Part shown: positions 1 through 62,169 of the stretch, one piece after another
Layout of the letters: the number at the start of each line of letters is the position of its first letter
Numbering within the stretch: position 1 is the stretch's first letter
IMG/VR virus record: IMGVR_UViG_3300011116_000128
Span: 1-62,169 of that record
Length of the DNA: 62,169 bases
Source of the DNA: a virus
Direction: 5' to 3' (one strand)
Position numbers and translations under genes: made by a program
Notes under the pieces: generated by a model
What the model was told of the DNA's origin: nothing
Databases searched by the model: none
Seen by the model: the letters and a program-made list of their open reading frames with translations, nothing else

Positions 1-127
1 AAGGGTTAGCCCAGGGCCGTGCTGCATTTGTGCGCAATTTGGTTCAAGATGCCTACGGCACTTTCTTCTCATCGGCTACTTACGCAAAGCGGCCGGATGT
101 GATGGATCTGTACTCCAGCACAGACAT
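1..127. repeat. Terminal overlap, left copy
   Basis: These 127 bases are identical to 62043-62169, so the sequence closes into a circle of 62,042 bp. The length 127 equals a common maximum assembler k-mer, so this is most simply the overlap a de Bruijn assembler leaves on a circular path, not necessarily a biological terminal repeat. The overlap lies inside the giant polyvalent gene and keeps its reading frame. Confidence 0.95.
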
Positions 128-3100
128 GAAGTTTGCTGTTGAGAAGCTGGCTGATCTGGCTGATGCCATTAAGAATGGTGGCATCCCCATGCAGCAGACC
201 GTGGCAACCATGCTGTCTAAGGCTGGTCAATACATCCGCCGTGAGCGGACTTTTGCTGGCGTGTCTTATGACACCAAAGAAACCAAGGTCGACAAAGACA
301 CCGCTGAGAACATGGCCTCGTCCATGCGCCAGATCCTTGCGTTCTCCCGCGCCAAGGAAGAGGTTGTCAAAGGCATTCAAAAAGAGTTAGACCGCCAAGG
401 CGCTAAAGTCGGTGGAGAAGGCGAGAAGACGCAAGTCCAGTCTGCCAACTTTGGCTCAATCATGCACAACTTGATTGACCAGATGTTGCTATCGCTCAAA
501 GCGCAAGATTCTGTGCAACACGCTATTGATCGCTTAAAGGCCGGTGAAAAAGTAGTGATGACGGTCTCCAATACGATGGGTTCATTCCTGCAAAACTATG
601 CAGATGAAATGGGTCTTGTCACTGGTGATGCAGTGGATCTGTCTTTTGCTGATCTGTACCAGCGTTACCTTGAAAAGCAACGCATCATCAAAATTAAAAA
701 ACCGCGTGGCGCATCTGAAGAGTACCGGTTGACCGATCAAGATCTTGGCCCAGCTCTAACTGCTAGGTTCAATGAAATCAGGGACTTCATTGAAAGTTCC
801 GGCTTTGGCTCAGCCCCAATTTCCCCTATTGACTACTTGCACAGTGAGCTGAATAAAGCCGGGTACAAGACCGAGGAAATTACCGGACGCACTATCACGT
901 TGAATTACTCAAGTGGCAAGCCGCTGCTGACTTCACGTTCTGCCAACATCAAGCAGCGCGTGACTGCTGTTAAGAACTTTAACAATGGTAAAGCTGATGT
1001 CATCATCTTGAACCAAGCTGGATCTACAGGTCTGTCGCTTCATGCGTCCGAAAAGGTTGATGACAAGCGCAAGCGCCACATGATCATTGTTCAGCCAGAG
1101 AAGAACATTGATACGCATATGCAGATGCTTGGCCGCGTTCACCGCACGGGTCAGGTGGTAACTCCAGCCTACTCACAGATGATGGCTGATATCCCGGCCG
1201 AAATGCGCCCTGCTGCAGTCCTGCTGAAGAAGATGGCATCGCTCAATGCGAACACCACCGGCTCCCGTAAATCGGCTGTAGCTGCTGAAGGCGCGGTTGA
1301 TTTTATGAACGACTACGGCGGTCAAGTCGCCCAGGAATACTTGCGGGATAACCCTGATGTCTACGAAGACATTGGAGGCAAGCGGATTGTTGAGCTGGTG
1401 GATAACCCCACCGAAGCTACTGAAAACGACATTCGCCGCCTGACAGGTTACATTCCTATCCTGCCTATCAAGCAGCAGGAAGAGGTCTACAAAGACCTGA
1501 TTGAGCGTTACACCGATTTGGTTGCCCGCGAAGAAAGCATGGGCACAAACAAGCTGGAATCCAAGGCCAAGGACTTGGACGCCAAAACCATATCGTCTGT
1601 GCCCATCACCGAAGACAAGAACGTGCAGTCGGACTTTGGTAAGCCAGCCTTCATGGAACAAGTCGATGTCAAGCGCACAGTCAAGCCGTTCTCTAAGGAT
1701 GAGGTCAAAGAGCAGATCGAGGAAAACCTGGGTGGCAAAACTTCTAGCGAGTTTAGCAAGGATCTGCTGAAGGATCTGAACGACCGCGTCCGCACATACG
1801 TTGATGAGCGCGTCCAAGACGTCATTGAAGAAGATAATGTCAAGGCTGACACCATCAATAGTCAAGTCAGCGGGCAAGCTAGTCATGTTCGGTCTGTGAT
1901 TGAATCCTTCCCTATTGGCTCTCAAGTATCCATCAAGAATACCAATGGCGTGTTTGTGTATGGCGTGATCACCAACATCACAAACAGCAAAAAGACCAAA
2001 AACCCTGTTGCTGGCTCTGATTGGAAGATGCAAATTGCTCTAGCCAATGGGGATTCAAAAACCACTTCGTTGTCTTTTTCTCAGGTCGGAAGTTCCTACA
2101 CACTCAAGCGTGAGCAGGAAATCAACTGGCTTAACCCTGATACCTTGAAGGGTGAGTACATCCCGCTGATGGACTTGTTTGATAAGGGCGCTATTGCACG
2201 CCGGGAAAAACGTTGGATGGTGACCGGGAACATCCTGGCTGGGTATGCCGCCGTCAACAACATGGGGCAGATCATGTCCTATACAAAGGACGATGGTACT
2301 ACCGGCCAGGGCGTATTGATGCCCCGCACGTTTGACTTTGAGAAAGCCCAGAAAGAAGCCCCCGTCAAGCTCAAGAGCGCCAACAATGTGATGCAGTTCT
2401 TTGATGCGTTTGACAATGGAACTGTCAAAACAGAAGACGGCAACTTGCGCATTGTTAAGCGCAACAACACGTTTGTGTTTGCGGCTGAGCCATCCAAAAA
2501 ACTGGGTGGTACTTACTTCCTTGACCGCGGTCTCACCGACATTACCGGTGACTTCTACAAGCGCGGTGCTTTCATGGATGCTCGGTACATCAATGAAGAT
2601 ACCGCCATTAAAGCCATCCAATACCTATTGGCTACCAAGGGCGTGTCGCTAGAAGCAGCCAACAACAAAGAAGAAGCCCGCAAGCTGTTTGCGCCTAAAC
2701 CGTTTAAGCCTGGGTTAGCAAACGTGTCTTACAACAATGCCTATCACAGTGGCGATTTGGGATATGGGAAAGATACCGTTCTTGGAAGAATGTCAGGCAG
2801 AAGCACTGGGCATTTTGGTACAGGCGTTTATTTTGTTGGCAATCCACAGAAACTAAAAACTGTAATTAGGGATGAACGTCCAACTGAAAAAGTAAGCTTT
2901 GACGGATTTAATCTTGCGACTCCTAGAAACAATGATAACGCTCAGCGTTTACATGATGGTTTACGGCAAGTTAATCAGTTAGTTACTGCTGATTTGCAAA
3001 CCAAAGAAGCAGATGAAAAAATTAAACGTGCTGCATCTGACATTTGGTTTGCCGTTGGCGCTGGTAAATTTAGTGAAGAACAAATTCAACAAGCCATACG

Positions 3101-6100
3101 CAAAGCTTTAGCGGAAGCTGCTCCGCTGTATGAAGAGGTGTCTTATACATCAAAGTACGTTGAATCTGCGTCTACCCGTGTGATGAAAAAGCTGGGGTTT
3201 GATGGCATTGATGTTCGTGGCTTGAGCGAATTTGACAACACCACATATGGTTCAGTCATTTACCAAAAGCAATTCACTCCACGAGATAGCATTAACAGCT
3301 TGCAAAACCAAGGGCCTATTGGTCAACGTCTAAACCTGGACGAGAACCGGTTCATGGACCGGGCTGATTTGATCCGCCAGTATCAAAGCTTGCGTCAGAA
3401 GCGTGCCGGTGTCCTTGCTAAGTTTGCCAAAGGTGAAGCTGGCCTTAACGAACAACGAGCCATCACTGCCATCAATGAAACTGCTGGCGATTTAAGCAAT
3501 CAGATCAAGGCCAGCAAGCCAGAGCGCCGCAGCGCAAAAAACTTTTTTGCAGACGCTACTCGCGCATGGGATGCCGGTGAGATCAATGACGATGTGTACT
3601 CGGCTATCAAGACCCTGTACGAGCGCCATCCAAATGTGCTTGAAGGATTGAAATTCTCGGTCCGCATGAACCCTGAGAAAGACAGCAATGCCGCCGGGCA
3701 GTTCTTCTCACTGGCTCGGATCGTTCGTTTGTACAAAGGTACAACGGGAACTACAGATCCCGTCACCATTCGCCACGAAATTGTTCACTCGCTTGAACAG
3801 ATGATGTCTGGTGAAGCCTCGGCCGATTTGATCAATGACTGGGCCGACAAACTCGGCAAAGCCATCAAGACCAAAAAGTCCCCTGAAGCCCAGGTGTATT
3901 TCCGTGCAGTGCTGGAGTTCTTTGAAAACCCCACTGAGGATTCTTTTAAGAACGCACTGCGCCTGCTGCCAAGCTATGACTACTACCAATACCTGAACCC
4001 TTCCGAGTACTGGGCGGTCAACGCCGAGAAGCTGATGGCCCGCAAGCTTGGTTCTGGCTGGGACCGGTTTGTCTTGTCTGTCAAAGGTATGTATGAAGCC
4101 CTAAAGGACATGTTCGGGTTTGACAACCAGTACTTGATCCACAAAATCTTTGATGACGTTATGAATGGTCGTGGTGAGCGTTTCACCAAAGCCGCCCTGA
4201 ATGACTATGTTCTGCAGGAAAGCTTCGCTCTGATGAACCAGAACGTGCGCCGAAACTACAAAGGCGGACCAGCACCTCTGGCTACATGGCAAGAAGCCAA
4301 TGAGTCCAAGATAGACAACTTCATCTACAAGTGGCAAGACAAGCACGTTGACACCAAGCGTGTGGTTGAGGCCATCAAGAATGAAGTTGGCCGTATTGAG
4401 GATGCTTGGGATCCCTACCTCCAGGAAGAGCTGTTCCACGGCCGGACTGCCAAGCAGACAACGGATTTCCTCAAAGGCGAGCTGCGCCCATTCCTGGAAA
4501 AGATGGACAAGGATGGCATCAAGCTCCAAGACTTTGAAGAGTACCTCCATAACCGCCATGCTGAAGTACGCAATAATTTTATTGCAGCGCGGAACCCCGG
4601 GATGCCTGATGGCGGATCCGGTATTTACACGCAAGAAGCCCGTGACTACATGGCTGGCTTGGATCCTAAGACCAGAGCCAAGTACGAAGATCTAGCCACA
4701 ACGCTGGATAGGTTTGTCAAAGAAACCCAAGACCTTTTGGTTTCTTCCGGCCTGGAAAAGCAAGAGACTATTGATGCGTGGCGCAAGCTGCTGCCCTTCT
4801 ATGTCCCCCTGAACCGGGATGCTGACGAGCTGGATTACGTTAACCCTGTTAGCGGTATGGGCCAAGGGTTTGGCGTGCGCGGGGCCTTCTCAAAGACTGC
4901 CACCGGCTCTCTAAAAACAGTTGTAGACATTGTGGGCAACATCGCCCTGCAGCGTGAGCGTGCAATTGTGCGGGCTGAGAAGGCGCGTGTTGGCCGGGCG
5001 CTGTATGCCTTGGCTATTCAGAACCCCAACCCTAACTTCTGGATGCCCATCAACCCTGATGCCATCAAGAACAAGAAAAAACTGTATGCCGAAATGGTCA
5101 GCATGGGGATGAACCCAGCTGATGCAGACAACATTGTTCAAGAGCCACGGGTAGCCAGGATTGATCCAACTACCGGCTTGGTTCGTTACTCGGTCAATCC
5201 AGTCCTACGCAACTCACCAAACGTCTTGCCTATTCGCATTAACGGTGAAGACCGGTTTGTGTACTTTAACGCTGGCAATCCAAATGCCAAGCGCATGGTG
5301 GAGTCCTTAAAGAATCTTGATGTCCAGCAAATGGATGAGGCGCTCAGTTCTATCGCTGAAATTACGCGGTTCATTGCGGCAGCTAGTACTCAGTTCAACC
5401 CAGTGTTTGGTGCATTCAACTTTGTGCGTGACGTTCAAGGTGCTGCTATCAATCTTTCTAGCACGCCTATTGCTGATCGCAAGCTCCAGGTCATCAATGA
5501 CTCAAAGACGGCCGTCAGGGCTATCTATCGTGACCTCCGGGGCAAAGGTGCTACCACTCCAGCAATGCAGCAGTGGATTGACTTGTTTGAACAGTACCAA
5601 AAGGCTGGTGGGCAAACAGGATTCCGTGAGCAGTTCAGCAAAAGCAAAGAGAAGGCAACCATCGTCCAGCGTGAGCTGAGCCGCTTGAATCAAGGCAATC
5701 TCAAGAAAGCTACATATGCCGTTCTTGATTTGCTATCTGACTACAACGATGCAATGGAGAATGCTGTACGTTTAGCTGCATTCAAAGCTGCCCTGGATGA
5801 GGGGATTTCTGTAGACCGTGCTGCAAGCATAGCCAAGAACATCACCGTCAACTTCAACCGCAAAGGCGCAAACACTTCCAGCGCAGCCGCCCTGTATGCT
5901 TTCTTGAATGCCAGCATCCAAGGTACAGCTCGGCTCATTGGAACGCTATTTGTTAAAGACGCAAATGGCAAGATGAGCCTAAGCCCAGCCGGTAAGAAGA
6001 TTGTTGCGGGCGGTATGTTGCTTGGGGTAGCTCAGACGGCACTTTTGGCAATGGCCGGGTTTGGACCGGATGATCCTCCTGAGTGGGTTAAGTCTAAAAA

Positions 6101-6974
6101 CTTGGTTATTCCTACAGGGGATGGAAAGTACATCACTATTCCAATGCCATTGGGATTCAACGTATTCCCTAATGTTGGGCGTATTGTTTCTGAATACATG
6201 ATGGTTCAGTCCGGCGGCATGAAGGGTCGACGCGATCTTAAGAAGACCATTACCTACATTGGTTCCACAATTCTGGATGCATTCAATCCTTTGGGATCCA
6301 GCACGTTTGCTCAAACTCTGGCCCCCACTATTGTGGATCCATTCGTAGCAATTGCAGAAAACAAAGACGCATTTGGCCGTCCAATTTCCAAAGAAGACAA
6401 GGCGCTGGCCCCAACTCCTGGCTACAAACGCAGCCGCGAATCTGCTAATGGACTAAGCCAAGCATTAGCCTATGGCTTGAACTACATCACCGGAGGGGGA
6501 GATAAAGGTATTGGCTTGGTAAGCCCAACGGCTGACCAAATTAGCTATGTTGCAGGTCAATACAGTGGTGGTGTTGGAAGGCTGGGAATCCAAACGGCTG
6601 AATATGTAAAGTCAAAAGTAGTCGGAGAAGAAGTCCAGCCGTATCAAGTTCCTATCGTTGGAAAAATGTATGGGGACATCAACACCCCGGCCGCTATCTC
6701 TGGAAAGTTCTATGACAACATCACCGAAATGTCCAAACATGAGAACATCATCAAAGGCATGAAGGGCAAAGGCGTAACTGAGTACTACCAGGAAAACCCT
6801 GAAGCTAGATTGTGGCAACGGTCCAACTACGTTGAAAACCAGATTGCCCGTTTAAAGAAAGAGAAGAAGGCATTGTCTGAACGCAATGCACCCGAAGCTC
6901 AGCTTAAGCGTAAAGACGAGCAGATCAAACAGCTAATGGAATCCTTCAACAAGGAAGTCACAAAACGCCAATGA
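1..6974 (+). CDS. Giant polyvalent protein, 3' part (continues from 56963-62169)
   Basis: The frame is open from the first base, with the first full codon at 3 and the stop at 6972-6974. It is the continuation of the gene starting at 56963: 62072 and 30 are the same base and codon phase. In full-length numbering this part is about residues 1695-4017 of 4017. It opens in the second half of a strawberry-notch/DarB-like SF2 helicase; QMLGRVHRTGQ at about 2068-2078 is motif VI. An ADP-ribosyltransferase-like domain follows at about 2600-2790 (NAYHSG, GTGVYFVG, KLGFDGIDVRG). A zincin-like metallopeptidase has HEIVH at 2952-2956, with PSEYW downstream as a possible third ligand. The long C-terminal region contains a hydrophobic stretch near 3694-3716 (GGMLLGVAQTALLAMAG) and a charged, coiled-coil-like tail. 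Known polyvalent proteins are carried in virions and ejected with DNA; that role is inferred here. The GTG at 30 is internal, not the true start. Confidence 0.85.
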   Translation, partial: GLAQGRAAFVRNLVQDAYGTFFSSATYAKRPDVMDLYSSTDMKFAVEKLADLADAIKNGGIPMQQTVATMLSKAGQYIRRERTFAGVSYDTKETKVDKDTAENMASSMRQILAFSRAKEEVVKGIQKELDRQGAKVGGEGEKTQVQSANFGSIMHNLIDQMLLSLKAQDSVQHAIDRLKAGEKVVMTVSNTMGSFLQNYADEMGLVTGDAVDLSFADLYQRYLEKQRIIKIKKPRGASEEYRLTDQDLGPALTARFNEIRDFIESSGFGSAPISPIDYLHSELNKAGYKTEEITGRTITLNYSSGKPLLTSRSANIKQRVTAVKNFNNGKADVIILNQAGSTGLSLHASEKVDDKRKRHMIIVQPEKNIDTHMQMLGRVHRTGQVVTPAYSQMMADIPAEMRPAAVLLKKMASLNANTTGSRKSAVAAEGAVDFMNDYGGQVAQEYLRDNPDVYEDIGGKRIVELVDNPTEATENDIRRLTGYIPILPIKQQEEVYKDLIERYTDLVAREESMGTNKLESKAKDLDAKTISSVPITEDKNVQSDFGKPAFMEQVDVKRTVKPFSKDEVKEQIEENLGGKTSSEFSKDLLKDLNDRVRTYVDERVQDVIEEDNVKADTINSQVSGQASHVRSVIESFPIGSQVSIKNTNGVFVYGVITNITNSKKTKNPVAGSDWKMQIALANGDSKTTSLSFSQVGSSYTLKREQEINWLNPDTLKGEYIPLMDLFDKGAIARREKRWMVTGNILAGYAAVNNMGQIMSYTKDDGTTGQGVLMPRTFDFEKAQKEAPVKLKSANNVMQFFDAFDNGTVKTEDGNLRIVKRNNTFVFAAEPSKKLGGTYFLDRGLTDITGDFYKRGAFMDARYINEDTAIKAIQYLLATKGVSLEAANNKEEARKLFAPKPFKPGLANVSYNNAYHSGDLGYGKDTVLGRMSGRSTGHFGTGVYFVGNPQKLKTVIRDERPTEKVSFDGFNLATPRNNDNAQRLHDGLRQVNQLVTADLQTKEADEKIKRAASDIWFAVGAGKFSEEQIQQAIRKALAEAAPLYEEVSYTSKYVESASTRVMKKLGFDGIDVRGLSEFDNTTYGSVIYQKQFTPRDSINSLQNQGPIGQRLNLDENRFMDRADLIRQYQSLRQKRAGVLAKFAKGEAGLNEQRAITAINETAGDLSNQIKASKPERRSAKNFFADATRAWDAGEINDDVYSAIKTLYERHPNVLEGLKFSVRMNPEKDSNAAGQFFSLARIVRLYKGTTGTTDPVTIRHEIVHSLEQMMSGEASADLINDWADKLGKAIKTKKSPEAQVYFRAVLEFFENPTEDSFKNALRLLPSYDYYQYLNPSEYWAVNAEKLMARKLGSGWDRFVLSVKGMYEALKDMFGFDNQYLIHKIFDDVMNGRGERFTKAALNDYVLQESFALMNQNVRRNYKGGPAPLATWQEANESKIDNFIYKWQDKHVDTKRVVEAIKNEVGRIEDAWDPYLQEELFHGRTAKQTTDFLKGELRPFLEKMDKDGIKLQDFEEYLHNRHAEVRNNFIAARNPGMPDGGSGIYTQEARDYMAGLDPKTRAKYEDLATTLDRFVKETQDLLVSSGLEKQETIDAWRKLLPFYVPLNRDADELDYVNPVSGMGQGFGVRGAFSKTATGSLKTVVDIVGNIALQRERAIVRAEKARVGRALYALAIQNPNPNFWMPINPDAIKNKKKLYAEMVSMGMNPADADNIVQEPRVARIDPTTGLVRYSVNPVLRNSPNVLPIRINGEDRFVYFNAGNPNAKRMVESLKNLDVQQMDEALSSIAEITRFIAAASTQFNPVFGAFNFVRDVQGAAINLSSTPIADRKLQVINDSKTAVRAIYRDLRGKGATTPAMQQWIDLFEQYQKAGGQTGFREQFSKSKEKATIVQRELSRLNQGNLKKATYAVLDLLSDYNDAMENAVRLAAFKAALDEGISVDRAASIAKNITVNFNRKGANTSSAAALYAFLNASIQGTARLIGTLFVKDANGKMSLSPAGKKIVAGGMLLGVAQTALLAMAGFGPDDPPEWVKSKNLVIPTGDGKYITIPMPLGFNVFPNVGRIVSEYMMVQSGGMKGRRDLKKTITYIGSTILDAFNPLGSSTFAQTLAPTIVDPFVAIAENKDAFGRPISKEDKALAPTPGYKRSRESANGLSQALAYGLNYITGGGDKGIGLVSPTADQISYVAGQYSGGVGRLGIQTAEYVKSKVVGEEVQPYQVPIVGKMYGDINTPAAISGKFYDNITEMSKHENIIKGMKGKGVTEYYQENPEARLWQRSNYVENQIARLKKEKKALSERNAPEAQLKRKDEQIKQLMESFNKEVTKRQ

Positions 6975-7245
6975 TGTCTCGCTCAAAAAGCAGGCCAATA
7001 GTCTTGCGGTGGGCCTCTTCCCACACCTCAAGTCTTTCGGCCTTGCTCATGCTGGCACCCTGGTCCAGCTCAGAGTGGCACTTAAAGCAAAGTGATGCAA
7101 TCCTGTAGTCGTGCGCCTTAAGACCGCGGCCTTTGCCGTCCCGCAATTGATTGCTGTGAGCGGCCACCACCGTGCCATTTTGCGCCCCGCAATGCTGGCA
7201 TGGTAGCTCCCTCGCGGCGTCCAACAACTTACGATTCCGGTACAT
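6958..7245 (-). CDS. Ref/YbcO-like HNH nuclease, 95 aa
   Basis: A small His-Me (HNH) nuclease-like protein. Visible residues are a CxxC (C16, C19), H30, H45, a second knuckle CFKCH (C53, C56, H57) and D61, an arrangement like the phage Ref/YbcO (DUF1364-type) nucleases that act in recombination. An upstream ATG would give 125 aa, but the ATG at 7245 gives the usual YbcO length and overlaps the end of the preceding gene, as is normal in this operon. It is the last gene of the leftward recombination operon and overlaps tail-to-tail by 17 bases with the giant gene on the other strand. Substrate and activity are inferred from family resemblance. Confidence 0.65.
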   Translation of the reverse strand: MYRNRKLLDAARELPCQHCGAQNGTVVAAHSNQLRDGKGRGLKAHDYRIASLCFKCHSELDQGASMSKAERLEVWEEAHRKTIGLLFERDIIGVL

Positions 7246-7426
7246 GTTTCTTACGGCTTTTCTTGATGGCCGCAATCCCCTGCTCCGGCTTTCTCGCTTC
7301 CATGAATTGTTCAGCCAAATAAAAGGCGGCGTCAATCACATCCTCGCCCTCCCTGTTCCTCATAAGAAGCCCAGTCATGGCAAACATGGCCGCAAGGTCA
7401 CGTAGGTTCTCGTCGTGTTCTGACAT
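7229..7426 (-). CDS. Small conserved-type phage protein, 65 aa
   Basis: Not recognised. The sequence is helical and mixed-charge (MSEHDENLRDLAAMFAM at the N-terminus, basic KKSRKK near the C-terminus), with no signal or membrane segment. It starts four bases inside the stop of the preceding gene (ATGA overlap) and overlaps the start of the HNH nuclease, so translational coupling is likely. An accessory role in the recombination operon is only a positional guess. Confidence 0.55.
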   Translation of the reverse strand: MSEHDENLRDLAAMFAMTGLLMRNREGEDVIDAAFYLAEQFMEARKPEQGIAAIKKSRKKHVPES

Positions 7427-7665
7427 CAGTGGACCTTTGTTTCGTTCATTTCTTCCCTAATTTCTTTCAGCATGGTACGGATGAAGCTGATTAAAGTTTC
7501 ATCGGTCTCTTTCTCTGTTCCAGGCTTCTCTGTATGAACGGCAATTGAACACAGCACATGCGAAAGGGAAATGATTGCGCTAAATGGATGCGTGCATTCT
7601 GTGTTCATTACAGTTTCAAAGACCGCCGCACGCATTTCCTTTGTCTCATCGGTAAAGTCTTTCAT
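7426..7665 (-). CDS. Hypothetical protein, 79 aa
   Basis: Not recognised. Starting at ATG 7665 leaves GGAG five bases upstream and an ATGA overlap with the preceding gene; the GTG one codon earlier is less likely. The C-terminal half is a predicted charged helix (SFIRTMLKEIREEMNE). No catalytic motif is visible. Confidence 0.55.
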   Translation of the reverse strand: MKDFTDETKEMRAAVFETVMNTECTHPFSAIISLSHVLCSIAVHTEKPGTEKETDETLISFIRTMLKEIREEMNETKVH

Positions 7666-7937
7666 CACATCTCCAATGATTCAATTTGGGCAGACAGAAG
7701 GTCATTCAGGTACTTGCCCCGAACAGCTATGTGTTCAATCTCTTTCACATCATCAACCAATCGGACGCAATCCTTCAGGGCTTTGTTGTACCCAGACTTG
7801 TAGGCGTCATTGCCGTCAAGGATCATGCAGATAGCATCACGCACCATCCCTGATGCCTTGCGCTGCGCTGCCAATACCTTTATCTTGTCGTGGTACTCCA
7901 CCGGCAAATAAACGCTGTAGGGGATCATTTTTTTCAT
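7665..7937 (-). CDS. Ribbon-helix-helix-like DNA-binding protein, 90 aa
   Basis: The N-terminus reads as a beta strand (IPYSVYLP) followed by two short helices (EYHDKIKVLAAQRK, SGMVRDAICMIL), the pattern of Arc/CopG-type ribbon-helix-helix proteins, which bind DNA as dimers and often repress their own operon. A charged helical tail follows. The ATG at 7937 was chosen because GGAGG sits five bases upstream; the longer TTG start would place that SD inside the gene. It could regulate the leftward operon, but no operator has been tied to it. Confidence 0.55.
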   Translation of the reverse strand: MKKMIPYSVYLPVEYHDKIKVLAAQRKASGMVRDAICMILDGNDAYKSGYNKALKDCVRLVDDVKEIEHIAVRGKYLNDLLSAQIESLEM

Positions 7938-8356
7938 TGGTTCCTCCAAGCCTCAAAGCTTGCTTTCAATCGGTTAAATAGGTCGCGGGCTTCTTCGTTA
8001 ATCTTCAGCTCCTTGCGGGACTCAATGTCCAAATAAGAGATCAGCCAACTAGCGCAGGCTTTCTCGTTGCGCTCCATCAGCCATTCTTTCTTGTGTAGCC
8101 ATTCCCAAAAGTCAGGATCGCGGCATAGTATCCCAGCCATCTTAACGGCATGGTCGCCTGGGAACTCATGTTCTCGGTTCATCGGCTGCTCATCGTCACC
8201 CAGCCGGACCATGACCACCACATAACGAGAGCCGACAAAGTCGCGCATCAAGTCATCGGGTAGGTCATCAGGATGGACGGCCATCGTCAAGATGTAGCCG
8301 TCCTTGGACTGCTTGAGTCCGGTCTTAATTCCTTCGAACTGGATTGAGTCGGTCAA
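7934..8356 (-). CDS. Hypothetical protein, 140 aa, TTG start
   Basis: No family recognised. The start is a TTG with GGAG eight bases upstream; the next ATG would remove 24 residues. The N-terminal half looks like a beta-rich fold (YILTMAVHPDDLP, RYVVVMVRLGDDEQP) and the C-terminal half is helical. The phrase LTMAVHPDDLP, followed by a VVVMV strand, recurs in phage proteins near recombination genes, but I cannot assign a function. It overlaps the preceding gene by 32 bases and the next by four. Confidence 0.55.
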   Translation of the reverse strand: MTDSIQFEGIKTGLKQSKDGYILTMAVHPDDLPDDLMRDFVGSRYVVVMVRLGDDEQPMNREHEFPGDHAVKMAGILCRDPDFWEWLHKKEWLMERNEKACASWLISYLDIESRKELKINEEARDLFNRLKASFEAWRNQ

Positions 8357-8531
8357 GTTTCATCTCCAAGTACTTCACAACACCAACGGTCATGGTGAGC
8401 TGTTCCTCAAGCTTGTCCAGTCGCGCCTGCATGTTTTCCTCATCGGCCATCATGGAGTTAAGCGCCTTGTTAAGGTTCTCGCAAACCTTCTCCCACTCTT
8501 TAACAGTGGTAGGTTTCTTTGATTTAGTCAT
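8325..8531 (-). CDS. Coiled-coil small protein, 68 aa
   Basis: A short, fully helical sequence with heptad-like spacing (ENLNKALNSMMADEENMQARLDKLEEQ read in two halves), so probably a dimeric or trimeric coiled coil. It has no membrane segment or enzymatic motif. The ATG start overlaps the end of the preceding gene by eight bases. It lies directly below the possible SSB-like protein and could be a partner of the recombination proteins, which is a positional inference. Confidence 0.5.
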   Translation of the reverse strand: MTKSKKPTTVKEWEKVCENLNKALNSMMADEENMQARLDKLEEQLTMTVGVVKYLEMKLDRLNPVRRN

Positions 8532-8784
8532 CCCAAGGATCCTTTTGTTCAGATTGAACGGGCTTGACGTAGGTGTTCACCTTCATCGAAACCATCCGGT
8601 TGTTGTTCTTGTCGCGCTTAACCCAGCCATCCAGCTTGATGGTTACAGTGTCTTCGCCTTCAGCTTTGTCAATCATTTCCATGAGGTAGGCTTTGTCAAA
8701 CTTGATGTTCCCGTTCATGTCGGGCGCATTCGGGTTGCGTTTGTTGAGGGACGTAAAAAGCGCCCCAGTGTTTGTGTAGTCCAT
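8524..8784 (-). CDS. Possible SSB-like / recombination accessory protein, 86 aa
   Basis: A beta-rich small protein (DTVTIKLDGWVKRDKNNN, MVSMKVNTYVKP) ending in an acidic tip, DPWDD, preceded by a flexible EQKD stretch. A compact beta fold with an acidic aromatic tail resembles the general plan of single-strand-binding proteins. The position immediately after an ERF annealing protein fits that role. The opening MDYTNTGALFTSLNKR resembles a group of small uncharacterised phage proteins. A consensus SD (GGAG) lies seven bases before the ATG. SSB function is a hypothesis. Confidence 0.45.
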   Translation of the reverse strand: MDYTNTGALFTSLNKRNPNAPDMNGNIKFDKAYLMEMIDKAEGEDTVTIKLDGWVKRDKNNNRMVSMKVNTYVKPVQSEQKDPWDD

Positions 8785-8786
8785 GC

Positions 8787-9503
8787 TTACTCCTTAAATT
8801 TAGCTTTAGCTTCTTTGAACATGTCCATGATTTCGGCATGGTCATCGGGCGACTCGGCTTTCACCTTGTCGTAGTGTGAGCGGTTGACCTTGTACATTTC
8901 CTTGACCTGCTCTTCGCTTGTCGCAAAAGTCAACTTAAGCTTGGTGGCATCAATCAGCAAACTATTCCAGTCTTCCTGGTTGTCTGAGTCAATGATGATT
9001 GACCAAGCCACAGGCTCAACGTGCGGTGGCGGTAGTGTTTCGCCCCTGATTCGCCTTGGTGGTTCCACCTTTGGCTGGGCTTTGACAATTTCCACATCAC
9101 CAGCGCGGACGCGAATGTCCTCCAGCCCTGTCTTCGGAGGGCCGGAGTCAATGATGTCATGCTCAACGATTTCCATCGCCGTCATCCACAGATAGCGCCG
9201 CTGGTAGGTCTCAATCGCGCCCAGGTTCTGAATTGGGTGAGCGCCCTTCAATTCGGCTGCAGCCATTGGGCTGGAGATGGTAATGATCGTCCCATCATCA
9301 ACATCGGTAATGCACAGAGTCGCCTCTGTAACGCTGTATGAAACAACGCCGCACAAGCCAAGGTCGTTGAAGATGGTTTGGATATCCGGCAGGAAGTCCC
9401 CCAGCTCAAAATACTTGTACCCCGCAAACTTGTTCTGACCTGTTTTAGTCAGCTTCTTGCCTTGCAGTGCTACCCGCGCAGCCATTAGTTTTTTATGTAC
9501 CAT
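8787..9503 (-). CDS. erf: ERF-family single-strand annealing protein, 238 aa
   Basis: ERF proteins anneal complementary single strands in RecA-independent phage recombination and can circularise infecting DNA. Residues about 1-120 carry the ERF signature: an N-terminal helix, KTGQNKFAGYKYFELGDF, a beta segment, and GAIETYQRRYLWMTAMEI near the end of the core. The C-terminal half is variable, with a proline-rich linker (residues near 150-160) and a charged helical end. The start at 9503 (MVHKKLM) follows the upstream stop by one base; a longer start upstream would overlap that gene and lacks family similarity. Together with the RecB/Cas4-like nuclease at 9900 this forms an exonuclease-annealase pair. 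Confidence 0.8.
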   Translation of the reverse strand: MVHKKLMAARVALQGKKLTKTGQNKFAGYKYFELGDFLPDIQTIFNDLGLCGVVSYSVTEATLCITDVDDGTIITISSPMAAAELKGAHPIQNLGAIETYQRRYLWMTAMEIVEHDIIDSGPPKTGLEDIRVRAGDVEIVKAQPKVEPPRRIRGETLPPPHVEPVAWSIIIDSDNQEDWNSLLIDATKLKLTFATSEEQVKEMYKVNRSHYDKVKAESPDDHAEIMDMFKEAKAKFKE

Positions 9504-9504
9504 G

Positions 9505-9717
9505 CTAAACGCCTTCAGTGGTTTTTTGCTCAGACACATTGGTTGCAGCCTCAAGGACGGCTCCATTGCTCATTAATTGGGCAACATCCAGTGTCTTTGC
9601 GATCCGAACTTCAAAGGTTTTGCCAGCAATGTGGCGGATTGCTTGTGCTTGGCTTGATGCCTGCACGAGGTGTTGTGCGCCACCGTTGGTGACAATGTAA
9701 ATGCGTTGTTCTGTCAT
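9505..9717 (-). CDS. Small conserved-type phage protein, 70 aa
   Basis: The protein starts MTEQRIYIVTNGG and contains HLVQASSQAQAIRHIAG, a short beta-alpha-beta pattern seen in small phage proteins encoded beside recombination genes in proteobacterial phages. No function is known to me. GGAG lies eight bases before the ATG and the gene ends one base before the ERF start, so the two are probably translationally coupled. Confidence 0.55.
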   Translation of the reverse strand: MTEQRIYIVTNGGAQHLVQASSQAQAIRHIAGKTFEVRIAKTLDVAQLMSNGAVLEAATNVSEQKTTEGV

Positions 9718-9729
9718 AATTTTCTCCAG

Positions 9730-9897
9730 TTAAAAAAATCCAAACCAAATGCCAGTGCCGTGAATCCATGCAATCGGAAACACAATAGCGCCAGCAATTA
9801 AGAAGCCCCAAGAGGCCGTCTTGAGGCACACAAAAATGTGCGTCAGCCATGAGCCGACAAGCCAAACAAGGGCAACTAGCCCCCAAAAATTGTCCAT
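9730..9897 (-). CDS. Two-span small membrane protein, 55 aa
   Basis: A short ORF found by reading between its neighbours. It encodes two hydrophobic segments (GLVALVWLVGSWLTHIFVCL and GFLIAGAIVFPIAWI) separated by a short KTAS turn, ending in aromatic residues. AAGGAG six bases before the ATG supports translation. It sits between the nuclease and the ERF-side genes. Its function is unknown; a membrane-anchored early protein such as an exclusion factor is possible but unsupported. Confidence 0.6.
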   Translation of the reverse strand: MDNFWGLVALVWLVGSWLTHIFVCLKTASWGFLIAGAIVFPIAWIHGTGIWFGFF

Positions 9898-9899
9898 GC

Positions 9900-10778
9900 T
9901 TACTCCTTAGTTTTTAAATAGTCCTGGTACTGGTTGCACCACTTACTGACAGAGCAAAAGTTAGCGCAGCGCGTCCTCTCTCCTGGCCGCACTTCGATCT
10001 CGTACTCTTTCCCGTACTCGGCCACCTTGGCCTGAGCTTCATCGGCGGTATCACAGACATTGCGTGCCTTGACCCCACCAATTTTTTTGACCGCGTAGGT
10101 CGTTTGTTTCTCCCACATCTCCTCGGAGGTACAGTGAGGTAGTTCGTCACCCGTCTCAAAATCAAACAGGGCGTTGGAGTGCATCTCAATGCGCTGCTCA
10201 ATGAACGCCTGCTGCTGCTCAAACGGCCACAGCTGGACCGGAATGACCTTGATGGGGGCATCGGGGTAGCCTTGCTTGACCGCGGCGTCACGGCGGCTCC
10301 AATCGCGGATGATGGCTACGATAGCCAAGTCGGTTACATCCTTCTGCTTGACATGGCGGACGAGCCAAGCGTAGATGTTGAGCTGCAGCTCCCAGTCAAT
10401 CTTCTCGTTCATCACCGACCAAGCGCCAACGGTCTTGTAGTCGTTGACTGTGATGGTGCCGTCTTCGTTCACGATCTGAAGGTCAATGGCTCCTGAGATG
10501 GACCAGCCGTCAACGTTGGCGTGCAGGCGCTCCTCGACCAAGTGGTGGTCATCGCGGCCATGCTCCAGCACCCCGTGGATAGCCGTGCCAAAAATGGACC
10601 AGACCATCTCGCTGACATCCTGCTCAATCTCATCGGCGTGCAGCTTGCGCAGCTGGACGATTCTGGGAGAAGAGATTAGCTCAGTGGCCGAAATGTTGGA
10701 CTTTCCCTTTGAGTAAGTCGGTCGTTTGAGGACGTTGACAAAGGTCTGCGGAAGGTTGAATTTGTTGGTGATGATCAT
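9900..10778 (-). CDS. Cas4/RecB-like PD-(D/E)XK nuclease, 292 aa
   Basis: The protein carries the RecB-nuclease pattern: GTAIHGVLEHG with H68, GAID ending at D99, DYK at 113-115 and QLNIY at 132-136 (the QxxxY motif). C271, C275 and C281 near the C-terminus, with an earlier cysteine, match the iron-sulphur cluster ligands of Cas4 and AddB-type nucleases. In phages this family usually resects double-stranded ends and pairs with an ERF, Beta or RecT annealing protein, as here. It is the first gene of the leftward operon, with AGGA before the ATG and a likely promoter region at 10799-10852. Confidence 0.8.
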   Translation of the reverse strand: MIITNKFNLPQTFVNVLKRPTYSKGKSNISATELISSPRIVQLRKLHADEIEQDVSEMVWSIFGTAIHGVLEHGRDDHHLVEERLHANVDGWSISGAIDLQIVNEDGTITVNDYKTVGAWSVMNEKIDWELQLNIYAWLVRHVKQKDVTDLAIVAIIRDWSRRDAAVKQGYPDAPIKVIPVQLWPFEQQQAFIEQRIEMHSNALFDFETGDELPHCTSEEMWEKQTTYAVKKIGGVKARNVCDTADEAQAKVAEYGKEYEIEVRPGERTRCANFCSVSKWCNQYQDYLKTKE

Positions 10779-10798
10779 GCTTTTCCTGTAGAATTAAG

Positions 10799-10852
10799 TG
10801 ACTGGGCCACACATTGTACCCACATTGTATCATGTCTTGCAAGGACTATTTT
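10799..10852 (-). promoter_or_regulatory. Promoter/operator region of the leftward recombination operon
   Basis: Two direct repeats of CACATTGTA lie eleven bases apart near 10811-10830. Read leftward they give two TACAAT -10-like hexamers. The upstream TTGCAA is 18 bases from the lower one, so it could serve as the -35. Repeated near-identical elements over a promoter suggest an operator. The rightward gene at 10855 begins just beyond. Confidence 0.45.
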
Positions 10853-10854
10853 TT

Positions 10855-11169
10855 ATGGCGACCTCAACCACCCAGCGCAGCCTCAAGTACATGAGGGACA
10901 ACGGGTTTTATGCCGAGGTAGTCGAGCGGTACAACTCTTTCACCAAGAGGAAGAACGACTTTGCGGGATTCATTGACATCCTATGCCTTGGCCAGGGCGC
11001 GGTGATCGGCGTGCAGACTACGAGCTGGGGCCACACCTCAGACCGGCTGAAGAAGATCCTTGAGCATGAAAACCTGGACATCGTGAGGGATGCCGGAATC
11101 AAGATAGAGGTCCACGGCTGGCAAAAGAAGGGAACCCGCTGGCAGGTCAAAGTAATTCATGTAGAATGA
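10855..11169 (+). CDS. Small restriction-fold nuclease-like protein, 104 aa
   Basis: The sequence has an N-terminal helix, then KNDFAGFIDILCLGQGAVIG and VQTTSW, resembling the core of PD-(D/E)XK or VRR-type nucleases and resolvases: an acidic residue before a beta hairpin, then a strand where E-x-K is normally found. Here the strand reads V-Q-T, so Q replaces the usual acid and the lysine is missing. Activity may be altered or lost. The start at 10855 has AAGGA upstream; a longer start would extend into the operator region. It stands alone, divergent from the recombination operon and followed by a terminator at 11200. Confidence 0.55.
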   Translation: MATSTTQRSLKYMRDNGFYAEVVERYNSFTKRKNDFAGFIDILCLGQGAVIGVQTTSWGHTSDRLKKILEHENLDIVRDAGIKIEVHGWQKKGTRWQVKVIHVE

Positions 11170-11199
11170 CCGCGCTTCTCCTTGGTTCTTGGACCATTA

Positions 11200-11227
11200 C
11201 CCCTCTAGGAAACTAGGGGGGTCTTTT
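11200..11227 (+). terminator. Intrinsic terminator after the nuclease-like gene
   Basis: A nine-base-pair stem with one G-U pair (CCCCTCTAG / CTAGGGGGG), a GAAA tetraloop and a TCTTTT tail, 30 bases after the stop codon at 11169. It closes the single-gene unit. Confidence 0.75.
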
Positions 11228-11436
11228 ACTTTAACAATGTTAAAGTCAACACGCATGGGGATTGTGACAATGCCAGCGCCGTACCTTTGAAAGTCGGTTA
11301 GCTTCAGTCCCCAGCCGTGTTGGTGAATGCGTAGGCTGATGCGCGTGGTGTTTTGGAAGCAACCGGGCGACCCTGCCTGTTTACTCGGAGCAACCAAATA
11401 AGCTGGAGTTCAGTGCCAGCCGCCAACAAAAAACGC
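11228..11436. other. Non-coding stretch between two terminators
   Basis: No convincing gene. Near its start TTTAACAATGTTAAA forms a short inverted repeat. A minus-strand frame (11197-11397) is open but would need a TTG start without a ribosome binding site and would end inside the terminator hairpin, so it is not called. Confidence 0.5.
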
Positions 11437-11475
11437 CCGACGCCTCTGCATTCTGTGTACGCGTCGGTTTTTTTT
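11437..11475 (+). terminator. Strong intrinsic terminator
   Basis: A perfect seven-base-pair stem (CCGACGC / GCGTCGG) with a 17-base loop, followed by eight Ts and preceded by an A-run, so it may also act leftward. It sits just before the small-RNA promoter and would insulate that promoter from upstream transcription. Confidence 0.7.
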
Positions 11476-11483
11476 AGTACTTC

Positions 11484-11511
11484 TTGCCGCAAGGCAAAAA
11501 TAGTGTATAGT
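11484..11511 (+). promoter_or_regulatory. Promoter of the candidate small RNA
   Basis: The -35 TTGCCG (11484-11489) and -10 TATAGT (11506-11511) are separated by 16 bases. TTGCCGCAAGGCAA over the -35 is an inverted repeat, so an operator may overlap it. The stretch AAAAATAGTGTATAGT (11496-11511) matches AAAAATGGTGTATATT at 32640-32655 in 14 of 16 positions. Confidence 0.55.
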
Positions 11512-11517
11512 TCCATT

Positions 11518-11621
11518 CGTTGTCGTTGCACACAACAATGTTTGAAGCCGTTTACTCATGCGTCTTGCCCACGAGAAATCTTGTGGGGTGCAACCAAGCC
11601 GCAGCAGTAAACGGCTTTTTT
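11518..11621 (+). ncRNA. Candidate structured small RNA, about 105 nt
   Basis: Downstream of the promoter, a perfect 11-base-pair stem (AAGCCGTTTAC at 11545-11555 with GTAAACGGCTT at 11607-11617) encloses a second eight-base-pair hairpin (CCCACGAG / CTTGTGGG at 11568-11587, AAAT loop). It ends in a run of Ts at 11616-11621. A short inverted repeat (GTTGT / ACAAC) lies near the 5' end. The outer stem plus T-run also forms a rho-independent terminator. Promoter, compact fold and terminator together suggest a stand-alone regulatory RNA. An attenuator for the downstream operon is the alternative. A 38-codon frame from 11538 overlaps it and is considered fortuitous. Confidence 0.5.
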
Positions 11622-11966
11622 CGTTTCAGCGCGGCAACCGGACTCCATCCGTAGCAAGGGGTTGCATCGCCCGCGTGGAAGAAAAGACAGAACCTCGGTG
11701 TGACCCGCACCTCCGAAGTAGCGCAAGCCAAAAGGAATAAACAAGGTTGTCAGTAATGACACATACCCTAGTACGCTGGGAGATGATCGACAGGCCGGTG
11801 AGAACTGGCCTACTCGGGATTCCAGGGGAGGGCGGATTGGCTGTCCGATAGATCGCATAAAAACCGGTCAAAGCACCTTGATAAAGAGTCGTTAGCCATC
11901 CAACACCCAACAGCCGGGGGAGGGAGGGTCAACGGGTAAGAGGGCTTAGCAATGACGATATAACAG
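11622..11966. other. Unexplained non-coding region with short inverted repeats
   Basis: No gene is supported on either strand. Small hairpins are visible: TGTCA/TGACA at 11748-11761, AGGCC/GGCCT at 11792-11811 and CGGA/TCCG at 11833-11847. A purine-rich G run (GGGGGAGGGAGGG) lies near 11924. The stretch sits between two early operons, where a replication origin or further regulatory RNA could lie; nothing here proves either. Confidence 0.4.
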
Positions 11967-11996
11967 TCGACATGCTAGGAATTCATGTGGTATGAT
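11967..11996 (+). promoter_or_regulatory. Promoter for the rightward early operon
   Basis: The -35-like TCGACA (11967-11972) and -10 TATGAT (11991-11996) are 18 bases apart. Transcription would begin near 12003, giving a leader of about 78 bases before the first start codon, which has an AGGAG site. Confidence 0.5.
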
Positions 11997-12080
11997 ATGC
12001 GCGAGGGGAAAGCGGATGCTGTGTGAACTGCGTAGCGGGCCACCAGTGCAGCGAGTACCTTCACCTTACTAGGAGAAACA

Positions 12081-12218
12081 ATGAGATACATCCTTGACAT
12101 CTTTGCCCTGATAGGGCTTGTAAGCACCATCATCGTGGCTGGTTTCTATGCTGGCTATGTCACATACCACCCTAAGTGCCACACATTACCGGCCGTCTTT
12201 ACCAAGGAATGCAAATGA
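12081..12218 (+). CDS. Small membrane protein, 45 aa
   Basis: One clear hydrophobic span (FALIGLVSTIIVAGFYAGYV) follows a short N-terminus, with a small Cys-containing tail (PKCH, KEC). AGGAGAAACA gives a strong SD. It is the first gene of the long rightward early operon and overlaps the next gene by four bases (ATGA). Function unknown. Confidence 0.6.
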   Translation: MRYILDIFALIGLVSTIIVAGFYAGYVTYHPKCHTLPAVFTKECK

Positions 12219-12412
12219 ACTGGAACCTTTTTTCATCTATAGCAGAGTTAAAGTCCCGCGTAGAAAACCTGGAGGACCAAGTGCGGGATCTGAACATGCG
12301 GCTTTCTGAAAAAGCCCATGCCGAAAAGCTATTGGCCTCTTTGCGCAAAGCACGGCAGCGTGAGTACTCCCGCCGGTATTACGAAAAGCACAAGAAAGTG
12401 AAAGCAGCATGA
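12215..12412 (+). CDS. Coiled-coil basic small protein, 65 aa
   Basis: The N-terminal half has coiled-coil spacing (IAELKSRVENLEDQVRDLN) and the C-terminus is strongly basic (RKARQREYSRRYYEKHKK), which would suit nucleic-acid binding. The start at 12215 uses the ATGA overlap with the membrane-protein stop. A longer in-frame start exists but would overlap that gene more deeply. Not assigned to a family. Confidence 0.55.
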   Translation: MNWNLFSSIAELKSRVENLEDQVRDLNMRLSEKAHAEKLLASLRKARQREYSRRYYEKHKKVKAA

Positions 12413-12606
12413 TTAATACAATCAAACGGCTAATCACAACTCCAACAGCGTTAGAGATGGCGGCAAAAGAGCTTGTAGAGGCCCAGCGTGCCAAGCTGAA
12501 GGCCGAGAGCGCGATGGAATACGCCCTCAGCGTGGTTGATTACAACGATGCACGCATCAAACGCTTGCGTATGCGTATGAACGAACTGCAAGGAGAGCAA
12601 GCATGA
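12409..12606 (+). CDS. Helical small protein, 65 aa
   Basis: The protein is almost entirely helix-forming (ALEMAAKELVEAQRAKLKAE) and rich in Arg, Met and Ala towards the C-terminus. It resembles small phage helical-bundle proteins of unknown function. ATGA overlaps link it to both neighbours. No motif found. Confidence 0.55.
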   Translation: MINTIKRLITTPTALEMAAKELVEAQRAKLKAESAMEYALSVVDYNDARIKRLRMRMNELQGEQA

Positions 12607-12875
12607 ATGAAATAGAAAAAATGTGGACAGCGTTAGAGGCTCATCAGCCGACGGCTGACAAAAAGGGGTACGGCAAAGAATGGGCGCGTATGTGCAGTGA
12701 ACGTACCGTTGAGGCTGCTGCGCTTGCGGCTAATGCTGTTTGGCCTACTGCGGGGGCTAATGATGCTAATTATGCTGCTTATGCTGCTGATGCTGCTAGT
12801 TATGCTGTTCGTGCTGTCAGATACTCTAGAACTGCCGTTGACTACATATTTAAAGCAAACGGAGAGCAAGCATGA
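12603..12875 (+). CDS. Alanine/tyrosine-repeat protein, 90 aa
   Basis: After a charged N-terminus the middle (about residues 35-75) is a run of short A-x-x-A-x-Y-A units, for example NYAAYAADAASYAVRAV, which would form a long Ala-rich amphipathic helix. At DNA level the segment 12714-12822 is GCT- and TAT-rich and nearly repetitive, so expansion by slippage is likely. Similar Ala-repeat proteins occur in other phages without known function. It overlaps its neighbours by four bases on each side. Confidence 0.55.
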   Translation: MNEIEKMWTALEAHQPTADKKGYGKEWARMCSERTVEAAALAANAVWPTAGANDANYAAYAADAASYAVRAVRYSRTAVDYIFKANGEQA

Positions 12876-13063
12876 GCGAGAAACCGGAACCATCTGCTGA
12901 AGACTGGATTATTTTTCGCCTGCTCAACGCATGGCACGAAAATGCTGGCTTTTTGGGATTTGATCTTACTGCGCGTAGGACTTTAGTTTTTATGTTCAGA
13001 AAGCTGGGCAAAGACACTGTGCTTGATATGGCTAAACAACTGGAAGAGGAGAGCAAAGCATGA
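12872..13063 (+). CDS. Hypothetical protein, 63 aa
   Basis: A soluble helical sequence (EDWIIFRLLNAWHENAGFLGF near the N-terminus, KDTVLDMAKQLEEE near the end). No family recognised. It overlaps the genes before and after by four bases. Confidence 0.5.
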   Translation: MSEKPEPSAEDWIIFRLLNAWHENAGFLGFDLTARRTLVFMFRKLGKDTVLDMAKQLEEESKA

Positions 13064-13191
13064 ACGACGATGACGACAGCGGCGGTGAATTCTTCTTCGA
13101 CCTGCTGAAAACGTTGGTAGCCCTGTTTGTTTTTATCCTGTTCCTCATGGTGATGGGAACGATCATAGGAGGGCTGCTCTCATGGTTCTGA
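13060..13191 (+). CDS. Small single-span membrane protein, 43 aa
   Basis: An acidic N-terminus (MNDDDDSGGE) is followed by one long hydrophobic segment (LVALFVFILFLMVMGTIIGG). The ATG overlaps the previous stop and the stop lies within the next gene's start. Function unknown. Confidence 0.55.
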   Translation: MNDDDDSGGEFFFDLLKTLVALFVFILFLMVMGTIIGGLLSWF

Positions 13192-13394
13192 CTATCTACA
13201 TCCCGGTGCTGTTCGTGTGCCTGAACACTCAGTGTTCATTCGCGCAGACATCTAAGCACTACACCCGCGAGACCGAATGCATGGCGGTATTGGAAGAGTA
13301 CATGAGGCGGGTGCGGGAGATGGCAGCTAGTGCGAATCAGACTGTCACCCAGCTAAAGGGCGTGTGCATTGTCGCAAAGGATGGAATGCTATGA
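13182..13394 (+). CDS. Putative exported small protein, 70 aa
   Basis: The N-terminus (LTIYIPVLFVCLNTQCSFAQ) reads as a signal peptide with a possible cleavage after SFA. The remainder is a soluble segment with two cysteines (ETECMAVLEEY, GVCIVAKDG) that could form a disulphide in the periplasm. It overlaps the upstream membrane-protein gene by ten bases. An early envelope-acting role is an inference. Confidence 0.5.
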   Translation: MVLTIYIPVLFVCLNTQCSFAQTSKHYTRETECMAVLEEYMRRVREMAASANQTVTQLKGVCIVAKDGML

Positions 13395-13409
13395 ACAAAG
13401 GCCAAAGAC

Positions 13410-13643
13410 ATGACTGAACCATACGGGTACTGCATGCAAGGATATAGGTACATCTTTGGCAAGGGCAAGTTTGAGCTTAGCTCTGCCGTGGGGGGTTTGT
13501 ACCCCATCTACCTTGAACCAACGCATGAAGGGCAAGAACCGTTTGCCTGCATTGACGCCGATGCAGGACTGTATTTGTTCTACCTAGAAGACATTAAAAG
13601 AACGTACTACCAACTAACCCCTGTATACAAGGAGACACTATGA
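13410..13643 (+). CDS. Hypothetical protein, 77 aa
   Basis: Tyr- and Gly-rich soluble protein (EPYGYCMQGYRYIFGKGKFEL, DAGLYLFYLEDIKRTYYQL). No recognised domain. The start follows a weak purine-rich site, and the stop overlaps the next ATG by four bases. An eight-codon minicistron at 13391 precedes it and may couple translation. Confidence 0.5.
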   Translation: MTEPYGYCMQGYRYIFGKGKFELSSAVGGLYPIYLEPTHEGQEPFACIDADAGLYLFYLEDIKRTYYQLTPVYKETL

Positions 13644-13969
13644 AAACACCTGAGGATGAAGCATTCGACGAGTTGGAGCGTAGGCGAGGCGGCTTTCAAG
13701 CCAAGCGGCAGATGGCTGCGGACAAGTTGGGCCAACTACTGGCAAACAACAACATGCCTGATACACCTACTGCTAGGGCGGTATACAGAAAGATGTTGGA
13801 GCGCGTTGAAGACGACGATGACATACAGGACTACAAGAAGCCGTGGGTAGGGCTGACTGATGATGAGATTAAAGAAATCATTGGGCCGTACGGAGCCACG
13901 CCCATCAAGGGCTATACCCGCAAACTGTTTGACCAGATTGAAGCAAAACTTAGGGAGAAGAACACATGA
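13640..13969 (+). CDS. WVGLTDEE-module protein, 109 aa
   Basis: The N-terminal part is charged and helical. From about residue 56 it contains DDDIQDYKKPWVGLTDDEI and ends with a helix finishing IEAKLREKNT. This C-terminal module recurs in at least three neighbouring genes. Its DNA at 13814-13857 is identical over 44 bases to 14264-14307. WVGLTDEEI segments are frequent in small phage proteins of unknown function. Confidence 0.6.
   Translation: MKTPEDEAFDELERRRGGFQAKRQMAADKLGQLLANNNMPDTPTARAVYRKMLERVEDDDDIQDYKKPWVGLTDDEIKEIIGPYGATPIKGYTRKLFDQIEAKLREKNT
13814..13857 (+). repeat. 44-bp direct repeat, copy 1
   Basis: Identical over 44 bases to 14264-14307. It encodes the same DDDIQDYKKPWVGLT peptide in both genes, and a diverged third copy lies near 15146-15190. 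It shows recent duplication of a coding module inside the early operon. Confidence 0.9.
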
Positions 13970-14196
13970 AATCCAAAACCCCCGAGCCGCTGTACCAACA
14001 GATTGTTCCAGTCGAAGACCGAGGCAAGGTAGCGGTAAGTAAGTACTACCGAGTCAACCAAAACATGGGTGGGCTGGGGCACAGCAGACACCCATACCTT
14101 CTTGAGTGCAACTTGCGAATCGACTTTGGCCCGGACGGTGGGATACACAACGTCGAATGGAGTAACAAAGTTTTAGAGGAGAAGAACAATGGATAA
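13966..14196 (+). CDS. Hypothetical protein, 76 aa
   Basis: Not recognised. It has a central YYRVNQNMGGLGH segment and a VLEEKNNG end that matches the terminal tails of the module proteins around it. It overlaps both neighbours (four and eight bases), so it belongs to the same translational unit. Confidence 0.5.
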   Translation: MKSKTPEPLYQQIVPVEDRGKVAVSKYYRVNQNMGGLGHSRHPYLLECNLRIDFGPDGGIHNVEWSNKVLEEKNNG

Positions 14197-14392
14197 GACA
14201 TACGAAGCAATCATTGCAGGGGCTAAGGCAGACGGGTCTTGGGATAAAAAATACCCCTACGAAGACGATGACATACAGGACTACAAGAAGCCGTGGGTAG
14301 GGCTGACGGATGAGGATTGCAAAGGCATGAATGCTGGCGACAAAGTGGTGGCAATGTGGGCTAACAGAATCCTCAAGGAGAAGAACACATGA
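14189..14392 (+). CDS. WVGLTDEE-module protein, 67 aa
   Basis: The first nine residues, MDKTYEAII, are the same as in the gene at 15307, with near-identical DNA around the ribosome binding site. The middle carries the DDDIQDYKKPWVGLTDED module shared with the gene at 13640. The end, ILKEKNT, is also shared. The gene is therefore a mosaic of two repeated modules. No catalytic residues are apparent. Confidence 0.6.
   Translation: MDKTYEAIIAGAKADGSWDKKYPYEDDDIQDYKKPWVGLTDEDCKGMNAGDKVVAMWANRILKEKNT
14264..14307 (+). repeat. 44-bp direct repeat, copy 2
   Basis: Exact copy of 13814-13857. Flanking bases diverge immediately on both sides, which marks the limits of the identical block. Confidence 0.9.
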
Positions 14393-14589
14393 TTGAAGTA
14401 GGCGACATTGTGCAAGTAGAGCCAAGTCAAAAGCTATTTGGAGGCTGCATGGTAGTGGTGACCGAGTTGAAAGATTGGGGCATTCAAGGCTATGTTCAGT
14501 CTGCTGGTGTAGAGGGGCAACAATACATCCGACTTAAAACAGAGCAGTATGAGCAAACAGGCGGGAAAGCAGTGTGGGTAATTAAATGA
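14389..14589 (+). CDS. Small beta-barrel-like protein, 66 aa
   Basis: Short beta strands predominate (VGDIVQVEP, MVVVTELKDWGIQGYV, QYIRLKTEQYE), similar in pattern to small SH3-like or KOW-like folds. No specific family is claimed. It overlaps both neighbours by four bases. Confidence 0.5.
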   Translation: MIEVGDIVQVEPSQKLFGGCMVVVTELKDWGIQGYVQSAGVEGQQYIRLKTEQYEQTGGKAVWVIK

Positions 14590-14885
14590 ACAGAAATGTA
14601 AATTCTGAAGAAGGCCTCCACTCATGCGGCTATCACGATGGAAAGCGGGCGACACAGCCAGCGCAGGAGCCTGTGGCGTGGTATGACAAACACGGAATGA
14701 TTACGCATGACCCATTTGAAGGGGTAACAGCCCTCTACACCACCCCACCACAGCGCACATGGGTAGGGCTGACGGATGAAGAAATCAGAGACTGCCTTGG
14801 CCCTGAAGCTGTTCGTATTCCTCCGGGTTGGAGCAAGTTAACCCGAGCCATTGAAGCCAAACTAAAGGAGAAGAACAATGACTAA
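14586..14885 (+). CDS. WVGLTDEE-module protein, 99 aa
   Basis: The N-terminal half contains AQEPVAWYDKHGMITH and a short ALYTTPPQRTWVGL junction; the phrase ALYTxPPQR is widespread in small phage proteins. The C-terminal module WVGLTDEEIRDCLG ends AIEAKLKEKNND, the same helix as in the neighbouring genes. Function unknown. Confidence 0.6.
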   Translation: MNRNVNSEEGLHSCGYHDGKRATQPAQEPVAWYDKHGMITHDPFEGVTALYTTPPQRTWVGLTDEEIRDCLGPEAVRIPPGWSKLTRAIEAKLKEKNND

Positions 14886-15141
14886 CAGACGCGGATTCTT
14901 TGGCTCCATGCTTGCGGCAGCGATGGCTCCTGCCATTGTGCGGGCAGAGTCCTTGATGAAAATCTATGTGCCGCCGCAGGACATCATTACCGATGTTCAG
15001 TTGGAAGAGGCGCTGTATCAAAATTTGAGCGCGGGGTACAGTCGTAACTTGGCGAAGGCAAGCATCCTCACACGGAAGCAGTTGATAGATGAATTACTCC
15101 CCAAGTTGAACAAACTTTTTGAATTGGAGTACGACAAATGA
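14878..15141 (+). CDS. Tat-signal-like small protein with capsid-like segments, 87 aa
   Basis: Residues 1-23 (TNRRGFFGSMLAAAMAPAIV) look like a Tat signal: a twin arginine followed by a hydrophobic stretch. Residues 43-62 (LEEALYQNLSAGYSRNLAKA) resemble residues 91-113 of this phage's major capsid protein (31663-32574). Residues 63-85 (ILTRKQLIDELLPKLNKLF) match capsid residues 3-24, with about 13 of 24 aligned positions identical. The order is swapped relative to the capsid. DNA of the two genes is not obviously similar, so any shared origin is old. A role in capsid assembly control, exclusion or decoy is speculation. The gene overlaps both neighbours in the operon. Confidence 0.6.
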   Translation: MTNRRGFFGSMLAAAMAPAIVRAESLMKIYVPPQDIITDVQLEEALYQNLSAGYSRNLAKASILTRKQLIDELLPKLNKLFELEYDK

Positions 15142-15314
15142 TTGAAGATGATGACAACATACAGGATTACAAAAAACCTTGGGTCGGGCTGACAGATGAG
15201 GAGGTAGAACTCTACTGGGATTGGGAAGATTTTCAAACAGGAGCGGGTCGTTCAACCATATTCAAAATGGTCAGGGACATTGAAGCTAAGTTAAGGAGAA
15301 AGAACAATGGATAA
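15138..15314 (+). CDS. WVGLTDEE-module protein, 58 aa
   Basis: Starts MIEDDDNIQDYKKPWVGL, followed by an acidic aromatic stretch (LYWDWEDFQ) and the helix DIEAKLRRKNNG. It is the diverged third copy of the 13814/14264 repeat at both DNA and protein levels. It overlaps the previous gene by four bases and the next by eight. Confidence 0.6.
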   Translation: MIEDDDNIQDYKKPWVGLTDEEVELYWDWEDFQTGAGRSTIFKMVRDIEAKLRRKNNG

Positions 15315-15504
15315 AACATACGAAGCAATCATTGACTACGCAAAACCCTGCATGGATGCCGAGAAGGCATTGAAAGATGCTCACAACGCGGTTCTAGAGC
15401 AAAACCTGGATTTGGCTATGATCAGGACGATGGACGCCGTCATTTCGGCACGGCTCATGTACGGGTCATTGCGCGACATGAAGGAGAGGCAAGGTGGAAG
15501 ATAG
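15307..15504 (+). CDS. Helical small protein, 65 aa
   Basis: Shares MDKTYEAII and its ribosome-binding region with the gene at 14189, then diverges into a helical protein (CMDAEKALKDAHNAVLEQ, MDAVISARLMYGS). No family recognised. Confidence 0.55.
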   Translation: MDKTYEAIIDYAKPCMDAEKALKDAHNAVLEQNLDLAMIRTMDAVISARLMYGSLRDMKERQGGR

Positions 15505-15871
15505 CCTCTCATACCCGAAATGTTTTGACAGTCAAACAAGGTTTGACGAGTGGAAAGCTACGGCCCGCACAACTGGGCTTGGTGGTGCTGGTTACTGTGC
15601 CGACTGCAATCCAAAACACAAAGCCGCAATGGCCCGACAAAAGCGCTGCGAGAACCCGACAGTTGCGTTTGAGCAGGATTCAGAGGGGAACCTTGTTGGC
15701 TACATCCCAGAGGTGCGAAGGATCTCCATCCCGCAGATAGAGAACATCATCCACAAATGGCTTAAGCCTGATGAGCAGCCATCCATAAGATATCTAGGGG
15801 TCCCCAGCCGGTGGCATCCAATGACGGGAACCTTTGACAGAATCCCAGCACCCAAAAAAGAAAGGAGATAA
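15494..15871 (+). CDS. Zinc-knuckle-type phage protein, 125 aa, GTG start
   Basis: A Cys/His cluster CADCNPKHKAAMARQKRC (about residues 35-52) suggests zinc binding. The rest contains a GYIPEVRR strand and a helix before PKKERR at the end. Similar CADC...RC proteins are common in proteobacterial phages and lack a known function. GTG at 15494 is preceded by AAGGAGAGGCAAG and overlaps the previous gene. Confidence 0.6.
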   Translation: MEDSLSYPKCFDSQTRFDEWKATARTTGLGGAGYCADCNPKHKAAMARQKRCENPTVAFEQDSEGNLVGYIPEVRRISIPQIENIIHKWLKPDEQPSIRYLGVPSRWHPMTGTFDRIPAPKKERR

Positions 15872-16039
15872 ATGGACATACCAAACTTTGCAGCATGGTC
15901 CAACGAAAACTTGGCGAAGTTCGCAGCCGAATCTTACATACGAATGAAAGAACAACAGGATGCCCTCATGCTCATGCAGCGTGGCATCAAGGATGCGATA
16001 GAGAACCTCAACAAAGCACTAAAGGAAAACAATGACTGA
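15872..16039 (+). CDS. Helical small protein, 55 aa
   Basis: Starts MDIPNFAAWSNENLAKFAAE, then helix throughout. The AAGGAG before the ATG is strong and the stop overlaps the ParB-like start. Not recognised. Confidence 0.55.
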   Translation: MDIPNFAAWSNENLAKFAAESYIRMKEQQDALMLMQRGIKDAIENLNKALKENND

Positions 16040-16847
16040 AAAAATTCAACTGACAAAAATCCGCCTTGATGGTGGAACACAACCTCGCAAAGAGCTGGAT
16101 GAAACCTTGGTCCAGCACTACACCGAAGAATTACTTGAGGGTCAGGAATTCCCGCCGGTCGATTTGTACTTTGACGGCAAGCATTACTGGCTCTCCGATG
16201 GATTCCACCGCTGGCACGCACACAAGCGCGCAGCACACAAAGATATTTCTGCCATCGTAAATAAAGGCACCAAGCGCGATGCCTTTATCGCCTCTCTCAA
16301 AGCCAATGCCCATCACGGCAAGGCCCGCACACCCGATGAGCGCCGTTATGTTGTCCAGCTGGCCCTTGAAGATATTGAGTTGGGCGATATGTCCGACACT
16401 CAAATTGCAGCCATTTGCCAAGTGAGCGGAATGACTGTTGGCCGTGTACGCAAGGCATTGGGGCTACAGAAGGAGACCACCATTGGTAAAGACGGCAAGC
16501 GCCGCAACACCTCCAAAATTGGCCGCAAGCCAGAACCACCCAAATTCCCTGCACCTCCACCGGCTTATGAAGAAGAAGACAAACTGAAAGAGATGGCAAC
16601 AGAGATCACCGCGGTGTCTGAAGAGAACACCAAGCTGAAGGATATGTTGGCCGTGCGGTCGCTGCCGGTGTCTGAAGAGGCTAGGGCAGAAGTCGCAGAG
16701 ACCATTGAATCGTTGCGCGAACAGGTGCGTGAGCTTGAGTCCAAAGTGAAATCTCTTACACAAAGTAGAGATGAATTCATGTCCAAGAACGCCGAGATGG
16801 TCAAGCAAATAAACTATTGGAAGCGCCGCGCAGAAAAAGCGGCTTAA
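16032..16847 (+). CDS. ParB-like DNA-binding protein, 271 aa
   Basis: Residues about 5-95 form a ParB N-terminal domain: QPRKELD, then SDGFHRWHAH at 55-64, the box with a conserved Arg that in true ParB proteins binds CTP. A helix-turn-helix follows at about 122-144 (DTQIAAICQVSGMTVGRVRK), then a charged linker and a long coiled coil from about 185 to the end. No ParA gene or parS-like cluster was seen, so plasmid-style partition is unlikely. Transcription control or DNA organisation during replication is more plausible. The helicase follows after 36 bases. Confidence 0.7.
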   Translation: MTEKIQLTKIRLDGGTQPRKELDETLVQHYTEELLEGQEFPPVDLYFDGKHYWLSDGFHRWHAHKRAAHKDISAIVNKGTKRDAFIASLKANAHHGKARTPDERRYVVQLALEDIELGDMSDTQIAAICQVSGMTVGRVRKALGLQKETTIGKDGKRRNTSKIGRKPEPPKFPAPPPAYEEEDKLKEMATEITAVSEENTKLKDMLAVRSLPVSEEARAEVAETIESLREQVRELESKVKSLTQSRDEFMSKNAEMVKQINYWKRRAEKAA

Positions 16848-16854
16848 CACCGAA

Positions 16855-16872
16855 GCTGGGCGGTTTCCCAGC
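16855..16872 (+). promoter_or_regulatory. Hairpin next to the helicase ribosome binding site
   Basis: GCTGGG CGGTTT CCCAGC forms a six-base-pair hairpin one base before the AGGAG of the helicase gene. There is no T-run, so it is not a terminator. It could modulate translation or mark RNA processing. Confidence 0.4.
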
Positions 16873-16883
16873 AGGAGAGAAGC

Positions 16884-18350
16884 ATGATTAACCTAAGACC
16901 ACATCAAGCGGATGTGGTGGAGAAGCTTGAGAAAGGCTTTTCCCAGCACCGCTGTCAACTGCTGTATGCCCCAACGGGGTTTGGCAAAACAGAAGTAGCC
17001 ATGCACATCATGGTTCAAGAGGCGAAGAAGGGCGTCAAGGTGGCAATGGTGCTTGATAGGATTGTGCTGGTCAACCAAACCAGTACACGCCTGTCAAAGT
17101 ACGGGATCGCTCATGGCGTCATGCAGTCAGGGCATTGGAGATACCGGCCGTATGAGCGCATACAGATCTGCAGCGCCCAGACTTTGGAGCGCCGCGATGA
17201 CTTCCCCGATGTTGGCCTCCTGATCATTGATGAGTGCCATGTCCAGCGCCAGCAAGTCATCGAGTTCATCAAGAGCCATCCTGATATGCGGGTTATCGGC
17301 CTGACTGCAACGCCGTTTACCAATGGCCTGGGAGGAACATACACCCATGTAGTCGGAGCCAAGCCAACGGGCGAATTGATTGAGGATAAATGGCTGGTGC
17401 CTCTCAAGATCTTCATAGCCAAAGAGATTGACATGACCGGAGCCAAGAAGGTGGCCGGTGAATGGTCGCAGGAAGAGACCACCAAGCGCGGTATGCAGAT
17501 TACCGGTGACATAGTTGACGAGTGGGTGAACAAGACCAACCAGCTGTTTGGTGGACCCAAAAAGACTGTGGTGTTCGCCTCCGGCGTGGAACATGGCCGT
17601 GACCTTGTGCGCCAGTTCAATGAGCGCGGCTACAACTTTGTCTCCATCTCCTACAAGGAAGATGATGACTTCAAGCGCGAGACCATTGAGGATTTCAGCG
17701 CACCTGATACCAAAATACATGGGTTGATTGCCACCGACATCCTGACTAGGGGTTTTGATGTGCCTGATGTCCTGATAGGCGTGTCGGCGCGTCCGTTTTC
17801 AAAATCCTTTTCCTCCCATGTGCAGCAGATGGGCCGGATCATGCGGCCCTGCGAAGGCAAGACGCACGGCGTGTGGCTGGATCATTCGGGCAACTACCTG
17901 CGGTTTAGGAAAGAGTGGGATACCCTTTTTGATGAGGGCGTCACAGAGCTGAATGACGGCGCAGAGTCAGCCAAGAAAGAGCCTCCTGAGAAAGTGAAAA
18001 AGGAATCCAAGTGCGGCGGCTGCGGTGCGCTTTGGATTTGGACTGACCGAGTGTGCGGTGAGTGCGGCTGGACCCGCCCCATGAAGGAGGTGGTCAATGT
18101 TCCAGGCCACATGGTCGAGTTGGGTGCAACCGAAAAGCCTGCGTTTGCGGCGGAAAACCAGAACTTCTACTCCGAATTGTTGTATTACTCGCGTATGCGT
18201 GGCTACAAAGAAGGATGGGCGGCGTATAAATATAAGGAAAAGTATGGCGTCTTCCCTCGCGGCCTATCCAATGGCCTCAAAAGCCCCAGCTACAACACTC
18301 TTAGCTGGATCAAAAGCAGAAACATAGCATGGGCGAAATCGAGAACATGA
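16884..18350 (+). CDS. SF2 DEAD/DEAH-type helicase with zinc ribbon, 488 aa
   Basis: An ATP-dependent helicase of the SSL2/RAD25-like group often found in phage replication blocks. Motifs are TGFGKTE at 31-37 (Walker A), DECH at 116-119 (Walker B), TATPF at 141-145 (motif III), TDILTRGFDVP near 284-294 and QQMGRIMRP at 314-322 (motif VI). Two CxxC pairs at 377/380 and 391/394 form a zinc ribbon after the helicase core. It overlaps the Toprim gene by 22 bases, suggesting a coupled helicase-primase unit. No polymerase is encoded nearby. Confidence 0.85.
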   Translation: MINLRPHQADVVEKLEKGFSQHRCQLLYAPTGFGKTEVAMHIMVQEAKKGVKVAMVLDRIVLVNQTSTRLSKYGIAHGVMQSGHWRYRPYERIQICSAQTLERRDDFPDVGLLIIDECHVQRQQVIEFIKSHPDMRVIGLTATPFTNGLGGTYTHVVGAKPTGELIEDKWLVPLKIFIAKEIDMTGAKKVAGEWSQEETTKRGMQITGDIVDEWVNKTNQLFGGPKKTVVFASGVEHGRDLVRQFNERGYNFVSISYKEDDDFKRETIEDFSAPDTKIHGLIATDILTRGFDVPDVLIGVSARPFSKSFSSHVQQMGRIMRPCEGKTHGVWLDHSGNYLRFRKEWDTLFDEGVTELNDGAESAKKEPPEKVKKESKCGGCGALWIWTDRVCGECGWTRPMKEVVNVPGHMVELGATEKPAFAAENQNFYSELLYYSRMRGYKEGWAAYKYKEKYGVFPRGLSNGLKSPSYNTLSWIKSRNIAWAKSRT

Positions 18351-19156
18351 CCTTTGACCAATTTGCAAGAGAACATGGCCTCCTGATTGACCACATAATC
18401 GAAGGCCGCTGGGTTAGAGTCCCAACCGAAGACCATCCCCGCAAGAAGAATGGCGCCTACATCTTTAACGGGAGAAGTGGCCTCATACAAAACCATGCGG
18501 TCCACCAGCAGCCAATTCGGTATGTGTCCAGCGAACCCTTTGTGCCGGACCCGCAAGCTGCGGCCAAGCGCCAAAAGCAGAGAGACGAACAGATCAAGCG
18601 GCAAATTCAGGCTGCGAAAAAGGCGGCTTTCATCTTTAACAATGTTAGTGTTGAGTCTCACCCGTACCTGATCCGCAAGGGATTTACAGAGCCAGCTAAG
18701 GTATGGAAGGGCCTGTTGGTGGTGCCGATGCGGATAGATTCCAATCTAATTGGCCTCCAGCTAATTCAACCGGACGGGACAAAGCGGTTCCTGACGGGCC
18801 AGCGAACGAAGGGAGCCAGCCTGATCATCGACAACAAGGGGCCGGATGTGCTGGTCGAGGGGCTGGCAACGGGCCTGTCGGTGCGCCGCGCTTTGAAGCT
18901 TGCCCGTGTGCGGTACAAGATCCATATCTGCTTTTCGGCTGGGAATATGCTGGAGATAGCGCGGGGCCTGGACCATCCCATTGTGGTGGCCGACAATGAC
19001 CCGATGGGTATTGCAACAGCCAAAAAAATAGCCTCACGCTACTGGGTAGGCGAGGCCGGTGAGGATTTCAATGACTATGAGCAGAGGGTCGGCAGTCAGG
19101 CCGCTGCCGATTCCCTCGTTCCGTTTATTCAAGCATGGCATGAAAGTCCAGCATGA
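18329..19156 (+). CDS. Toprim-domain primase-like protein, 275 aa
   Basis: The C-terminal half carries a Toprim fold: VLVEGLATGLS with Glu177, then IVVADNDPMG with the DxD at 222-224. The N-terminal half lacks a clear zinc finger and contains a helical linker (RQKQRDEQIKRQIQAAKK). This is the layout of phage Toprim/primase-like proteins related to conjugative primases. Synthesis of primers for the host replisome is the likely role. A full primase active site outside Toprim was not verified. It is the last rightward early gene and converges with the minus-strand operon, overlapping it by 32 bases. Confidence 0.75.
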   Translation: MGEIENMTFDQFAREHGLLIDHIIEGRWVRVPTEDHPRKKNGAYIFNGRSGLIQNHAVHQQPIRYVSSEPFVPDPQAAAKRQKQRDEQIKRQIQAAKKAAFIFNNVSVESHPYLIRKGFTEPAKVWKGLLVVPMRIDSNLIGLQLIQPDGTKRFLTGQRTKGASLIIDNKGPDVLVEGLATGLSVRRALKLARVRYKIHICFSAGNMLEIARGLDHPIVVADNDPMGIATAKKIASRYWVGEAGEDFNDYEQRVGSQAAADSLVPFIQAWHESPA

Positions 19157-19340
19157 ATTGGACGGCCCTGTCTCCGTACAGGGTTTCAGTCTTACCATTG
19201 CCCACCCCACCATGCCCTGATAGCCAGCTAATAGTGATCCCATCTTCACCCATGTACCTGATGGTCGTGATGTCGGTTATGTAGGCGGTGTTGATGTAGC
19301 GCAGTTGCCCGTACTGATTGGTCGTTTGTATGAATTTCAT
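19125..19340 (-). CDS. Hypothetical protein, 71 aa
   Basis: A beta-rich protein (MKFIQTTNQYGQLRYINTAY, DGITISWLSGHGG) with a C-terminal helix. It is the last gene of the second leftward operon and overlaps the primase-like gene tail-to-tail. Not recognised. Confidence 0.5.
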   Translation of the reverse strand: MKFIQTTNQYGQLRYINTAYITDITTIRYMGEDGITISWLSGHGGVGNGKTETLYGDRAVQFMLDFHAMLE

Positions 19341-19510
19341 TTTTTCTCTCCAATCATGTAAGGGATCTGTCCGCTTTCGTGCGGCAGGATTAAAAATGGA
19401 AGGTCTAGGTCGGTCATTTCTTCCATGAAATGGCGCGCTGCCGTCCGTGATGTGAAGGCGCGGACAAACCGGCCTGCAAAGTAAACTTTGTAAAGCCAGC
19501 GTTGTCTCAT
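19337..19510 (-). CDS. Hypothetical protein, 57 aa
   Basis: Basic N-terminus (MRQRWLYKVYFAGRFVRAFT) followed by SRTAARHFMEEM and a short Pro-containing tail. It overlaps both neighbours by four bases. The composition is protein-like, but no family is recognised. Confidence 0.5.
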   Translation of the reverse strand: MRQRWLYKVYFAGRFVRAFTSRTAARHFMEEMTDLDLPFLILPHESGQIPYMIGEKK

Positions 19511-19641
19511 GTTTCTTCCTTCACGATGTAGGCGGCATTGCCGGTTTGCGCCATGTAGAACATGGCCTCCTTCTGCGCTTCTTTCTCGGTGGCAAACTCA
19601 CCCAGCAGGGTGTGGTTGTGGTTGTATACGCGGTACATCAT
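19507..19641 (-). CDS. Hypothetical protein, 44 aa
   Basis: A short sequence (YRVYNHNHTLLGEFATEKEA, helix, then NAAYIVKEET). Overlapping starts and stops on both sides support it. Either of two adjacent ATGs could be used. Confidence 0.45.
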   Translation of the reverse strand: MMYRVYNHNHTLLGEFATEKEAQKEAMFYMAQTGNAAYIVKEET

Positions 19642-19835
19642 TTGACCTCCCCGAACCACTCGTCCAGCACGCCAGCGTTCTGCAGGGCCACTTCAATGTT
19701 AAAGACAAAGTCATTCAGCATTTTGGGCATTTCTTTGTCCTCGTAGGCTGCTTGCAGGGATTCAACAAGGTGCAGCGCGGTCTTTGAGTCCCCGTTAAAA
19801 GAAAGGGCCTTCTCTGAAGCTTGGATCAAAATCAT
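19638..19835 (-). CDS. Hypothetical helical protein, 65 aa
   Basis: Reading from ATG 19835 gives a helical protein (ASEKALSFNGDSKTALHLVE). An upstream in-frame extension into the next gene looks non-coding (Arg- and Thr-rich shadow), so the short form is chosen. Not recognised. Confidence 0.5.
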   Translation of the reverse strand: MILIQASEKALSFNGDSKTALHLVESLQAAYEDKEMPKMLNDFVFNIEVALQNAGVLDEWFGEVK

Positions 19836-19836
19836 G

Positions 19837-20385
19837 TTAGCCACCCAGCCCTTCCGGCGCGTGGGAAATGCCAGCGTCCTCAAAAAACTTGTCGATCTCA
19901 TAATGAAAAGAGTCCTCGTCGAATTCACTTCCATTCGGCATATCAACAACGCATTCTTCGCCGTCTTTCCACCATCCCATGTAACCCATACCACCCTCGC
20001 AGTAGGCGGCTTCCACCGAAATACCGGCTTTGTGCATCGCCTCGTAGATCCCATCGGGCGGCGACCATGCGGTGTCGAACCAAACTGTGATTGAGTCGCC
20101 ATCGATCTCGTATTTGTGCACCCTCGCCTCCCATTTGGTCTTCCATTCTGCCATGCAGAAGTCGTACCAATTTTTATATCCAAATGCAGCCTCAAGCTTT
20201 TCCTCATCTTCGGTCACGGGACTACCGGCACGGGCCGGGGCGTCCAGCAGCGCCTGGGGGACAGGCACCACGGCCTGGAACCATTGCGCGTGTTCCCCGC
20301 GATCCAGTTCTTGCTTGATCTTCACCATAAAAGGGTGCGTTATGGGGGCCTTCATGCGGGCTGAGTTTGAACACCAGTTTGGCAT
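19837..20385 (-). CDS. YubB-like ferredoxin-fold protein (DUF1281-type), 182 aa
   Basis: The opening MPNWCSNSARM and the later WFDTAWSPPDGIYEAM, GYMGWWKDGEEC are hallmarks of the YubB/api92 family found on plasmids and phages, in which a ferredoxin-like domain is predicted. The family's role is unknown. It starts just after AAGGAGAAAGCT and precedes the small genes of this operon. The 20434-20455 hairpin lies upstream. Confidence 0.75.
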   Translation of the reverse strand: MPNWCSNSARMKAPITHPFMVKIKQELDRGEHAQWFQAVVPVPQALLDAPARAGSPVTEDEEKLEAAFGYKNWYDFCMAEWKTKWEARVHKYEIDGDSITVWFDTAWSPPDGIYEAMHKAGISVEAAYCEGGMGYMGWWKDGEECVVDMPNGSEFDEDSFHYEIDKFFEDAGISHAPEGLGG

Positions 20386-20433
20386 AGCTTTCTCCTTTGT
20401 TACAGTTTACAGTTATGGGCAAATGCGGCCCCG

Positions 20434-20455
20434 CAAACCCAGCACGCTGGGCTTG
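20434..20455 (-). terminator. Repeated hairpin, copy 1
   Basis: CAAACCCAGCACGCTGGGCTTG is also found at 22741-22762. Read leftward it gives a perfect CCCAGC/GCTGGG stem with a GT/AC centre followed by TTTG. The T-run is short, so it may be a weak terminator, a processing site or a protein-binding site in the leftward operon. Confidence 0.5.
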
Positions 20456-20461
20456 CAGAGA

Positions 20462-20632
20462 TCACTCGTAGGTTTTGTCGGCGTCTTGTACGCCTTGCTC
20501 ATAGCCTCGCAGATACTCTTCTTGGGCCTCCCAGTCAATCTTCAGATCCAGCCTTGGGTCACCGCGTTTGCCGTGCCTGTAGCCAAGTCCAAATATCTCC
20601 GCCCATTCCAGCGGGGTTCGTTTGTCTGTCAT
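20462..20632 (-). CDS. Hypothetical protein, 56 aa
   Basis: Starts MTDKRTPLEWAEIFGLGYRH and contains EEYLRGYEQGVQDADK, a pattern of repeated G-Y-x-x-G helices seen in small phage proteins. Its ATG overlaps the stop of the preceding gene. Function unknown. Confidence 0.5.
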   Translation of the reverse strand: MTDKRTPLEWAEIFGLGYRHGKRGDPRLDLKIDWEAQEEYLRGYEQGVQDADKTYE

Positions 20633-20826
20633 TTCTCTGCTCCTTCAATGATCTCGGTAAATTGCTCTAAAACACTCTCGCGGGACCCCTTCAGGCCCCA
20701 TTCCTTCTTGATGATTGCGTAGAAACTGCGCCCGCTGCGGCGCATCCCCTTGATCTCAAGCTTGAGTCCTGATCGCAGCGCGTGCATACGGAACAGCAGG
20801 ATTTTGTTCGGCTCGGTGATTACCAT
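20629..20826 (-). CDS. Hypothetical basic protein, 65 aa
   Basis: Basic N-terminal half (LFRMHALRSGLKLEIKGMRR) and the phrase SFYAIIKKEWGLKGS, followed by a helix. It resembles small conserved phage proteins. It overlaps both neighbours (four and seven bases). Confidence 0.55.
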   Translation of the reverse strand: MVITEPNKILLFRMHALRSGLKLEIKGMRRSGRSFYAIIKKEWGLKGSRESVLEQFTEIIEGAEK

Positions 20827-21008
20827 TCGTCCCCCTCAATCGGTTCGTCAACATCGGATTCGTTGTAGCCGGTCAGGATCTCAGGCCGGTAGGTCGCAAG
20901 CACAGCATCGCAGCACTTGTCACAAACGCGGGCAAGGGGGATCCCCCGTGCGTCATGTTCCCACCACGAAGACTGACCCTCGTGTTTGCAGCGTAGGTCT
21001 TTTTTCAT
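20820..21008 (-). CDS. Zinc-binding small phage protein, 62 aa
   Basis: C-x-H near the N-terminus (LRCKHEG) and VCDKCC in the middle suggest a zinc-binding site. The phrase YRPEILTGYNESDVDEP is typical of a widespread small phage protein of unknown role. It overlaps the coiled-coil gene upstream by four bases. Confidence 0.6.
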   Translation of the reverse strand: MKKDLRCKHEGQSSWWEHDARGIPLARVCDKCCDAVLATYRPEILTGYNESDVDEPIEGDEW

Positions 21009-21328
21009 TTGCTTTCTCCATGTGGTAGGTATGCTTTCAGTTGTTCAGCAGATATGCTTTTGATGAGTTCCTCGACCGCCGTAATGTCCCCATCTTGCAC
21101 ATCTTGCACAATCTGGGCAAGCACTAAGTCAACCAACGGTTTCTCCTTTGTTTTGGCAATCATTTCCAAAATACGGGTTACTTCGGCCTTAGCTTTGCGC
21201 GTTTCATCCTGAACTTTGTACCAGTAGGCCTCTGCTTTGTCCAAGTCGGCTGTGGCTTTTTCAAATTCAGCATAGACCTTGTTCCGTTCGGCTTTAGCCT
21301 GTTCAAGTTGCTCTTGTAGTGTCTTCAT
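21005..21328 (-). CDS. Coiled-coil protein, 107 aa
   Basis: From ATG 21328 (SD GGAG) the protein is a long charged helix (QLEQAKAERNKVYAEFEKAT, then further heptads) with a C-terminal segment VEELIKSISAEQLKAYL. Upstream extension of this frame reads through the neighbouring gene and is a shadow. Function unknown. Confidence 0.55.
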   Translation of the reverse strand: MKTLQEQLEQAKAERNKVYAEFEKATADLDKAEAYWYKVQDETRKAKAEVTRILEMIAKTKEKPLVDLVLAQIVQDVQDGDITAVEELIKSISAEQLKAYLPHGESK

Positions 21329-21341
21329 TTGCTTTCTCCTT

Positions 21342-21623
21342 TCAATCGTCCATGTCACCATACTCGGCGGCTTGCTCATCAATCGCCGACTCACGCGCAG
21401 ACACATACGTTGGGCTGGGTCTGTCCTCGGGTTTGTCTTCCAAGAATAAAACTTCGTCATCAATTGCGGCCCGTCCAATGTCAGGGCCACCATCCTGCTC
21501 CATGAATCGCGTAACGATCTCGTATTCGGTTTCGTGGCACCCAGCCACCTCCTTTGCGTGGGCGGCATCTTCAGCCTCCACCTCCACTTCAACGACATAA
21601 AACTGGCGGACTAGGAATTTCAT
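21342..21623 (-). CDS. Acidic protein, 93 aa
   Basis: Starts MKFLVRQFYVVEVEVEAEDA, a beta hairpin followed by an Ala-rich helix, and ends in an acidic tail. The N-terminal pattern resembles small phage proteins encoded next to the Cys-rich protein below. Overlaps the next gene's end by four bases. Confidence 0.55.
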   Translation of the reverse strand: MKFLVRQFYVVEVEVEAEDAAHAKEVAGCHETEYEIVTRFMEQDGGPDIGRAAIDDEVLFLEDKPEDRPSPTYVSARESAIDEQAAEYGDMDD

Positions 21624-22300
21624 CGTATCCTCACAATCGGTATTACGCGACTTGCGCGATCATTAACAAGGGTAGTCTTCGCGCCGTGCGCCCGAAACCC
21701 TACGATGGATTTGCGGTCGGCTTTTTGGCACAGTTGGCACACAGCACAGGTCAGGTCTCGGGTCTGTGCGGGACAGATCACGATGGGCCGACCGGCTGGT
21801 GTGTAGGAATGCTCAGGGGTATCCACCGGCACGATGCAAACGACAGGCCCAGCCTGCAGGTCTGCCAGCCGGTCTGCCTCTCCAGCATCATCTGCGGACA
21901 GGTTAATGGTGTAGCCCCATGCGTTCGCATGACGGATCCACCGAATAGCCTGTGCGGATTTCTTGTGGGAGTAGGTGAATCCCCTGCGCCCCATGTTGGC
22001 TCGGACAATCAGCCCCAGTTCGTAGGCATCCACCCACTCACCCTTGCCGACAATGTCGCCCACCACCTCGCCTCGCCACAGTTGACCTTCCGGCAGCGCG
22101 GCTATCTTGGCGGCTAACTGGCGCGTGGTCAGGCCGCTGCGGTCAGCTCGGGTCCAAGCCAGCGAAGTGTGGAAGTCATCCCCGTAGCATCCCTTGCGGT
22201 ACTGGGGGCACGATGGAGGGCAGGATTTGCGTTCCCGATAGGTCACGGGAATCGGCCCGACTTTGCGGTTCCCGCTGCGCTCAACGAAGAGGGTTTTCAT
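21620..22300 (-). CDS. Cys-rich conserved phage protein (DUF7227-like), 226 aa
   Basis: The start MKTLFVERSGNRKVGPIPV, the SCPPSCP cluster, GQLWRGEVVGDI, MGRRGFTYSHK, YTINLSADD and a C-terminal cluster TCAVCQLC match a conserved phage family I recall as DUF7227. The two cysteine clusters at opposite ends could bind one metal site or an iron-sulphur centre. The GRRGFTYSHK and INLSAD segments give it an enzyme-like look, but no activity is known. ATG 22300 is chosen because the conserved start lies there; an earlier ATG adds an unlike N-terminus. Confidence 0.7.
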   Translation of the reverse strand: MKTLFVERSGNRKVGPIPVTYRERKSCPPSCPQYRKGCYGDDFHTSLAWTRADRSGLTTRQLAAKIAALPEGQLWRGEVVGDIVGKGEWVDAYELGLIVRANMGRRGFTYSHKKSAQAIRWIRHANAWGYTINLSADDAGEADRLADLQAGPVVCIVPVDTPEHSYTPAGRPIVICPAQTRDLTCAVCQLCQKADRKSIVGFRAHGAKTTLVNDRASRVIPIVRIR

Positions 22301-22541
22301 AGCTGGGTAGCTTGCGGACAAAACTGTCTCTGTCGGTGCGAACACTCTTGATATTGATGTCTTCACCGGCTGCGGTCTTGGCATTCGCCCACACGGATGC
22401 ATCGCAGTCCTCTTCAAGATAGGCAATGTCACCCGCTCGGTAAGAGTACGGGCTAATGCGATCTGCGATCTTGAGGCGGTGCAACTCAGTCATGGGCACT
22501 TCGATCCACCCGTGGCCCGGGTCTTCGTGGTACTTATACAT
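22281..22541 (-). CDS. Hypothetical protein, 86 aa
   Basis: Contains HGWIEVPMTELHRLKIA, ISPYSYRAGDIAYLEEDCDA, a conserved-looking pattern in small phage proteins usually encoded next to the Cys-rich family below. It overlaps that gene by 20 bases. Role unknown. Confidence 0.6.
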   Translation of the reverse strand: MYKYHEDPGHGWIEVPMTELHRLKIADRISPYSYRAGDIAYLEEDCDASVWANAKTAAGEDINIKSVRTDRDSFVRKLPSYENPLR

Positions 22542-22704
22542 GGTCTTCCCCCATGTAGGTGGTTATCAAATAGCCCATGAACAGGCCACCCCAAACAAGG
22601 GCCGCGCTGGCTACAAAACCCTCGGCCCCAGCGCCAAAAATCAGCATGGCGGTCCCAGTAATCGCAATGCCGATGTCGGCAAGCATTTCACTCTTGGAAA
22701 TCAT
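22534..22704 (-). CDS. Small two-span membrane protein, 56 aa
   Basis: From ATG 22704 (SD GGAGC) the protein has two hydrophobic spans (IGIAITGTAMLIFGAG and VASAALVWGGLFMGYLIT) and a short polar end. A longer upstream start lacks an SD and overlaps the repeated hairpin. Function unknown. Confidence 0.55.
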   Translation of the reverse strand: MISKSEMLADIGIAITGTAMLIFGAGAEGFVASAALVWGGLFMGYLITTYMGEDHV

Positions 22705-22740
22705 CTTTGCTCCTTGGTTAAACAGGCCAATGGTGGCCCA

Positions 22741-22762
22741 CAAACCCAGCACGCTGGGCTTG
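22741..22762 (-). terminator. Repeated hairpin, copy 2
   Basis: Identical 22-base sequence to 20434-20455, located between the first and second genes of the leftward operon. The second copy in the same operon argues for a specific site rather than chance. Confidence 0.5.
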
Positions 22763-22771
22763 TAGACAGCA

Positions 22772-23311
22772 TTAGCGCGGTTCGATGCTGAAGGTGTTAT
22801 TGCCGAAGTAGTCGGCCATTTTTTCGCCGATCACATCGTCCCAATCGACTTCGTCATCCATGTAGGTCTTGACAGCGCCTTCAACGTCAATGTTGTGTTT
22901 CGCCCAATCGTCAATTTTTGAGTCAAGGTTATCGCCCACCCATTCTTCGATGCATTCGTTGACCAGTTCCTGAGTTTTGTTTTCAATGGCAGATTCAACT
23001 TCGGTTTTGGCAATCCTTTCAAAACTGTCTCTGTAGGACATTAGTTCTGCTGCGGTCAGTTCCCGAACGATCTTTGCGATTTGCTCGGTTAGCGTGTCGC
23101 TGCGCTCCGCCCCGCGCTGGGCAGCTAATTCTTCCTTATGCATGGTGATAGCCGTGTTCAGGATAATGTGGGCAATCGTCCGCATGGAGATGCTGGAGCT
23201 GCTGTCGGGTGCGGCGCTGCACACATCGTTGACATAGCGCAGGGCATCGCTCATGTTGTTGTGGCTAGCGAAGAGGTCGTTGCGGTAGTCAGCCAGTTTA
23301 GGTAAGGTCAT
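22772..23311 (-). CDS. Hypothetical protein, first gene of the leftward operon, 179 aa
   Basis: A soluble, largely helical, acidic protein (LADYRNDLFASHNNMSDALR near the start; DEVDWDDVIGEKMADYFG near the end). No family recognised. ATG 23311 has AGGAGTTAAAG upstream. Its size and first position in the operon suggest an important early product, but there is nothing to specify it. Confidence 0.55.
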   Translation of the reverse strand: MTLPKLADYRNDLFASHNNMSDALRYVNDVCSAAPDSSSSISMRTIAHIILNTAITMHKEELAAQRGAERSDTLTEQIAKIVRELTAAELMSYRDSFERIAKTEVESAIENKTQELVNECIEEWVGDNLDSKIDDWAKHNIDVEGAVKTYMDDEVDWDDVIGEKMADYFGNNTFSIEPR

Positions 23312-23362
23312 CTTTAACTCCTGTTGATGTTGTTTAAGGGTTGCTACACATGACATCGTTTG

Positions 23363-23378
23363 ATGCCATGTATGGCAT
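23363..23378. promoter_or_regulatory. Perfect dyad, operator candidate
   Basis: ATGCCATGTATGGCAT is a seven-base inverted repeat with a two-base centre. It lies 52 bases upstream of the leftward operon's first gene, in the divergent region shared with the terminase side, which is where a repressor or activator site would be expected. The 225-base region also has an A/T run (AAAAAATTTTTTT). Confidence 0.45.
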
Positions 23379-23472
23379 TAGATCACAGATTTATGGGGAT
23401 TCGCAGGCCGGTGAAAAAATTTTTTTAGGGGACTGGGTTAGCCTGGGCCAGGACATCCAGCAGGGACGGCAA

Positions 23473-23501
23473 TTGCCAACCACCACGCGCGGTGCTACCA
23501 T
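23473..23501 (+). promoter_or_regulatory. Possible promoter for the terminase genes
   Basis: TTGCCA and TACCAT are separated by 17 bases, 35 bases before the small terminase start codon. Each hexamer matches consensus in four positions only, so this is weak. Confidence 0.3.
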
Positions 23502-23536
23502 TCGGCCCATTCTTCATTCGTACCGGATAGGAAACA

Positions 23537-24328
23537 ATGGCAAAGCAGCAAACACAGAAACTCACTCGGGCGCAGATAAGGGAAGGGCTGGGCACTATCC
23601 CAGTAGAGACGCTCCTATCGTCCGGACAGGGGAAGACACCCAAACTCACAACCAAACAAAAAGAATTCGCGCGGGCTGTCGCAATGGGTAAGACCAAGGC
23701 CCAAGCTTACAGGGATGCATACAAAACCAATCCATCTCCCAGCACCATCGTATGCGCGCCGTATGTTCTGGCAAAGGACGCAAGGATACAACAAGAGGTG
23801 GAAGCTTACAAACTGGCAATTGAGGCGGAGAAACACCGAACACCTTCTCAATTGAAGGCGCTGCTCGTGCAGCAGCTGGTCCAACATAGCCTAGACGATG
23901 AGTTCCCACCAGCTAGTCGTGTCCAATGTCTCAAGCTACTGGGTAGCCTATTCGAGGTGGGCGCATTCGTGGAGCGCAAGGAGATCACCACCGTCAACCG
24001 CAGCGAAGACATTCGCACGCGCTTGCTCTCGCGGCTGCAATCCATCACAGTCGATGCCGAAGTTAAGCCTGACGATGCACTAGACCTGCTGGCTGAGATA
24101 CGCGGCGCTCAGTCTACTAGCGCAGCTGGCGGACAAACCCAGCTGGAAACCCAGCCACCGGTCAACGATGGCGCTGCCGCAGCACCCACCGAGGGGGCAC
24201 CCGGCCATTCGGCCGCGGCCGCGGGGGCCGCCGGTTCACATACTATTCCACTCAAACAATCACAACCAAAACAGGGGGAGGGGTTAACTTCAACTGATGT
24301 TGAAGTTGTCACCGATTTTGACAGATAG
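23537..24328 (+). CDS. terS: Terminase small subunit, 263 aa
   Basis: Recognises phage DNA for packaging and loads the large subunit. The middle contains KLTTKQKEFARAVAMGKTKA, the helix-turn-helix pattern of small terminases, then helical oligomerisation segments. The last 70 residues are low-complexity Ala/Gly/Pro, encoded by a GC-rich stretch near 24150-24235. Position directly upstream of the large-subunit region supports the call. Confidence 0.75.
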   Translation: MAKQQTQKLTRAQIREGLGTIPVETLLSSGQGKTPKLTTKQKEFARAVAMGKTKAQAYRDAYKTNPSPSTIVCAPYVLAKDARIQQEVEAYKLAIEAEKHRTPSQLKALLVQQLVQHSLDDEFPPASRVQCLKLLGSLFEVGAFVERKEITTVNRSEDIRTRLLSRLQSITVDAEVKPDDALDLLAEIRGAQSTSAAGGQTQLETQPPVNDGAAAAPTEGAPGHSAAAAGAAGSHTIPLKQSQPKQGEGLTSTDVEVVTDFDR

Positions 24329-24330
24329 GT

Positions 24331-24372
24331 CCCCCCTTCTTTTTGCATACAAAAATGGGTGGGGTATATATT
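24331..24372 (+). promoter_or_regulatory. Hairpin and promoter-like site after terS
   Basis: An imperfect hairpin (C-rich left arm, TTTTTG/CAAAAA core with a CATA loop, G-rich right arm) spans 24331-24364. Overlapping it, TTGCAT (24343-24348) and TATATT (24367-24372) with 18 bases between form a promoter-like pair that would drive the late genes. The AAAAATGG before the GTATAT resembles the motif at 11496 and 32640. Confidence 0.4.
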
Positions 24373-24400
24373 TTTGATAAAGTTGAAGGAACATAAACAC

Positions 24401-24640
24401 ATGTTAAAGATGGATGGATTGGATGATGCGATAGTTGGCATGACGGATTTATGGGTTCCTAGTGGGACTGGGGCAACGTATGTTGAGAAGCTGGTCTACG
24501 ACGGGGAGAAGATCATTGCCTCTCTTATGGCTCAAGGGATGAGTGAGGAGGACGCCTATGAGTTTTGTTCTTTTAATATTGAGGGTGCTTACATGGGGCC
24601 GGAGACGCCCATTATTTTTTGGCCCTACAACGAACATTAA
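24401..24640 (+). CDS. Hypothetical protein, 79 aa
   Basis: Starts MLKMDGLDDAIVGM and contains LVYDGEKIIASLMAQGMSEE and FCSFNIEGAYMGPETPII, a motif set common in small phage proteins with unknown role. The ATG at 24401 has AAGGA upstream; a second in-frame ATG lies three codons later. Confidence 0.55.
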   Translation: MLKMDGLDDAIVGMTDLWVPSGTGATYVEKLVYDGEKIIASLMAQGMSEEDAYEFCSFNIEGAYMGPETPIIFWPYNEH

Positions 24641-24700
24641 CTGGAGTTAGAGTTGCTTTATCCTAAGAGCGTATACACGGTAAAGAAGAAGGATTACCTT

Positions 24701-24922
24701 ATGACGGAGAAACAGCGGACGGTTTTTTTGGTGATAGATGAGTACTGGAAGAACTTTGGGTATGGGCCGTCGATAGATGACATCATGTTCCAGACAGGGG
24801 ATAAGGGGCGCGGGAATGTTCATCGGGTGGTTAAGAAGTTGTGTGACCTTGGGATTTGTAAGAGGATGACCAGGAGTGCTAGGAGCGTGCGGCCGAGCTA
24901 TTTGTCCATGCGAAACATATGA
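24701..24922 (+). CDS. LexA-like winged-helix DNA-binding protein, 73 aa
   Basis: The sequence MTEKQRTVFLVIDEYWKNFG followed by PSIDDIMFQTGDKGRGNVHR matches the N-terminal DNA-binding domain of LexA-type repressors, without a cleavage or dimerisation domain. It is placed between the terminase subunits and overlaps the large-subunit start by four bases, so it may time late gene expression. An upstream TTG start is possible, but the ATG at 24701 has AAGGA at proper spacing. Confidence 0.6.
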   Translation: MTEKQRTVFLVIDEYWKNFGYGPSIDDIMFQTGDKGRGNVHRVVKKLCDLGICKRMTRSARSVRPSYLSMRNI

Positions 24923-26418
24923 ACCTTGAAGCTATCAGTCAGGCCATCGCGCTTTTACCTGTCAATGAGCAGGAGGCGTTCTTTGATGAGCTTGATGAGT
25001 ACCGGTCATCTCTTGTTAGAGAGGAGGCCGAGAAGGACTTTATGAAGTTTGTCCACTCAATGTGGCCGGGGTTTATAAATGGCCGCCACCATAAAGTGAT
25101 GGCGCGTAAGTTTGAGGAGATAGCGTCGGGGAAAATTAAGCGCCTGATCATCAACATGCCGCCCCGCCACACAAAGTCGGAATTCGCGTCCTACCTTCTA
25201 CCGGCTTGGTTTCTAGGTAAAAACCCGCATAAGAAAATCATCCAGACGTCTAACACGGCTGAGCTGGCCGTCGGGTTTGGACGTAAGGTAAGGAACTTAG
25301 TGGGGAGTGAGCAGTACGCCAAGATCTTCCCTAATGTTAATCTTCGTCAGGACAGTAAGGCCGCCGGGCGGTGGTCTACTAATAAGGACGGTGAATATTT
25401 TGCTATCGGTGTTGGAGGGACCGTAACCGGTAAGGGGGCAGACCTACTGATCATTGATGACCCTCACTCTGAGCAGGAGGCAGCTCTTGCGGCAGGAGAC
25501 CCGTCTGTTTTTGACAAAGTCTACGAGTGGTATACCTCCGGCCCTAGACAACGTCTTCAGCCTGGAGGATCAATTATTGTTGTGATGACCCGCTGGGCCA
25601 AGCGAGACCTAACCGGCCGGATCCTTCAATCCTCTATTGAAAAGGACGGCAACGACGAGTGGGAGGTAATCGACTTCCCCGCGATCTTGCCAAGCGATAA
25701 ACCTTTATGGCCTGAATACTGGAAGCTGGAGGAACTAGAAGCTCTTCGCTCTGAGCTGCCAGCTGCAAAGTGGAATGCCCAATACCAACAGAGTCCTACC
25801 TCTGAAGAGGGCGCTATTATTAAAAGGGAATGGTGGAAGGAGTGGAAGGGCGATGACCCACCGCGGTGTGAGTTCATCATCCAGAGCTGGGACACCGCGT
25901 TCTTAAAGTCAGAGCGGTCTGACTATTCCGCTTGCACTACTTGGGGCGTTTTCTATCTGAACGAGAACGAAAACGACGCCAACATTATTTTGCTGGACGC
26001 TTTCAAAAGAAGGATGGAATTCCCTGAACTGAAAGAGAAAGCCTTCAACCACTATAAATTGTGGGAGCCGGATGCTTTTATCGTTGAGGCCAAGGCTTCA
26101 GGCGCGCCTTTAATTTTTGAGTTAAGGGCGATGGGGATACCGGTCCAGGAGTTTACGCCCAGCAGGGGGAATGATAAGATGGTGCGGATTAATTCTGTAT
26201 CTGATTTGTTTGCAAGCGGGAAGGTCTGGGCACCCTCGACAAGATGGGCCGATGAGCTGATGGAAGAGATGGCGGCTTTCCCTAATTCAGACCATGATGA
26301 CTTGGTTGACTCAGCCACCCAGGCATTAATCAGATTCAGAAAAGGCGGTTTTATTCGTCTACAGACCGATGAACAAGACGAAATTCGTGCGTTTAGACGC
26401 AAGGTCTCTTATTACTAA
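24919..26418 (+). CDS. terL: Terminase large subunit, 499 aa
   Basis: ATP-driven DNA packaging motor and nuclease. The ATPase has PPRHTKSE at 81-88 (Walker A, Lys86) and LLIIDDPHSE with Asp180-Asp181 (Walker B). The RNase H-like nuclease shows SWDTAF with Asp325, FIVEAKASG with Glu390 and DHDDLVDS with Asp460-461. The length is normal for the family, and portal and scaffold genes follow. No cos-like site was identified, so the packaging mode (headful versus fixed ends) is not decided by the sequence alone. Confidence 0.92.
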   Translation: MNLEAISQAIALLPVNEQEAFFDELDEYRSSLVREEAEKDFMKFVHSMWPGFINGRHHKVMARKFEEIASGKIKRLIINMPPRHTKSEFASYLLPAWFLGKNPHKKIIQTSNTAELAVGFGRKVRNLVGSEQYAKIFPNVNLRQDSKAAGRWSTNKDGEYFAIGVGGTVTGKGADLLIIDDPHSEQEAALAAGDPSVFDKVYEWYTSGPRQRLQPGGSIIVVMTRWAKRDLTGRILQSSIEKDGNDEWEVIDFPAILPSDKPLWPEYWKLEELEALRSELPAAKWNAQYQQSPTSEEGAIIKREWWKEWKGDDPPRCEFIIQSWDTAFLKSERSDYSACTTWGVFYLNENENDANIILLDAFKRRMEFPELKEKAFNHYKLWEPDAFIVEAKASGAPLIFELRAMGIPVQEFTPSRGNDKMVRINSVSDLFASGKVWAPSTRWADELMEEMAAFPNSDHDDLVDSATQALIRFRKGGFIRLQTDEQDEIRAFRRKVSYY

Positions 26419-26426
26419 GGATTGGT

Positions 26427-28835
26427 ATGTCCATTGAAAAGTCACTTTACGAAGCGCCACAAGGGATCACTTCCCTGGCTCCTGATGAGGGAATCGAAAT
26501 TGAAATCGAAGACCCGGAGTCAGTCGACATCAAGATAGGTGATGTTGAAATTCAAATAGGCAGTGTTGAAGATGACTTTGAGGCCAACCTAGTTGAACAC
26601 CTCCCAGACGATGTCGTAACAGAGTTAGTGTCGGATCTGCTGAGCGACTACGAGGATGACGTAAATTCCCGGAAGGACTGGATGCAGACCTATGTCGACG
26701 GTCTTGAACTTCTGGGCCTGAAGATCGAAGAGAGGGCAGACCCCTGGACTGGTGCGTGCGGTGTCTACCATCCCCTTCTGGCTGAGGCTGTTGTCAAGTT
26801 TCAAGCCGAAGTAATGATGAGTACCTTCCCGGCTGCTGGCCCTGTGAAGACCCAAATCATCGGCAAAGAAACCCCCGAAAAGAAACAAGCAGCCGTTCGC
26901 GTTGCGGCCGACATGAACTATGAGCTGACAGATGTGATGACCGAGTTCCGGCCAGAGCATGAGCGCATGTTGTGGGGCTTGGGGCTTGCCGGTAATGCAT
27001 TCAAGAAGGTTTACTTTGACCCCAGCCTGGATCGCCAGACCTCAATTTTTGTTCCGGCTGATGATTTGGTTGTTCCTTATGGCGCGTCCGACATTCAAAC
27101 GGCTGACCGCGTCACCCATGTTATGCGAAAAACCGAAAACGAGCTGCGCAAACTGCAGGTTGCCGGGTTTTATGCTGACATTGACCTGGGAGAACCCAAC
27201 AATACCCTTGATGAAGTAGAAAAAAAGATTGCCGAGAAGATGGGATTCCGCGCACAGACGGATGACCGCTACAAACTTCTTGAAATGAACGTGAATTTGG
27301 ACCTTGAGGGGTTTGAAGATGTCGACAAAGACGGGAATCCGACCGGAATTGCGCTACCTTACATCGTTACGATTGAAAAAGGCAGCAGCAAATGCGTTGC
27401 AATCCGCCGGAATTGGAAAAAAGGCGACAAGTTGCACACAAAACGGCAGCATTTTGTCCATTACGGCTACGTTCCTGGCTTTGGTTTCTATTGTTTTGGC
27501 CTAATCCACCTTGTTGGAGCTTTTGCCAAGTCAGGAACCTCCATTTTGCGTCAGTTGGTGGACGCTGGAACCCTATCAAACCTGCCCGGCGGATTCAAAA
27601 CCCGCGGTCTGCGTGTTAAGGGAGACGATACCCCCATCGGACCAGCAGAATGGCGTGATGTCGACGTACCCAGCGGGACAATTGCCGACAACATCATGGC
27701 TCTCCCCTATAAAGAGCCAAGCCAAGTGTTGGCATTACTGCTTGACAAGATCGTCGACGAGGGCCGCAAGTTTGCCTCGGCCGCTGACATCCAAGTTGCT
27801 GACATGTCGGCCAACTCTCCCGTTGGTACAACCCTGGCAATCCTTGAACGTACCCTGAAAGTGATGACCGCGGTCCAGGCCCGGATCCATTACTCCTTTA
27901 AGCAAGAGCTGGGACTGCTGCGCGACATCATCCGCGACTACACACCGCCTGAGTACACATACGAGCCAGAAGAAGGATCGCCAAAAGCGAAGAAATCCGA
28001 CTATGACTTGGTTGCAGTTATCCCTGTTTCAGACCCCAACGCCGCCACAATGGCGCAGAAGATTGTGCAGTATCAGGCGGTCATTCAACTGGCTCAAATG
28101 GCCCCGCAGATCTATGACCTGCCACAGCTACACCGCCAAATGTTAGATGTTCTGGGGATTAAAAACGCTGAGAAACTTGTTCCTTTGCCTGAAGACGAAA
28201 TGCCGGTGGACCCTATCAGCGAAAACATGAACGCACTCAAGGGTGTTCCGCTCAAGGCATTTATCACCCAGGACCAGGACGCTCATATTGCAGCGCACCA
28301 AATGTTCATGCAGGATCCGCTGGTGATGAAGACCATTGGTCAAAACCCGCAGGCCAACCAGATCATGGCTGCACTCCAGGCGCATATTGCGGAGCATCTT
28401 GGCTTCCACTACCGGACTTTGATTGAACAACAAATGGGCGTACCACTGCCGCCGCCGGACGAGCATTTGCCTGAAGACGTCGAGGTCCAGCTCTCTCGGC
28501 TCATTGCACAAGCCAGCACACAAGTGCTGCAGGCCAATACCGTCCAGGCCCAACAACAGCAGGCTCAACAACTTGCCCAAGACCCATTGGTCCAGATGCA
28601 ACAACAAGAGCTGCAGATCAAAGGCGCTGAACAACAACGCAAGGCACAGAAAGACCAAACTGACGCACAGCTCAAAGCAAACCAGCAGCAAATTGAACGT
28701 GAACGCATTCAATCCCAAAAAGAGACTGACATGACCAGGATCCAAACAGATTTGGAAAAGTCACAAAAGGAACTGCAGGCGCACAGTGAGCTTGAGCGCC
28801 AGCGCATCATGGCTAACTTGATTGGACGCAAATGA
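26427..28835 (+). CDS. Portal protein, 802 aa
   Basis: Forms the dodecameric channel through which DNA enters and leaves the capsid. The long protein starts with an acidic region, then DWMQTYVDGLELLGLK and WTGACGVYHPLLAEAVVKFQ, a typical opening of large P22-like portals in short-tailed phages. The last 110 residues are a Gln-rich coiled coil (QAQQQQAQQLAQD, then ERERIQSQKETD), comparable to a portal barrel helix. It lies directly after the large terminase. Confidence 0.8.
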   Translation: MSIEKSLYEAPQGITSLAPDEGIEIEIEDPESVDIKIGDVEIQIGSVEDDFEANLVEHLPDDVVTELVSDLLSDYEDDVNSRKDWMQTYVDGLELLGLKIEERADPWTGACGVYHPLLAEAVVKFQAEVMMSTFPAAGPVKTQIIGKETPEKKQAAVRVAADMNYELTDVMTEFRPEHERMLWGLGLAGNAFKKVYFDPSLDRQTSIFVPADDLVVPYGASDIQTADRVTHVMRKTENELRKLQVAGFYADIDLGEPNNTLDEVEKKIAEKMGFRAQTDDRYKLLEMNVNLDLEGFEDVDKDGNPTGIALPYIVTIEKGSSKCVAIRRNWKKGDKLHTKRQHFVHYGYVPGFGFYCFGLIHLVGAFAKSGTSILRQLVDAGTLSNLPGGFKTRGLRVKGDDTPIGPAEWRDVDVPSGTIADNIMALPYKEPSQVLALLLDKIVDEGRKFASAADIQVADMSANSPVGTTLAILERTLKVMTAVQARIHYSFKQELGLLRDIIRDYTPPEYTYEPEEGSPKAKKSDYDLVAVIPVSDPNAATMAQKIVQYQAVIQLAQMAPQIYDLPQLHRQMLDVLGIKNAEKLVPLPEDEMPVDPISENMNALKGVPLKAFITQDQDAHIAAHQMFMQDPLVMKTIGQNPQANQIMAALQAHIAEHLGFHYRTLIEQQMGVPLPPPDEHLPEDVEVQLSRLIAQASTQVLQANTVQAQQQQAQQLAQDPLVQMQQQELQIKGAEQQRKAQKDQTDAQLKANQQQIERERIQSQKETDMTRIQTDLEKSQKELQAHSELERQRIMANLIGRK

Positions 28836-29032
28836 TTGACAAGTACCTACAACATCTGTCAAACAGGATAGATGACAAAGTATCCCAACTTCAAATAGCC
28901 CTGGCGGATGGCAACGCCAAGGATTATGCGGAGTACACAAAGATGTGCGGAGAGGTTAAAGGTCTGCTCACCGCACGTTTATTCATAACAGACCTACATG
29001 AAAGATTAAAAACCGATGACGATAATGAATGA
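28832..29032 (+). CDS. Small helical head-region protein, 66 aa
   Basis: A helical sequence (LQHLSNRIDDKVSQLQIALA, then VKGLLTARLFITDLHERLK). Homologous small proteins are often seen between portal and scaffold in phages of this type, without known role. It overlaps the portal end by four bases and the GroES-like gene by 17. Confidence 0.55.
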   Translation: MIDKYLQHLSNRIDDKVSQLQIALADGNAKDYAEYTKMCGEVKGLLTARLFITDLHERLKTDDDNE

Positions 29033-29429
29033 ATTGGACTTAGCAAAGGCTGTTGACTTGTCGCAGTTAATGCATAAAGAGCCAGAGCAAAAAGCCAAGC
29101 AGCTACCAAAGCCTGTTGGCTACCGCATCTTGTGTGCGATTCCAGAAGTGGAAGAAACCATTGAAGGCTCAAGCCTCATTAAGTCATCAGAAATGATGCG
29201 CACTGAGGAACTGTTGACTACGGTGTTATTCGTAGTAGACATGGGGCCTGATTGTTACGCGGACACCAGTCGATTCCCGACGGGACCCTACTGTCAACGC
29301 GGAGACTTTGTTTTGGTTCGGCCACATGCTGGGACAAGACTAGTCATTCACGGCAAAGAGTTTCGCATCATCAACGACGATTCAGTCGAAGGTGTAGTCG
29401 AAGATCCACGCGGCATCCGACGCAAATAA
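29016..29429 (+). CDS. GroES-like co-chaperonin, about 137 aa
   Basis: After a short helical N-terminus, the segment PKPVGYRILCAIPEVEETIE, the mid part VDMGPDCYADTSRFPTGPYC, GDFVLVRPHAGTRLVIHGK and EFRIINDDSVEGVVED follow the order and spacing of the Cpn10/GroES beta-barrel: a paired strand, a variable mobile-loop region, then the GD-x-V and G-x-E/F-x-I strands. In T4 a phage GroES analogue (gp31) is needed to fold the capsid protein; the same role is inferred here from its place between portal and scaffold. ATG 29025 is an alternative start three codons in. Confidence 0.6.
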   Translation: MTIMNELDLAKAVDLSQLMHKEPEQKAKQLPKPVGYRILCAIPEVEETIEGSSLIKSSEMMRTEELLTTVLFVVDMGPDCYADTSRFPTGPYCQRGDFVLVRPHAGTRLVIHGKEFRIINDDSVEGVVEDPRGIRRK

Positions 29430-29438
29430 GGAACACAA

Positions 29439-30350
29439 ATGTCAAACGAATTCAAATTCCCTGACGAACAGGAAGATGAAAAACTTGACGATGACATCAT
29501 CGTTGAAGTTGAAGATAACACTCCCCCAGAAGACCGTAATAAAACTCCATTGCCTGAAAAAGTTCGGGAAGAGCTTTATAACGACGAGCTGGAGGATTAC
29601 TCTACCAAGGTCAAGAAAAAACTTCTTCAGATGAAGAAGCTGGCGCATGACGAGCGTAGAGAAAAAGATGCGGCTTTGCGTGAGCAAAATGAAGCCATTG
29701 CATTCGCCAAGAAACTGATGGAAGAGAATAAAAAGCTCAAAGCCAATCTGTCCAACAGCGAAAACAATGTCCTTTTTTCTGTTACCAAAACAGTAGAAAT
29801 GGAATTGGATGCGGCCAAAAAAGCCTATCGTGAAGCCTATGATTCAGGCGATACCGACAAGGTAATGGAAGCCCAGGAGCGTCTTACCCAGGCAACATTA
29901 AAGGTTGATAAGGTTAAGAGTTTCAAGCCAGCTCCACCGCCACAGGAAGAAACTGTGGTACAAACCCCCCAGCCCCAAGTCCAACGGCCTCCTGTAGACC
30001 CAACTGCAGAAGCTTGGCAACAAGAAAACCCTTGGTTTGGGCAAGATAAGGAAATGACTGCTTTGGCTCTAGGTGTTCACGACGCCATGCTGAGCGAAGG
30101 AGTTAGGCCCTCATCACAGGAGTATTACTCCCGGCTTAACGCCACTATCCGAAAACGTTTCCCAGAGAAATTTGAGGAAGCTGAGGAACAAGAAGATCGG
30201 CCCAGCCGAAAAAGCTCGGTGGTTGCACCAGCTACACGGACTACATCCGCAAAACGAGTAAAGCTTACCGTTGGTGAGTTGAACTTGGCAAAGAAATTTA
30301 AACTTACACCGGAGCAATTTGCTGCGGAAAAAATCAAATTAGGAGCCTAA
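29439..30350 (+). CDS. Scaffolding protein, 303 aa
   Basis: Highly charged and helical: an acidic N-terminus, coiled-coil central region (LREQNEAIAFAKKLMEENKK), a Pro/Gln-rich hinge near residues 165-185 (PPPQEETVVQTPQPQVQRPP) and a basic C-terminus (KRVKLTVGELNLAKKF) of the kind that binds coat protein. The position before the capsid genes fits. No protease motif is apparent. Confidence 0.7.
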   Translation: MSNEFKFPDEQEDEKLDDDIIVEVEDNTPPEDRNKTPLPEKVREELYNDELEDYSTKVKKKLLQMKKLAHDERREKDAALREQNEAIAFAKKLMEENKKLKANLSNSENNVLFSVTKTVEMELDAAKKAYREAYDSGDTDKVMEAQERLTQATLKVDKVKSFKPAPPPQEETVVQTPQPQVQRPPVDPTAEAWQQENPWFGQDKEMTALALGVHDAMLSEGVRPSSQEYYSRLNATIRKRFPEKFEEAEEQEDRPSRKSSVVAPATRTTSAKRVKLTVGELNLAKKFKLTPEQFAAEKIKLGA

Positions 30351-30351
30351 T

Positions 30352-30801
30352 ATGGCCGAAAACAGAAAACCACGCGAGCTTGAGGATCGGTTAATGGCAG
30401 AACGCCCTAAGCAGTGGCAGTTGCCTGACTCCCTTCCTGAACCTGATAAGCAGCCGGGGTACGAATATCGCTGGATCCGCGTTTCAACCTTAAACGCTCC
30501 AGATCCCAAAAACATTTCGGGCAAATTGCGCGAAGGATGGGAGCCTGTAAGCGTAGAAGAGCAACCACGATTCAGACTGCTAGCTGATCCAACTAGTCGG
30601 TTTAAAGACAACATTGAGATTGGCGGGTTATTGCTCTGCAAAACTCCAAGTGATTTCGTGGACCAGCGAAATGAACATTTTGCAAAACAGACACGCGCTC
30701 AAATGGAAGCTGTAGACAATACCCTTATGCGTCAAAGTGACCCGCGGATGCCTCTCTTTAACGAGAAAAAATCTTCGACTAGCTTTGGAAAAGGTATTTA
30801 A
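30352..30801 (+). CDS. Head-region protein of unknown role, 149 aa
   Basis: Contains GYEYRWIRVSTLNAPDPKNI and KLREGWEPVSVEEQPRFRLL, a conserved-looking pattern in proteins placed between scaffold and capsid in phages of this type. A structural or assembly role is likely. Its start follows the scaffold stop by one base. Confidence 0.6.
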   Translation: MAENRKPRELEDRLMAERPKQWQLPDSLPEPDKQPGYEYRWIRVSTLNAPDPKNISGKLREGWEPVSVEEQPRFRLLADPTSRFKDNIEIGGLLLCKTPSDFVDQRNEHFAKQTRAQMEAVDNTLMRQSDPRMPLFNEKKSSTSFGKGI

Positions 30802-30818
30802 TTTAACTTGGAGTTTTT

Positions 30819-31652
30819 ATGGCATATCCTGTCGTATCAGCGCCGTACGGTTTGTTGCCGCAGAACCTTATTGGAGGTCAAGTATTTGCAGGTTCTACCC
30901 GCATGTACAACATCCAGTACGGCTATGCAACCAGCATCTTCTACGGTGATTTCGTTGTTCTATCCCGTGGCTTTGCCACACGCGCCTCGGTCTCTACCGG
31001 CTCTAGTCTGAATCAGACCGTCGGTATTTTCTTGGGTTGCACCTACACCAATCCCACAACTAAGCAGAAGTTGTTTTCCCAGTATTGGCCCGCAAGCACC
31101 GCTGCCGGTGATTGCCAAGCCTACATCTTGGATGACCCGGATGCTGTGTTCAAGGCGGTTGTGTGCAGTTCCGGCACTACCGTTGCTTCCGGCGCTATGG
31201 CGATGATTGGCACTAACCTGTCTGCCATCGACAACACCGGCAACGCCAATACCGGTAACTCGGCTAATGCCATTCTGGCTCCTACTGCCACTCCTGTGAC
31301 CACCACCTTGCCCCTGCGTATGGTTGGTTTGGTGCAAGAGACGGCAGTTGCCTTGGGTACTGCTACTTACAGTTCGGGTACTTCCACCTTGACCGTGAGT
31401 GCGCTGCCTAATGCGTTGCCTGTTGGTACGGACGTTTCTGTGTTGACCACTAGCGGTCAAGTTGCACAGACGGGTTCTTTTGTGGCTACCGCAGCGGCTG
31501 CTGGCGCGACTTCTGTTGTGCTGAACCAAGCTGCTACGTTCACACTGAACTCTGGCGTGTACGGAGCAACCGTTGTCTTTACCCAGTACCCTGAAGTCTT
31601 GGTCAAGTTGAACCAAGGTCTGCATGGCTACTACTCTGCCACTGGCGCATAA
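30819..31652 (+). CDS. Capsid-associated / head decoration-like protein, 277 aa
   Basis: The N-terminal half (YPVVSAPYGLLPQNLIGGQV and RGFATRASVSTGSSLNQTVG) is the signature of a protein regularly encoded right before the major capsid protein in this phage type. The C-terminal half is Thr/Ala/Val-rich beta structure (YSSGTSTLTVSALPN). A capsid-surface or head-stabilising role is inferred. A good SD precedes the ATG. Confidence 0.6.
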   Translation: MAYPVVSAPYGLLPQNLIGGQVFAGSTRMYNIQYGYATSIFYGDFVVLSRGFATRASVSTGSSLNQTVGIFLGCTYTNPTTKQKLFSQYWPASTAAGDCQAYILDDPDAVFKAVVCSSGTTVASGAMAMIGTNLSAIDNTGNANTGNSANAILAPTATPVTTTLPLRMVGLVQETAVALGTATYSSGTSTLTVSALPNALPVGTDVSVLTTSGQVAQTGSFVATAAAAGATSVVLNQAATFTLNSGVYGATVVFTQYPEVLVKLNQGLHGYYSATGA

Positions 31653-31662
31653 GGAGTAAATT

Positions 31663-32574
31663 ATGGCTATTTCACGTGCCCAGCTGCTTAAAGAGCTGCT
31701 TCCAGGGCTTAACGCCTTGTTTGGTCTGCAGTACAAGACCTACGATCAAGAACACGAAGAGATCTACGAAACCGAGACCTCTGAGCGTTCTTTTGAAGAG
31801 GAAACTAAACTGTCTGGCTTCAGTGCTGCACCTGTCAAAAACGAGGGTTCCGCCCTTGCTTATGACAATGCTCAAGAGGCATGGACTGCTCGTTACAACC
31901 ACGAAACCATTGCTTTGGGCTTCTCCCTGACGGAAGAGGCAATCGAAGACAACCTGTATGACAGCTTGTCCGCTCGTTACACCAAAGGTCTGGCCCGTGC
32001 TATGGCGTACACCAAGCAGGTTAAAGCTGCTGCTGTTATCAACAACGGTTTTGCATCCAACTATGTTGGCGGCGACGGCGTATCGTTGTTCAGCACTGCC
32101 CATCCATTGACCAATGGTGGAACCAACAGCAATCGTCCTACCACTGCTGCCGATTTGAATGAGACTTCCCTGGAAGCCGCAGTCATTCAGATCGCTGCTT
32201 GGACTGATGAGCGCGGTTTGCTGATTGCAGCCAAGCCTAAGAAGCTGATTGTTCCTCCTGCTCTGATGTTCGTTGCTACTCGTCTGTTGGAAACCAGCCT
32301 GCGCGTTGGTACTACCGACAACGATATCAATGCGTTGAAGAACAACGGTTCAATCCCTGGCGGCTACGCCGTTAACCACTACTTGACCGACACTAACGGC
32401 TGGTACTTGACCACTGACGTTCCAAACGGCATGAAGCACTTTGTTCGTACCCCTCTTTCGAATGGTATGGACGGTGACTTTGACACTGGTAACGTCCGTT
32501 ACAAGTCCCGTGAGCGTTATTCGTTCGGCTGGTCTGACCCACTGGGCATGTTCGGTTCTCCCGGCTCGTCCTAA
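31663..32574 (+). CDS. Major capsid protein (Mu gpT / HK97-fold type), 303 aa
   Basis: Contains the gpT-like pattern: RSFEEETKLSGFSAAPVKNE, ALAYDNAQEAWTARYNHETI, GFSLTEEAIEDNLYDSLSAR, LFSTAHPL, a central domain and RERYSFGWSDPLGMFGS near the C-terminus. These phages usually assemble it with a separate scaffold, as here. The N-terminal arm (ISRAQLLKELLPGLNALFGL) and residues 91-113 reappear, in swapped order, in the small early protein at 14878. A strong terminator follows. Confidence 0.88.
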   Translation: MAISRAQLLKELLPGLNALFGLQYKTYDQEHEEIYETETSERSFEEETKLSGFSAAPVKNEGSALAYDNAQEAWTARYNHETIALGFSLTEEAIEDNLYDSLSARYTKGLARAMAYTKQVKAAAVINNGFASNYVGGDGVSLFSTAHPLTNGGTNSNRPTTAADLNETSLEAAVIQIAAWTDERGLLIAAKPKKLIVPPALMFVATRLLETSLRVGTTDNDINALKNNGSIPGGYAVNHYLTDTNGWYLTTDVPNGMKHFVRTPLSNGMDGDFDTGNVRYKSRERYSFGWSDPLGMFGSPGSS

Positions 32575-32596
32575 GTTAGGGTTTAACCCAGCAGAG

Positions 32597-32620
32597 AAAG
32601 GCCCCTTCGGGGGCCTTTTT
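32597..32620 (+). terminator. Intrinsic terminator after the capsid gene
   Basis: GGCCCC TTCG GGGGCC with flanking AAA/TTT and a five-T tail, starting 23 bases after the capsid stop. The highly stable TTCG loop makes this one of the clearest terminators here. It would end the capsid transcript and let the next genes be driven separately. Confidence 0.88.
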
Positions 32621-32639
32621 CATTGACTGCACACAATTA

Positions 32640-32655
32640 AAAAATGGTGTATATT
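32640..32655 (+). promoter_or_regulatory. Promoter-like motif before the tail-region genes
   Basis: AAAAATGGTGTATATT contains a -10-like TATATT at 32650-32655 and matches the small-RNA promoter motif at 11496-11511 in 14 of 16 positions. TTGACT upstream (32623-32628) is 21 bases away, too far for a standard sigma-70 -35, so an activator or extended -10 mechanism may apply. Confidence 0.5.
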
Positions 32656-32664
32656 GCACTCATT

Positions 32665-32721
32665 CCGGGGTTACCGGCGTATCAAACTAGTCCCGGCTAG
32701 GCGACATACCGATTGATACGC
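32665..32721 (+). ncRNA. Pseudoknot-like 5' leader
   Basis: Stem 1 pairs CCGGG (32665-32669) with CCCGG (32692-32696), extendable by a G-U pair. Stem 2 pairs GCGTATCAA (32677-32685) with TTGATACGC (32713-32721), a perfect nine-base-pair helix. The stems interlock as an H-type pseudoknot. Transcription from the adjacent -10 would begin at about 32662, so the fold would form the very 5' end of the mRNA for the gene at 32746. A cis-regulatory or stabilising leader is inferred; no known riboswitch class was recognised. Confidence 0.5.
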
Positions 32722-32745
32722 TTTACTTGTATGTAAGGACTCATT

Positions 32746-33225
32746 ATGGGATTCGCAACTCATCTTGGCCCGTGGCTGCTTGGCACGGTCAAAAACACCA
32801 CCGGTACTACCGCTGGAACCATCCGTAATACGGGTACTGCAATCGTTTGCCAAAGCGCAGCCGTTACTTATGCTGACGCCGCCACTTCTTCGGCGTTCAC
32901 TATTCCCGCTGGTTCGATGATTACGTCAATTCAATTGCCGCAGTCAACCACCTTTACTGGCACGTCGGGAGTGATTACGGTCTATTTGAACGGTACGGCC
33001 TTGGCTACCTGCTCCGCAATTACCGGCGGTTCGGCTGGCGTAATCACCTTTACCGGCACGGCAGCACAAATGGCTGTATGGCTGAACATCGGTACTACTG
33101 ATGGCATCATCACCTACACGATGGCAAGCAGCGGTTCGCTGTCGGCTGGTGCAGGTAGCTTGATAATGGCCTACGCTGTGCGTGACTCCAGTGGCAATCA
33201 ATACCCGCCCGCTAACCAGCAGTAA
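32746..33225 (+). CDS. Virion protein, beta-rich, 159 aa
   Basis: Starts MGFATHLGPWLLGTVKNTTG and continues as Thr/Gly/Ala-rich beta structure with AATSSAFTIPAGSMITSIQL. Proteins with this opening sit after the capsid gene in related phages and are probably virion decoration or structural components. It follows the pseudoknot leader directly and is closed by a GC-rich hairpin. Confidence 0.55.
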   Translation: MGFATHLGPWLLGTVKNTTGTTAGTIRNTGTAIVCQSAAVTYADAATSSAFTIPAGSMITSIQLPQSTTFTGTSGVITVYLNGTALATCSAITGGSAGVITFTGTAAQMAVWLNIGTTDGIITYTMASSGSLSAGAGSLIMAYAVRDSSGNQYPPANQQ

Positions 33226-33233
33226 TTAGTCTT

Positions 33234-33256
33234 GGGGGCTTCGGCCCCCGCTTTAT
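33234..33256 (+). terminator. Stem-loop after the 32746 gene
   Basis: GGGGGC TTCG GCCCCC followed by GCTTTAT. The stem is strong but the T-run is short and an SD for the next gene follows at once, so read-through or a transcript-stabilising role is likely. Confidence 0.6.
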
Positions 33257-33268
33257 AGGAGATTAGTT

Positions 33269-33559
33269 ATGCAACAGACAGACGTTAAGAGCGCCCATGC
33301 GAGTGCAGCAGCTACGCTGTTCAACGGGCCAACACGCCTGAAGGGCTTGATTATTTGCCCCGCAGTAAGCACTGCGGCAACTGTGCAGTTCAAAGATGGC
33401 GGGTCGTCTGGAACAGTGCTGCTGGAAATTGATATTGCCAGCAACACCAACCCCAACACCTACACGTTTGACATCCCCGGAGAGGGGATTAAGTTCAGCA
33501 GCACTTTGTACCTTGCTTTGAGCGCATCGGTTACCGGTGTGACGGTGTTCTATGGCTAA
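33269..33559 (+). CDS. Small virion-type protein, 96 aa
   Basis: Beta-rich (RLKGLIICPAVSTAATVQFK, YTFDIPGEGIKFSSTLYLAL), like a single jelly-roll or Ig-like domain. The phrase FDIPGEGIKF is common in small phage structural proteins. It overlaps the next gene by eight bases. Confidence 0.55.
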   Translation: MQQTDVKSAHASAAATLFNGPTRLKGLIICPAVSTAATVQFKDGGSSGTVLLEIDIASNTNPNTYTFDIPGEGIKFSSTLYLALSASVTGVTVFYG

Positions 33560-33797
33560 ATCACCTGCATGGACACGCAAGGAAGGCAAGAACCCCAACG
33601 GCGGCTTGAACGCCAAGGGACGGGCCTCCGCCAAAAAGCAAGGGATGAATTTGAAACCTCCCCAGCCGGAAGGAGGCAGCAGGCGCGACTCCTTCTGCGC
33701 AAGGATGGAAGGCATGAAGAAAAAGCTCACCAGCGAGAAAACAGCCAAAGACCCGAATTCCCGTATCAATAAGAGCCTGCGGGCATGGAACTGCTGA
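33552..33797 (+). CDS. DUF6321-like basic protein, 81 aa
   Basis: Starts AKSPAWTRKEGKNPNGGLNA and contains QPEGGSRRDSFCARMEGMKK and DPNSRINKSLRAWNC. This matches a conserved phage family I recall as DUF6321 (name not checked). The protein is very basic and flexible, so nucleic-acid or virion association is plausible, but the function is unknown. It begins a cluster of small basic proteins. Confidence 0.65.
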   Translation: MAKSPAWTRKEGKNPNGGLNAKGRASAKKQGMNLKPPQPEGGSRRDSFCARMEGMKKKLTSEKTAKDPNSRINKSLRAWNC

Positions 33798-33798
33798 T

Positions 33799-34011
33799 AT
33801 GACTGAACATAACGACACTGTCAAAAGCATCCTAGATGTCACAGCTATCTTTACTACACTGGGTGCATTTTTGGAATGGATTTCTCCTGTGTTTGGCCTT
33901 ATTGGAGCCGTTGTTGGTCTGATGCGTATCGTTGAGATGGCTACAGGAAAGCCTTTCTCAGATGTCTTTAAGTGGAAAAAGAAGAAAGACGACGATGCCG
34001 AGCACAAGTAA
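33799..34011 (+). CDS. Small membrane protein, possible holin-like, 70 aa
   Basis: Hydrophobic segments (ILDVTAIFTTLGAFLEWI and PVFGLIGAVVGLMRIVEM) followed by a strongly charged tail (KWKKKKDDDAEHK). Two short spans with a charged C-terminus resemble class II holins, although a better 3TM holin candidate lies at 47042. It overlaps the next gene by 17 bases. Confidence 0.5.
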   Translation: MTEHNDTVKSILDVTAIFTTLGAFLEWISPVFGLIGAVVGLMRIVEMATGKPFSDVFKWKKKKDDDAEHK

Positions 34012-34531
34012 AAAACAGCACAATTTCATGGCAGCGGTGGCGCACAGCCCATCGTTTGCCAAGAAAGCAGGGGTTCCACAGTCAGTGGGCCAAGATTTTG
34101 TAAACGCGGATAAGGGCCGCAAATTTTCTAAAGGTGGTAATACTATGGCTACACAAATGGATCCCCGCGTTATGAAAATGATGTTGGACATGAAACGCAA
34201 GCAAGATATGAATTCTCAAGTCATGCCATCCACTTCCCGAACTGGGCTGGGTGGTGGACTGTCTGGCGGGCTTGGCGCAAGCAGCGGCATGAAAAAAGGT
34301 GGCATGGCTAAGTTTGAAAAGTCCGGCAAAGACATGGAAAAGGGCATGAAAGAAGGCTCCAAAAAAGACATGATGGCGGACAGAATGCAAATGGGTATGA
34401 AACGTGGTGGTGCTACTAAGAAGATGGCTGGCGGCGGCCTTGCTGCTGGTCACAAGAGTGCTGATGGAATTGCTCAACGCGGCAAGACCAAAGGCAAAGA
34501 CATTGCAATGAAACGCGGCGGCAAATGCTAA
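33995..34531 (+). CDS. Basic Gly/Met/Lys-rich protein, 178 aa
   Basis: The first 50 residues (STSKKQHNFMAAVAHSPSF and KAGVPQSVGQDFVNADKG) match a small widespread phage protein. The rest is a low-complexity basic region with repeated KKGG, KRGG and Met-rich helices, ending ADGIAQRGKTKGKDIAMKRG. ADGIAQRGKT also ends the next protein. It looks like a fusion of the short family with a low-complexity tail; an internal ATG near 34145 might start a shorter product. DNA or scaffold binding is a guess from charge. Confidence 0.55.
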   Translation: MPSTSKKQHNFMAAVAHSPSFAKKAGVPQSVGQDFVNADKGRKFSKGGNTMATQMDPRVMKMMLDMKRKQDMNSQVMPSTSRTGLGGGLSGGLGASSGMKKGGMAKFEKSGKDMEKGMKEGSKKDMMADRMQMGMKRGGATKKMAGGGLAAGHKSADGIAQRGKTKGKDIAMKRGGKC

Positions 34532-34541
34532 GGAGCTAATC

Positions 34542-34814
34542 ATGGCTGATGACAAAAAACCGTCCAATTACGACGAAGTAATGGACGCCAAAACACAGGC
34601 AAAAAGGGACGCTGCGTATGAAGCTTCTCTGACCAATACGGAGCCAAGCCCAACTCCAAAGTACAACGCTGGCGCAGGTCAAGGTTTGCGTGGGGTTAAA
34701 AGGATGGCTTCTGGTGGTTCTGCATCTAGCCGAGCCGATGGCATTGCTCAACGCGGTAAAACTCGTGGCACCATTGTTATGTGTGGTGGTGGGATGGCTG
34801 GGGGCAAAAAGTGA
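34542..34814 (+). CDS. Small basic protein with ADGIAQRGKT motif, 90 aa
   Basis: Polar N-terminal half (KPSNYDEVMDAKTQAKRD), then KRMASGGSASSRADGIAQRG and a Gly-rich end (MCGGGMAGGKK). It shares its ADGIAQRGKT core with the previous gene, which suggests duplication. Its stop overlaps the GTG of the next gene. Confidence 0.55.
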   Translation: MADDKKPSNYDEVMDAKTQAKRDAAYEASLTNTEPSPTPKYNAGAGQGLRGVKRMASGGSASSRADGIAQRGKTRGTIVMCGGGMAGGKK

Positions 34815-35086
34815 TAGCTTCTCGCGGCATGGGTGCTATCAACCCATCCAAAATGCCCGGCGCGAAGAAAAAAGCCCGCCGGGACGACACTGACTTCACG
34901 CAGTATGCGGAAGGCGGCAAGGTAAATGCTGCGGGAAATTACACCAAACCCAGCTTGCGTAAACGCATCGTGTCTCAAGTAAAGGCAGCGGCTACGCAAG
35001 GCACTGGCGCTGGGCAGTGGTCAGCACGCAAAGCGCAGCTTGTGGCCAAGAAGTACAAAGCCGCTGGTGGAGGGTACAAAGATTGA
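34811..35086 (+). CDS. Small basic virion-region protein, 91 aa, GTG start
   Basis: Starts (GTG)IASRGMGAINPSKMPGAKK and contains YAEGGKVNAAGNYTKPSLRK and GQWSARKAQLVAKKYKAAGG, a pattern conserved in many phages of this type. The start is GTG 34811 in a GTGA overlap with the previous stop; an upstream ATG would give an unlikely Trp-rich N-terminus. Confidence 0.6.
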   Translation: MIASRGMGAINPSKMPGAKKKARRDDTDFTQYAEGGKVNAAGNYTKPSLRKRIVSQVKAAATQGTGAGQWSARKAQLVAKKYKAAGGGYKD

Positions 35087-35316
35087 AAGCACCGCAGCAA
35101 TCCCTGAAAGATTGGGCGGCCCAAAAATGGCGTACCAAGTCGGGAAAGCCATCGTCAAAAACAGGTGAGCGTTATCTCCCTGAAGCTGCTATAAAGTCTC
35201 TGTCCCCTGCCGAGTACGCTGCGACCACCAAAGCAAAACGAGCAGGCAAAGCAGCAGGCAAACAGTTTGTAGCCCAACCCAAAAGCATCGCAAAGAAAAC
35301 AGCAGGTTTTAGATAA
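35083..35316 (+). CDS. DUF5872-like basic protein, 77 aa, TTG start
   Basis: Contains LKDWAAQKWRTKSGKPSSKT, GERYLPEAAIKSLSPAEYAA and a basic tail. I recall the family as DUF5872 (not checked). TTG 35083 overlaps the previous stop (TTGA), continuing the tightly coupled series. Function unknown. Confidence 0.6.
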   Translation: MKAPQQSLKDWAAQKWRTKSGKPSSKTGERYLPEAAIKSLSPAEYAATTKAKRAGKAAGKQFVAQPKSIAKKTAGFR

Positions 35317-36248
35317 TGGCAACTACCGGCACCACAGCCTTTAATCTGGAGTTTACAGAACTCGCTGAAGAGGCTTGGGAGCGGGCTGGGCGCGAGATGC
35401 GCTCTGGCTATGATTTGCGTACTGCCCGTCGATCATTGAACTTGATGACCATTGAATGGGCCAACCGCGGTCTCAACATGTGGACCATTGAGACGGGCAC
35501 GATTACGTTGACCCAGGGATTGAACACGTATGCACTACCCACAGACACGATTGATTTGCTGGACCATGTAATCCGAACTCAACCCAATGTTGCGTCAACC
35601 CAGGCTGATTTGAGCATTACCAGGATTAGTGTTTCTACCTACGCCACAATCCCCAACAAGCTGACCCAGGGCCGCCCAATTCAAGTGTGGATTCAGCGCT
35701 TGTCAGGTGAAACTAATCCAACTTCTTCAACGCTTGACGGCGCAATTACCTCAACGGCTGACTCCATTACGCTCAATACCGTTGTTGGCCTTGCTGGATC
35801 TGGCTACATCCGCCTGGACAGTGAAGACATCTATTACACCTACATTTCAGGGAATACCCTAGGTGGCGTGTTTCGCGGCCAAAACAATACGACAGCTGCA
35901 TCCCATGCAACTTCAACAGCAGTTAATGTTCCTCAGCTGCCAGCTATAACAGTGTGGCCTACGCCTGATGGATCGCAGACCTATCAATTTGTTTACTACC
36001 GGCTGCGCCGGGTCCAGGATGCTGGTAAGGGCGTTGAGACGGCCGATATGAATTTCCGGTTTTTGCCTTGCGTGGTAGCGGGCTTGGCTTATTACATAGC
36101 CATGAAGGTGCCTGAACTCCAAGGGCGGCTTGACATGCTAAAGGCGGTTTACGAAGAACAGTTCAAGCTTGCTGCTGGTGAAGACCATGAAAAAGCAACC
36201 TTGCGTCTTGTGCCCCGCATGGGATTTATTGGTGGAGGTGGGATGTAA
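35316..36248 (+). CDS. Head-tail adaptor / tail accessory protein (P22 gp4-like), 310 aa
   Basis: The N-terminal region FNLEFTELAEEAWERAGREM followed by DLRTARRSLNLMTIEWANRG is typical of the head-completion adaptor beneath the portal in short-tailed phages. A beta-rich insertion follows, then a C-terminal region with FVYYRLRRVQDAG. P22 gp4 is the functional analogue; sequence identity was not tested. The overlapping start and stop couple it to its neighbours. Confidence 0.6.
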   Translation: MATTGTTAFNLEFTELAEEAWERAGREMRSGYDLRTARRSLNLMTIEWANRGLNMWTIETGTITLTQGLNTYALPTDTIDLLDHVIRTQPNVASTQADLSITRISVSTYATIPNKLTQGRPIQVWIQRLSGETNPTSSTLDGAITSTADSITLNTVVGLAGSGYIRLDSEDIYYTYISGNTLGGVFRGQNNTTAASHATSTAVNVPQLPAITVWPTPDGSQTYQFVYYRLRRVQDAGKGVETADMNFRFLPCVVAGLAYYIAMKVPELQGRLDMLKAVYEEQFKLAAGEDHEKATLRLVPRMGFIGGGGM

Positions 36249-36658
36249 TGACCTCGCCATATGCATCTGGCAAATATTCAATCGCCGAATGTGATCGGTG
36301 CGGACAGCGATTTAAGCTGAAAAGATTGAAGGTTGAAGTCATAAAAACTAAACTCTATCAGTTGAAAGTTTGTGAGGAATGTTGGGATCCTGATCACCCA
36401 CAATTGCAGCTTGGCATGTACCCAGTCAATGATCCCCAGGCGGTGTACCAGCCCCGCCCGGACACGACATATGTGGCTGGCGGCTTGAATGGGTTGCAAC
36501 TGACTACTAACGGTCAAGGAACTCCAACAGGTGGCTCCAGGGACATTCAATGGGGGTGGTATCCTATTGGTGGATCTAGCGGTTTTGATGCGGTTTTGAC
36601 TCCAAATTACTTGGTCGGAACCACAAGTGTTGGCACGGTAACAGTAACGGTTTCATAG
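36248..36658 (+). CDS. Zinc-ribbon virion protein, 136 aa
   Basis: The N-terminal third holds two Cys pairs, CDRCG and CEECW, separated by a basic beta hairpin: a zinc ribbon as in many phage structural proteins. The C-terminal part is Gly/Thr-rich beta structure. A structural role near the head-tail joint is inferred from position. Confidence 0.55.
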   Translation: MTSPYASGKYSIAECDRCGQRFKLKRLKVEVIKTKLYQLKVCEECWDPDHPQLQLGMYPVNDPQAVYQPRPDTTYVAGGLNGLQLTTNGQGTPTGGSRDIQWGWYPIGGSSGFDAVLTPNYLVGTTSVGTVTVTVS

Positions 36659-36667
36659 GAGTCCATG

Positions 36668-36865
36668 ATGGCTAAAGAAGGCATGAAAAGTGATGTGGCG
36701 CAAGACAAGGCCATGATTAAGAAGGCGTTCAAGCAACACGATGCCCAAGAGCACAAAGGTGGCAAAGGCACTACGTTGAAGCTGAAAAAAGGTGGGCCCA
36801 CTACGGATGACCGTATGCGCCTTGGCCGTAATATGTCCCGCGCAAAAAATCAAGGGAGCAAGTAA
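36668..36865 (+). CDS. Small basic protein, 65 aa
   Basis: Lys/Gly-rich (SDVAQDKAMIKKAFKQHDAQ, then a KLKKGG stretch). ATG 36668 has AGGAG six bases upstream; an adjacent ATG at 36665 is too close to the SD. It belongs to the small basic series. Confidence 0.55.
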   Translation: MAKEGMKSDVAQDKAMIKKAFKQHDAQEHKGGKGTTLKLKKGGPTTDDRMRLGRNMSRAKNQGSK

Positions 36866-37116
36866 TGGCCTACAGCATGAAAAAGGGCGGTAAAGAAGTT
36901 GGCCAAGCCAGCGTTTATGCGCCTCCTCATACGATGGACGGCAAGGCTATGAAGGCGTCTTCAGGTCCTAATCGCAGCAAACTTGATACGCTTGATGTTG
37001 CAATCGGCGCATACAGTAAGTCCGCTGGTGACGAGCAAGTCAAAACAACTGGCATCAAGATGCGTGGCGCAGGCTGTGCAACTAAGGGCGTAATGTCAAG
37101 GGGCCCGATGGCATGA
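36865..37116 (+). CDS. Small basic protein, 83 aa
   Basis: Starts AYSMKKGGKEVGQASVYAPP and ends TGIKMRGAGCATKGVMSRGP, a C-terminal phrase common in related phages. The ATG overlaps the previous stop (TAATG), and its stop overlaps the adaptor gene that follows. Confidence 0.55.
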   Translation: MAYSMKKGGKEVGQASVYAPPHTMDGKAMKASSGPNRSKLDTLDVAIGAYSKSAGDEQVKTTGIKMRGAGCATKGVMSRGPMA

Positions 37117-37817
37117 ACTATTCTGAGCTTGTATCGGCGATACAGACCTACACAGAAAACAACTTTCCGACGATTACTCTCGCGGACGGTTCTACGGTCT
37201 CGTCTACGGCTCAGATTAACCGCTTCATTGAGCAGGCAGAGCAGCGCATCTACAACACGGTTCAGTTCCCATCTTTGCGCAAAAACGTAACGGGGACAAT
37301 CACGGCAAACAACAAGTATTTGTCTTGTCCTAATGATTTCTTAGCCCCTTACTCATTGGCTATTTACCCTAGCGGTGGAGGTGACTACACGTACTTGTTG
37401 AACAAAGATGTAAATTTTATGCGTGAGGCTTACCCCAACTCAACAAGCACGGGGATACCAAAGTACTACGCATTGTTTGGCCCGACTGTAAATGGTTCAA
37501 CAATTACAAATGAGCTAAGCATCATCCTGGGGCCAACGCCAGGAGTGACTTATTTAGCTGAGCTTCACTACTACTATTACCCAGAGTCCATCACTACCGC
37601 ATCAAGCGGACAAACATGGCTTGGCGACAACTTTGACTCTGTTTTGTTGTATGGTGCATTGGTTGAGGCTTACACATACATGAAGGGCGAGGCCGATTTG
37701 GTTGCCCTGTACGGCAAAAAATACGTTGAGGCATTGGCTCTGGCTAAACGTCTGGGTGATGGAATGGAGCGTCAAGACGCTTATCGCAGCGGCCAGCTCA
37801 GAGTTGAGGTTAGCTAA
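37113..37817 (+). CDS. SU10-type phage adaptor protein, 234 aa
   Basis: Starts NYSELVSAIQTYTENNFPT, followed by QINRFIEQAEQRIYNTVQFP and FDSVLLYGALVEAYTYMKGE. This is the helical-bundle adaptor pattern I associate with the SU10-adaptor family, which joins portal and tail. Position in the head-tail module agrees. It overlaps the next gene start by one base. Confidence 0.7.
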   Translation: MNYSELVSAIQTYTENNFPTITLADGSTVSSTAQINRFIEQAEQRIYNTVQFPSLRKNVTGTITANNKYLSCPNDFLAPYSLAIYPSGGGDYTYLLNKDVNFMREAYPNSTSTGIPKYYALFGPTVNGSTITNELSIILGPTPGVTYLAELHYYYYPESITTASSGQTWLGDNFDSVLLYGALVEAYTYMKGEADLVALYGKKYVEALALAKRLGDGMERQDAYRSGQLRVEVS

Positions 37818-38233
37818 TGTCCATTGTCCAAACTCAAACCACCAGCTTCAAGCAGGAGCTATATCAGGCGGTTCACAACCTGTCGTCTGACACCATCTAC
37901 ATCGCCTTGTACACGGGCGATGCAAACTTGAACGCAGACACAACGGCCTACACAAGCTCAAATGAAGTGGTGGCATCTGGTTACACGGCTGGCGGGCAAG
38001 CATTGACTGGTGTCTCCATCAGTTCATCGGGCTACACTGCCTACGTAAACTGGGCAAATGTGTCTTGGACTGCGGCTATCACCGCCCGGTGCGCCCTGAT
38101 TTACAACGTGACCCAAGGCAACAAGTCCATCGCCGTCATTGACTTCGGCGCAGACAAAACCTCGACTACCACGTTTACAATCACCATGCCCGCCAACACG
38201 GCTACCACTGCACTTATCAGGAGTTCAAATTGA
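37817..38233 (+). CDS. Virion protein, paralogue of 38433, 138 aa
   Basis: Contains FKQELYQAVHNLSSDTIYIA, then LYTGDANLNADTTAYTSSNE and a SGYTAGG motif, then Thr-rich beta strands. The gene at 38433 has the same order (FKAALYLAS, TTAYTATGEV, TNYTAGG), so the two arose by duplication. Tail or fibre-base location is inferred. Confidence 0.6.
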   Translation: MSIVQTQTTSFKQELYQAVHNLSSDTIYIALYTGDANLNADTTAYTSSNEVVASGYTAGGQALTGVSISSSGYTAYVNWANVSWTAAITARCALIYNVTQGNKSIAVIDFGADKTSTTTFTITMPANTATTALIRSSN

Positions 38234-38421
38234 TTGTTACGACGACCAAAGGCGACATGGACGACTCCCTGTTGGAGCATCGCACTGGCACGATTGACAA
38301 CGAGAACGAGTTGACTACGTGGGTTGAGTATTGGCTGGAAGGGGAGCTTGTCCACCGCTCAGCCCATGTGATTTTGAAACAGATGCCCAGCTTTGCTGGC
38401 GGCGAAACCGCAACCTTTTAA
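38230..38421 (+). CDS. Hypothetical protein, 63 aa, TTG start
   Basis: Acidic/Thr-rich start (TKGDMDDSLLEHRTGTIDNE), then ELTTWVEYWLEGELVHRSAH, a pattern found in small phage proteins. TTG overlaps the previous stop by four bases. No function known. Confidence 0.5.
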   Translation: MIVTTTKGDMDDSLLEHRTGTIDNENELTTWVEYWLEGELVHRSAHVILKQMPSFAGGETATF

Positions 38422-38432
38422 GGGGAAATACC

Positions 38433-38909
38433 GTGGCGAACACCCAATCAATGTGCACTTCGTTCCTTGGCGAACTGATGACCGGCACGCACAATTTCGG
38501 CGTTGGCCCCATCCGGGCGGCTACCACAGCGGACACGTTCAAAGCCGCTTTGTACCTAGCTTCGGCAACCATCAACGCAGCGACTACGGCCTACACGGCT
38601 ACAGGTGAAGTGACGGGAACCAACTACACGGCTGGCGGCATCACGGTAACCAACGCTACCGCGCCCACTTCTACCAATTCTTCGGCCACCGCCGGGGTGG
38701 GCTACTGGACACCCTCTGCCAGCTTGGTGTACACGACTGTGACCCTGACCACTGCGTTCGACACGGTGCTGATTTACAACTCCACCCAGAGCAACAAGGC
38801 GGTGAGTGTGCATACCTTCTCCTCGCAGACCATCACTGCGGGAACCTTGACGCTGACAATGCCGTCCAACACCACGACGACTGCACTGCTGCGTTTGGCT
38901 ACAACCTAA
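38433..38909 (+). CDS. Virion protein, paralogue of 37817, 158 aa, GTG start
   Basis: GTG at 38433 with AAGGGG upstream gives MANTQSMCTSFLGELMTGTH, then DTFKAALYLASATINAATTA and GYWTPSASLVYTTVTLTTAF. A longer in-frame start reads through the preceding gene. The beta-rich Thr-repeat composition is shared with its paralogue and with fibre proteins downstream. Confidence 0.6.
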   Translation: MANTQSMCTSFLGELMTGTHNFGVGPIRAATTADTFKAALYLASATINAATTAYTATGEVTGTNYTAGGITVTNATAPTSTNSSATAGVGYWTPSASLVYTTVTLTTAFDTVLIYNSTQSNKAVSVHTFSSQTITAGTLTLTMPSNTTTTALLRLATT

Positions 38910-38940
38910 TAGCGGGGCGCGGCTATACGCCGTGTAGACC

Positions 38941-39948
38941 ATGTTTGGTATAGACCCGTTTTCCGCTGCGCCGTTTGGAGCCACGGCTGCGGGCGGGTTG
39001 TCTGGCGTCCAAGCCACCGGTAATACTGGAAGCGTTTCCACCAGTCGCACAATTGCGCTCACCGGGGTCAGTGCAGAAGCCCAAGTCAATTACGCATGGG
39101 GCACTGGGACTTGGAGTTCCTACGGCTGGGGCGGCGTATCCCCGAACCTTAGCGTCAGCGTCAGCTACGACCGGGCCATCACAGGCGTTGCAGCTACCGG
39201 AGCAGTAGATAGTGTTTCTGTAGAGGTCTCCCTCGTTCTTTCCGGTGTACAGGCTTCTGGCGCTGTTGGTACGGTCACCTACGAACTGTCAAAAGCCCTG
39301 ACCGGGGTTCAGGCCAGCGGGGATGTTGGTACGGTCACGTACAGCATAGCCAAGGCCATAGCGGGGGTAGAAGCTTCCGGCGCGGTTGGGGCTGTTGTTT
39401 ATGGGCTGGCACGAGACCTGACAGGCAATGCCGCTGCTGGCGCAGTAGGCACGGTCACCTACGGCGTATCTCAAACCCTGACAGGTGCACCTGCAACCGG
39501 AGAAGTGGGGTCGGTCGCCCCAAGCCATACGCTGTCGTTGTCAGGAGTTGATGCTGCCGGGGCGGTTGGCGTCATTGGGTTTAGCAAGGAAGCAGCCCTT
39601 ACTGGGGTTCAGGCAGACGGCGGCGTGGGGACAGTGGTTCCCCCGCTCAGCATCAACACCGTTTCCGCTGAAGGGCAGGTTGGCAGCGTTGGGTTTAGCA
39701 TCACGATGGCGCTGTCTGGGGTGTCTGCCTCGGGCTACGTGGGCTCACTCCGACTGTTGTGGGAACTCATTGATGACAGCCAGACGGCCAACTGGCAGAA
39801 TATTGACGACACACAGTCCGCTGCTTGGGCAGCTATCGACACCGCCCAGAATTCCAGTTGGAGCAACACGAGCACCACTCAAACGCCGGGCTGGGATACA
39901 ATTGACAACGCGCAAACCGACCAGTGGGAATTGGTCGAAACGACATAG
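38941..39948 (+). CDS. Tandem-repeat virion protein, 335 aa
   Basis: About ten tandem units of roughly 20 residues built on L(T/S)GVxAxGxVGxV (for example LTGVQASGDVGTVTYSIAKA), followed by a second repeat array of W-x-x-I-D-x-x-Q-x units (WQNIDDTQSAAWAAIDTAQN). The first array probably forms a beta-solenoid or beta-roll shaft, the second a helical or extended cap. The layout fits a fibre, spike or tail-needle component. Repeat number probably varies between relatives. Confidence 0.6.
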   Translation: MFGIDPFSAAPFGATAAGGLSGVQATGNTGSVSTSRTIALTGVSAEAQVNYAWGTGTWSSYGWGGVSPNLSVSVSYDRAITGVAATGAVDSVSVEVSLVLSGVQASGAVGTVTYELSKALTGVQASGDVGTVTYSIAKAIAGVEASGAVGAVVYGLARDLTGNAAAGAVGTVTYGVSQTLTGAPATGEVGSVAPSHTLSLSGVDAAGAVGVIGFSKEAALTGVQADGGVGTVVPPLSINTVSAEGQVGSVGFSITMALSGVSASGYVGSLRLLWELIDDSQTANWQNIDDTQSAAWAAIDTAQNSSWSNTSTTQTPGWDTIDNAQTDQWELVETT

Positions 39949-39956
39949 GGTTCTAG

Positions 39957-40301
39957 ATGGCACTTGTTTTAGCCGACCGCGTACAGGTAGCAGCGACAGC
40001 CAACACGACTGTCAGCTTCACGTTAGGCGCGACCTCTACCGGCTTTCAGAGCTTTGCCGTCATTGGGAACGGCAATACAACGTACTACTCCGCGACGGAC
40101 GGAACCAACTGGGAAGTCGGGATTGGCACTTACGCCACTGCTGGCCCCACCCTTACCCGCACCACAATCTTCTCGTCGAGCAACAGCAACAACGCCGTCA
40201 GTACGTTTGGGGCGACCGTCACGGTGTTTGTGACCTACCCCGCCAGTGCGGCAGCTACTGACGGCAAGTCAATCATCATGTCGATGGTGTTTGGAATCTA
40301 A
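39957..40301 (+). CDS. Fibre-associated protein, 114 aa
   Basis: Starts ALVLADRVQVAATANTTVSF and contains FQSFAVIGNGNTTYYSATDG, WEVGIGTYATAGPTLTRTTI, the pattern of small tail-fibre-region proteins in many phages. A beta-sandwich or trimerisation unit is likely. It precedes the glycine-rich fibres. Confidence 0.55.
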   Translation: MALVLADRVQVAATANTTVSFTLGATSTGFQSFAVIGNGNTTYYSATDGTNWEVGIGTYATAGPTLTRTTIFSSSNSNNAVSTFGATVTVFVTYPASAAATDGKSIIMSMVFGI

Positions 40302-40310
40302 AGGAACCCT

Positions 40311-40682
40311 ATGGCAAACCCGAATATGGTCAATGTGTCCTCCATCCTTGGAGTGACTACCTACCTTGTGCCGACCACCACAACCGCAACTACATGGACT
40401 GCCCTGACTCCATCCGCTGGAACCATCAACAAAATTGACACCATGACGGCTACGAACGTCACGGCGACAGCGGCGGTTGTCACCGTATCCATCAATAGCG
40501 CGACCGGTGGCGGCGGTACTGCGTACCGACTTACGTACCAAACCAGCGTACCGGGCAACTCATCTTTGGTGGTCGTGGATAAAAGCACCATGATTTACGT
40601 CGGTGAAGCCCAGTCTATTGTGGTCACATCGGGAACCACCAATGCAATCGAGATGGTGGCTACTTACGAGGCAATCAGCTGA
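40311..40682 (+). CDS. Virion/fibre-region protein, 123 aa
   Basis: Thr/Val-rich beta sequence with [20 protein letters not shown] and [20 protein letters not shown]. Proteins with this layout accompany fibre genes in phages with many short fibre components. It ends one base into the next gene start. Confidence 0.5.
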
Positions 40683-42262
40683 TGAATCGGTACAAGGGTT
40701 CCATTCGGTCTGCTACGGCTGCGCCTACCAGCAACATTGCTGCGGTTGGCATATGGACTTTGACGGAGCAAATGCAAGGTAAACAAGCAAGTGCTTGGCC
40801 GGGGTATGTAACCCCCACTGTTGACTATCTTGTAGTTGCAGGTGGAGGGGGAGCAAATCGTGGGGGTGGGGGCGCAGGTGGTCTTCTATCAGCTACTGGG
40901 TTTTCTATAACCGCAGGGGTTCAATACACTGTTACTGTAGGCGGCGGGGGTGCGCAAGGCACTGCGAATGCAAATGCGAACTTCGGAAGCAATTCTGTTT
41001 TTAGTAGCATCACAGCAACGGGTGGGGGACAAGGCGGGGGCGCTGGCGGCGTTGGGGCTACTGGAGGTTCGGGCGGGGGCGGAAGTGCCTCTGGCGGCTC
41101 GGTAGTTGCGGGTGGCTCAGGTACAGCGGGCCAAGGAAATGCAGGTGGCGCTAATGCTATTAACGCTGATACTTCTCAATCTCCTTACCCGTCAGGAGGA
41201 GGCGGTGGAGCGGGCGCAGTGGGGCAGACTGGGGGTGTAAATTTTGCGGGCTCAATTTCTGGTACAACGCTAACAGTAACGTCAGTTACTAATGGGGTTC
41301 TTGGCGTTGGGCAAATAATACAAACTAACGCCAGTGCTATAACTGCGGGTACAACAATTACCGCATTAGGCACAGGTACAGGTGGTATAGGTACATACAC
41401 GGTAAGTGTGTCTCAGACTGTTTCAGCGCAATCAGCTATATATACGTTATATCAGCCGGGGGCAGGAGGAGCGGGCCTTACATCCACTTTGCCTCCTTCT
41501 GTTTCTTGCACTGCTAATATTACAAATACCAGCACTACAGTTGCAGTAACCGCTATATCTACCGGCGTATTAGATGTAGGAACTGTGTTAGTTGGTACAG
41601 GCATTCCAACAGGTGCATACATTGTCAACCAGCAGTGGGGGGCGAGTGGCACAGCAGCGGCCAATACAACCGCTACGGGCAGCATCAATACAAACACCAT
41701 TACAGTGGCAAGCGCCACAGGAATTGCAATAGGCCAGTTAATTTCTGGGAACGGTGCAGCAGTCACGGGTATATCTAACGGAACATACGTTGCAAATTTG
41801 GTAGGCACAACGGTAACACTGAGCAACCCATTGACCGCTGCGCTTGCTTCCACGGCGGTATATTTTTTCACTGCCGGTAACACTGGGTCTTACACAATTA
41901 GTTCTGCTGCTACGGCAACCACCACAGGCTTGTCCACCACAAGCAATGGCGTTTATTTTGCTGGCGGCGGTGGAGGCTCTTGCTTTGGTTCAGCACTTGT
42001 TGGTAGAGGCGGTGCTGGTGGCGGGGCAGCGGGTTCAGCAGGTTCAAACGCTATGGGGTCAAGTGGGGTAAAAAATACTGGCGGTGGCGGGGGTGGCACA
42101 GGAAATGGCGGGGTATCTGGCGCTGGCGGTTCCGGTGTAGTAATTATTCGCTATCCAGACTCGTATGGTTTAGCTGTAGCCACCACAGGTTCACCCACAG
42201 TCACTACCGCCGGAGGCTACCGCGTGTATAAGTTTACTTCTTCTGGAACAATCACTTTCTAA
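40682..42262 (+). CDS. Glycine-rich fibre/adhesin protein, 526 aa
   Basis: The N-terminal part is a short attachment-like region. Then come glycine-rich blocks ([32 protein letters not shown] and others), which form polyglycine II helical bundles in phage adhesins. A Thr-rich beta insertion separates them. The end carries [17 protein letters not shown] and [14 protein letters not shown], the typical terminal strands of phage glycine-rich fibre proteins. A host-recognition tip is inferred. Downstream genes encode more fibres, suggesting modular recognition. Confidence 0.65.
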
Positions 42263-42264
42263 TC

Positions 42265-42606
42265 ATGGCCCACTTTGCGCAAGTAATCAACGGCTATGTC
42301 CAGCAGGTCATTGTGGCTGACCAAGATGTCATCGACTCTGGTGCTTTTGGCTCAGGATGGGTACAGACCAGCTACAACACTTACGGGGGCCAACACTTAA
42401 TGGGTGGCACGCCATTCCGCAAGAATTACGCTGGCATCGGCTACACCTACGATGCCCAAAGGGATGCGTTTATACCGCCAAAGCCCTACAATAGCTGGAC
42501 GTTGAACGAAGATACCTGCTTGTGGCAGCCGCCTGTAGCGCGGCCTGTGGACGACAATATGTACGACTGGGATGAAGAATCCCTCTCTTGGAGAATGATT
42601 ACATGA
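42265..42606 (+). CDS. Fibre-region protein, 113 aa
   Basis: Starts AHFAQVINGYVQQVIVADQD and contains GTPFRKNYAGIGYTYDAQRD, IPPKPYNSWTLNEDTCLWQP, the pattern of a widespread small protein linked to tail fibres in marine and freshwater phages. Chaperone or cap roles have been suggested by position only. It overlaps the next gene by four bases. Confidence 0.6.
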   Translation: MAHFAQVINGYVQQVIVADQDVIDSGAFGSGWVQTSYNTYGGQHLMGGTPFRKNYAGIGYTYDAQRDAFIPPKPYNSWTLNEDTCLWQPPVARPVDDNMYDWDEESLSWRMIT

Positions 42607-43199
42607 CGACTGCGTATACCTCCCTCTTGGGCCTTGCCCTCCCTGTAACGGGCGAACTGTCCGGGACATGGGGCGACACGGTCAACAACTACATCACCCA
42701 GTACCTTGATGCGGCAGTGGCGGGCACGAACACCATCAGCACCGATGCTGATGTCACGCTGACCAAGACTACCAATGCATCACTTACAGGGACTTCCTCG
42801 CAGTACTCCATCATTCTCTGGACGGCAGGGGGCACAGCAACCCGCACCATCATTGCCCCCGCAGCATCGTCAGGTAGCCGCCAGTACTACATCGTCGTCA
42901 ACAAGACTTCCAGCACGCAGTCCATCAAGCTGTGCGGCACGGGGCCAACCACCGGGGTCACCATTGGCGCGGGCAGTTCGGCAATCTGTGTATGGAACGG
43001 CTCAGACTTCATCAAGGTCTCAGGAAGCGGTGGGGCTACCGGTGGCGGGGCCGACCAGATTTTTTACGAGAACGGCCAAACGGTGAACACCAGCTACACC
43101 ATCACAACCAACAACAACGCCGGTACGTTTGGGCCCGTCACAGTCGCAAGCGGAGTCACGGTAACCATCCCGTCTGGTTCTGTCTGGTCAGTTGTTTAA
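42603..43199 (+). CDS. Tail fibre protein, 198 aa
   Basis: Starts TTAYTSLLGLALPVTGELSG, WGDTVNNYITQYLD, the attachment-type N-terminus common to a fibre family. The end reads QTVNTSYTITTNNNAGTFGP and VTVASGVTVTIPSGSVWSVV, a C-terminal domain shared by many phage fibres. ATG 42603 is preferred over an ATG five codons earlier because it overlaps the previous stop by four bases. Confidence 0.65.
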   Translation: MTTAYTSLLGLALPVTGELSGTWGDTVNNYITQYLDAAVAGTNTISTDADVTLTKTTNASLTGTSSQYSIILWTAGGTATRTIIAPAASSGSRQYYIVVNKTSSTQSIKLCGTGPTTGVTIGAGSSAICVWNGSDFIKVSGSGGATGGGADQIFYENGQTVNTSYTITTNNNAGTFGPVTVASGVTVTIPSGSVWSVV

Positions 43200-43208
43200 G
43201 GAGAACCC

Positions 43209-43892
43209 ATGAGTTCAATCGCACTTTCAGGCAACGCATCGGGCGCAGGCGTATTCACCATCGCCTCGCCCAACAGCGCCAGCAGCTACACGCTAACCCT
43301 CCCTGCGGCCACGGGCACGTTGGTAGCGGGTGCGAATGCAAATAGCGTCGCCTTGCCCGGCTCCACATCGGGCACGATAACACTCACCGCACCCGCCGTT
43401 GCGGGAACGAATACCATTACTTTGGCCGCGCAGACGGGAACACTGAATGTGGCTGGCCCAGCGTTCAGTGCGTATGCAAGCACTACGCAAAGCATCACAA
43501 GCAACGTGCATACAAAGGTGGCGATTGACACGGAGATTTTTGACACCAATTCATGCTTTGATACTGCCACCTACCGATTTACTCCGACAGTAGCTGGATA
43601 CTACCAAGTCAACGGTCATATACGGCTATCTGCCAACGCAACCACCATATCGCAAGCGGTAGTTAGTATATTCAAAAATGGAACCACCGTAGGCGCGGCC
43701 TCCGTAGACAATTTTGCCACAACGGTAATTACATCGTATGTTGCCCGCAGTATTAACACCCTCGTTTACTTGAACGGTTCTACTGACTACATTGAGTTGT
43801 ATGGGTCAATTACAGGTACAAGTCCCCAATTTATTGCTGGTTCCGCTACAGCCACAGCTTCTTTCTCCGCAAGCCTTGTGAGGGGTGCATAA
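43209..43892 (+). CDS. Fibre protein with C1q/TNF-like jelly-roll domain, 227 aa
   Basis: The first third is a repetitive Thr/Gly/Ala beta region. From about residue 85 the sequence FSAYASTTQSITSNVHTKVA, then TYRFTPTVAGYYQVNGHIRL follows the strand order of phage C1q-like trimeric domains, used as binding tips. The gene ends one base before the next start codon. Confidence 0.6.
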   Translation: MSSIALSGNASGAGVFTIASPNSASSYTLTLPAATGTLVAGANANSVALPGSTSGTITLTAPAVAGTNTITLAAQTGTLNVAGPAFSAYASTTQSITSNVHTKVAIDTEIFDTNSCFDTATYRFTPTVAGYYQVNGHIRLSANATTISQAVVSIFKNGTTVGAASVDNFATTVITSYVARSINTLVYLNGSTDYIELYGSITGTSPQFIAGSATATASFSASLVRGA

Positions 43893-43893
43893 C

Positions 43894-44055
43894 ATGACAC
43901 TGTACGAAAAAATTATGGCGCTTTACCCTGACATGCAGGAGGCGGATTTTGCGGAGTTTGTTCTGCTGCAAAACGACTGGGATGGGCGCGGTGATTACAT
44001 CGCCAAATGGGAACACCCCGCTCTCCCACGCCCCACTGAGGAGCAACTAGCATGA
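43894..44055 (+). CDS. Small fibre-region protein, 53 aa
   Basis: Starts TLYEKIMALYPDMQEADFAE and contains FVLLQNDWDGRGDYIAKWEH, ending RPTEEQLA. Small acidic proteins with this pattern (often D-x-x-D-G-x-G-x-Y-I) accompany fibre genes in related phages. It overlaps the next gene by four bases. It was found by direct reading of the gap between fibre genes. Confidence 0.6.
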   Translation: MTLYEKIMALYPDMQEADFAEFVLLQNDWDGRGDYIAKWEHPALPRPTEEQLA

Positions 44056-44900
44056 CCGCTGTACTATCAGGCACAAACGGGCTGATTCAGTCCTACGGCT
44101 ACATAGACAATACGACCACCCCGGTCGCTGCGACCAACGGGTTTAACTACACCTTCACGCCGTCATCGACGGGAACTGTGCTGGTGATAAACCCCGCTGG
44201 CACATTGGCTACCGGCATCATCACGATGCCCGCCTCGCCTGTGGACGGCATGACCATCACGTTCAGCAGCAGCCAGCAAATCACGGCGCTGACAATGATG
44301 GGTAACGGTGCGAACATCAACAACGCCGTGACATTGTTGCCAGCCAAGACAGCGGTGACCTACGTCTACCGCGCAACAGGCACTACTTGGTGGCCTATGC
44401 AGAGTGTGCCGGGTACAGGTTCGCAGTTGGTGAGCGGCACTGCGGTAGCGTCCACCAGCGGAACTAACATTGATTTCACCGGCATTCCAAGCTGGGTCAA
44501 ACGCATCACTGTTATGTTTAATGGGGTTAGTACAAGTGGCACAAGTAATTTGTACTTACAAATCGGCACAAGTAGTGGGGTGGAAACTAGTGGGTACGTT
44601 TCTGGCATTGGAAGTAGCACATCTGCTGGTTCTGCTGGATATGCTTCTGCTACAACTGCTTTTATTTTGGTAGGCATTAACACAATTACAGATACGCAAA
44701 ATGGGTTTGTCGTGTTAACTAATGTGTCTGGGAATATTTGGACTGAAATGGGCGCGTTAAATCGGGCTTCTGGCGGCACAAGCGCCGTTGCTACATCGGC
44801 TGGCTCCAAAACTTTAGCTGCGGTTTTAGACCGTGTACGCATCACCACAGCGGGCGGTGACACTTTCGACGCTGGCTCCATCAACATTCTTTACGAGTAA
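44052..44900 (+). CDS. Tail fibre protein, 282 aa
   Basis: Beta-rich throughout, with FNYTFTPSSTGTVLVINPAG, a QITALTMMGNGANINNAVTL segment and a Ser/Gly-rich C-terminal half from about residue 120 that is richer in A/T at the DNA level (44510-44760) than its flanks. That change in base composition suggests the receptor-binding part was acquired separately. The C-terminus (GDTFDAGSINILYE) is typical of phage fibre ends. Confidence 0.55.
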   Translation: MTAVLSGTNGLIQSYGYIDNTTTPVAATNGFNYTFTPSSTGTVLVINPAGTLATGIITMPASPVDGMTITFSSSQQITALTMMGNGANINNAVTLLPAKTAVTYVYRATGTTWWPMQSVPGTGSQLVSGTAVASTSGTNIDFTGIPSWVKRITVMFNGVSTSGTSNLYLQIGTSSGVETSGYVSGIGSSTSAGSAGYASATTAFILVGINTITDTQNGFVVLTNVSGNIWTEMGALNRASGGTSAVATSAGSKTLAAVLDRVRITTAGGDTFDAGSINILYE

Positions 44901-44906
44901 ACCACT

Positions 44907-45278
44907 ATGGCAACCACAATTAGCGGAAGCACTGGAGTCGCAGCACCGGGCCTGACCTTATCAGGCCAATACACCGAGGGTGTTGTAGGTATTGGCAACT
45001 CAGGCACAGCACAAACACTATCTCTTGCCAATGGCACTTTCCAAACGGTGACCATGACAGGCAACTGCACGTTCACTATGCCTGCTGCAACGGCGGGGCA
45101 ATCGTTCACTTTGTTGATTAGTACGGGTGCGGGCTCCTTCACGGGCACGTTCACGGGGGTCAAGTGGCCCAACAATACTGCCCCCACCATCACCACGACT
45201 GCCAGCCGCTGGGACATCCTGACGTTCATCAGCAACGGCACTAGCTGGTATGGTAACTTTGCACAGGCATACGCATAA
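44907..45278 (+). CDS. Fibre-region protein, 123 aa
   Basis: Starts MATTISGSTGVAAPGLTLSG and contains TFTMPAATAGQSFTLLISTG, SRWDILTFISNGTSWYGNFA, a common beta-sandwich pattern of phage fibre proteins. It ends on the first base of the next gene. Confidence 0.55.
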   Translation: MATTISGSTGVAAPGLTLSGQYTEGVVGIGNSGTAQTLSLANGTFQTVTMTGNCTFTMPAATAGQSFTLLISTGAGSFTGTFTGVKWPNNTAPTITTTASRWDILTFISNGTSWYGNFAQAYA

Positions 45279-46033
45279 TGTTCTCTGCTTCTCGCGTCGC
45301 CATCGCAGACCAAAGGGTCGGGGGGTATCTTTTTACCGCCACGATTAGCGCGAACACGAATAACTACAACCTACGCGCCGCAGCCGTAACCGCTGGTTGG
45401 GACCAAGTAAAGCCGCTTTTTGCAACGGTCACCATCAATGCAGGGGTTTATGTTGGTTCGGCATCGACTGGTACTCGCGCATTTGATACTGGGGTTACGT
45501 TTCCCGCTGGCACTACTTTAGCTCTCATCAATAACGGGACTATCATTGGGCGTGGGGGTAATGGGGGTACGGGGCAAACACCCGGATGTGGCGGCGCAAC
45601 TGCGGGCGCGGCTGGAGGACAAGCACTAATTGCACAACAGGCAATCACTATTACCAACAACGGTACTATTGGTGGCGGTGGCGGTGGCGGTGGTGGCGGT
45701 AACGGAGGAACTTTTGGGTCTGGCGGCAGCAGCAGTTCGGGCGGTGGCGGCGGCGGTGGCGGACAGGGTGTTAGCTCTGGGGGCGCTGGCGGTACAGGTA
45801 ACGCAGGAGCAAGCAGTAACGGTTCTGCTGGTGGAGCCGGTACGTTAAGTGCAGCAGGCGGGGGTGGCGCTCCGGGTACAGGTGGTGCCCCAACTGCTGG
45901 AGGAAGTGGCGGTACTGCGGGCGTTGCTGGAAGTGCTAGCGCCGGGGGTAGTGGCGCTGCCGGAGCTTGCCTGACTGGCAACTCAAACATCACATGGTTA
46001 GCTTTTGGAACACGATTGGGGTCAATAACATGA
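45278..46033 (+). CDS. Glycine-rich fibre/adhesin protein, 251 aa
   Basis: The N-terminal 90 residues (YLFTATISANTNNYNLRAAA, WDQVKPLFATVTINAGVYVG) form a beta-rich attachment region. The rest is glycine-rich with runs of up to ten glycines near residue 130, expected to form polyglycine II helices, ending TWLAFGTRLGSIT. A tandem GGTGGC-type stretch at 45671-45705 encodes the longest Gly run and is prone to slippage. Confidence 0.6.
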   Translation: MFSASRVAIADQRVGGYLFTATISANTNNYNLRAAAVTAGWDQVKPLFATVTINAGVYVGSASTGTRAFDTGVTFPAGTTLALINNGTIIGRGGNGGTGQTPGCGGATAGAAGGQALIAQQAITITNNGTIGGGGGGGGGGNGGTFGSGGSSSSGGGGGGGGQGVSSGGAGGTGNAGASSNGSAGGAGTLSAAGGGGAPGTGGAPTAGGSGGTAGVAGSASAGGSGAAGACLTGNSNITWLAFGTRLGSIT

Positions 46034-46302
46034 CGATTGAGAACATCACTTTTGAAATCACGGCAGTCAACGAGAGCTTGCGCTGCATGGACGTTGTGTT
46101 TCGTGCAACAGGGCAGCCTGAGGTGCTTGTTGGTGCGCGTATGCCTTTTGAAGGTGAAGACTTGAATGCTTTGATGGCTTCAGTAGCACCTATTGGGTAT
46201 TGGGAAGACCTTGCTAAACAGGTTGCCCCCGTAACGGTTGGGACTACCGGCGCGGTCACGCTAAATGCGCCAATCAATACTGACAACGTGAGCACCATGT
46301 GA
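46030..46302 (+). CDS. Hypothetical protein, 90 aa
   Basis: Contains ITFEITAVNESLRCMDVVFR and VLVGARMPFEGEDLNALMAS, GYWEDLAKQVAPVTVG. It resembles small proteins encoded next to the cupin-like gene in related phages. ATG 46030 overlaps the previous stop; a longer frame start is a shadow. Confidence 0.5.
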   Translation: MTIENITFEITAVNESLRCMDVVFRATGQPEVLVGARMPFEGEDLNALMASVAPIGYWEDLAKQVAPVTVGTTGAVTLNAPINTDNVSTM

Positions 46303-46568
46303 CGTTGACAACGCCGCGCTACACATTTCAATTTGGAAAGAACACGCACAATGTCTACCGTTGTTTTGCTGGTGAAGGAATACCAAAGCATGAACATGAT
46401 TACGCCCATGCGACAGTCTGCCACGTTGGGAAAATTGTCGTGCGTAAAGAGGGGGTTCAGCGGGAGTTCACGCCGGAGTCTGGTGCGGTTGTGCTCAAGG
46501 CCAACGAATGGCACGAAATTGAAGCGTTGGTAGATGGTACGGTTTTTGAAAACATCTTTGTAACCTGA
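46299..46568 (+). CDS. Cupin-like small protein, 89 aa, GTG start
   Basis: A single beta-barrel with metal-ligand-type residues: IPKHEHDYAHATVCHVGKIV supplies a H-x-H-x4-H cluster and VVLKANEWHEIEALVDG supplies a further His. This matches the two conserved motifs of small cupins, which bind metal ions or sugar-like ligands. A capping or assembly role in the fibre region, or an enzymatic role on host surface sugars, are both possible. GTG overlaps the previous stop by four bases. Confidence 0.55.
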   Translation: MTLTTPRYTFQFGKNTHNVYRCFAGEGIPKHEHDYAHATVCHVGKIVVRKEGVQREFTPESGAVVLKANEWHEIEALVDGTVFENIFVT

Positions 46569-46574
46569 GTAAAA

Positions 46575-47045
46575 ATGATTGACCCCTTTACCGCCTTTGC
46601 AGCCGCGCAGGCAGCGGTAAAGGGTATCCAAGCCGCCATCAAACTTGGCAAGGACGTTCAAGGCATTGCGGCTGACTTGGGTAAGTTTTTTGAGGCCAAG
46701 GACGCGGTTCAAGAAGCCGCGAACAACCCCAAGAAGTTCAAGTCAGACACCGCACAGGCACTAGAGACGGTGATGCAGGCTAAGCAGCTTGCCGAGGCCG
46801 AGAATGATTTGAAGAACATGCTCATCTGGTCAGGAAATGCCGACGTTTGGGAAGGCGTGCTGCTGGAGCGCAACAACATCATTCAGAAGCGCAAAAAGGC
46901 AGAGATGGAAGCTGCTGCGGCCAAGGCCAAGCGCAAGAAGGAAATCATGGAACTGCTGAACATTGCATTCTGGGTGTCGGTGTTTTTGTCTGCCATCGGC
47001 CTGAGCTACTTTTTCACGATTTTGTTCCTTGAAAGGAGAGCATGA
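46575..47045 (+). CDS. Helical protein with C-terminal membrane segment, 156 aa
   Basis: The N-terminal part is a soluble helix bundle (FAAAQAAVKGIQAAIKLGKD), followed by a charged helix (QKRKKAEMEAAAAKAKRKK) and one membrane span (IAFWVSVFLSAIGLSYFFTI). It precedes the holin and overlaps it, so it probably belongs to the lysis module, perhaps as a spanin-like or holin-regulator protein. Confidence 0.55.
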   Translation: MIDPFTAFAAAQAAVKGIQAAIKLGKDVQGIAADLGKFFEAKDAVQEAANNPKKFKSDTAQALETVMQAKQLAEAENDLKNMLIWSGNADVWEGVLLERNNIIQKRKKAEMEAAAAKAKRKKEIMELLNIAFWVSVFLSAIGLSYFFTILFLERRA

Positions 47046-47539
47046 TGGAATGGCTTAAATCAATCGCGCCTACCGTTGCTACGGCGCTGGGCGGCCCTCT
47101 GGCAGGCATGGCGGTGTCCGCTGTGTCCAAAGCCTTGAACATTGAGCCGGAGGAAGTGCAGAACGTCATCAGCAGCAACAAACTGAACGCCGAGCAGGTA
47201 GCAGCCATCCAGCTTGCCGAACTGGAACTGAAGAAGCAGGCCCAGTCGATGAACCTTGACTTTGCCAAGCTGATAACCGAGGACAAAAAATCTGCGCGTG
47301 ACATGCAGATTGCCACCAAGTCGTGGATTCCCCCGGTCATGGCGCTTGGTGTTACCTGCGGGTTCTTTGGCATCTTGTTTGGCCTGATGTACGGGCAGAT
47401 TCAGCACGCGCCGCAAATCGACATCATGCTGGGTTCGTTGGGCACGGCTTGGACAGGCATCATCAGTTTCTACTTCGGCTCCAGCGCCGGTAGCCAAGCC
47501 AAGACCGAACTGCTGCGCCAAGCGGAGGCTGCCAAATGA
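47042..47539 (+). CDS. 3TM-type holin, 165 aa
   Basis: The N-terminus holds LGGPLAGMAVSAVSKALNI, the middle is helical, and near the C-terminus two hydrophobic segments (VMALGVTCGFFGILFGLM and MLGSLGTAWTGIISFYFGSS) lead to a short charged tail. This is the pattern of the GTA-holin/3TM family. It would make the inner-membrane hole that lets the endolysin reach the cell wall. The endolysin follows with a four-base overlap. Confidence 0.75.
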   Translation: MMEWLKSIAPTVATALGGPLAGMAVSAVSKALNIEPEEVQNVISSNKLNAEQVAAIQLAELELKKQAQSMNLDFAKLITEDKKSARDMQIATKSWIPPVMALGVTCGFFGILFGLMYGQIQHAPQIDIMLGSLGTAWTGIISFYFGSSAGSQAKTELLRQAEAAK

Positions 47540-48060
47540 AGGCCAACTTCGACGCCTCTTTCGCCCAAGTAATGAAGTCTGAGGGCGGCTACGTGAACGA
47601 TGCGGCTGACCACGGCGGTGAGACCAACCTTGGAGTGACCATCGGCGCGTGGGGTGCGTACCTTGGCCGTGCCATTCAACCCGGCGAGATGAAGGCGCTG
47701 ACTTTGGACACCGTGAAGCCCTTCTACAAGACCATGTACTGGGACAAGGTGAAGTGCGACGACCTGCCCACCGGCGTTGACTACGCCGTTTTTGACTTCG
47801 CGGTGAACGCAGGGGTCTCCCGGGCGGCAAAGTTCCTCCAGCGGGCTGTGGGGGCTGTAGATGACGGCATCATTGGTTCAGGCACGCTGGGGCTAGTAGC
47901 CAGAGCCGACCCACAAAAACTGTTGGATAACTTCTCAGACCAGAAGCAAGGGTTCTACAATCGCCTCGCCACCACCAATCCGTCCCAGCAGAAATTTCTT
48001 AAAGGATGGTTGGCCCGTGTAAACCATGTACAGGACGCTGCGGAATCAATGTTAGCTTGA
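47536..48060 (+). CDS. Endolysin, GH108 lysozyme, 174 aa
   Basis: Degrades peptidoglycan at the end of infection. KSEGGYVNDAADHGGETNLG at 14-33 is the GH108 active-site signature, with Glu16 as catalytic acid. A C-terminal segment DYAVFDFAVNAGVSRAAKFL resembles the peptidoglycan-binding domain usually fused to GH108. The length is normal and no signal peptide is present, consistent with holin-dependent export. Confidence 0.88.
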   Translation: MKANFDASFAQVMKSEGGYVNDAADHGGETNLGVTIGAWGAYLGRAIQPGEMKALTLDTVKPFYKTMYWDKVKCDDLPTGVDYAVFDFAVNAGVSRAAKFLQRAVGAVDDGIIGSGTLGLVARADPQKLLDNFSDQKQGFYNRLATTNPSQQKFLKGWLARVNHVQDAAESMLA

Positions 48061-48061
48061 T

Positions 48062-50182
48062 ATGCCACTACAGAAAGTCATTCTCAAGCCCGGTGTAAAC
48101 AGAGAAAACACTCGTTACACCAACGAAGGTGGCTACTACGAGTCCGACAAAATTCGGTTTCGTCAAGGCACGCCTGAAAAAATTGGTGGGTGGGTACGTA
48201 TCTCCGCTAACACGTACACAGGTGTGTGCCGTTCGCTGTGGAATTGGACGACCTTGACCGGGGCTAATTTGGTTGGCGTAGGTACGAGCAACAAGTTCTA
48301 TATTGAAGCTACCGGGGCGTACTACGACATTACGCCCATCTACACCACTAACACGTTAGGGGCAAACCCGCTTTCTACTAACGGCACAACGACGGTTACG
48401 GTTACTGACGCTAGCTACAGTCCGCAGGTCGGAGATTTTGTGATTTTCTCCGGCGCTACCACTTTCAATGGCGTGACCATCAGCGGGGAGTACGAAGTCA
48501 AGACCGTGCCGACTAGTACGACCTACACCATCACTGCGGCGACTACAGCTTCCGGTTCGGGCTCAGGTGGCGGCTCTGCGGTGTATGCCTCCTACTTGCT
48601 GCATATTGGCTCGGCGGCAAATGCGGCTTTTGCTGGATGGGGTTCAGGTTCTTGGAGCAGTAGCAATTGGGGCGGTCTTGGTTACGCCAGCACGGCAACT
48701 TTGGCAATCTGGTCTCAGTGGAACTTTGGGCAGAATCTAGTGTTTGGCCCCAAGCTGGGCAAGCTGTACTACTGGAATGCCACGACTGCGGTGAATCTGG
48801 CAACGCCCACCCAAGTCACTATTACCAATGCTGCGCCCGCAGTTTGCACGCTTGTGACAAACACCACTACACCAATCATTAGTGGCACGGCCATCATGTT
48901 CCAGACAACGGATACGTTGCCATTACCGCTCAAACCGTACACGGTGTACTACGTCACCAAGAGCCTAGTAAATGACACGTTCAAGCTGTCTTTAAGCTAT
49001 GTGGACTATGTGGCAGGTACGTTCATCACTACAACCACAGCAGGGTCTGGCACGCACACACTATCCGCACGGGGCATTGCAGTTTCTGATTTGGCGGGTG
49101 CATCCAGCGTGCCGATTCAACAAAACACCATTCTGGTGTCGGACTCCAGCCGATTCACCATGTGCTTCGGCGCTAACCCCTACGGCAGTACGACCTATGA
49201 CCCCATGACCATTCGATGGTCAGACCAAGAAAGCGTAGTTGAGTGGGCCCCGGCTATTACCAACCAAGCCGGTGAAGTGCAGCTATCGCATGGTTCGGAA
49301 ATCGTAGCGGTGTTGCAAAGCCGTCAAGAAGTTCTTGTGTGGACAGACGCTGCGCTCTATTCCTTGCAGTACCTTGGGCCGCCGTATGTATGGAGCAACC
49401 AACTCCTGTCCGACAACATTTCTATCGCCAGCATGAACGCCGCATCCTATGCCAGCGGGGTTTCCTATTGGATGGGGCAGGACAAGTTCTACAAATACGA
49501 CGGGCGGGTACAAACGCTGCGCTGCGACCTGCGTCAGTACATCTACAGTGACATCAACCGTACTCAGTTTTCCCAAGTGTTTTCTGGCACAAACGAGGGT
49601 TTCAATGAGGTGTGGTGGTTCTATTGCTCACAAAACAGCACAACCATCGACAAGTACGTCATATACAACTACGCCGAAGACATTTGGTACTACGGCTCAA
49701 TGGCGCGTTCGGCTTGGCTGGATACCGCGCTGCGTAGTTACCCGATTGCAGCTACCTATGTGAACAACCTTGTCTACCATGAAAACGGTGTGGATGATGG
49801 GACTACGGGGACTCTTGCGCCTATTGAAGCGTCCATCACCTCTGCGCAATACGACATTGGGGACGGGCACAACTTTGCGTTTGTGTATCGCATGATTCCT
49901 GACCTGACTTTCCGTGGGTCTACTGAAGGAACTACGCCGCAAGTGACCATGTACCTACAAGGGTTGAACAACTCGGGCTCCGGTATCACGCAGACTGGCA
50001 ATGCAGATGTGGCGTACTCAGGTTCTGCACCGTCCGTCATTAACGTAGACCAGTACACCGGACAGATTTACATCCGCATACGTGGGCGTCAAATGCAGAT
50101 GAAGCTCACTTCCAACACGCTTGGTACACAGTGGCAGCTTGGGGCTCCGCGTATAGATTTGCGTCCTGATGGCAGAAGGTAG
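48062..50182 (+). CDS. Tail nozzle / P22 gp10-like protein, 706 aa
   Basis: Starts LQKVILKPGVNRENTRYTNE, YYESDKIRFRQG, the opening of a protein that in short-tailed phages forms the tail nozzle below the adaptor ring. The long middle is WD-repeat-like beta structure with GYYEV/W-rich stretches (ILVSDSSRFTMCFGANPYGS, VVEWAPAITNQAGEVQLSHG). It lies just after the lysis genes and before the ejection proteins. Confidence 0.65.
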   Translation: MPLQKVILKPGVNRENTRYTNEGGYYESDKIRFRQGTPEKIGGWVRISANTYTGVCRSLWNWTTLTGANLVGVGTSNKFYIEATGAYYDITPIYTTNTLGANPLSTNGTTTVTVTDASYSPQVGDFVIFSGATTFNGVTISGEYEVKTVPTSTTYTITAATTASGSGSGGGSAVYASYLLHIGSAANAAFAGWGSGSWSSSNWGGLGYASTATLAIWSQWNFGQNLVFGPKLGKLYYWNATTAVNLATPTQVTITNAAPAVCTLVTNTTTPIISGTAIMFQTTDTLPLPLKPYTVYYVTKSLVNDTFKLSLSYVDYVAGTFITTTTAGSGTHTLSARGIAVSDLAGASSVPIQQNTILVSDSSRFTMCFGANPYGSTTYDPMTIRWSDQESVVEWAPAITNQAGEVQLSHGSEIVAVLQSRQEVLVWTDAALYSLQYLGPPYVWSNQLLSDNISIASMNAASYASGVSYWMGQDKFYKYDGRVQTLRCDLRQYIYSDINRTQFSQVFSGTNEGFNEVWWFYCSQNSTTIDKYVIYNYAEDIWYYGSMARSAWLDTALRSYPIAATYVNNLVYHENGVDDGTTGTLAPIEASITSAQYDIGDGHNFAFVYRMIPDLTFRGSTEGTTPQVTMYLQGLNNSGSGITQTGNADVAYSGSAPSVINVDQYTGQIYIRIRGRQMQMKLTSNTLGTQWQLGAPRIDLRPDGRR

Positions 50183-50185
50183 AGT

Positions 50186-50851
50186 ATGGCTGCTAATCCC
50201 ATAACAGACCTACGTCCCCCACAACAGCCACGACTACCTGTTGCTACGCTGGACTATGACCCCGGATACGTCAACGGGTTGAATAACATTCTGCGGTTGT
50301 ATTTCAACCAGCTTGACAATGCGTTTGCGTCTTTACTGGCTAGTAGCGGGGGCGCATATTTGCGCAATCCCTATGGCGCGTTTTCTGACTACACCGACCA
50401 GACCACAACGGCAAACACAGCTACTTTGATGGCTTTAAGCACCACTGACTTTAGCAACAAGGTCACTATCAACGCCTCAAAAATAACCGTGCAGAGCGCC
50501 GGTATCTACAACCTTCAGTTCAGCGCACAGTTTCAAAATACGGACAACGCAATCCAAGACATTAGCATCTGGCTGCGCCAAAACGGCACGGACATACCGG
50601 GGTCAACAGGCTTGGTGTCTATCCCCGCCAGAAAAAGTGCTTCCGCAGGTGAAGAGGCGCATCAGATTATAGGGTGGAATTACTACGTAAGCATGGCAGC
50701 GAACGACTACATAGAAATTTACTGGTCAACAACCAATGCGTCCGTAACCATCCAAACCTACGCCGCATCCACGGGGCCTGTGCGCCCCTCAACTGCTTCT
50801 GTGGTAGCTACAATGTCATTCGTTTCTGCACTTCCTATATCCGCCATCTAA
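50186..50851 (+). CDS. Virion protein with jelly-roll domain, 221 aa
   Basis: An N-terminal region (PPQQPRLPVATLDYDPGYVN, LNNILRLYFNQLDNAFASLL) is followed by NPYGAFSDYTDQTTTANTAT, GIYNLQFSAQFQNTDNAIQD, the pattern of a C1q/TNF-like sandwich common in phage structural proteins. It lies between the nozzle and the internal proteins and may be a fibre or tail-tip component. Confidence 0.55.
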   Translation: MAANPITDLRPPQQPRLPVATLDYDPGYVNGLNNILRLYFNQLDNAFASLLASSGGAYLRNPYGAFSDYTDQTTTANTATLMALSTTDFSNKVTINASKITVQSAGIYNLQFSAQFQNTDNAIQDISIWLRQNGTDIPGSTGLVSIPARKSASAGEEAHQIIGWNYYVSMAANDYIEIYWSTTNASVTIQTYAASTGPVRPSTASVVATMSFVSALPISAI

Positions 50852-50861
50852 GGGAATTTTT

Positions 50862-53800
50862 ATGTTGCCGCAACAAGGAATTATGTCGCTTGCCAATTAT
50901 GGCCCCCAGGCAGATCGGGCGGTTGATCAAGTCCTGAGCAGCACAACCCAAATGCTGGGTAAGTTGGACAATAAAACCCTTGGCTTGTTGCTCCAGCTCA
51001 CGCAATACCTGAAGGACCATAAATCCAAATACAAGGAATTGATTGGCAAACTGGAGAAAAAGGGTTCACTTCCACCTGGGGTTTTCCCTGATCACTACGA
51101 TCCCAAGTTCCTTTCGGTGTTTGCCCTGAGCGTTTCCAAAGCTCAAAAGGGCGGCATGGCAGAAGGTGGTATTGCCACCATCGCCCAGACCCTGAAAAAC
51201 CAAGGGCGCGGCAAAGACACTATGTTGGCTCACATTAGCCCTAGTGAAGCCAGGCTGCTGGAAAAACGCGGCGGCGTTGGGACAATTAACCCAGCCACTG
51301 GCCTGCCTGAGTACGGCCTGTTTGAGGACATTGGCAATGCGCTGTCTGGCGTAGGTAACGCCGTTGGCAACATCCTAAAGCCGGTTGGTGACTTGATTGG
51401 TAACGTTGTCAGCAGCCCCCTTGGATTGGCCGCCACCGCCGCTGCAGCCTATTACTTCATGGGGCCAAGCGCAGGAGCTGTGGTTCCTAGTGTGGCTGGA
51501 GCAACCCTGCCAGGAGAGGCAGCAGCTATTGGTACGGCGGCGCACTTAACTCCGGCCGCAATTGAGTCTGGGATAGGCTCTGCTGGCTATGGAACCAGTG
51601 CAGCCGCTGCTGAGTCTGGCCTATTCAATCCAGAGACGATTGGGTCCGGCGCTGCAATAGGCGCACCCTCTACAACAGACAAGCTTCTTTCAGCCAATTT
51701 ACTTAAAAACGTAAAGCTTTCATCGGGCGAGGAAGAGCCTGCATCAGATCCAAACGCTCTCATCAAGCTTCTGATGATGTTTGAGATGATGAACAGCAAA
51801 CAAAACCAACCAGTAAGTCAGGTGCTTCCTGCGTTGACAGAAAATACATCAAGCTTGCCTTATGACAAACCCAAAAAAGACCTGTCATCGTTTATTCCTT
51901 CCCAAACCACACATGCAGCAGGAGGTGGTCTTATGACTAAACATCTTGGAATCGGTGGCCTGAGCGCCAAACGGTCGCAGACAGACTACGCCAAAAACTA
52001 TTTGCCCGGCAGCGGCTACCGTCCAGGCCAAGGTGGAATTACGTACTTCACCCCTGTTGAGTACATTGGCGATGGAACAACTGCGCCCACAGATACAACT
52101 GGCACCTCCCCTTCAACCGCAACCGATGAGCTGTTAAGGCAAACGCTGGGCCGGACCGGCGGAGGTGGCGGGATGGATTCTGAAAGCCGTGCTGCCATGT
52201 TGGCTGAAACAGCGGCAAGGATGGATGCATGGGAAAAAGCTGATCCTGAAGGGTACAAGCACCGTAATGATTGGATAAAAAACTTATTCAATGGATCAAT
52301 GCTTGTCCAACTTGCTAAGCTGGCGTCACAAGGCATTGACACCGTTAAGCAGACATGGGCCAATGAAAGGTTAAAAGCTTTAGGCATTGATCCCAAGATT
52401 GTTTTGGCAAACCAAAATGCTATTGCTGGAACATCTATGCAGCAAGCCCTTAATTCATTAGGGCAGGCCAGCGCGGCCGCAGGTAACTATGCTGAAGTTG
52501 GTGGGTATGAGCCTGGGTCTGAAGAGGCTAAGGCTGCTGCATCTGGAACGGTTGGCGGTTATGGCCCAGGTACACCTGGATTTAATGCAATGCCTGATAC
52601 TAGCAACCCAGCAAGTGTAGGTATGGTAGGACTCCCACCAAGTAACTATACCCCTACTGCATACACCTTTCAACCCAATGCTGTAAACAATTTGTTAAGT
52701 AATTTGGGTTTACCTGAAAGCAATGAAACAGTAGAAAGGTATTTAGCGGAGAACAAAGATATTGCCTTAGCCAAAACAACTGATGATGTACTTAAGCAGC
52801 TAATTGCAGATTCAAATTTGGCCGCTAGCGCGTCTTCTGCAGCTGATATTCCTACCACTATTCGGGAAGCAACTACCCCTGAAGCGCAAGCCAACAAAAT
52901 TGCTGAGCTAACAAACATTGCTAAAACAAATGAAGCAAACGCCGATGAACGCGCTGAATATGAAAAACGTGCTCAAATGTTGGCAGATCAAACAAACGAA
53001 GAGTCACTTGCATCGGCTTTGGGGAGTGATTACACACCAAGAGGAGAAGAGGGGCAAGCTGCTGTTGCCAAATTAGCACAAAGAATTGAGGATCAAGAAA
53101 AAGCACGACTTGATAGATTAGCAGCTAGCATTGCAGCTGACCCAGTGCGCGCAGCTCGAGAAGCCCGGTTAAAGATGCTTTTGGGCCAGACTAATGAAGA
53201 GTCCATCAAATCTTTTTTGGGTGATGATTACACTCCAAAAGAAATTGCACCAGTTGAATCTGAAAGTGATCGTTTGGACCAATTAATCCAGTCTTTTCTT
53301 GACACTACACCTGGAGATGTTTTTGGCCCAGCAGTACAACTTGCTGCCGCCGATGGGTTTAACCTTGGTGAACCTTCCGGCAACACCATTGGGAACTACA
53401 GCATGTTTGTTCCGCAAGAAGCCGCCGATACTTCTGGCGTGTTGAGCGCAAATGCAATTCAGCAAGCATACCCTGGCGCTTTCGATCAATCGCCATTGGC
53501 TTCCTTGGCTCCAACGTCTTACTCGTACTTGGGTGGTCAAGGTAACAACTCTATCCTTGGTGGGTATGGTGGTCTTGGAAGTGCTTGGCAAGGCGTTGTT
53601 GATTCCAGCGGAAACCCTGTATTGACTAGCCAGGGCGCTGCTGAGCGGGCGTTCCTAAATTCGCCTGAAGGCATTGCGCTTGGTAATGAGCGGGCATTGC
53701 AAGGCTACATCTCTCCTCTATCGGATCCGGCGCAAAGGCAGGGGCAAGGAAGTGAAACTCAAGGCAATGACGGCAATGACGGCAATGACGGCGGAGCAGA

Positions 53801-54260
53801 TTCCGGCGGCTACGCGGCTTCTGCACAAAACGCTGGCACTGCTCGCGGAGATAGCGATGGTGGCGGCGGATACTCAAACGCGAATGCTGGAAACTATGGC
53901 TGGGCACGTTCTGGCGGGGGTGAGGGGGGCGGTTGGGCCGCAGGAGGAACGACACACGGCGGCATAGCCAACCTGCACCAATACAACCTCGGTTCCTACT
54001 CCGATGGCGGGCGCTTGCTCAAGGGGCCAGGAGATGGCGTTTCCGACTCTATCCCCGCTACAATTGGACAAGGTCAACCAGCCCGCCTAGCAGACGGCGA
54101 GTTTGTTATACCGGCAAGGATTGTTTCTGAGCTAGGAAACGGTTCTACAGATGCGGGCGCTAAGCGTTTGTATGAAATGATGGACCGCATTCAAAGAGTC
54201 CGCCGAAAAACCAAAAATGTTGCAGCGAACACAAAAGCCGCAAAATACTTGCCAGCATAA
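50862..54260 (+). CDS. Large internal/ejection-type virion protein, 1132 aa
   Basis: A low-hydrophobicity, Ala/Gly/Ser-rich protein with a possible membrane-active segment near residues 185-215 (PLGLAATAAAAYYFMGPSAG). GGMAEGGIATIAQTLKNQGR and ILPATGLP-like stretches match the internal proteins of related podophages. A duplicated unit, (M)L(A/G)QTNEES(L/I)xSxLGxDYTP, occurs twice in the C-terminal half. A nine-base tandem repeat (GGCAATGAC three times, near 53764) encodes GNDGNDGND. By position it would be released into the host envelope before the giant protein. Confidence 0.6.
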   Translation: MLPQQGIMSLANYGPQADRAVDQVLSSTTQMLGKLDNKTLGLLLQLTQYLKDHKSKYKELIGKLEKKGSLPPGVFPDHYDPKFLSVFALSVSKAQKGGMAEGGIATIAQTLKNQGRGKDTMLAHISPSEARLLEKRGGVGTINPATGLPEYGLFEDIGNALSGVGNAVGNILKPVGDLIGNVVSSPLGLAATAAAAYYFMGPSAGAVVPSVAGATLPGEAAAIGTAAHLTPAAIESGIGSAGYGTSAAAAESGLFNPETIGSGAAIGAPSTTDKLLSANLLKNVKLSSGEEEPASDPNALIKLLMMFEMMNSKQNQPVSQVLPALTENTSSLPYDKPKKDLSSFIPSQTTHAAGGGLMTKHLGIGGLSAKRSQTDYAKNYLPGSGYRPGQGGITYFTPVEYIGDGTTAPTDTTGTSPSTATDELLRQTLGRTGGGGGMDSESRAAMLAETAARMDAWEKADPEGYKHRNDWIKNLFNGSMLVQLAKLASQGIDTVKQTWANERLKALGIDPKIVLANQNAIAGTSMQQALNSLGQASAAAGNYAEVGGYEPGSEEAKAAASGTVGGYGPGTPGFNAMPDTSNPASVGMVGLPPSNYTPTAYTFQPNAVNNLLSNLGLPESNETVERYLAENKDIALAKTTDDVLKQLIADSNLAASASSAADIPTTIREATTPEAQANKIAELTNIAKTNEANADERAEYEKRAQMLADQTNEESLASALGSDYTPRGEEGQAAVAKLAQRIEDQEKARLDRLAASIAADPVRAAREARLKMLLGQTNEESIKSFLGDDYTPKEIAPVESESDRLDQLIQSFLDTTPGDVFGPAVQLAAADGFNLGEPSGNTIGNYSMFVPQEAADTSGVLSANAIQQAYPGAFDQSPLASLAPTSYSYLGGQGNNSILGGYGGLGSAWQGVVDSSGNPVLTSQGAAERAFLNSPEGIALGNERALQGYISPLSDPAQRQGQGSETQGNDGNDGNDGGADSGGYAASAQNAGTARGDSDGGGGYSNANAGNYGWARSGGGEGGGWAAGGTTHGGIANLHQYNLGSYSDGGRLLKGPGDGVSDSIPATIGQGQPARLADGEFVIPARIVSELGNGSTDAGAKRLYEMMDRIQRVRRKTKNVAANTKAAKYLPA

Positions 54261-54269
54261 GGAACGATC

Positions 54270-55265
54270 ATGGTCGCAATAACTTCAGCATCGACGCTTG
54301 ACAACAACCTCACAGCGGGTGGGACTAACTCTCAGGGGTTGGCCGAATGGGCGTCTCCTTATGTCACAAACTATCTAAGTCAAGCTCAAGCTCTAGGTAA
54401 AACGCCATATCAAACTTACGCCGGTCCTCTTACGGCTGGTGCGTCCAATCTTCAAAAACAAGCATTTCAAGGGATTGGAAGCTTGACTGTTCCTGGCGCT
54501 ATTGGTGACGCAACTTCAACTGCTGGTAATGTTGCTAAAACCGTTGGTGGGATGACGTATACCCCAACCACAACCGATTTCAACGCTACGCAAGCGCAGC
54601 AGTACATGAACCCGTACTTGCAGATGTCGCTTAACCCTCAGCTGGAAGAGGCGCGTCGACAATCACAGATTACCCAAATGGGTAATAGCGCAAAAATGGC
54701 TCAAGCTGGCGCATTTGGCGGTAGCCGTCAAGCCATCATGGACGCTGAGACCCAACGCAACCTAGGAACAAACTTGGCCAACATTACTGGCGCAGGCTAC
54801 AACACGGCCTACACAAATGCCATGCAGCAATTTAATGCTGATCAAGCGCGCAAAGCTCAAGAGGCGCAGTTTGGCGCTAACTTTGGGCTGGGCACACAAG
54901 CCGCGGCTCTCAATGCGGCCAACATCCAAGGCCAGTTAGGGCTGACTCAGAACCAAGCCAACCTTGCCAATCTTAACGCCCAACTAGGTGCTGGTGCGAC
55001 AGAGCGTGGAATTACGGCCGAAGGCATTGCGGCGGATCAAGCTGAGTTTGAAAAGCAACGCCAGTTCCCCTACCAACAGGTGCAGTTCCAGCGCGACATG
55101 ATCTCTGGAATGCCAATATCATCTCTATCAAACACGCCCGGATCTTTGACCGGCATTGGTTCTTTACTAAGCTCATTGGGTGGCGCTACCAGCGTAGCTT
55201 CCGCTCTTGGCTACAAAGACGTTGGCTCTTTATTGAAGAAAATAGGGCTTGACTTAGGACCATAA
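54270..55265 (+). CDS. Internal/ejection-type virion protein, 331 aa
   Basis: A helical, Ala/Gln-rich protein (QANLANLNAQLGAGATERG, IAADQAEFEKQRQFPYQQVQ) with LAEWASPYVTNYLSQAQALG near the start, a recurring pattern in internal proteins next to giant polyvalent genes. It has no enzymatic motif. Amphipathic helices that assemble a trans-envelope conduit are a reasonable guess. Confidence 0.55.
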   Translation: MVAITSASTLDNNLTAGGTNSQGLAEWASPYVTNYLSQAQALGKTPYQTYAGPLTAGASNLQKQAFQGIGSLTVPGAIGDATSTAGNVAKTVGGMTYTPTTTDFNATQAQQYMNPYLQMSLNPQLEEARRQSQITQMGNSAKMAQAGAFGGSRQAIMDAETQRNLGTNLANITGAGYNTAYTNAMQQFNADQARKAQEAQFGANFGLGTQAAALNAANIQGQLGLTQNQANLANLNAQLGAGATERGITAEGIAADQAEFEKQRQFPYQQVQFQRDMISGMPISSLSNTPGSLTGIGSLLSSLGGATSVASALGYKDVGSLLKKIGLDLGP

Positions 55266-55276
55266 GGGTATGAAAA

Positions 55277-56959
55277 ATGAACCTCGTTAAAATTCAGGAT
55301 GATCTGAAACTGGCCCCAGTCCAGGCGATCATGGCCTATGCAAACGGGAGTAATCCCGAAGTGCCTCCTTATATGGCTCTTGCTGAGCTAAGCCGACGCA
55401 AGACAATGGAGCAGCGTCGAGCAGAGCCTCCAACGCAGTCTGTCAAAGAAAAACTTGAATCAGAGGTCACAAACCCTCAAGGCATTGCGCAGCTACCGCA
55501 AGCCATGCCGCAGCCAGGAATGTTGCCTCAAGGCGCTCCCCAGCAAATGCCACAACAGATGCCTCAACGCCCGCCAGGAATGGCTGCTGGTGGAATTGCC
55601 CGTATCCCCACGCGCAGTGACATGTTCCATTACGCTCCCGGCGGTATTGTTGCTTTTGCTGAAGGTGGTGAACTAACTCCCGAAGATTTTGGAGCTATTA
55701 GAGGGCCTATGGGGGACATTAATTTGCGCCAGAGTAGCCCAACAGCACTGAACCCATTTCCAGGTGTAAATTTTGCAGCTAGAAATTTTGAAGATAAAAC
55801 TGTTGATGTTGGCGCTCACAACCCAAAACTAGACCTTCCTGGCGCGCTTACATCCCAAAACAAAGGCGCGCAACCTAGCGGGATTGCTGCGTTGCCAGAA
55901 ACAGCGCAACTGCAAGACCTTGTACCAAATGCAGCAAGCCAATTACGCAAGGCATTGCTTGGAGATGTCACCCTGCCTGAAGTGCAGAGCAAAGAAGACA
56001 TTCGCAAAGCAATGATTGCTGATGCCTTGGCTGATGGAAATGTTGAAAAAGCCAAAATGCTTTCTCAAATTCCGGGTGAAGCGCTTATTCCGCTTGTCAA
56101 AAAACTCAATGAACAAAATGAAGAGCAACGGGCGGGTTTTAGAGAAGGCCAAGGCCGGATGGGTTTAGCAGCTCTATCTAATGCGTTGATTGCGGCCGGT
56201 GAAGCTACACGCGGCCAAAAGGGCGCAGGCATAGGTGAGGCATTTGGAGGGTTTGGTAAATCCTACAATGCATTTACGGCTGAAGACGTTAAGCGCCTTG
56301 AAGCCCAGAAAGCAATTGAACGGGCGCAGAATATTGAAGTTGCCACCCTTCAGAGCAAGATTGATGACTTGCGCGCAGCACATGCAAACGGCACGATTCA
56401 AGACCAGCAGGAAGCTCAAAAAGCAGTTCAAGAGCAAGCTAAAAGAATGCAAGACTTGAAGATGGGCGCTGCTGACAAAATCCTTGCGCAAGCACTTGCA
56501 CAGTCTCAAGCTCAAACTACAAAAGAGCATTACAAAGCTATTGAAAAACAAGCTGCCGATCAACTTGAAGCAACAAAAGCACACTATGCTGATCAGGCCC
56601 GCAAGTCTGCTGCGGCACTGCAAGTGCAAAAAGACCTGCGTCAAGATGCTATTGAAGCAAGAGCGCGGGCTAAACTTGACGATGCAATGAGAGGCGACCC
56701 CCGTATTGCTATGCTTTCCAGGCGGCTTAATGACCCCGTTAACCCTATTGAAATTGGAAGCGAAAATTACGATAAGATTATGGATGAGGTGGAGCGTATT
56801 CGGCGTGAAATTATGGCGGAGCATCCTGAATTTGAAGTCCCATCAACAAGAAGAGGAGCGCCCCAATATGCTAAAGATGCCAAAGGCAATGTGATTGTTT
56901 CATATGACAATTGGGCCACACATCAACCTTTTAAGCGTACTATTACTGGCGGGAGATAA
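55277..56959 (+). CDS. Internal/ejection-type virion protein, 560 aa
   Basis: Contains a Pro/Gln/Met-rich stretch (QAMPQPGMLPQGAPQQMPQQ), GGIARIPTRSDMFHYAPGGI, VAFAEGGELTPEDF and a long helical C-terminal half (AQKAVQEQAKRMQDLKMGAA). The GGI-x-x-F-A-E-G-G motif is shared with the 1132-residue protein and relatives. The gene ends two bases before the giant gene's leader, so the two are probably coupled. Confidence 0.55.
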   Translation: MNLVKIQDDLKLAPVQAIMAYANGSNPEVPPYMALAELSRRKTMEQRRAEPPTQSVKEKLESEVTNPQGIAQLPQAMPQPGMLPQGAPQQMPQQMPQRPPGMAAGGIARIPTRSDMFHYAPGGIVAFAEGGELTPEDFGAIRGPMGDINLRQSSPTALNPFPGVNFAARNFEDKTVDVGAHNPKLDLPGALTSQNKGAQPSGIAALPETAQLQDLVPNAASQLRKALLGDVTLPEVQSKEDIRKAMIADALADGNVEKAKMLSQIPGEALIPLVKKLNEQNEEQRAGFREGQGRMGLAALSNALIAAGEATRGQKGAGIGEAFGGFGKSYNAFTAEDVKRLEAQKAIERAQNIEVATLQSKIDDLRAAHANGTIQDQQEAQKAVQEQAKRMQDLKMGAADKILAQALAQSQAQTTKEHYKAIEKQAADQLEATKAHYADQARKSAAALQVQKDLRQDAIEARARAKLDDAMRGDPRIAMLSRRLNDPVNPIEIGSENYDKIMDEVERIRREIMAEHPEFEVPSTRRGAPQYAKDAKGNVIVSYDNWATHQPFKRTITGGR

Positions 56960-56962
56960 ATA

Positions 56963-59900
56963 ATGCCATTGCCACCTGGGTTTGAGGTTATTGAATCACC
57001 AATTGCCAAACAAGAAAAGGCAAAAAACTTACCCGAAGGCTTTGAGCTAATAGAGAACCCGTTCAAGCTGCCTGAGCGCCCGCCTGCGCCAGAGCCATAT
57101 AGCGTTGGGTCAGGCATCCTTGACCTCCTGAAGCAGACTGTCTCTCCTGCTGTAGCTGCACCTTTTCAAATCCCACGCGGAGCTGAGCTTGCGGTCAAAG
57201 GCGCTGCACGCAAGGCTATGGAAGGTGAGCCAGAGGCGGTCATGCCGTCATCTGTGTATTCCCCTGGCCTGGATACAGAAGAAACAATTTTTGGCCCTGA
57301 AACAGAGGCGCAAAAAGCACGCCGTAAGCTTGGTGCGCAACGAGCTGTTGCGTCTATGCCATCCATCCCTTATGCAAAGGACTTGGCAAAGATTGGAGAC
57401 AAGGTCCAAAAGGACATCTATGAAAGCTTGTCTCCTCAAGGTAAGCAAGCTCTAAAAGATACAGAGATAACAGGCAATCTCTTTAAGGGTGAAGTGGACT
57501 TTGGAACTAACCCTAACGCAATGGGGTACGCCTTACAAGTAGCAAACGTATTTGGCTCATTGGCCCCAGTTCTTATAACGGCTGGGATAACCAAAAGTCC
57601 TGGCGCGGCCGGGGCCGTTGGTGGGGGCATGGCTGCTGATGAGGCAGGCCAAAACGCTGCTCAAGAAATAAACAAGTTGTCTGACGCTCAACTGCGCGAA
57701 CAAAGCCCGTTTTACGCACAGATGATTGCTGGTGGAGCCTCCCCTAAAGAAGCCCGTCAATTGACGATTAGCAAAGCAGCTGAGTCCGGCGCTATTTTGC
57801 AAGGGCTAGTGGCTACGTTTGGTGACAGGTTTACTGGTCAATTGGTGACAGGTGCTTTTGACAACGTCTTAAAGAAGATGGCAGGCACAACACTGGGACG
57901 CAGAGCCGCTGGTCTTGGCATTGGAATGGGCGAAGAAGGTCTGCAAGAAACTGCAGAAGGCGTTGCGTCTAACATTGGTATTCAGGGTGTTCTGCCAAAG
58001 ACAGAGCTTGGCGAAGGATCTGCGGCCAACTTTATCCTTGGCGCGCTAGGTGGCGCAGGCCCAGGCGCTATCAGTGGCATACATATCAATGAGACCCCTG
58101 AAGAACAACGTGCCCGCGTCTTGTCTACTCTGTTGAATGAATCAGTAAAAGGCAAAACTGCTGACCAGCGAGCCATTGACCAGCAAGCAATTAATGCTAT
58201 GCGGCCTGACCGCGGATTCCAGGCTGGGACCAACATTCAAATTGACCCTCAAACAGGTCAGCCGGTTCTTTACAGAGAGCCACCGGCCCCAACAGAGCCA
58301 ACCGGTATAGCCGCGCTTACACCAGCAGCCCCAGCAGAAGGCATTGCTGGCATTCAACCGCCTGTTGTTCAACCAACACCTGTAGTCCAAGAAGATCAAG
58401 AGGCACAAGACAAGAAGGCGATGATGGATGAGGTGATGGCCGCGTTAGGCCAGCCTGTTACATCAACTTCAACTCCAGTTAAAGTTGAAGAGCCAAACAT
58501 TGTTAATGCATATGACATGGGTAATAACATGGAATACCGTGTTATCAAAACCCAAAATGGCTACACAGCCAATATGTATGACAAGGATTCAGGCCAATAT
58601 GTTTCTGGTTCTGCCCGCATTTTTAGGACAGATAAATTTGGGGATGAGGCTTTAACCAAAGCCAACGAATTTGCGCAATCTGAACAAGCTAAAACTGTTC
58701 AGCCTCAAGGAGTTTCAAGTGGCACTGAAGTTTCTCAAATTCAACAAACAAAACCACAAGAACAACAAGCGCCAGTAGGTCAGGAGCAAAGTTCTAAAGA
58801 AGAAATGCTTCAGCGGCTAAAAACCTCGGCTCCAGAAACGGCTGAAACAATTGCATTGCGTCCACGGGTTAACACAGTAATTCAACAGCTTAAAGATGCT
58901 GGGCTGGATAATTTCGCAAACATCGTAGAAGGCGATGCAGTTAAAAACAAATTTGATGAGAAAAAAGTCAAGCACTGGGAGGAGTGGGCTGCCAGGATGA
59001 TTGCTCAGCAAAATTTGATTAAAGGCGCAGAGAAAGGCATCAATAAACCTGTTGAGCCACGCAATCGCACTTTGGCTGACTTGTATGAAAGCAAATACGA
59101 AAACCAATCCGGCCTGTACATCCCCAAAGAAATTACCGACTTGGTTTTGAATAAAGCTAATGAATACATCAAGCAAGCGGCAGATTTAGGGGTTAATTTA
59201 GAGGACATTGATAGTCGTTTTCCTCAATCCATAGTTGCCATAAAAGATAATGAATCAAGATTGCGTGGGCAATTTTTGCGTTACGCCAACCAACGCAAAA
59301 TGGTTGAACGTGACTACAAAAAAGCCAACTTGGATGGTTTTTTAAAAGCCGAAAAAGAACTTGGTGACATGTTGGGCGTAGACCTTGCGCCTTTGCGCGG
59401 GCCATTCGAAAGCGAGACTACCACTGTTACGCCAACTACCCCGGCAGGCGTTACTCCAACGACGGCCCCTGTTACTCCCACAGTTTCGCCAACCGACATT
59501 ACCCCGGCCATTACTCCTCAAACGGCTGAAGAGACTGTAAAGATTAATAAGGCCAAAGATGATTTGACAGATGCGCTAGGTGACTTAGCAGAACTGCTGA
59601 CCAAAAACACGCGCATGAACATCGTGCCGGAGGACGAGCAGAAGCTGATGCCAATCCTTTCTCGGCTGATGGATGCCGCCTTCCGCATGGGCTACTACAA
59701 GTTCAAGCAGGCCGCTCGGTTCATTATGAAGACCATCCGAGAGAAGCTTGGCAAAAACGTGGCAGACCAGATTACGCTGGACCATTTGCAGGGTTCTTAC
59801 ATCAGTATGGCTGGCAAGTACCAAGAGCAAGGTGCAAGCTCCAAGAAGGAAGTTGTTTCTGTTGAAAGCCTGCAAGAGCTTGAAGAAGAAGCCGCTGCTG

Positions 59901-62169
59901 ATCTGTCTACCCCTGATGGTAAGTTTGCTGTTGCCCAAAAGATAGCTGACCTATTCAACGGCGGAGCGGCTTTTGCCAATATCGTTGAGGCACGCAAAGC
60001 CATTGAAGAAATGACCGGCCAAAAGATTGAAGCCGGGACAGAGTCTGCAAAGCAGGCCGATGAAGCTATCGAAGTAGGCGTGGTCCTGGCATCGCGCAAT
60101 ATCGTCGAGCAAGGGCGCAAGGACGGCCTCACCAAGGAACAGATCTACGACAAGCTGGTAGACCTATATGGACGCCAGCCAAACTTGTCTGTGCGCTCTT
60201 CTACCAGCGTATCCAACCAAGCCTATTCAACGCCCAATGCCTTGGCTTTCCTGGCCTCTGAGCGGGCTGGCATCAACAACAAGACCACTGTCTATGAACC
60301 AACGGCTGGTAACGGGATGCTGCTCATTGGAGCCAACCCTAACAATGTTAATGCTAACGAGTTGAATGCAGACCGTTACGAAATGTTGCAGCGCATCATG
60401 GATGGAGCAACCGTTACGCAAGGTAACGCACTTGATTCCCAGATTGAAAACAACACATTTGACGTTGTCATTGAGAACCCTCCTTTTGGCAAAGCTGGTG
60501 AGATCAGCAACATCGACCACAACATTGCTCTGGCATCACTGCAGACCCTGAAAGAAGACGGCCGTGCTGTCTTGATTTTGGGCGGAGTCCAGGCCAATAC
60601 CGAAGAAGGACGGCGCGAGGGATACCGCGGTTCTGCAAAGCGCAATTTCTATTTTGAGCTGTACAACTTGTACAACGTGGTTGACCACTTTACGGTGGGC
60701 GGGAACCTGTACGCAAAACAAGGCACGACCTACCCTGTTGATGTCATCGTAATTGATGGCTGGGGCAAATCCAAGCGTGACCTACCGGCCGCTGACTTGC
60801 CTCAAGTCTTTACCTCTTACGAACAATTGAAGGAGAAACTAAATGATCGCGTGGTATCCACAGGAAATGTCAGCCCCGCCGGAACTAACGTCGGTGTCAG
60901 TACCGAAGGGGGAGTTAAGCCAAGCACAGTGGGTGAACGCACTGAGCGACAGGGTAATGAACCTGGCACTGAAGGAAGAAAACCCGCTGGAGTCGGCGAA
61001 CGCGGCGTGTCAGAGGCTGGAACTACCGGAGGTGCAGAACGCAAACCAAGTGGGGAACGCACTGGTGAAGGACAACCTAAACCTGCTGACGTATCTGAAC
61101 GTGGCGCAAATAAAGGATCAGTTTCCGGCGAAGGTGAGCGAGGAAAGCCCACTAGCGAAGGAGGCACTGAAAGAGGTGGACCTGGAAAGCTGGGTAGAGT
61201 TAGCGTTGTCGCAGGTGAACGAGTCGAATCTGGATTAAAGCAGCGGGCTGGTCAAGAGCAAGAAACCGCTTCTCAAGTCACCTACACGCCAAAGTCTAGC
61301 GCTATCGCCGTAGGAACGCTTGCGCCCAAAGCTATGGCGCAGTCTATTCAAGACTCTATTGACCGCATTGAATCCCAAGTGGGTAATGTGGATGAATTTG
61401 TGGCTGAGTCCTTGGAAATGGATCCAGATACCCTGCGCGAGAAGTTTTCTGCTGAACAGATCGACGCCCTGGTCCTGGCTATCCGCAATGCTCAAGAAGG
61501 CAAGGGCTTCATCATTGGCGACCAGACAGGTGTCGGCAAAGGCCGTGTTGTTGCAGCCATGATTAAGTACGCCATGATTAACGGCAAGATACCTATCTTC
61601 GTTACCGAGAAGCCCAATTTGTATTCGGACATGATCCGGGACTTGGACGATATTGGCATGACTGACGAGCTTGGACTTGATACAGCCAAGACCAACATCT
61701 TCATTACCAATGGTGGTGAATCCATTCCTTACACCTTGTTGCGTAAGGTGAATGGGGAAATAACTGAGAACAACCTAATTCTTAAAGCTCCTAAGTCTGG
61801 CGCTGCGCTTGATGGGATGATGAAAGAAATGCAGGAGAAGGAAGACCTTGGGAACTTCAAGGTCATCTTTACTACCTACAGCCAGCTGCAAACCGTCAAA
61901 GGCAAACCTACTGAGCGCCAACGCTTCATCAAGACATTTGGTGCTGGCAATTACATGATTTTTGATGAGAGCCATAACGCTGGTGGAGCTGGCGAAACCC
62001 AGGCTCGTACAAAAGAACAACGAGATCAACAGAAAGAAGGCAAAGGGTTAGCCCAGGGCCGTGCTGCATTTGTGCGCAATTTGGTTCAAGATGCCTACGG
62101 CACTTTCTTCTCATCGGCTACTTACGCAAAGCGGCCGGATGTGATGGATCTGTACTCCAGCACAGACAT
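56963..62169 (+). CDS. Giant polyvalent protein, 5' part: MTase-like and helicase domains (continues at 1-6974)
   Basis: ATG 56963 has GGGAG eight bases upstream. The frame is open to the right end and, through the 127-base overlap, continues to 6974, giving 4,017 residues in all. Residues 1-35 contain a twice-repeated LPxGFExIE motif often seen in ejected proteins. Residues about 40-1000 lack recognised domains and include Pro/Thr-rich linkers. An adenine-methyltransferase-like domain has EPTAGNGML at 1112 (motif I) and NPPF at 1172-1175 (motif IV). Residues 1294-1425 are a low-complexity Gly/Glu/Arg/Thr linker that overlaps the 60843 frame. The SF2 helicase starts with GDQTGVGKGR at 1519-1528 (Walker A) and has DESH at 1668-1671. 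This MTase-helicase order is that of P1 DarB, an antirestriction protein injected with the DNA. Defence evasion is therefore the best guess for this half. Confidence 0.85.
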   Translation, partial: MPLPPGFEVIESPIAKQEKAKNLPEGFELIENPFKLPERPPAPEPYSVGSGILDLLKQTVSPAVAAPFQIPRGAELAVKGAARKAMEGEPEAVMPSSVYSPGLDTEETIFGPETEAQKARRKLGAQRAVASMPSIPYAKDLAKIGDKVQKDIYESLSPQGKQALKDTEITGNLFKGEVDFGTNPNAMGYALQVANVFGSLAPVLITAGITKSPGAAGAVGGGMAADEAGQNAAQEINKLSDAQLREQSPFYAQMIAGGASPKEARQLTISKAAESGAILQGLVATFGDRFTGQLVTGAFDNVLKKMAGTTLGRRAAGLGIGMGEEGLQETAEGVASNIGIQGVLPKTELGEGSAANFILGALGGAGPGAISGIHINETPEEQRARVLSTLLNESVKGKTADQRAIDQQAINAMRPDRGFQAGTNIQIDPQTGQPVLYREPPAPTEPTGIAALTPAAPAEGIAGIQPPVVQPTPVVQEDQEAQDKKAMMDEVMAALGQPVTSTSTPVKVEEPNIVNAYDMGNNMEYRVIKTQNGYTANMYDKDSGQYVSGSARIFRTDKFGDEALTKANEFAQSEQAKTVQPQGVSSGTEVSQIQQTKPQEQQAPVGQEQSSKEEMLQRLKTSAPETAETIALRPRVNTVIQQLKDAGLDNFANIVEGDAVKNKFDEKKVKHWEEWAARMIAQQNLIKGAEKGINKPVEPRNRTLADLYESKYENQSGLYIPKEITDLVLNKANEYIKQAADLGVNLEDIDSRFPQSIVAIKDNESRLRGQFLRYANQRKMVERDYKKANLDGFLKAEKELGDMLGVDLAPLRGPFESETTTVTPTTPAGVTPTTAPVTPTVSPTDITPAITPQTAEETVKINKAKDDLTDALGDLAELLTKNTRMNIVPEDEQKLMPILSRLMDAAFRMGYYKFKQAARFIMKTIREKLGKNVADQITLDHLQGSYISMAGKYQEQGASSKKEVVSVESLQELEEEAAADLSTPDGKFAVAQKIADLFNGGAAFANIVEARKAIEEMTGQKIEAGTESAKQADEAIEVGVVLASRNIVEQGRKDGLTKEQIYDKLVDLYGRQPNLSVRSSTSVSNQAYSTPNALAFLASERAGINNKTTVYEPTAGNGMLLIGANPNNVNANELNADRYEMLQRIMDGATVTQGNALDSQIENNTFDVVIENPPFGKAGEISNIDHNIALASLQTLKEDGRAVLILGGVQANTEEGRREGYRGSAKRNFYFELYNLYNVVDHFTVGGNLYAKQGTTYPVDVIVIDGWGKSKRDLPAADLPQVFTSYEQLKEKLNDRVVSTGNVSPAGTNVGVSTEGGVKPSTVGERTERQGNEPGTEGRKPAGVGERGVSEAGTTGGAERKPSGERTGEGQPKPADVSERGANKGSVSGEGERGKPTSEGGTERGGPGKLGRVSVVAGERVESGLKQRAGQEQETASQVTYTPKSSAIAVGTLAPKAMAQSIQDSIDRIESQVGNVDEFVAESLEMDPDTLREKFSAEQIDALVLAIRNAQEGKGFIIGDQTGVGKGRVVAAMIKYAMINGKIPIFVTEKPNLYSDMIRDLDDIGMTDELGLDTAKTNIFITNGGESIPYTLLRKVNGEITENNLILKAPKSGAALDGMMKEMQEKEDLGNFKVIFTTYSQLQTVKGKPTERQRFIKTFGAGNYMIFDESHNAGGAGETQARTKEQRDQQKEGKGLAQGRAAFVRNLVQDAYGTFFSSATYAKRPDVMDLYSSTD
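60843..61238 (+). CDS. Candidate overprinted gene inside the giant gene, 131 aa
   Basis: A complete ATG-TAA frame, one base ahead of the giant gene's frame, starts seven bases after AAGGAG. The protein (MIAWYPQEMSAPPELTSVSV to LALSQVNESNLD) is compositionally normal, rich in Leu, Asn, Glu and Ala, with predicted helices. Over the same bases the giant frame encodes only a low-complexity Gly/Glu/Arg/Thr linker. T occurs at only about 7 of 131 third positions; each of these is the first base of the overlapping giant-frame codon, where a T would risk a stop. These are signs of two constrained frames. The product is unrecognised. It may be an early or late small protein made from an internal site, or a remnant of a gene captured when the domains fused. 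Confidence 0.6.
   Translation: MIAWYPQEMSAPPELTSVSVPKGELSQAQWVNALSDRVMNLALKEENPLESANAACQRLELPEVQNANQVGNALVKDNLNLLTYLNVAQIKDQFPAKVSEESPLAKEALKEVDLESWVELALSQVNESNLD
62043..62169. repeat. Terminal overlap, right copy
   Basis: Exact copy of 1-127. Removing one copy gives a 62,042-bp circular map without disturbing any reading frame. Confidence 0.95.

Follow-up and report, generated by a model that had tools for sequence, protein, structure and literature searches.

Why should a phage carry, far from its head genes, a small gene whose product resembles pieces of its own capsid protein? We followed this question in one virus record of IMG/VR, which was analysed over its whole length of 62,169 bases (the window). 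The earlier note had described the gene as a short capsid mimic in the early operon, and this description is now backed by alignment statistics, by relatives in other viruses and by independent recurrences of the same capsid piece.

The small gene and its surroundings

The gene at 14878-15141 belongs to a tightly packed set of small genes located before a ParB-like gene. We call this cluster early because of its position in the genome, so the timing of its expression is presumed. The 87-residue product starts with MTNRRGFFGSMLAAAMAPAIVRAES... (the leader), continues with a segment up to residue 67 and then runs into the tail LTRKQLIDELLPKLNKLFELEYDK. Its AF2 model was poor (pLDDT 57) and unusable. 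The following features are relevant in this region:

14861-14877, plus strand: ribosome-binding site of the AAGGAGAAGAACA type within the coding 3' end of the preceding gene, at a repeated operon junction
14878-15141, plus strand: gene of the chimeric early protein, 87 residues (leader, spine-like segment and N-arm-like tail), with the ATG at 14878 and the stop codon ending at 15141
14878-14985, plus strand: Tat-like leader module RRGFF...APAIVRAESLMKIYVPPQ, residues 1-36, common to proteins of other viruses with different tails; no capsid match
14986-15078, plus strand: residues 37-67, resembling capsid residues 89-119 at the amino end of the spine helix (BLASTP and shuffles); also found in the relative L003, and as capsid residues 75-118 in L017
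15067-15132, plus strand: tail, residues 64-85, resembling capsid N-arm residues 3-24 (BLASTP, shuffles and profiles)
15138-15314, plus strand: next ORF with the KKPWVGLTDEE module, ATGA overlap with the gene 14878-15141

The stretch 13640-15314 is an array of small genes with shuffled modules. A 73-nt repeat coding for KKPWVGLTDEE occurs in three copies, and a 37-nt junction repeat, which encodes a C-terminal KEKN together with the ribosome-binding site of the next gene, occurs in four. The relatives of the gene have a similar type of neighbourhood, in which the order of the modules differs. Such an operon of repeated modules accounts for the origin of chimeras of this kind, but not for the retention of two particular capsid pieces.

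Likeness to the capsid protein

The head genes are found at 24.9-32.6 kb and comprise terminase, portal, a GroES-like gene, a candidate scaffold and the capsid gene. The GroES-like co-chaperonin gene (29016-29429; phrog_3188, E 4.3e-9) is situated between the portal and capsid genes. The features needed for the comparison are:

29439-30350, plus strand: candidate scaffolding protein, so assigned from its place between portal and capsid and its charged helical composition; it belongs to a PHROG of unknown function
31663-32574, plus strand: major capsid protein, HK97 fold, Mu gpT-like, 303 residues (PHROG, Pfam, relatives and AF2 model)
31669-31734, plus strand: N-arm of the capsid, residues 3-24, either the source of the tail or its partner (BLASTP and AF2 model)
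31927-32019, plus strand: capsid residues 89-119, amino end of the spine helix (BLASTP and AF2 model)

The capsid protein matches the major head protein family phrog_371 at 1.8e-21 and the Pfam Mu-like gpT family (PF10124) at 1.5e-8, and its relatives in isolated phages, with 56-71% identity, are mostly annotated as capsid or head protein. Its AF2 model was fair (pLDDT 66, pTM 0.64), and the best PDB matches are HK97-type shells. This model has two N-terminal helices within residues 5-19, and a spine helix that starts with residues 91-95 and has its body in residues 100-129.

In a six-frame BLASTP search of the window with the small protein, the best non-self match of two segments was the capsid. 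Residues 64-85 share 13 of 22 residues with capsid residues 3-24 (E 2e-4), and residues 37-67 share 12 of 31 with capsid residues 89-119 (E 0.01). The earlier note had proposed a comparison with shuffled sequences, and both segments scored above all 5000 shuffles: the tail reached 65 versus a maximum of 44, the middle segment 59 versus a maximum of 46. For tail and middle alike the capsid ranked first of 449 stop-to-stop frames. A chance resemblance is thus ruled out by the shuffles and the rank. The likeness of residues 63-85 to the capsid N-arm, which had been noticed by eye, is real and covers residues 64-85. The second likeness had been placed at residues 43-62 and capsid residues 91-113; this match is also real, and the order of the two pieces is indeed reversed relative to the capsid, but it extends further than was thought and has four residues in common with the tail match. 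The leader, on the other hand, has no likeness to the capsid (score 24, reached by 1773 of 5000 shuffles). Moreover, the 87-residue protein lacks a full-length HK97 fold with A domain, P domain and E-loop; only the pieces of 22 and 31 residues match.

Leader and relatives

By eye, the leader fits the Tat pattern, with RR-x-F-F, a hydrophobic stretch and VRA-E, in agreement with the signal-like N-terminus of the earlier note. It turned out to be a module of its own, which is found with other tails elsewhere. In IMG/VR, 23 loci encode a relative of the 87-residue protein. Two of them are identical to the window gene (L001, L002), seven are distinct full-length relatives with the same tail (L003-L009), and the others have only the leader in common with it and carry different tails. 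The leader is therefore a promiscuous module: in L019 (6011-6352) its partner is a phage tail collar domain (Pfam E 1.2e-17), in L025 (275-541) a DUF7483 piece (E 2.1e-6). At the DNA level the leader pattern was found in 22 viral stretches, and a scan of the GTDB species genomes gave no match; a second scan of bacterial genomes gave 75 pattern matches, of which none was confirmed, and none was found in phage records. One 91-kb virus record (G026, L080) has two adjoining genes with Tat-like leaders and different tails (10456-10947 and 11240-11671).

The leader raises the alternative that it is a working Tat signal and that the tail acts in the periplasm or the membrane, in which case the likeness to the capsid would reflect ancestry only. 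Besides the twin arginines, the hydrophobic core and VRA-E, the retention of AESLMK at the protein level with free codons (the E codon is GAG in 12 and GAA in 11 of 23 cases) speaks for such a secreted protein. Several leader relatives (L020, L026, L022, L011 and L013) come near the Pfam TAT model below its threshold, with L020 at 20.2 bits versus a cut-off of 22.7. However, the window protein itself gave no match to Pfam TAT_signal at E<=1, and the N-arm proteins G031, G051 and L210 described below have no leader. We consider secretion as the main function quite improbable. An internal start at the invariant M27 found no support, since the codon of the would-be ribosome site is the freely varying E codon just mentioned.

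With respect to the tails, a close variant of the tail pattern is confined to the window's family (six of six), where the tail is C-terminal and follows a variable linker. The middle segment of L003 resembles the capsid as well, whereas L004-L009 keep the N-arm tail but have an unrelated linker in place of the spine piece. The protein L017 has a different variant of the leader, joined to capsid residues 75-118 (E 5.4e-8 and 48% identity in the comparison within its own record). Its tail matches capsid places only, in eight of eight phage records, of which the weakest (E 0.4) is not significant; two of the eight have no annotation beyond hypothetical protein, but their position is that of the capsid match.

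The idea that, as a rule, the tails of leader proteins derive from structural proteins of the same virus found no support. Among 11 records examined in all, the eight other-tail records that are whole or nearly whole (G010, G011, G013, G017, G018, G020, G021 and G026) gave no significant non-self match. The best non-self match of the L018 tail in its own record was a 41-residue frame (E 0.024), that of the L039 tail a second leader gene (E 0.35). Likewise, the L010 tail was rejected as another capsid N-terminus, its matches being DNA polymerase genes only (E 1). In G020 (L069-L071), the tail of L020 aligns best, itself excepted, with the ORF 19044-20111 of the same record (RQMHLTREMIRYGVLR / ERMGLVREMVRYGSMK; E 0.37, with 15 of 5000 shuffles as good), which from its sequence we take to be a capsid-like protein; for the L020 tail nothing was found in phage records.

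Age and selection

In the tail, the codons of the residues shared with the window's own capsid agree at the level of chance, with the same codon in 4 of 13 positions (4.8 expected from codon use); in the middle segment, the codon is the same in 5 of 12 positions. The capsid pieces are therefore old, and a recent gene conversion from the own capsid was rejected. Over 28 pairs, leader, middle (the linker) and tail had mean pS/pN values of 0.43/0.08, 0.58/0.37 and 0.52/0.18, respectively. Judged by these values, the tail is evidently under constraint at the protein level, i.e. purifying selection, in the seven distinct relatives.

All 18 rows of alignment A5 agree in the R, P and F of the motif. 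Gly15, which is invariant in 32 of 32 capsids, is replaced in all nine mimic rows by K, E, A or N; for L210 it must be mentioned that the search pattern excluded glycine at this position, the other mimics having been found without that exclusion. The tail gave no sign of tracking its own capsid, as far as the window, the one record with both genes, allows a comparison at one informative position: at position 23 its tail has E, the family consensus, and its own capsid has Q. The 26 leader-family records besides the window are in many cases short contigs, and a full-length capsid relative is found only in G018, whose leader protein has an unrelated tail.

Recurrence on other small ORFs

With the family profile A1, the capsid N-arm was matched in 40 of 40 capsid-bearing records, and in two of these (G031 and G051) a small non-capsid ORF was matched as well. 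The G031 protein has 78 residues, begins with MPISRQQLVNELLPALDKLFG and carries the N-arm piece N-terminally; it is preceded by a gene that we take to be a VRR-NUC-like nuclease. The G051 protein has 119 residues, ends with YRGQLVEELLPKLNALFGIEDKR and carries the piece C-terminally after a PE-rich linker. A pattern scan added L210, with an N-terminal piece, and the further G051-type copies L206 and L207 (L208 is G051 itself). None of the G031, G051 and L210 proteins has a leader. Two other pattern matches, L211 and L212, were dropped as chance; judging from their sequences, they are presumably a DNA polymerase-like and an integrase-like protein. In L209 (8657-8770, minus strand), a 38-codon fragment of the capsid N-arm without ATG is situated among non-structural genes; it may be the 5' end of a capsid gene, inserted recently or already in decay.

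As a control, 32 records were searched with a profile built from 29 capsids with no mimic included. It hit seven small non-capsid ORFs, all seven at the capsid N-arm (positions 1-29; 1-40 in G069), with an E value of 7.8e-4 for the window tail; the remaining matches were capsids, among them a truncated one at the end of a contig (G061). Among the records chosen for the capsid alone, 2 of 27 have an N-arm small ORF (G031 and G051). In the complete phages searched, a second N-arm match was absent in eight of eight, two of which (W05 and W08) gave no match at all. Among 50,697 phage records the N-arm matched capsids only (nine of nine). Furthermore, when 20 capsid pieces were slid over 7785 frames, in records mostly picked for carrying such genes, small ORFs were matched only by the pieces 1-28 and 71-112, the other matches being the true capsid of G018. 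One of four G051-type relatives, L253 (3001-3252), has lost most of the linker and the N-arm through a deletion that keeps the reading frame, so this protein can dispense with the piece.

These observations bear on the question whether the capsid pieces have any capsid-related role. They could be mere leftovers of an early operon that recombines short modules. The modular make-up of the operon with its two sets of repeats would fit such a by-product of shuffling, as would the leader joined elsewhere to a tail-collar domain or a DUF7483 piece, the L209 fragment without ATG and the loss of the N-arm in L253. However, purifying selection on the tail argues against it, and so do the saturated synonymous codons with a preserved protein pattern and the restriction of the recurrence to two capsid regions. 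Hence, we regard this explanation as unlikely.

The recurrence on different carriers would also fit an arms race, in which the protein is a decoy for a coat-sensing host defence (CapRel- or Lit-like), made early to silence or occupy the sensor. Coat proteins are known as defence triggers (PMC9712102), and early expression would be appropriate. Nevertheless, a copy that keeps the trigger is more likely to fire the sensor than to mask it, and the PADLOC defence models gave no match at E<=1 for the window protein, the G051 type or the G031 type. A decoy therefore appears very improbable to us.

Possible role in head assembly

Starting from what is established, namely the chimera, the significance of its likeness to the capsid, its conservation and the recurrence of the N-arm on unrelated small early ORFs, we tentatively favour the view that the gene is an old, selected chimera whose capsid-derived part may well work as a docking peptide in head assembly, with both the binding and its outcome being inferred. 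A Tat-like N-terminal module would have been joined to two capsid pieces, one from the N-arm helix and one from the amino end of the spine helix, and the capsid-derived part would imitate the surfaces that hold the coat protein during head assembly. As a docking peptide, it might compete for, sequester or recruit scaffold or coat. Assembly could thereby be delayed or tuned, a related phage in the same cell could be disturbed, or the protein could be recruited into heads. The functions suggested in the earlier note, namely poisoning capsid assembly, blocking superinfecting relatives or intercepting satellites, are likewise conceivable.

This view is favoured because the two capsid elements correspond to the surfaces contacted by the scaffold in phage SPP1. 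According to the SPP1 study (PMC6813328), two helices of the coat protein, the N-terminal one and the spine helix, are touched by the scaffold at their amino ends; mutations at these contacts impair assembly, and certain ones at either place give scaffold-free coat polymers. The authors describe the N-terminal scaffold contact as a common one among phages, and that at the spine helix as less conserved. For phage 80alpha, another report (PMC5644958) places the C-terminal helix of the scaffold on the N-arm helix of the coat. In the AF2 model of the present capsid, the stretches echoed by the small protein fall on the N-terminal helices and on the spine helix at its amino end, the surfaces being named from SPP1 and not from this phage. 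The argument from two surfaces is limited to the window and L003, because L004-L009 lack the spine piece.

The main difficulty for a docking peptide is that a working Tat leader would export the tail to the periplasm, whereas heads are assembled elsewhere. The leaderless proteins of G031, G051 and L210 are free of this export problem. Further points against docking are that the tail does not track its own capsid at the one informative position, that the N-arm was nearly all lost in L253, that the spine-helix contact is the less conserved one and that the scaffold gene itself is only a candidate.

The position of the N-arm piece deserves attention with regard to another alternative, since it is terminal in all types, C-terminal in the window family and the G051 type and N-terminal in G031 and L210. 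It could be a targeting tag that brings small early proteins into the assembling head for ejection into the next host, comparable to the C-terminal cargo-loading peptides of encapsulins. The latter are short, terminal and act on HK97-fold shells (PMC8346489). A mere tag has no need of the spine-helix piece, and the leader would compete with it by directing the protein to the membrane. Furthermore, encapsulin peptides are not known to be copies of the shell's own N-arm. On balance, we find such a tag decidedly unlikely.

Returning to the docking peptide, one may generalise that phages of this capsid group repeatedly reuse the scaffold-docking elements of the coat as a portable peptide on small early proteins, and that they control their own or a competitor's head assembly by imitating the coat and not the scaffold. 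In this general form the proposal is conceivable, but somewhat unlikely. If docking is true, a 25-residue peptide with a clear binding prediction would be at hand as a simple probe of early HK97-type head assembly in a large and little-studied group of phages from aquatic habitats, and it could point the way to assembly inhibitors of a new class. Whatever the function, it is unusual that early genes reuse two capsid pieces so selectively and repeatedly.

Comparison with known systems

In the literature consulted, mainly outside subscription journals, we recognised no case of a phage gene composed of parts of the phage's own coat protein, and nothing recognisable as this kind of gene among reports on Tat-signal phage proteins and modular early leaders. 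The Mu gpT-like HK97-fold capsids (phrog_371, PF10124) are the closest by sequence, since residues 3-24 and 89-119 of the own capsid are echoed. In contrast to them, the small protein has these two pieces only, reversed and behind a leader, and cannot form the fold.

Interference of satellites and prophages with assembly is known, as is capsid sensing by host defences. A small satellite protein that redirects capsid size by acting at the coat/scaffold interface is Sid of P4. CpmB of SaPI1 (PMC5644958) is likewise a small protein that acts on the coat/scaffold interface of the phage in capsid-size redirection. The likeness is one of description, and CpmB is on the scaffold side and satellite-encoded, whereas here the coat side is imitated by a phage-encoded protein. 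The tail assembly blocker Tab of a Pseudomonas prophage, as described in PMC10884400, is also a phage-encoded protein that stops virion assembly; again likened by description, it targets tail assembly and is expressed from the prophage. The cargo-loading peptides of encapsulins, which bind an HK97-fold shell (PMC8346489), are, like the N-arm pieces, short, terminal and carried by unrelated proteins. If the docking peptide proves true, the virus would regulate or weaponise the assembly of its own shell with a copied shell fragment, which would be the mirror image of the competing scaffold of satellites.

Follow-up and report, generated by a model that had tools for sequence, protein, structure and literature searches.

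One giant phage polyvalent protein gene is split across the ends of a viral contig

At the right end of the stretch of viral DNA analysed here (the window, an IMG/VR record of 62,169 bases), a reading frame opens with an ATG at position 56963, 7 bases 3' of a GGGAG at 56951-56955, and runs off the contig at 62169. The right copy of a terminal overlap (62043..62169) is identical to the left copy (1..127), and this identity of exactly 127 bases is the longest end-to-end match in the record. The overlap preserves codon phase, with position 62072 equal to position 30 (62072-62042=30), and when 56963-62042 is joined to 1-6974 the result is 12,054 bases holding 4,017 codons and a single stop, the terminal codon 4018. 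The 5' part of this giant gene (56963..62169) encodes residues 1-1735, the first 1,693 of which are unique to the right end, and the 3' part (1..6974) encodes residues 1694-4017 plus the stop. All features of the giant gene and of its two upstream neighbours described below are on the + strand. A sequence-only reading had already reported the end identity, the matching phase and the stop-free joined frame, and each of these was borne out. It had also put the gene at nearly a fifth of the genome, which is correct because 12,054 of 62,042 unique bases is 19.4%.

Several regions can be recognized along the joined protein. An N-terminal segment (residues 151-538; 57413..58576) matches the N-terminal part of PHROG 2206, "virion RNA polymerase" (E 1.3e-11). 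Such a match was found in 15 of the 30 N-termini that we scanned, including that of the window's protein. It lies in a weakly conserved region of the giant protein and is confined to the N-terminal part of the PHROG, at about positions 175-626 of 3406. A search of the giant protein for an N4-like RNA polymerase core found no polymerase domain. An adenine-type DNA methyltransferase follows (residues 1046-1224; 60098..60634), with EPTAGNG as motif I and a catalytic NPPF at residue 1172 that is kept in relatives. It matches PHROG 3820, DNA methyltransferase, at E 4.8e-12 and Pfam MTS at E 7.5e-5, just under the Pfam cut-off. Next comes a Strawberry-notch-type SF2 helicase, whose N-lobe is divided by the contig ends. 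Its first part lies at 61436..62017 (AAA_34 model positions 33-195, E 5.7e-16), with GDQTGVGKGR at residue 1519 and DESH at residue 1668. The left copy of the overlap falls inside the same lobe, and the second part, which contains SSATYAKR, lies at 69..305 (model positions 220-301). The C-lobe, with QMLGRVHRTGQ, lies at 873..1352 (Helicase_C_4, E 4.1e-25). The methylase and helicase motifs are intact.

Downstream of the helicase is an insert of about 187 residues (2605-2791; 2733..3293), followed by a zincin-like metallopeptidase domain (3318..4235) with HEIVH at residues 2952-2956 and a downstream NPSExWAVNAE. The H, E and H of this motif and the downstream PSE glutamate, a candidate third zinc ligand, are invariant in 27 aligned sequences. 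Pfam gave no peptidase match for the domain, and a fairly confident structural model of this part (pLDDT mostly 70-90) had no PDB match. The putative zincin assignment rests on the HExxH and the conserved downstream glutamate. A region of about 900 residues completes the protein (4263..6971) and is homologous to the giant proteins of MetMV, JC1 (gp69) and BS-TP4, with profile matches at E 1.9e-206 for MetMV and 1.6e-116 for JC1 gp69. It includes LPD38, large polyvalent protein associated domain 38 (6072..6659; Pfam PF18857, E 1.3e-38), a domain that among polyvalent proteins is found in phages only (PMC5512222).

Comparison of the C-terminal model with the PDB by Foldseek gave no match at E<=0.001. 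A single lead towards ejection, the alignment of the model (20-355) to 8vb2_A from the phage PhiM1 ejectosome, is within the noise for models of this kind (Z 6.5, rmsd 5.0, 205 aligned); helical matches to the final 97 residues make up most of the VIA-align rows, and the C-terminal profile found coiled-coil artefacts alone among PDB sequences. The C-terminal region also occurs in many bacterial genome contigs, for example L154-L158 and L193 (Zoogloea, Nitrosovibrio, Cupriavidus and Citrobacter were among the genera), where it probably marks prophages, and it is carried by Verrucomicrobia MAGs. Separately, the final 582 residues of the giant protein have a 99% identical counterpart on a 12.8-kb contig (L078), and therefore a near-identical phage is present in another record.

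We estimated dN/dS against the nearest relative (L005/L092, 3,916 aa) at about 0.06 for the helicase, 0.10 for the methylase, 0.07 for the zincin and 0.08 for the C-terminus. These values are rough because dS is high, and they indicate strong purifying selection on all four regions, with no change at the junction. Between methylase and helicase lies a low-complexity linker rich in Gly, Glu and Thr (residues 1301-1440; 60863-61282), where dN/dS against the same relative is near 1 and synonymous divergence is unusually low (0.21 vs 1-2.6 elsewhere). In two other relatives, L041 and L028, the helicase alignment is interrupted by short insertions of roughly 70-110 residues, which could be inteins or loops.

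Upstream of the giant gene, in the same orientation, are genes for terminase, portal, capsid, tail and ejection proteins. The upstream neighbours include a gene of the DNA ejection protein family (54270..55265; PHROG 4287, E 9.9e-9) and, directly upstream, a 560-aa gene (55277..56959) that ends 3 bases before the giant gene and has no significant PHROG match. The virion block also holds a gene of 1,132 residues (50862-54260) that matches nothing in PHROG at a threshold as loose as E 1. The terminase (roughly 48-59%) and portal (40-46%) are closest to those of Pelagibacter phages HTVC027P/HTVC023P, phage 023Pt_psg01, DSL-LC04 and the MinM2/Pag-Yong1 group. These phages gave no match to the C-terminal region among the best 60 of the 146 matching records, an absence that is not firm because those 60 are all that cover it.

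If the two contig ends encode one protein, relatives should carry a single frame across the equivalent of the break. We collected 70 related viral loci by an IMG/VR scan with the region left of the break, and 67 of them have one uninterrupted frame over the residue equivalent to 1694, at 35-74% identity; in the remaining three the frame runs off the end of the stretch around or before that residue. Most of the crossing frames (52/67) are complete within the fetched stretch and encode 2,907-5,632 residues, with a median of 3,978. In 24 related records searched in six frames, no match contained a stop. Because the AAA_34 model is cut by the contig ends into collinear pieces, 67 of 70 frames cross the break and all 24 matches are free of stops, chance is excluded, and on this sequence evidence the join is genuine and the gene is one intact gene. 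Searches with the parts themselves were less informative: the right end had no known-phage match at the DNA level, a direct search of PDB sequences matched neither half, and NCBIfam returned nothing relevant for either.

The sequence-only reading had further held that any linear annotation would give two unrelated partial genes and miss the fusion. Two partial genes do result, but a shared match to one helicase model would keep them from appearing entirely unrelated. Nor is the fusion missed in general, since 52 related IMG/VR contigs carry complete frames and both BS-TP4 gp3 (5,391 aa) and gp69 of Burkholderia phage JC1 (4,515 aa; PMC9144972) were deposited intact. The presence of a methylase, a helicase and an HExxH protease signature in one chain was upheld, by profiles and conserved motifs.

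We also asked how the 127-bp repeat arose. When both ends were compared in 20 related records of 59-68 kb, the end repeats measured 127 bases in four records, 99 in one, 118 in one and 22-23 in two, and 12 records had none. The helicase is found at anywhere from 0.07 to 0.89 of the length of the relatives' contigs, that is, the break points are scattered. The k values usually used by assemblers include 99 and 127. Because relatives show overlaps of k-mer size and varying break points, the repeat is best explained as the k-mer overlap that an assembler leaves on opening a circular graph path at an arbitrary point. An exact repeat at both ends is also what a true physical direct terminal repeat would look like, in which case the genome would be linear with its ends inside the gene, and the gene would be whole only once the genome had circularised in the cell. 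We regard this as very unlikely: the repeat is as long as a commonly used assembler k, overlaps of exactly 127 bases (four relatives) or 99 (one) occur at different places in the genome, and JC1, which is related through the giant protein, is reported to be circularly permuted with probable headful packaging (PMC9144972). A physical terminal repeat was rejected on the k-sized overlaps at varied sites in relatives. The repeat could instead be shared by two genomes or loci whose unrelated halves were joined by spurious circularisation, as can happen in short-read metagenome assembly, and the 4,017-residue protein would then be chimeric. However, the nearest relative is collinear over the join with 89% identity over 151 codons spanning the junction, a value equal to that of the whole helicase and no worse than that of the flanks; one helicase model covers both halves in order; and a 30-mer of the repeat occurs in the window at the two ends and nowhere else. 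A chimera is thus extremely improbable, and this candidate was rejected on the collinear alignment and the missing third copy. The finding corrects one record: its two gene fragments encode a single intact polyvalent protein, and the assembly of the phage is circular and complete.

The insert between helicase and zincin had been read as an "ART" (ADP-ribosyltransferase) domain. ARTs of polyvalent proteins use H, Y and D (PMC5512222), and H2608, Y2636 and D2761 of the insert resemble this pattern, within YHSG, FGTGVYF (GTGVY2636F) and GFDGI (GFD2761GI). Pfam gave the insert no match at E<=1, ART-PolyVal included, and neither tblastn in phages nor a pattern scan of IMG/VR gave support for an ART. 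The insert scored 0.4 against a home-made profile built from the relatives' ART-PolyVal domains, aligned to ART by hhalign no better than shuffles when decoys and shuffles were included, and found nothing supporting an ART by phmmer against the PDB. AlphaFold, with no homologues of the insert to align, gave pLDDT below 50 over most of it. The insert is missing from L092, where its flanks are directly joined. The ART domain was accordingly not confirmed, and the identity of the insert as an ART is unproven, the H-Y-D motif resemblance having no profile or structure behind it.

What kind of protein is encoded by the joined gene? It is a 4,017-aa chain of unrelated enzyme domains with an LPD38, and its gene lies among virion genes. 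We conclude that it is a phage polyvalent protein, a further member of the class already defined by Iyer et al. 2017 (PMC5512222). It shares with that class a large multi-domain chain, the combination of methylase-helicase, zincin and phage-only LPD38, and a gene beside virion genes. Iyer et al. cite a prophage protein with methyltransferase, SWI2/SNF2, zincin and ART (PMC5512222); the window's member differs in using a Strawberry-notch helicase, a lineage with few instances among polyvalent proteins (PMC5512222), and in that its ART is unproven.

Among individual proteins, JC1 gp69 and Bcep22 gp75 ("DarB-like"; PMC9144972) have a methylase, a helicase and an HExxH shortly before a homologous LPD38 C-terminus. 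The HExxH lies 163 residues before the shared C-terminal region in our protein vs 147 in JC1 (HExxH at 3465). The 4,515-aa JC1 gp69 takes up 22.1% of a circularly permuted podovirus genome of ~61 kb (PMC9144972), and differs in that its helicase is of the P1 DarB-type SNF2 lineage, its methylase is distantly similar (E 0.005), and it has an N-terminal lytic transglycosylase-like domain and LPD3. Bacteroides phage BS-TP4 gp3 (PQ571277) is alike in methylase (E 1.4e-62 by profile) and Strawberry-notch helicase (2.8e-194), and shares the C-terminal region (5.1e-94) within one deposited intact gene; it has about 1,500 extra residues before the methylase, and the zincin profile finds nothing in it. 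P1 DarB (2,255 aa), a virion-head protein (PMC5512222), similarly fuses an adenine methylase to an SF2 helicase. Our methylase profile makes a distant match to its residues 91-247, at E 3e-6 in a one-sequence search and with a low score of 12.7, whereas the family helicase profile does not match (E 0.0093, 34 residues) and DarB has no match to the C-terminal region or the zincin profile. Pfam models agree on the difference, with Strawberry-notch here vs SNF2-rel_dom in P1, and JC1 and P1 DarB share the SNF2 helicase at E 1.5e-59. Because that helicase is absent from the window's family, the giant protein would resemble an injected methylase-helicase of the DarB type in architecture, and its helicase places it outside the DarB family. 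The virion RNA polymerase of coliphage N4 (PMC12633501), an ejected enzyme, is comparable in being one giant chain in which an N-terminal region and a C-terminal domain flank the enzyme core, and the window's N-terminal segment matches PHROG 2206. Its core, however, is an RNA polymerase, and relatedness of its C-terminus to that of our protein is unsupported.

Taken as a whole, the locus is likely to represent a circular, podovirus-like assembly of ~62,042 bp opened in its largest gene, which encodes a polyvalent protein that would be packaged and ejected and would modify incoming DNA. The giant protein is probably packed in the virion and injected, protecting the incoming DNA. The C-terminal LPD38 region would bring it into the head; together with the ejection protein encoded nearby, it may then leave either before the DNA or at the same time. 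Passage through the envelope may be helped by the N-terminal segment, which N4-type virion RNA polymerases also have, and the predicted zincin could trim or release segments of the protein. The helicase-driven methylase would then mark incoming phage DNA against host restriction, as has been proposed for P1 DarB and polyvalent proteins; because the helicase belongs to a lineage other than that of P1 DarB, this antirestriction analogy is indirect. A methylase and a helicase would equally suit roles inside the cell, where the protein could be a restriction-modification or replication enzyme that is expressed late and never packaged or injected. We consider this improbable, given that the gene sits in the virion block behind the ejection protein and that the C-terminus is homologous to that of JC1 gp69, which mass spectrometry found in virions with 51 unique peptides, second by score among virion proteins (PMC9144972).

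We mapped nine protein regions on 64 relatives, which fall into three groups: those with the same helicase and C-terminus, those with the same helicase and a diverged C-terminus, and those with the same C-terminus and other cargo. Each of the 14 members of the third group that we scanned has LPD38 (in one of them next to a diverged helicase), as do 5 of the 11 scanned members of the second. Cargo in the relatives includes ART-PolyVal, GNAT, GHKL ATPase, C5-methylase, ddrB-ParB, SLT transglycosylase, RadC, FtsK gamma and zeta-toxin-like domains. In the slot that separates helicase from zincin, L040 has ART-PolyVal (E 9.6e-28), L013 has a YkuD L,D-transpeptidase-type domain (14834-16696, E 1.5e-7), L017 and L021 weakly match L5 gp82, and L092 has nothing. 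Two SF2 lineages of methylase-helicase cargo, that of the window's protein and that of JC1, are found on the same C-terminus. As a side observation, one phage-type giant protein in the relatives' alignment has a RadC-like JAB domain; the 2017 survey found RadC confined to polyvalent proteins of conjugative elements.

It may be, at about even chances, that the zincin-LPD38 C-terminus and a variable ejection-type N-terminus form a general phage protein-injection chassis that swaps enzyme cargo at fixed slots. If so, the 900 C-terminal residues would act as a packaging signal that can be transferred, with a range extending from phages of Burkholderia and Bacteroides to a virus of Methanosarcina. 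More broadly, the ~50 complete giant genes compared keep much the same C-terminal module and differ in their enzymes, which makes it testable in a cultured phage such as JC1 what packages and ejects such proteins.

Follow-up and report, generated by a model that had tools for sequence, protein, structure and literature searches.

Organisation of the locus

The window (the whole stretch of DNA that was analysed, 62,169 nt) ends within a giant polyvalent-type gene on the plus strand, the first part of which starts at 56963 and runs off the window end (56963–62169). An exact 127-base direct repeat was found at the window ends (1–127 and 62043–62169), and because of this terminal repeat the contig is likely to be a complete genome. 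The remainder of the gene was located after the 127-bp repeat, at 128–6974 on the plus strand; homologues continue into it, and the total across the terminal-repeat junction is 4,017 codons (4,017 aa).

An adenine-methyltransferase domain region (60206–60838, plus strand) was assigned by its NPPF motif, by matches to DNA methyltransferase PHROGs (down to 3.6e-13) and by an MTS score of 22.9 bits, against a cutoff of 23. It is followed by a linker (60842–61276, plus strand), identified by its composition and, as the original prediction had it, of low complexity (Gly/Glu/Arg/Ser/Pro), and by the N-terminal part of a Strawberry-notch-type SF2 helicase domain (61277–62167, plus strand; PF13872 AAA_34, 5.7e-16, giant aa 1492–1685). 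The gene product is a methylase–helicase dyad, in which an adenine methylase is fused to an SF2 helicase. A DNA ejection protein gene (54270–55265; PHROG 4287, 9.9e-9) lies two genes upstream; this position hints that the giant protein is carried in the virion and delivered with the DNA. The divergences of the methylase and helicase halves among homologues (60206–62167) were nearly uncorrelated (r 0.09–0.32), which suggests recombination within the giant gene, with a breakpoint near the linker.

Nested reading frame and its signals

The linker is the host frame of a nested, overprinted gene (60843–61238, plus strand) of 131 codons plus TAA, which starts with ATG in the +1 frame of the giant gene. 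The Shine–Dalgarno sequence AAGGAG (60830–60835, plus strand) stands 7 nt before this ATG and is read in the giant frame as AAG GAG (Lys-Glu). Both the 131-codon frame and the ribosome binding site that had been predicted for it were recovered. An in-frame stop codon of the nested frame (TAA, 60840–60842, plus strand) adjoins the ATG and bars read-in from upstream. Nested codon positions 1, 2 and 3 correspond to giant positions 2, 3 and 1.

The avoidance of T at nested third positions, to which the original prediction had drawn attention, was observed (7/132 in the window ORF); it is not itself evidence of a gene, since T is scarce at first positions throughout the giant frame (5 % over the nested ORF versus 12.6 % elsewhere). 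Synonymous codons of the linker were redrawn according to flanking usage, with the giant protein sequence held. The +1 frame was open in 15 % of redraws of the window linker and in 13 % (median) when the same procedure was applied over the homologues. An open +1 frame with T avoidance in one sequence is thus little evidence (P about 0.15), and neither feature was retained as proof of a nested gene.

Conservation in close homologues

With the methylase, the helicase and the nested protein as queries, 41 distinct homologous linkers were found on phage contigs; the genomes compared were mostly from metagenomes. The nested ORF is open over its full length, with an ATG start and a similar end, in all 41, none of which has a giant-frame stop within the overlap; both frames are open in further relatives too. 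AAGGA(G) precedes every nested ATG, at a distance of 7 nt in 40 homologues and of 6 nt in one. The Lys-Glu pair is encoded by AAG GAG in 40 of the 41, compared with 53 % AAG for Lys and 50 % GAG for Glu in the flanking giant codons. The codon that precedes the nested ATG is a stop in 40 of the 41 homologues (TAA in 27, TAG in 7, TGA in 6), and the nested ORF has a start signal of its own, made up of AAGGA at 6–7 nt, ATG and an upstream in-frame stop. Randomly placed stops in the nested frame of homologues and lack of an initiation signal had been named as observations that would speak against the gene; on inspection, ORF and Shine–Dalgarno sequence proved to be kept in 41/41.

Selection on the two frames

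Synonymous divergence in the giant frame was followed along the gene in 34 homologues, as had been proposed with the original prediction. From a median of about 0.57 it drops to 0.16–0.26 at 60803–61200, and the reduction is limited to the nested ORF. Elsewhere in the giant gene, wherever it is well aligned, the same scan of 34 homologues gave no sign of another such hidden gene. Within the overlap, variability is lowest at the giant third position (nested position 2), at 0.26 versus 0.58–0.60 in the flanking domains.

Ten independent close pairs were used to count changes in each frame. Nested-frame synonymous changes (0.041 per opportunity) were 1.8 times as frequent as non-synonymous changes (0.023 per opportunity), with a Fisher p of 5e-7 that is approximate, as are all p-values of the close-pair tests, because weighted opportunities were entered as counts. 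The resulting non-synonymous/synonymous ratio of about 0.57 indicates purifying selection on the second frame. For the amino acids of the giant linker the two kinds of change did not differ in frequency in close pairs (p=0.94), and no purifying selection was seen other than against stops. Nested amino-acid identity exceeded linker identity in 820 of 820 pairs (0.545 versus 0.407); the nested protein was also the more conserved product in all 55 cyanobacterial pairs, in all 28 pairs of distant phages and in 98/105 pairs of short forms.

Predicted structure and composition of the nested protein

AlphaFold models were obtained for the nested protein of the window (pLDDT 91.8, pTM 0.85) and for a cyanobacterial relative (pLDDT 92.5, pTM 0.88); they show a similar order of helices and strands but are not independent, as the alignment used for the second, which was built from non-plasmid loci, included relatives of the first. 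The confident models are of a mixed alpha/beta protein, whose fold had no match in PDB or BFVD by Foldseek. No sequence match was found in PDB, and no useful family match in Pfam, PHROGs, NCBIfam or PADLOC. Lone weak library matches were judged to be due to chance.

All 72 aligned nested proteins are acidic, with a strongly negative median net charge of −10 in the phage set. Among the residues that never vary in the close family, W, P, L and V predominate; C, G, N, T, A and S occur once each. No His, Asp, Glu or Lys is invariant in the close family, which argues against an enzyme.

Distribution across phages, plasmids and bacteria

Distant phages and named bacterial genomes were reached with a helicase profile, and a plasmid search added further loci. 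No matches were obtained when cultured phages and plasmids were searched at the protein level with the nested protein of the window, nor when the genome collection was searched with the close-family profile; the distant relatives came by the helicase route. An iterated nested-protein profile then matched 195 of 20,669 six-frame ORFs of all loci, and 194 of these matches lie in the +1 frame of a methylase–helicase linker. Carriers occur among cyanobacteria, on chromosomes as well as plasmids (PCC 7002 pAQ6, Chroococcidiopsis, Gloeobacter), in Desulfovibrio and alphaproteobacteria, and among numerous uncultured phages. In cyanobacteria the nested gene was found in 7 of 386 genomes, and all the new matches read +1 relative to a giant frame that has no stops. 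Several nested starts in cyanobacteria have a weak Shine–Dalgarno sequence or none. The nested ORF of PCC 7002 pAQ6 (NC_010480.1, ~101013–100507, minus strand) has the predicted peptides VWIPSGEGDQALFMVR, IPANLTALDWQTYLELMK and MTIFSTVQLPSYSEYQTADR. Six-frame mass-spectrometry data exist for Synechococcus PCC 7002 and take in its plasmids, NC_010480 among them (PMC3364912). Shorter ORFs occupy this site in further phages and genomes; their match to the long form comes from profile comparison only (probability 92 %).

A helicase tree of 96 domains contains one clade of 87 rows (support 100/99) that includes all clear cases. The nested gene is present in every intact member of this clade; the scattered occurrence and empty sites of a ShiLan-type element were not observed. 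In Hydrococcus rivularis (L196), also in the clade, the methylase and the helicase do not share a frame and only a broken piece of the nested protein is left; this dyad is probably a decayed copy.

Eight of the nine tree rows outside the clade have no ORF at the site, and the ninth is a Bacteroides phage with a +1 ORF. In this phage, BS-TP4 (L192), an unannotated +1 ORF of 119 codons (7603–7959) occupies the same linker, and its C terminus resembles the family (LSQWMEWTFNESDWD); the profile gave no support for homology of this ORF to the nested family, and it is possibly an independent or very distant case. No comparable +1 ORF was found in P1 DarB or Acinetobacter phage MD-2021a, and no nested ORF in the dyads of IncC-type E. 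coli, Serratia, Vogesella and Vreelandella.

The 195th match is a free-standing homologue in Coleofasciculus sp. LEGE 07092 (L199, 4981–5466, minus strand). The other two frames of the same strand hold 10 and 15 stops, and the contig is shared with an overlapped copy. The nested protein can, on account of this copy, exist outside the overlap. On the Gloeobacter plasmid pGMOR1 (L225, 2989–3438) RefSeq lists the nested ORF as a gene (WP_230844304.1); the helicase CDS is listed as starting after it, and the upstream methylase part of the open frame has no listed gene. The nested frame is absent from nearly all annotations examined; the suggestion that it is a phage product needs amendment in that it also occurs on cyanobacterial plasmids.

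Proposed expression and role of the nested gene

The comparative evidence gives strong support to the prediction of dual coding in the methylase–helicase linker, with a separate product that has its own start, and 60843–61238 is almost certainly a genuine overlapping gene. The nested family, as judged from comparison of sequences, appears to be a real, conserved and previously unrecognised overlapping gene family; no earlier description of the nested gene was found in the literature searched, which consisted of open-access papers.

One mRNA would give two products. Ribosomes that start at the giant gene's own start would make the giant protein, in which the stretch encoded by 60843–61238 would serve as a floppy tether between methyltransferase and helicase. 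Other ribosomes would initiate internally at AAGGAG-N7-ATG and release a separate acidic protein of 131 residues with a mixed alpha/beta fold. Internal initiation seems the simplest route to the nested protein, since plain read-in would end at the stop that precedes the ATG.

The nested protein would then bind the methylase–helicase dyad as an accessory or regulatory subunit and might, for example, keep it inactive or stable until delivery with the DNA. That it is a binding partner or regulator of the dyad is suggested by association, and we put this forward tentatively, as a proposal whose chances fall a little short of even. It is favoured because the protein occurs with one dyad clade in phages and plasmids alike, because it has no catalytic signature and because its divergence tracks that of the methylase; the partial correlation is 0.57 with the methylase versus 0.30 with the helicase, a weak difference in a giant gene that is mosaic. 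The earlier idea that the product works with DarB-like functions would likewise draw its support from the near-strict co-occurrence with one dyad clade.

As to origin, the small gene may be the older of the two, methylase and helicase having been fused by read-through of the second frame so that the linker is the overprinted novelty. This history would fit the contrast between the nested frame, which is ordinary in composition, has a stable predicted fold and is under purifying selection, and the linker, whose amino acids drift; it would also fit the existence of the free-standing copy and of unfused dyads. Synonymous codon choice, however, departs slightly less from background in the giant than in the nested frame (29/41), and fused dyads that lack the nested gene exist outside the clade; the history is quite possible, though it falls somewhat below an even chance.

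The nested protein could also act alone against host defence, for instance as an acidic mimic of DNA that counters restriction enzymes, and be only genetically packed with the dyad. We regard this as rather unlikely, perhaps a one-in-several prospect. The uniform acidity of the 72 aligned members, with its phage-set median of −10, the free-standing copy and the fact that P1 DarB, the archetype of the dyad, is an antirestriction protein (PMC5512222) would agree with such a role; the acidity, however, may in part be a by-product of overlap with a Gly-rich frame, the protein co-occurs almost strictly with one dyad clade, and no known antirestriction fold or sequence was matched in Pfam, PADLOC, PDB or BFVD.

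A selfish insertion of the ShiLan type, in which an out-of-frame homing endonuclease lies in a methylase gene and is read by the host frame as a loop, is very improbable. The architecture is alike in principle, with a hidden frame in a phage methylase that is disordered in the host frame (PMC11855218), but no HNH or other nuclease was matched in Pfam, PHROGs or NCBIfam and no fold in PDB, no His, Asp, Glu or Lys is invariant, a Shine–Dalgarno sequence stands in front, and the ORF is found throughout one clade instead of being scattered. Less credible still is programmed frameshifting into the nested frame, which would give a methylase–nested fusion and no free protein: the two frames are one base apart and directly consecutive, but the nested-frame stop adjoins the ATG in 40/41 homologues and the spacing of Shine–Dalgarno sequence and ATG is fixed. 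A chance ORF without a product, open only through the few T at linker codon position 2, would suit the 13–15 % of open redraws for a single sequence and the general scarcity of T at giant position 1, but its probability is practically nil given the start, Shine–Dalgarno sequence, stop and protein kept in 41/41, the synonymous constraint confined to the nested ORF (the scan refutes chance), the nested ratio of about 0.57 and the free-standing copy.

The boldest reading is that of an obligate dyad partner: a folded acidic family without known relatives, which would have been kept for very long as an overlap in phages and plasmids of several phyla; the linker may itself have come from read-through of the nested gene. 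Taken as a whole it is held provisionally, as a possibility that comes close to an even chance but does not reach it.

Significance and comparison with known systems

Few long nested genes on the same strand are known from bacteria and DNA phages, and they are often contested. For the gene described here, comparison across very large divergence gives the pattern that a real overlapping gene should show. Gene callers forbid long overlaps, and a conserved family has in consequence been missed or misassigned; in Gloeobacter, the RefSeq annotation retains the nested gene but not the methylase. DarB-like methylase–helicase enzymes gain a candidate subunit, and among the carriers is a laboratory cyanobacterium, PCC 7002, with its plasmid pAQ6.

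P1 DarB is the archetype of the methylase–helicase dyad of polyvalent proteins, and the terms 'overlap' and 'frameshift' are absent from the main text of the paper that describes it (PMC5512222). In both systems a giant protein joins an adenine methylase to an SF2 helicase, here near a DNA-ejection-type gene; P1 DarB differs in that it is without a comparable nested ORF. Viral genes born by overprinting have been reviewed (PMC8227390), and the present case shares with them the same-strand overlap, the pairing of one structured with one disordered product and a protein without known relatives. It differs in that phages and cellular plasmids both carry the overlap and in that codon usage is ambiguous as to the older frame.

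The nearest precedent is the ShiLan domain, which, like the Pacc40 insertion, is an out-of-frame HNH endonuclease in a phage methylase gene (PMC11855218). In those cases, as here, a protein is encoded in the other frame, the methylase frame reads the stretch as a disordered loop, and annotation misses the hidden protein. The nested gene of the present locus is not an HNH nuclease, has a Shine–Dalgarno sequence in most phage members and is fixed across a clade; its place is between a methylase and a helicase domain, and its carriers are phages and plasmids from several bacterial phyla. The two represent the same trick, performed by different families.
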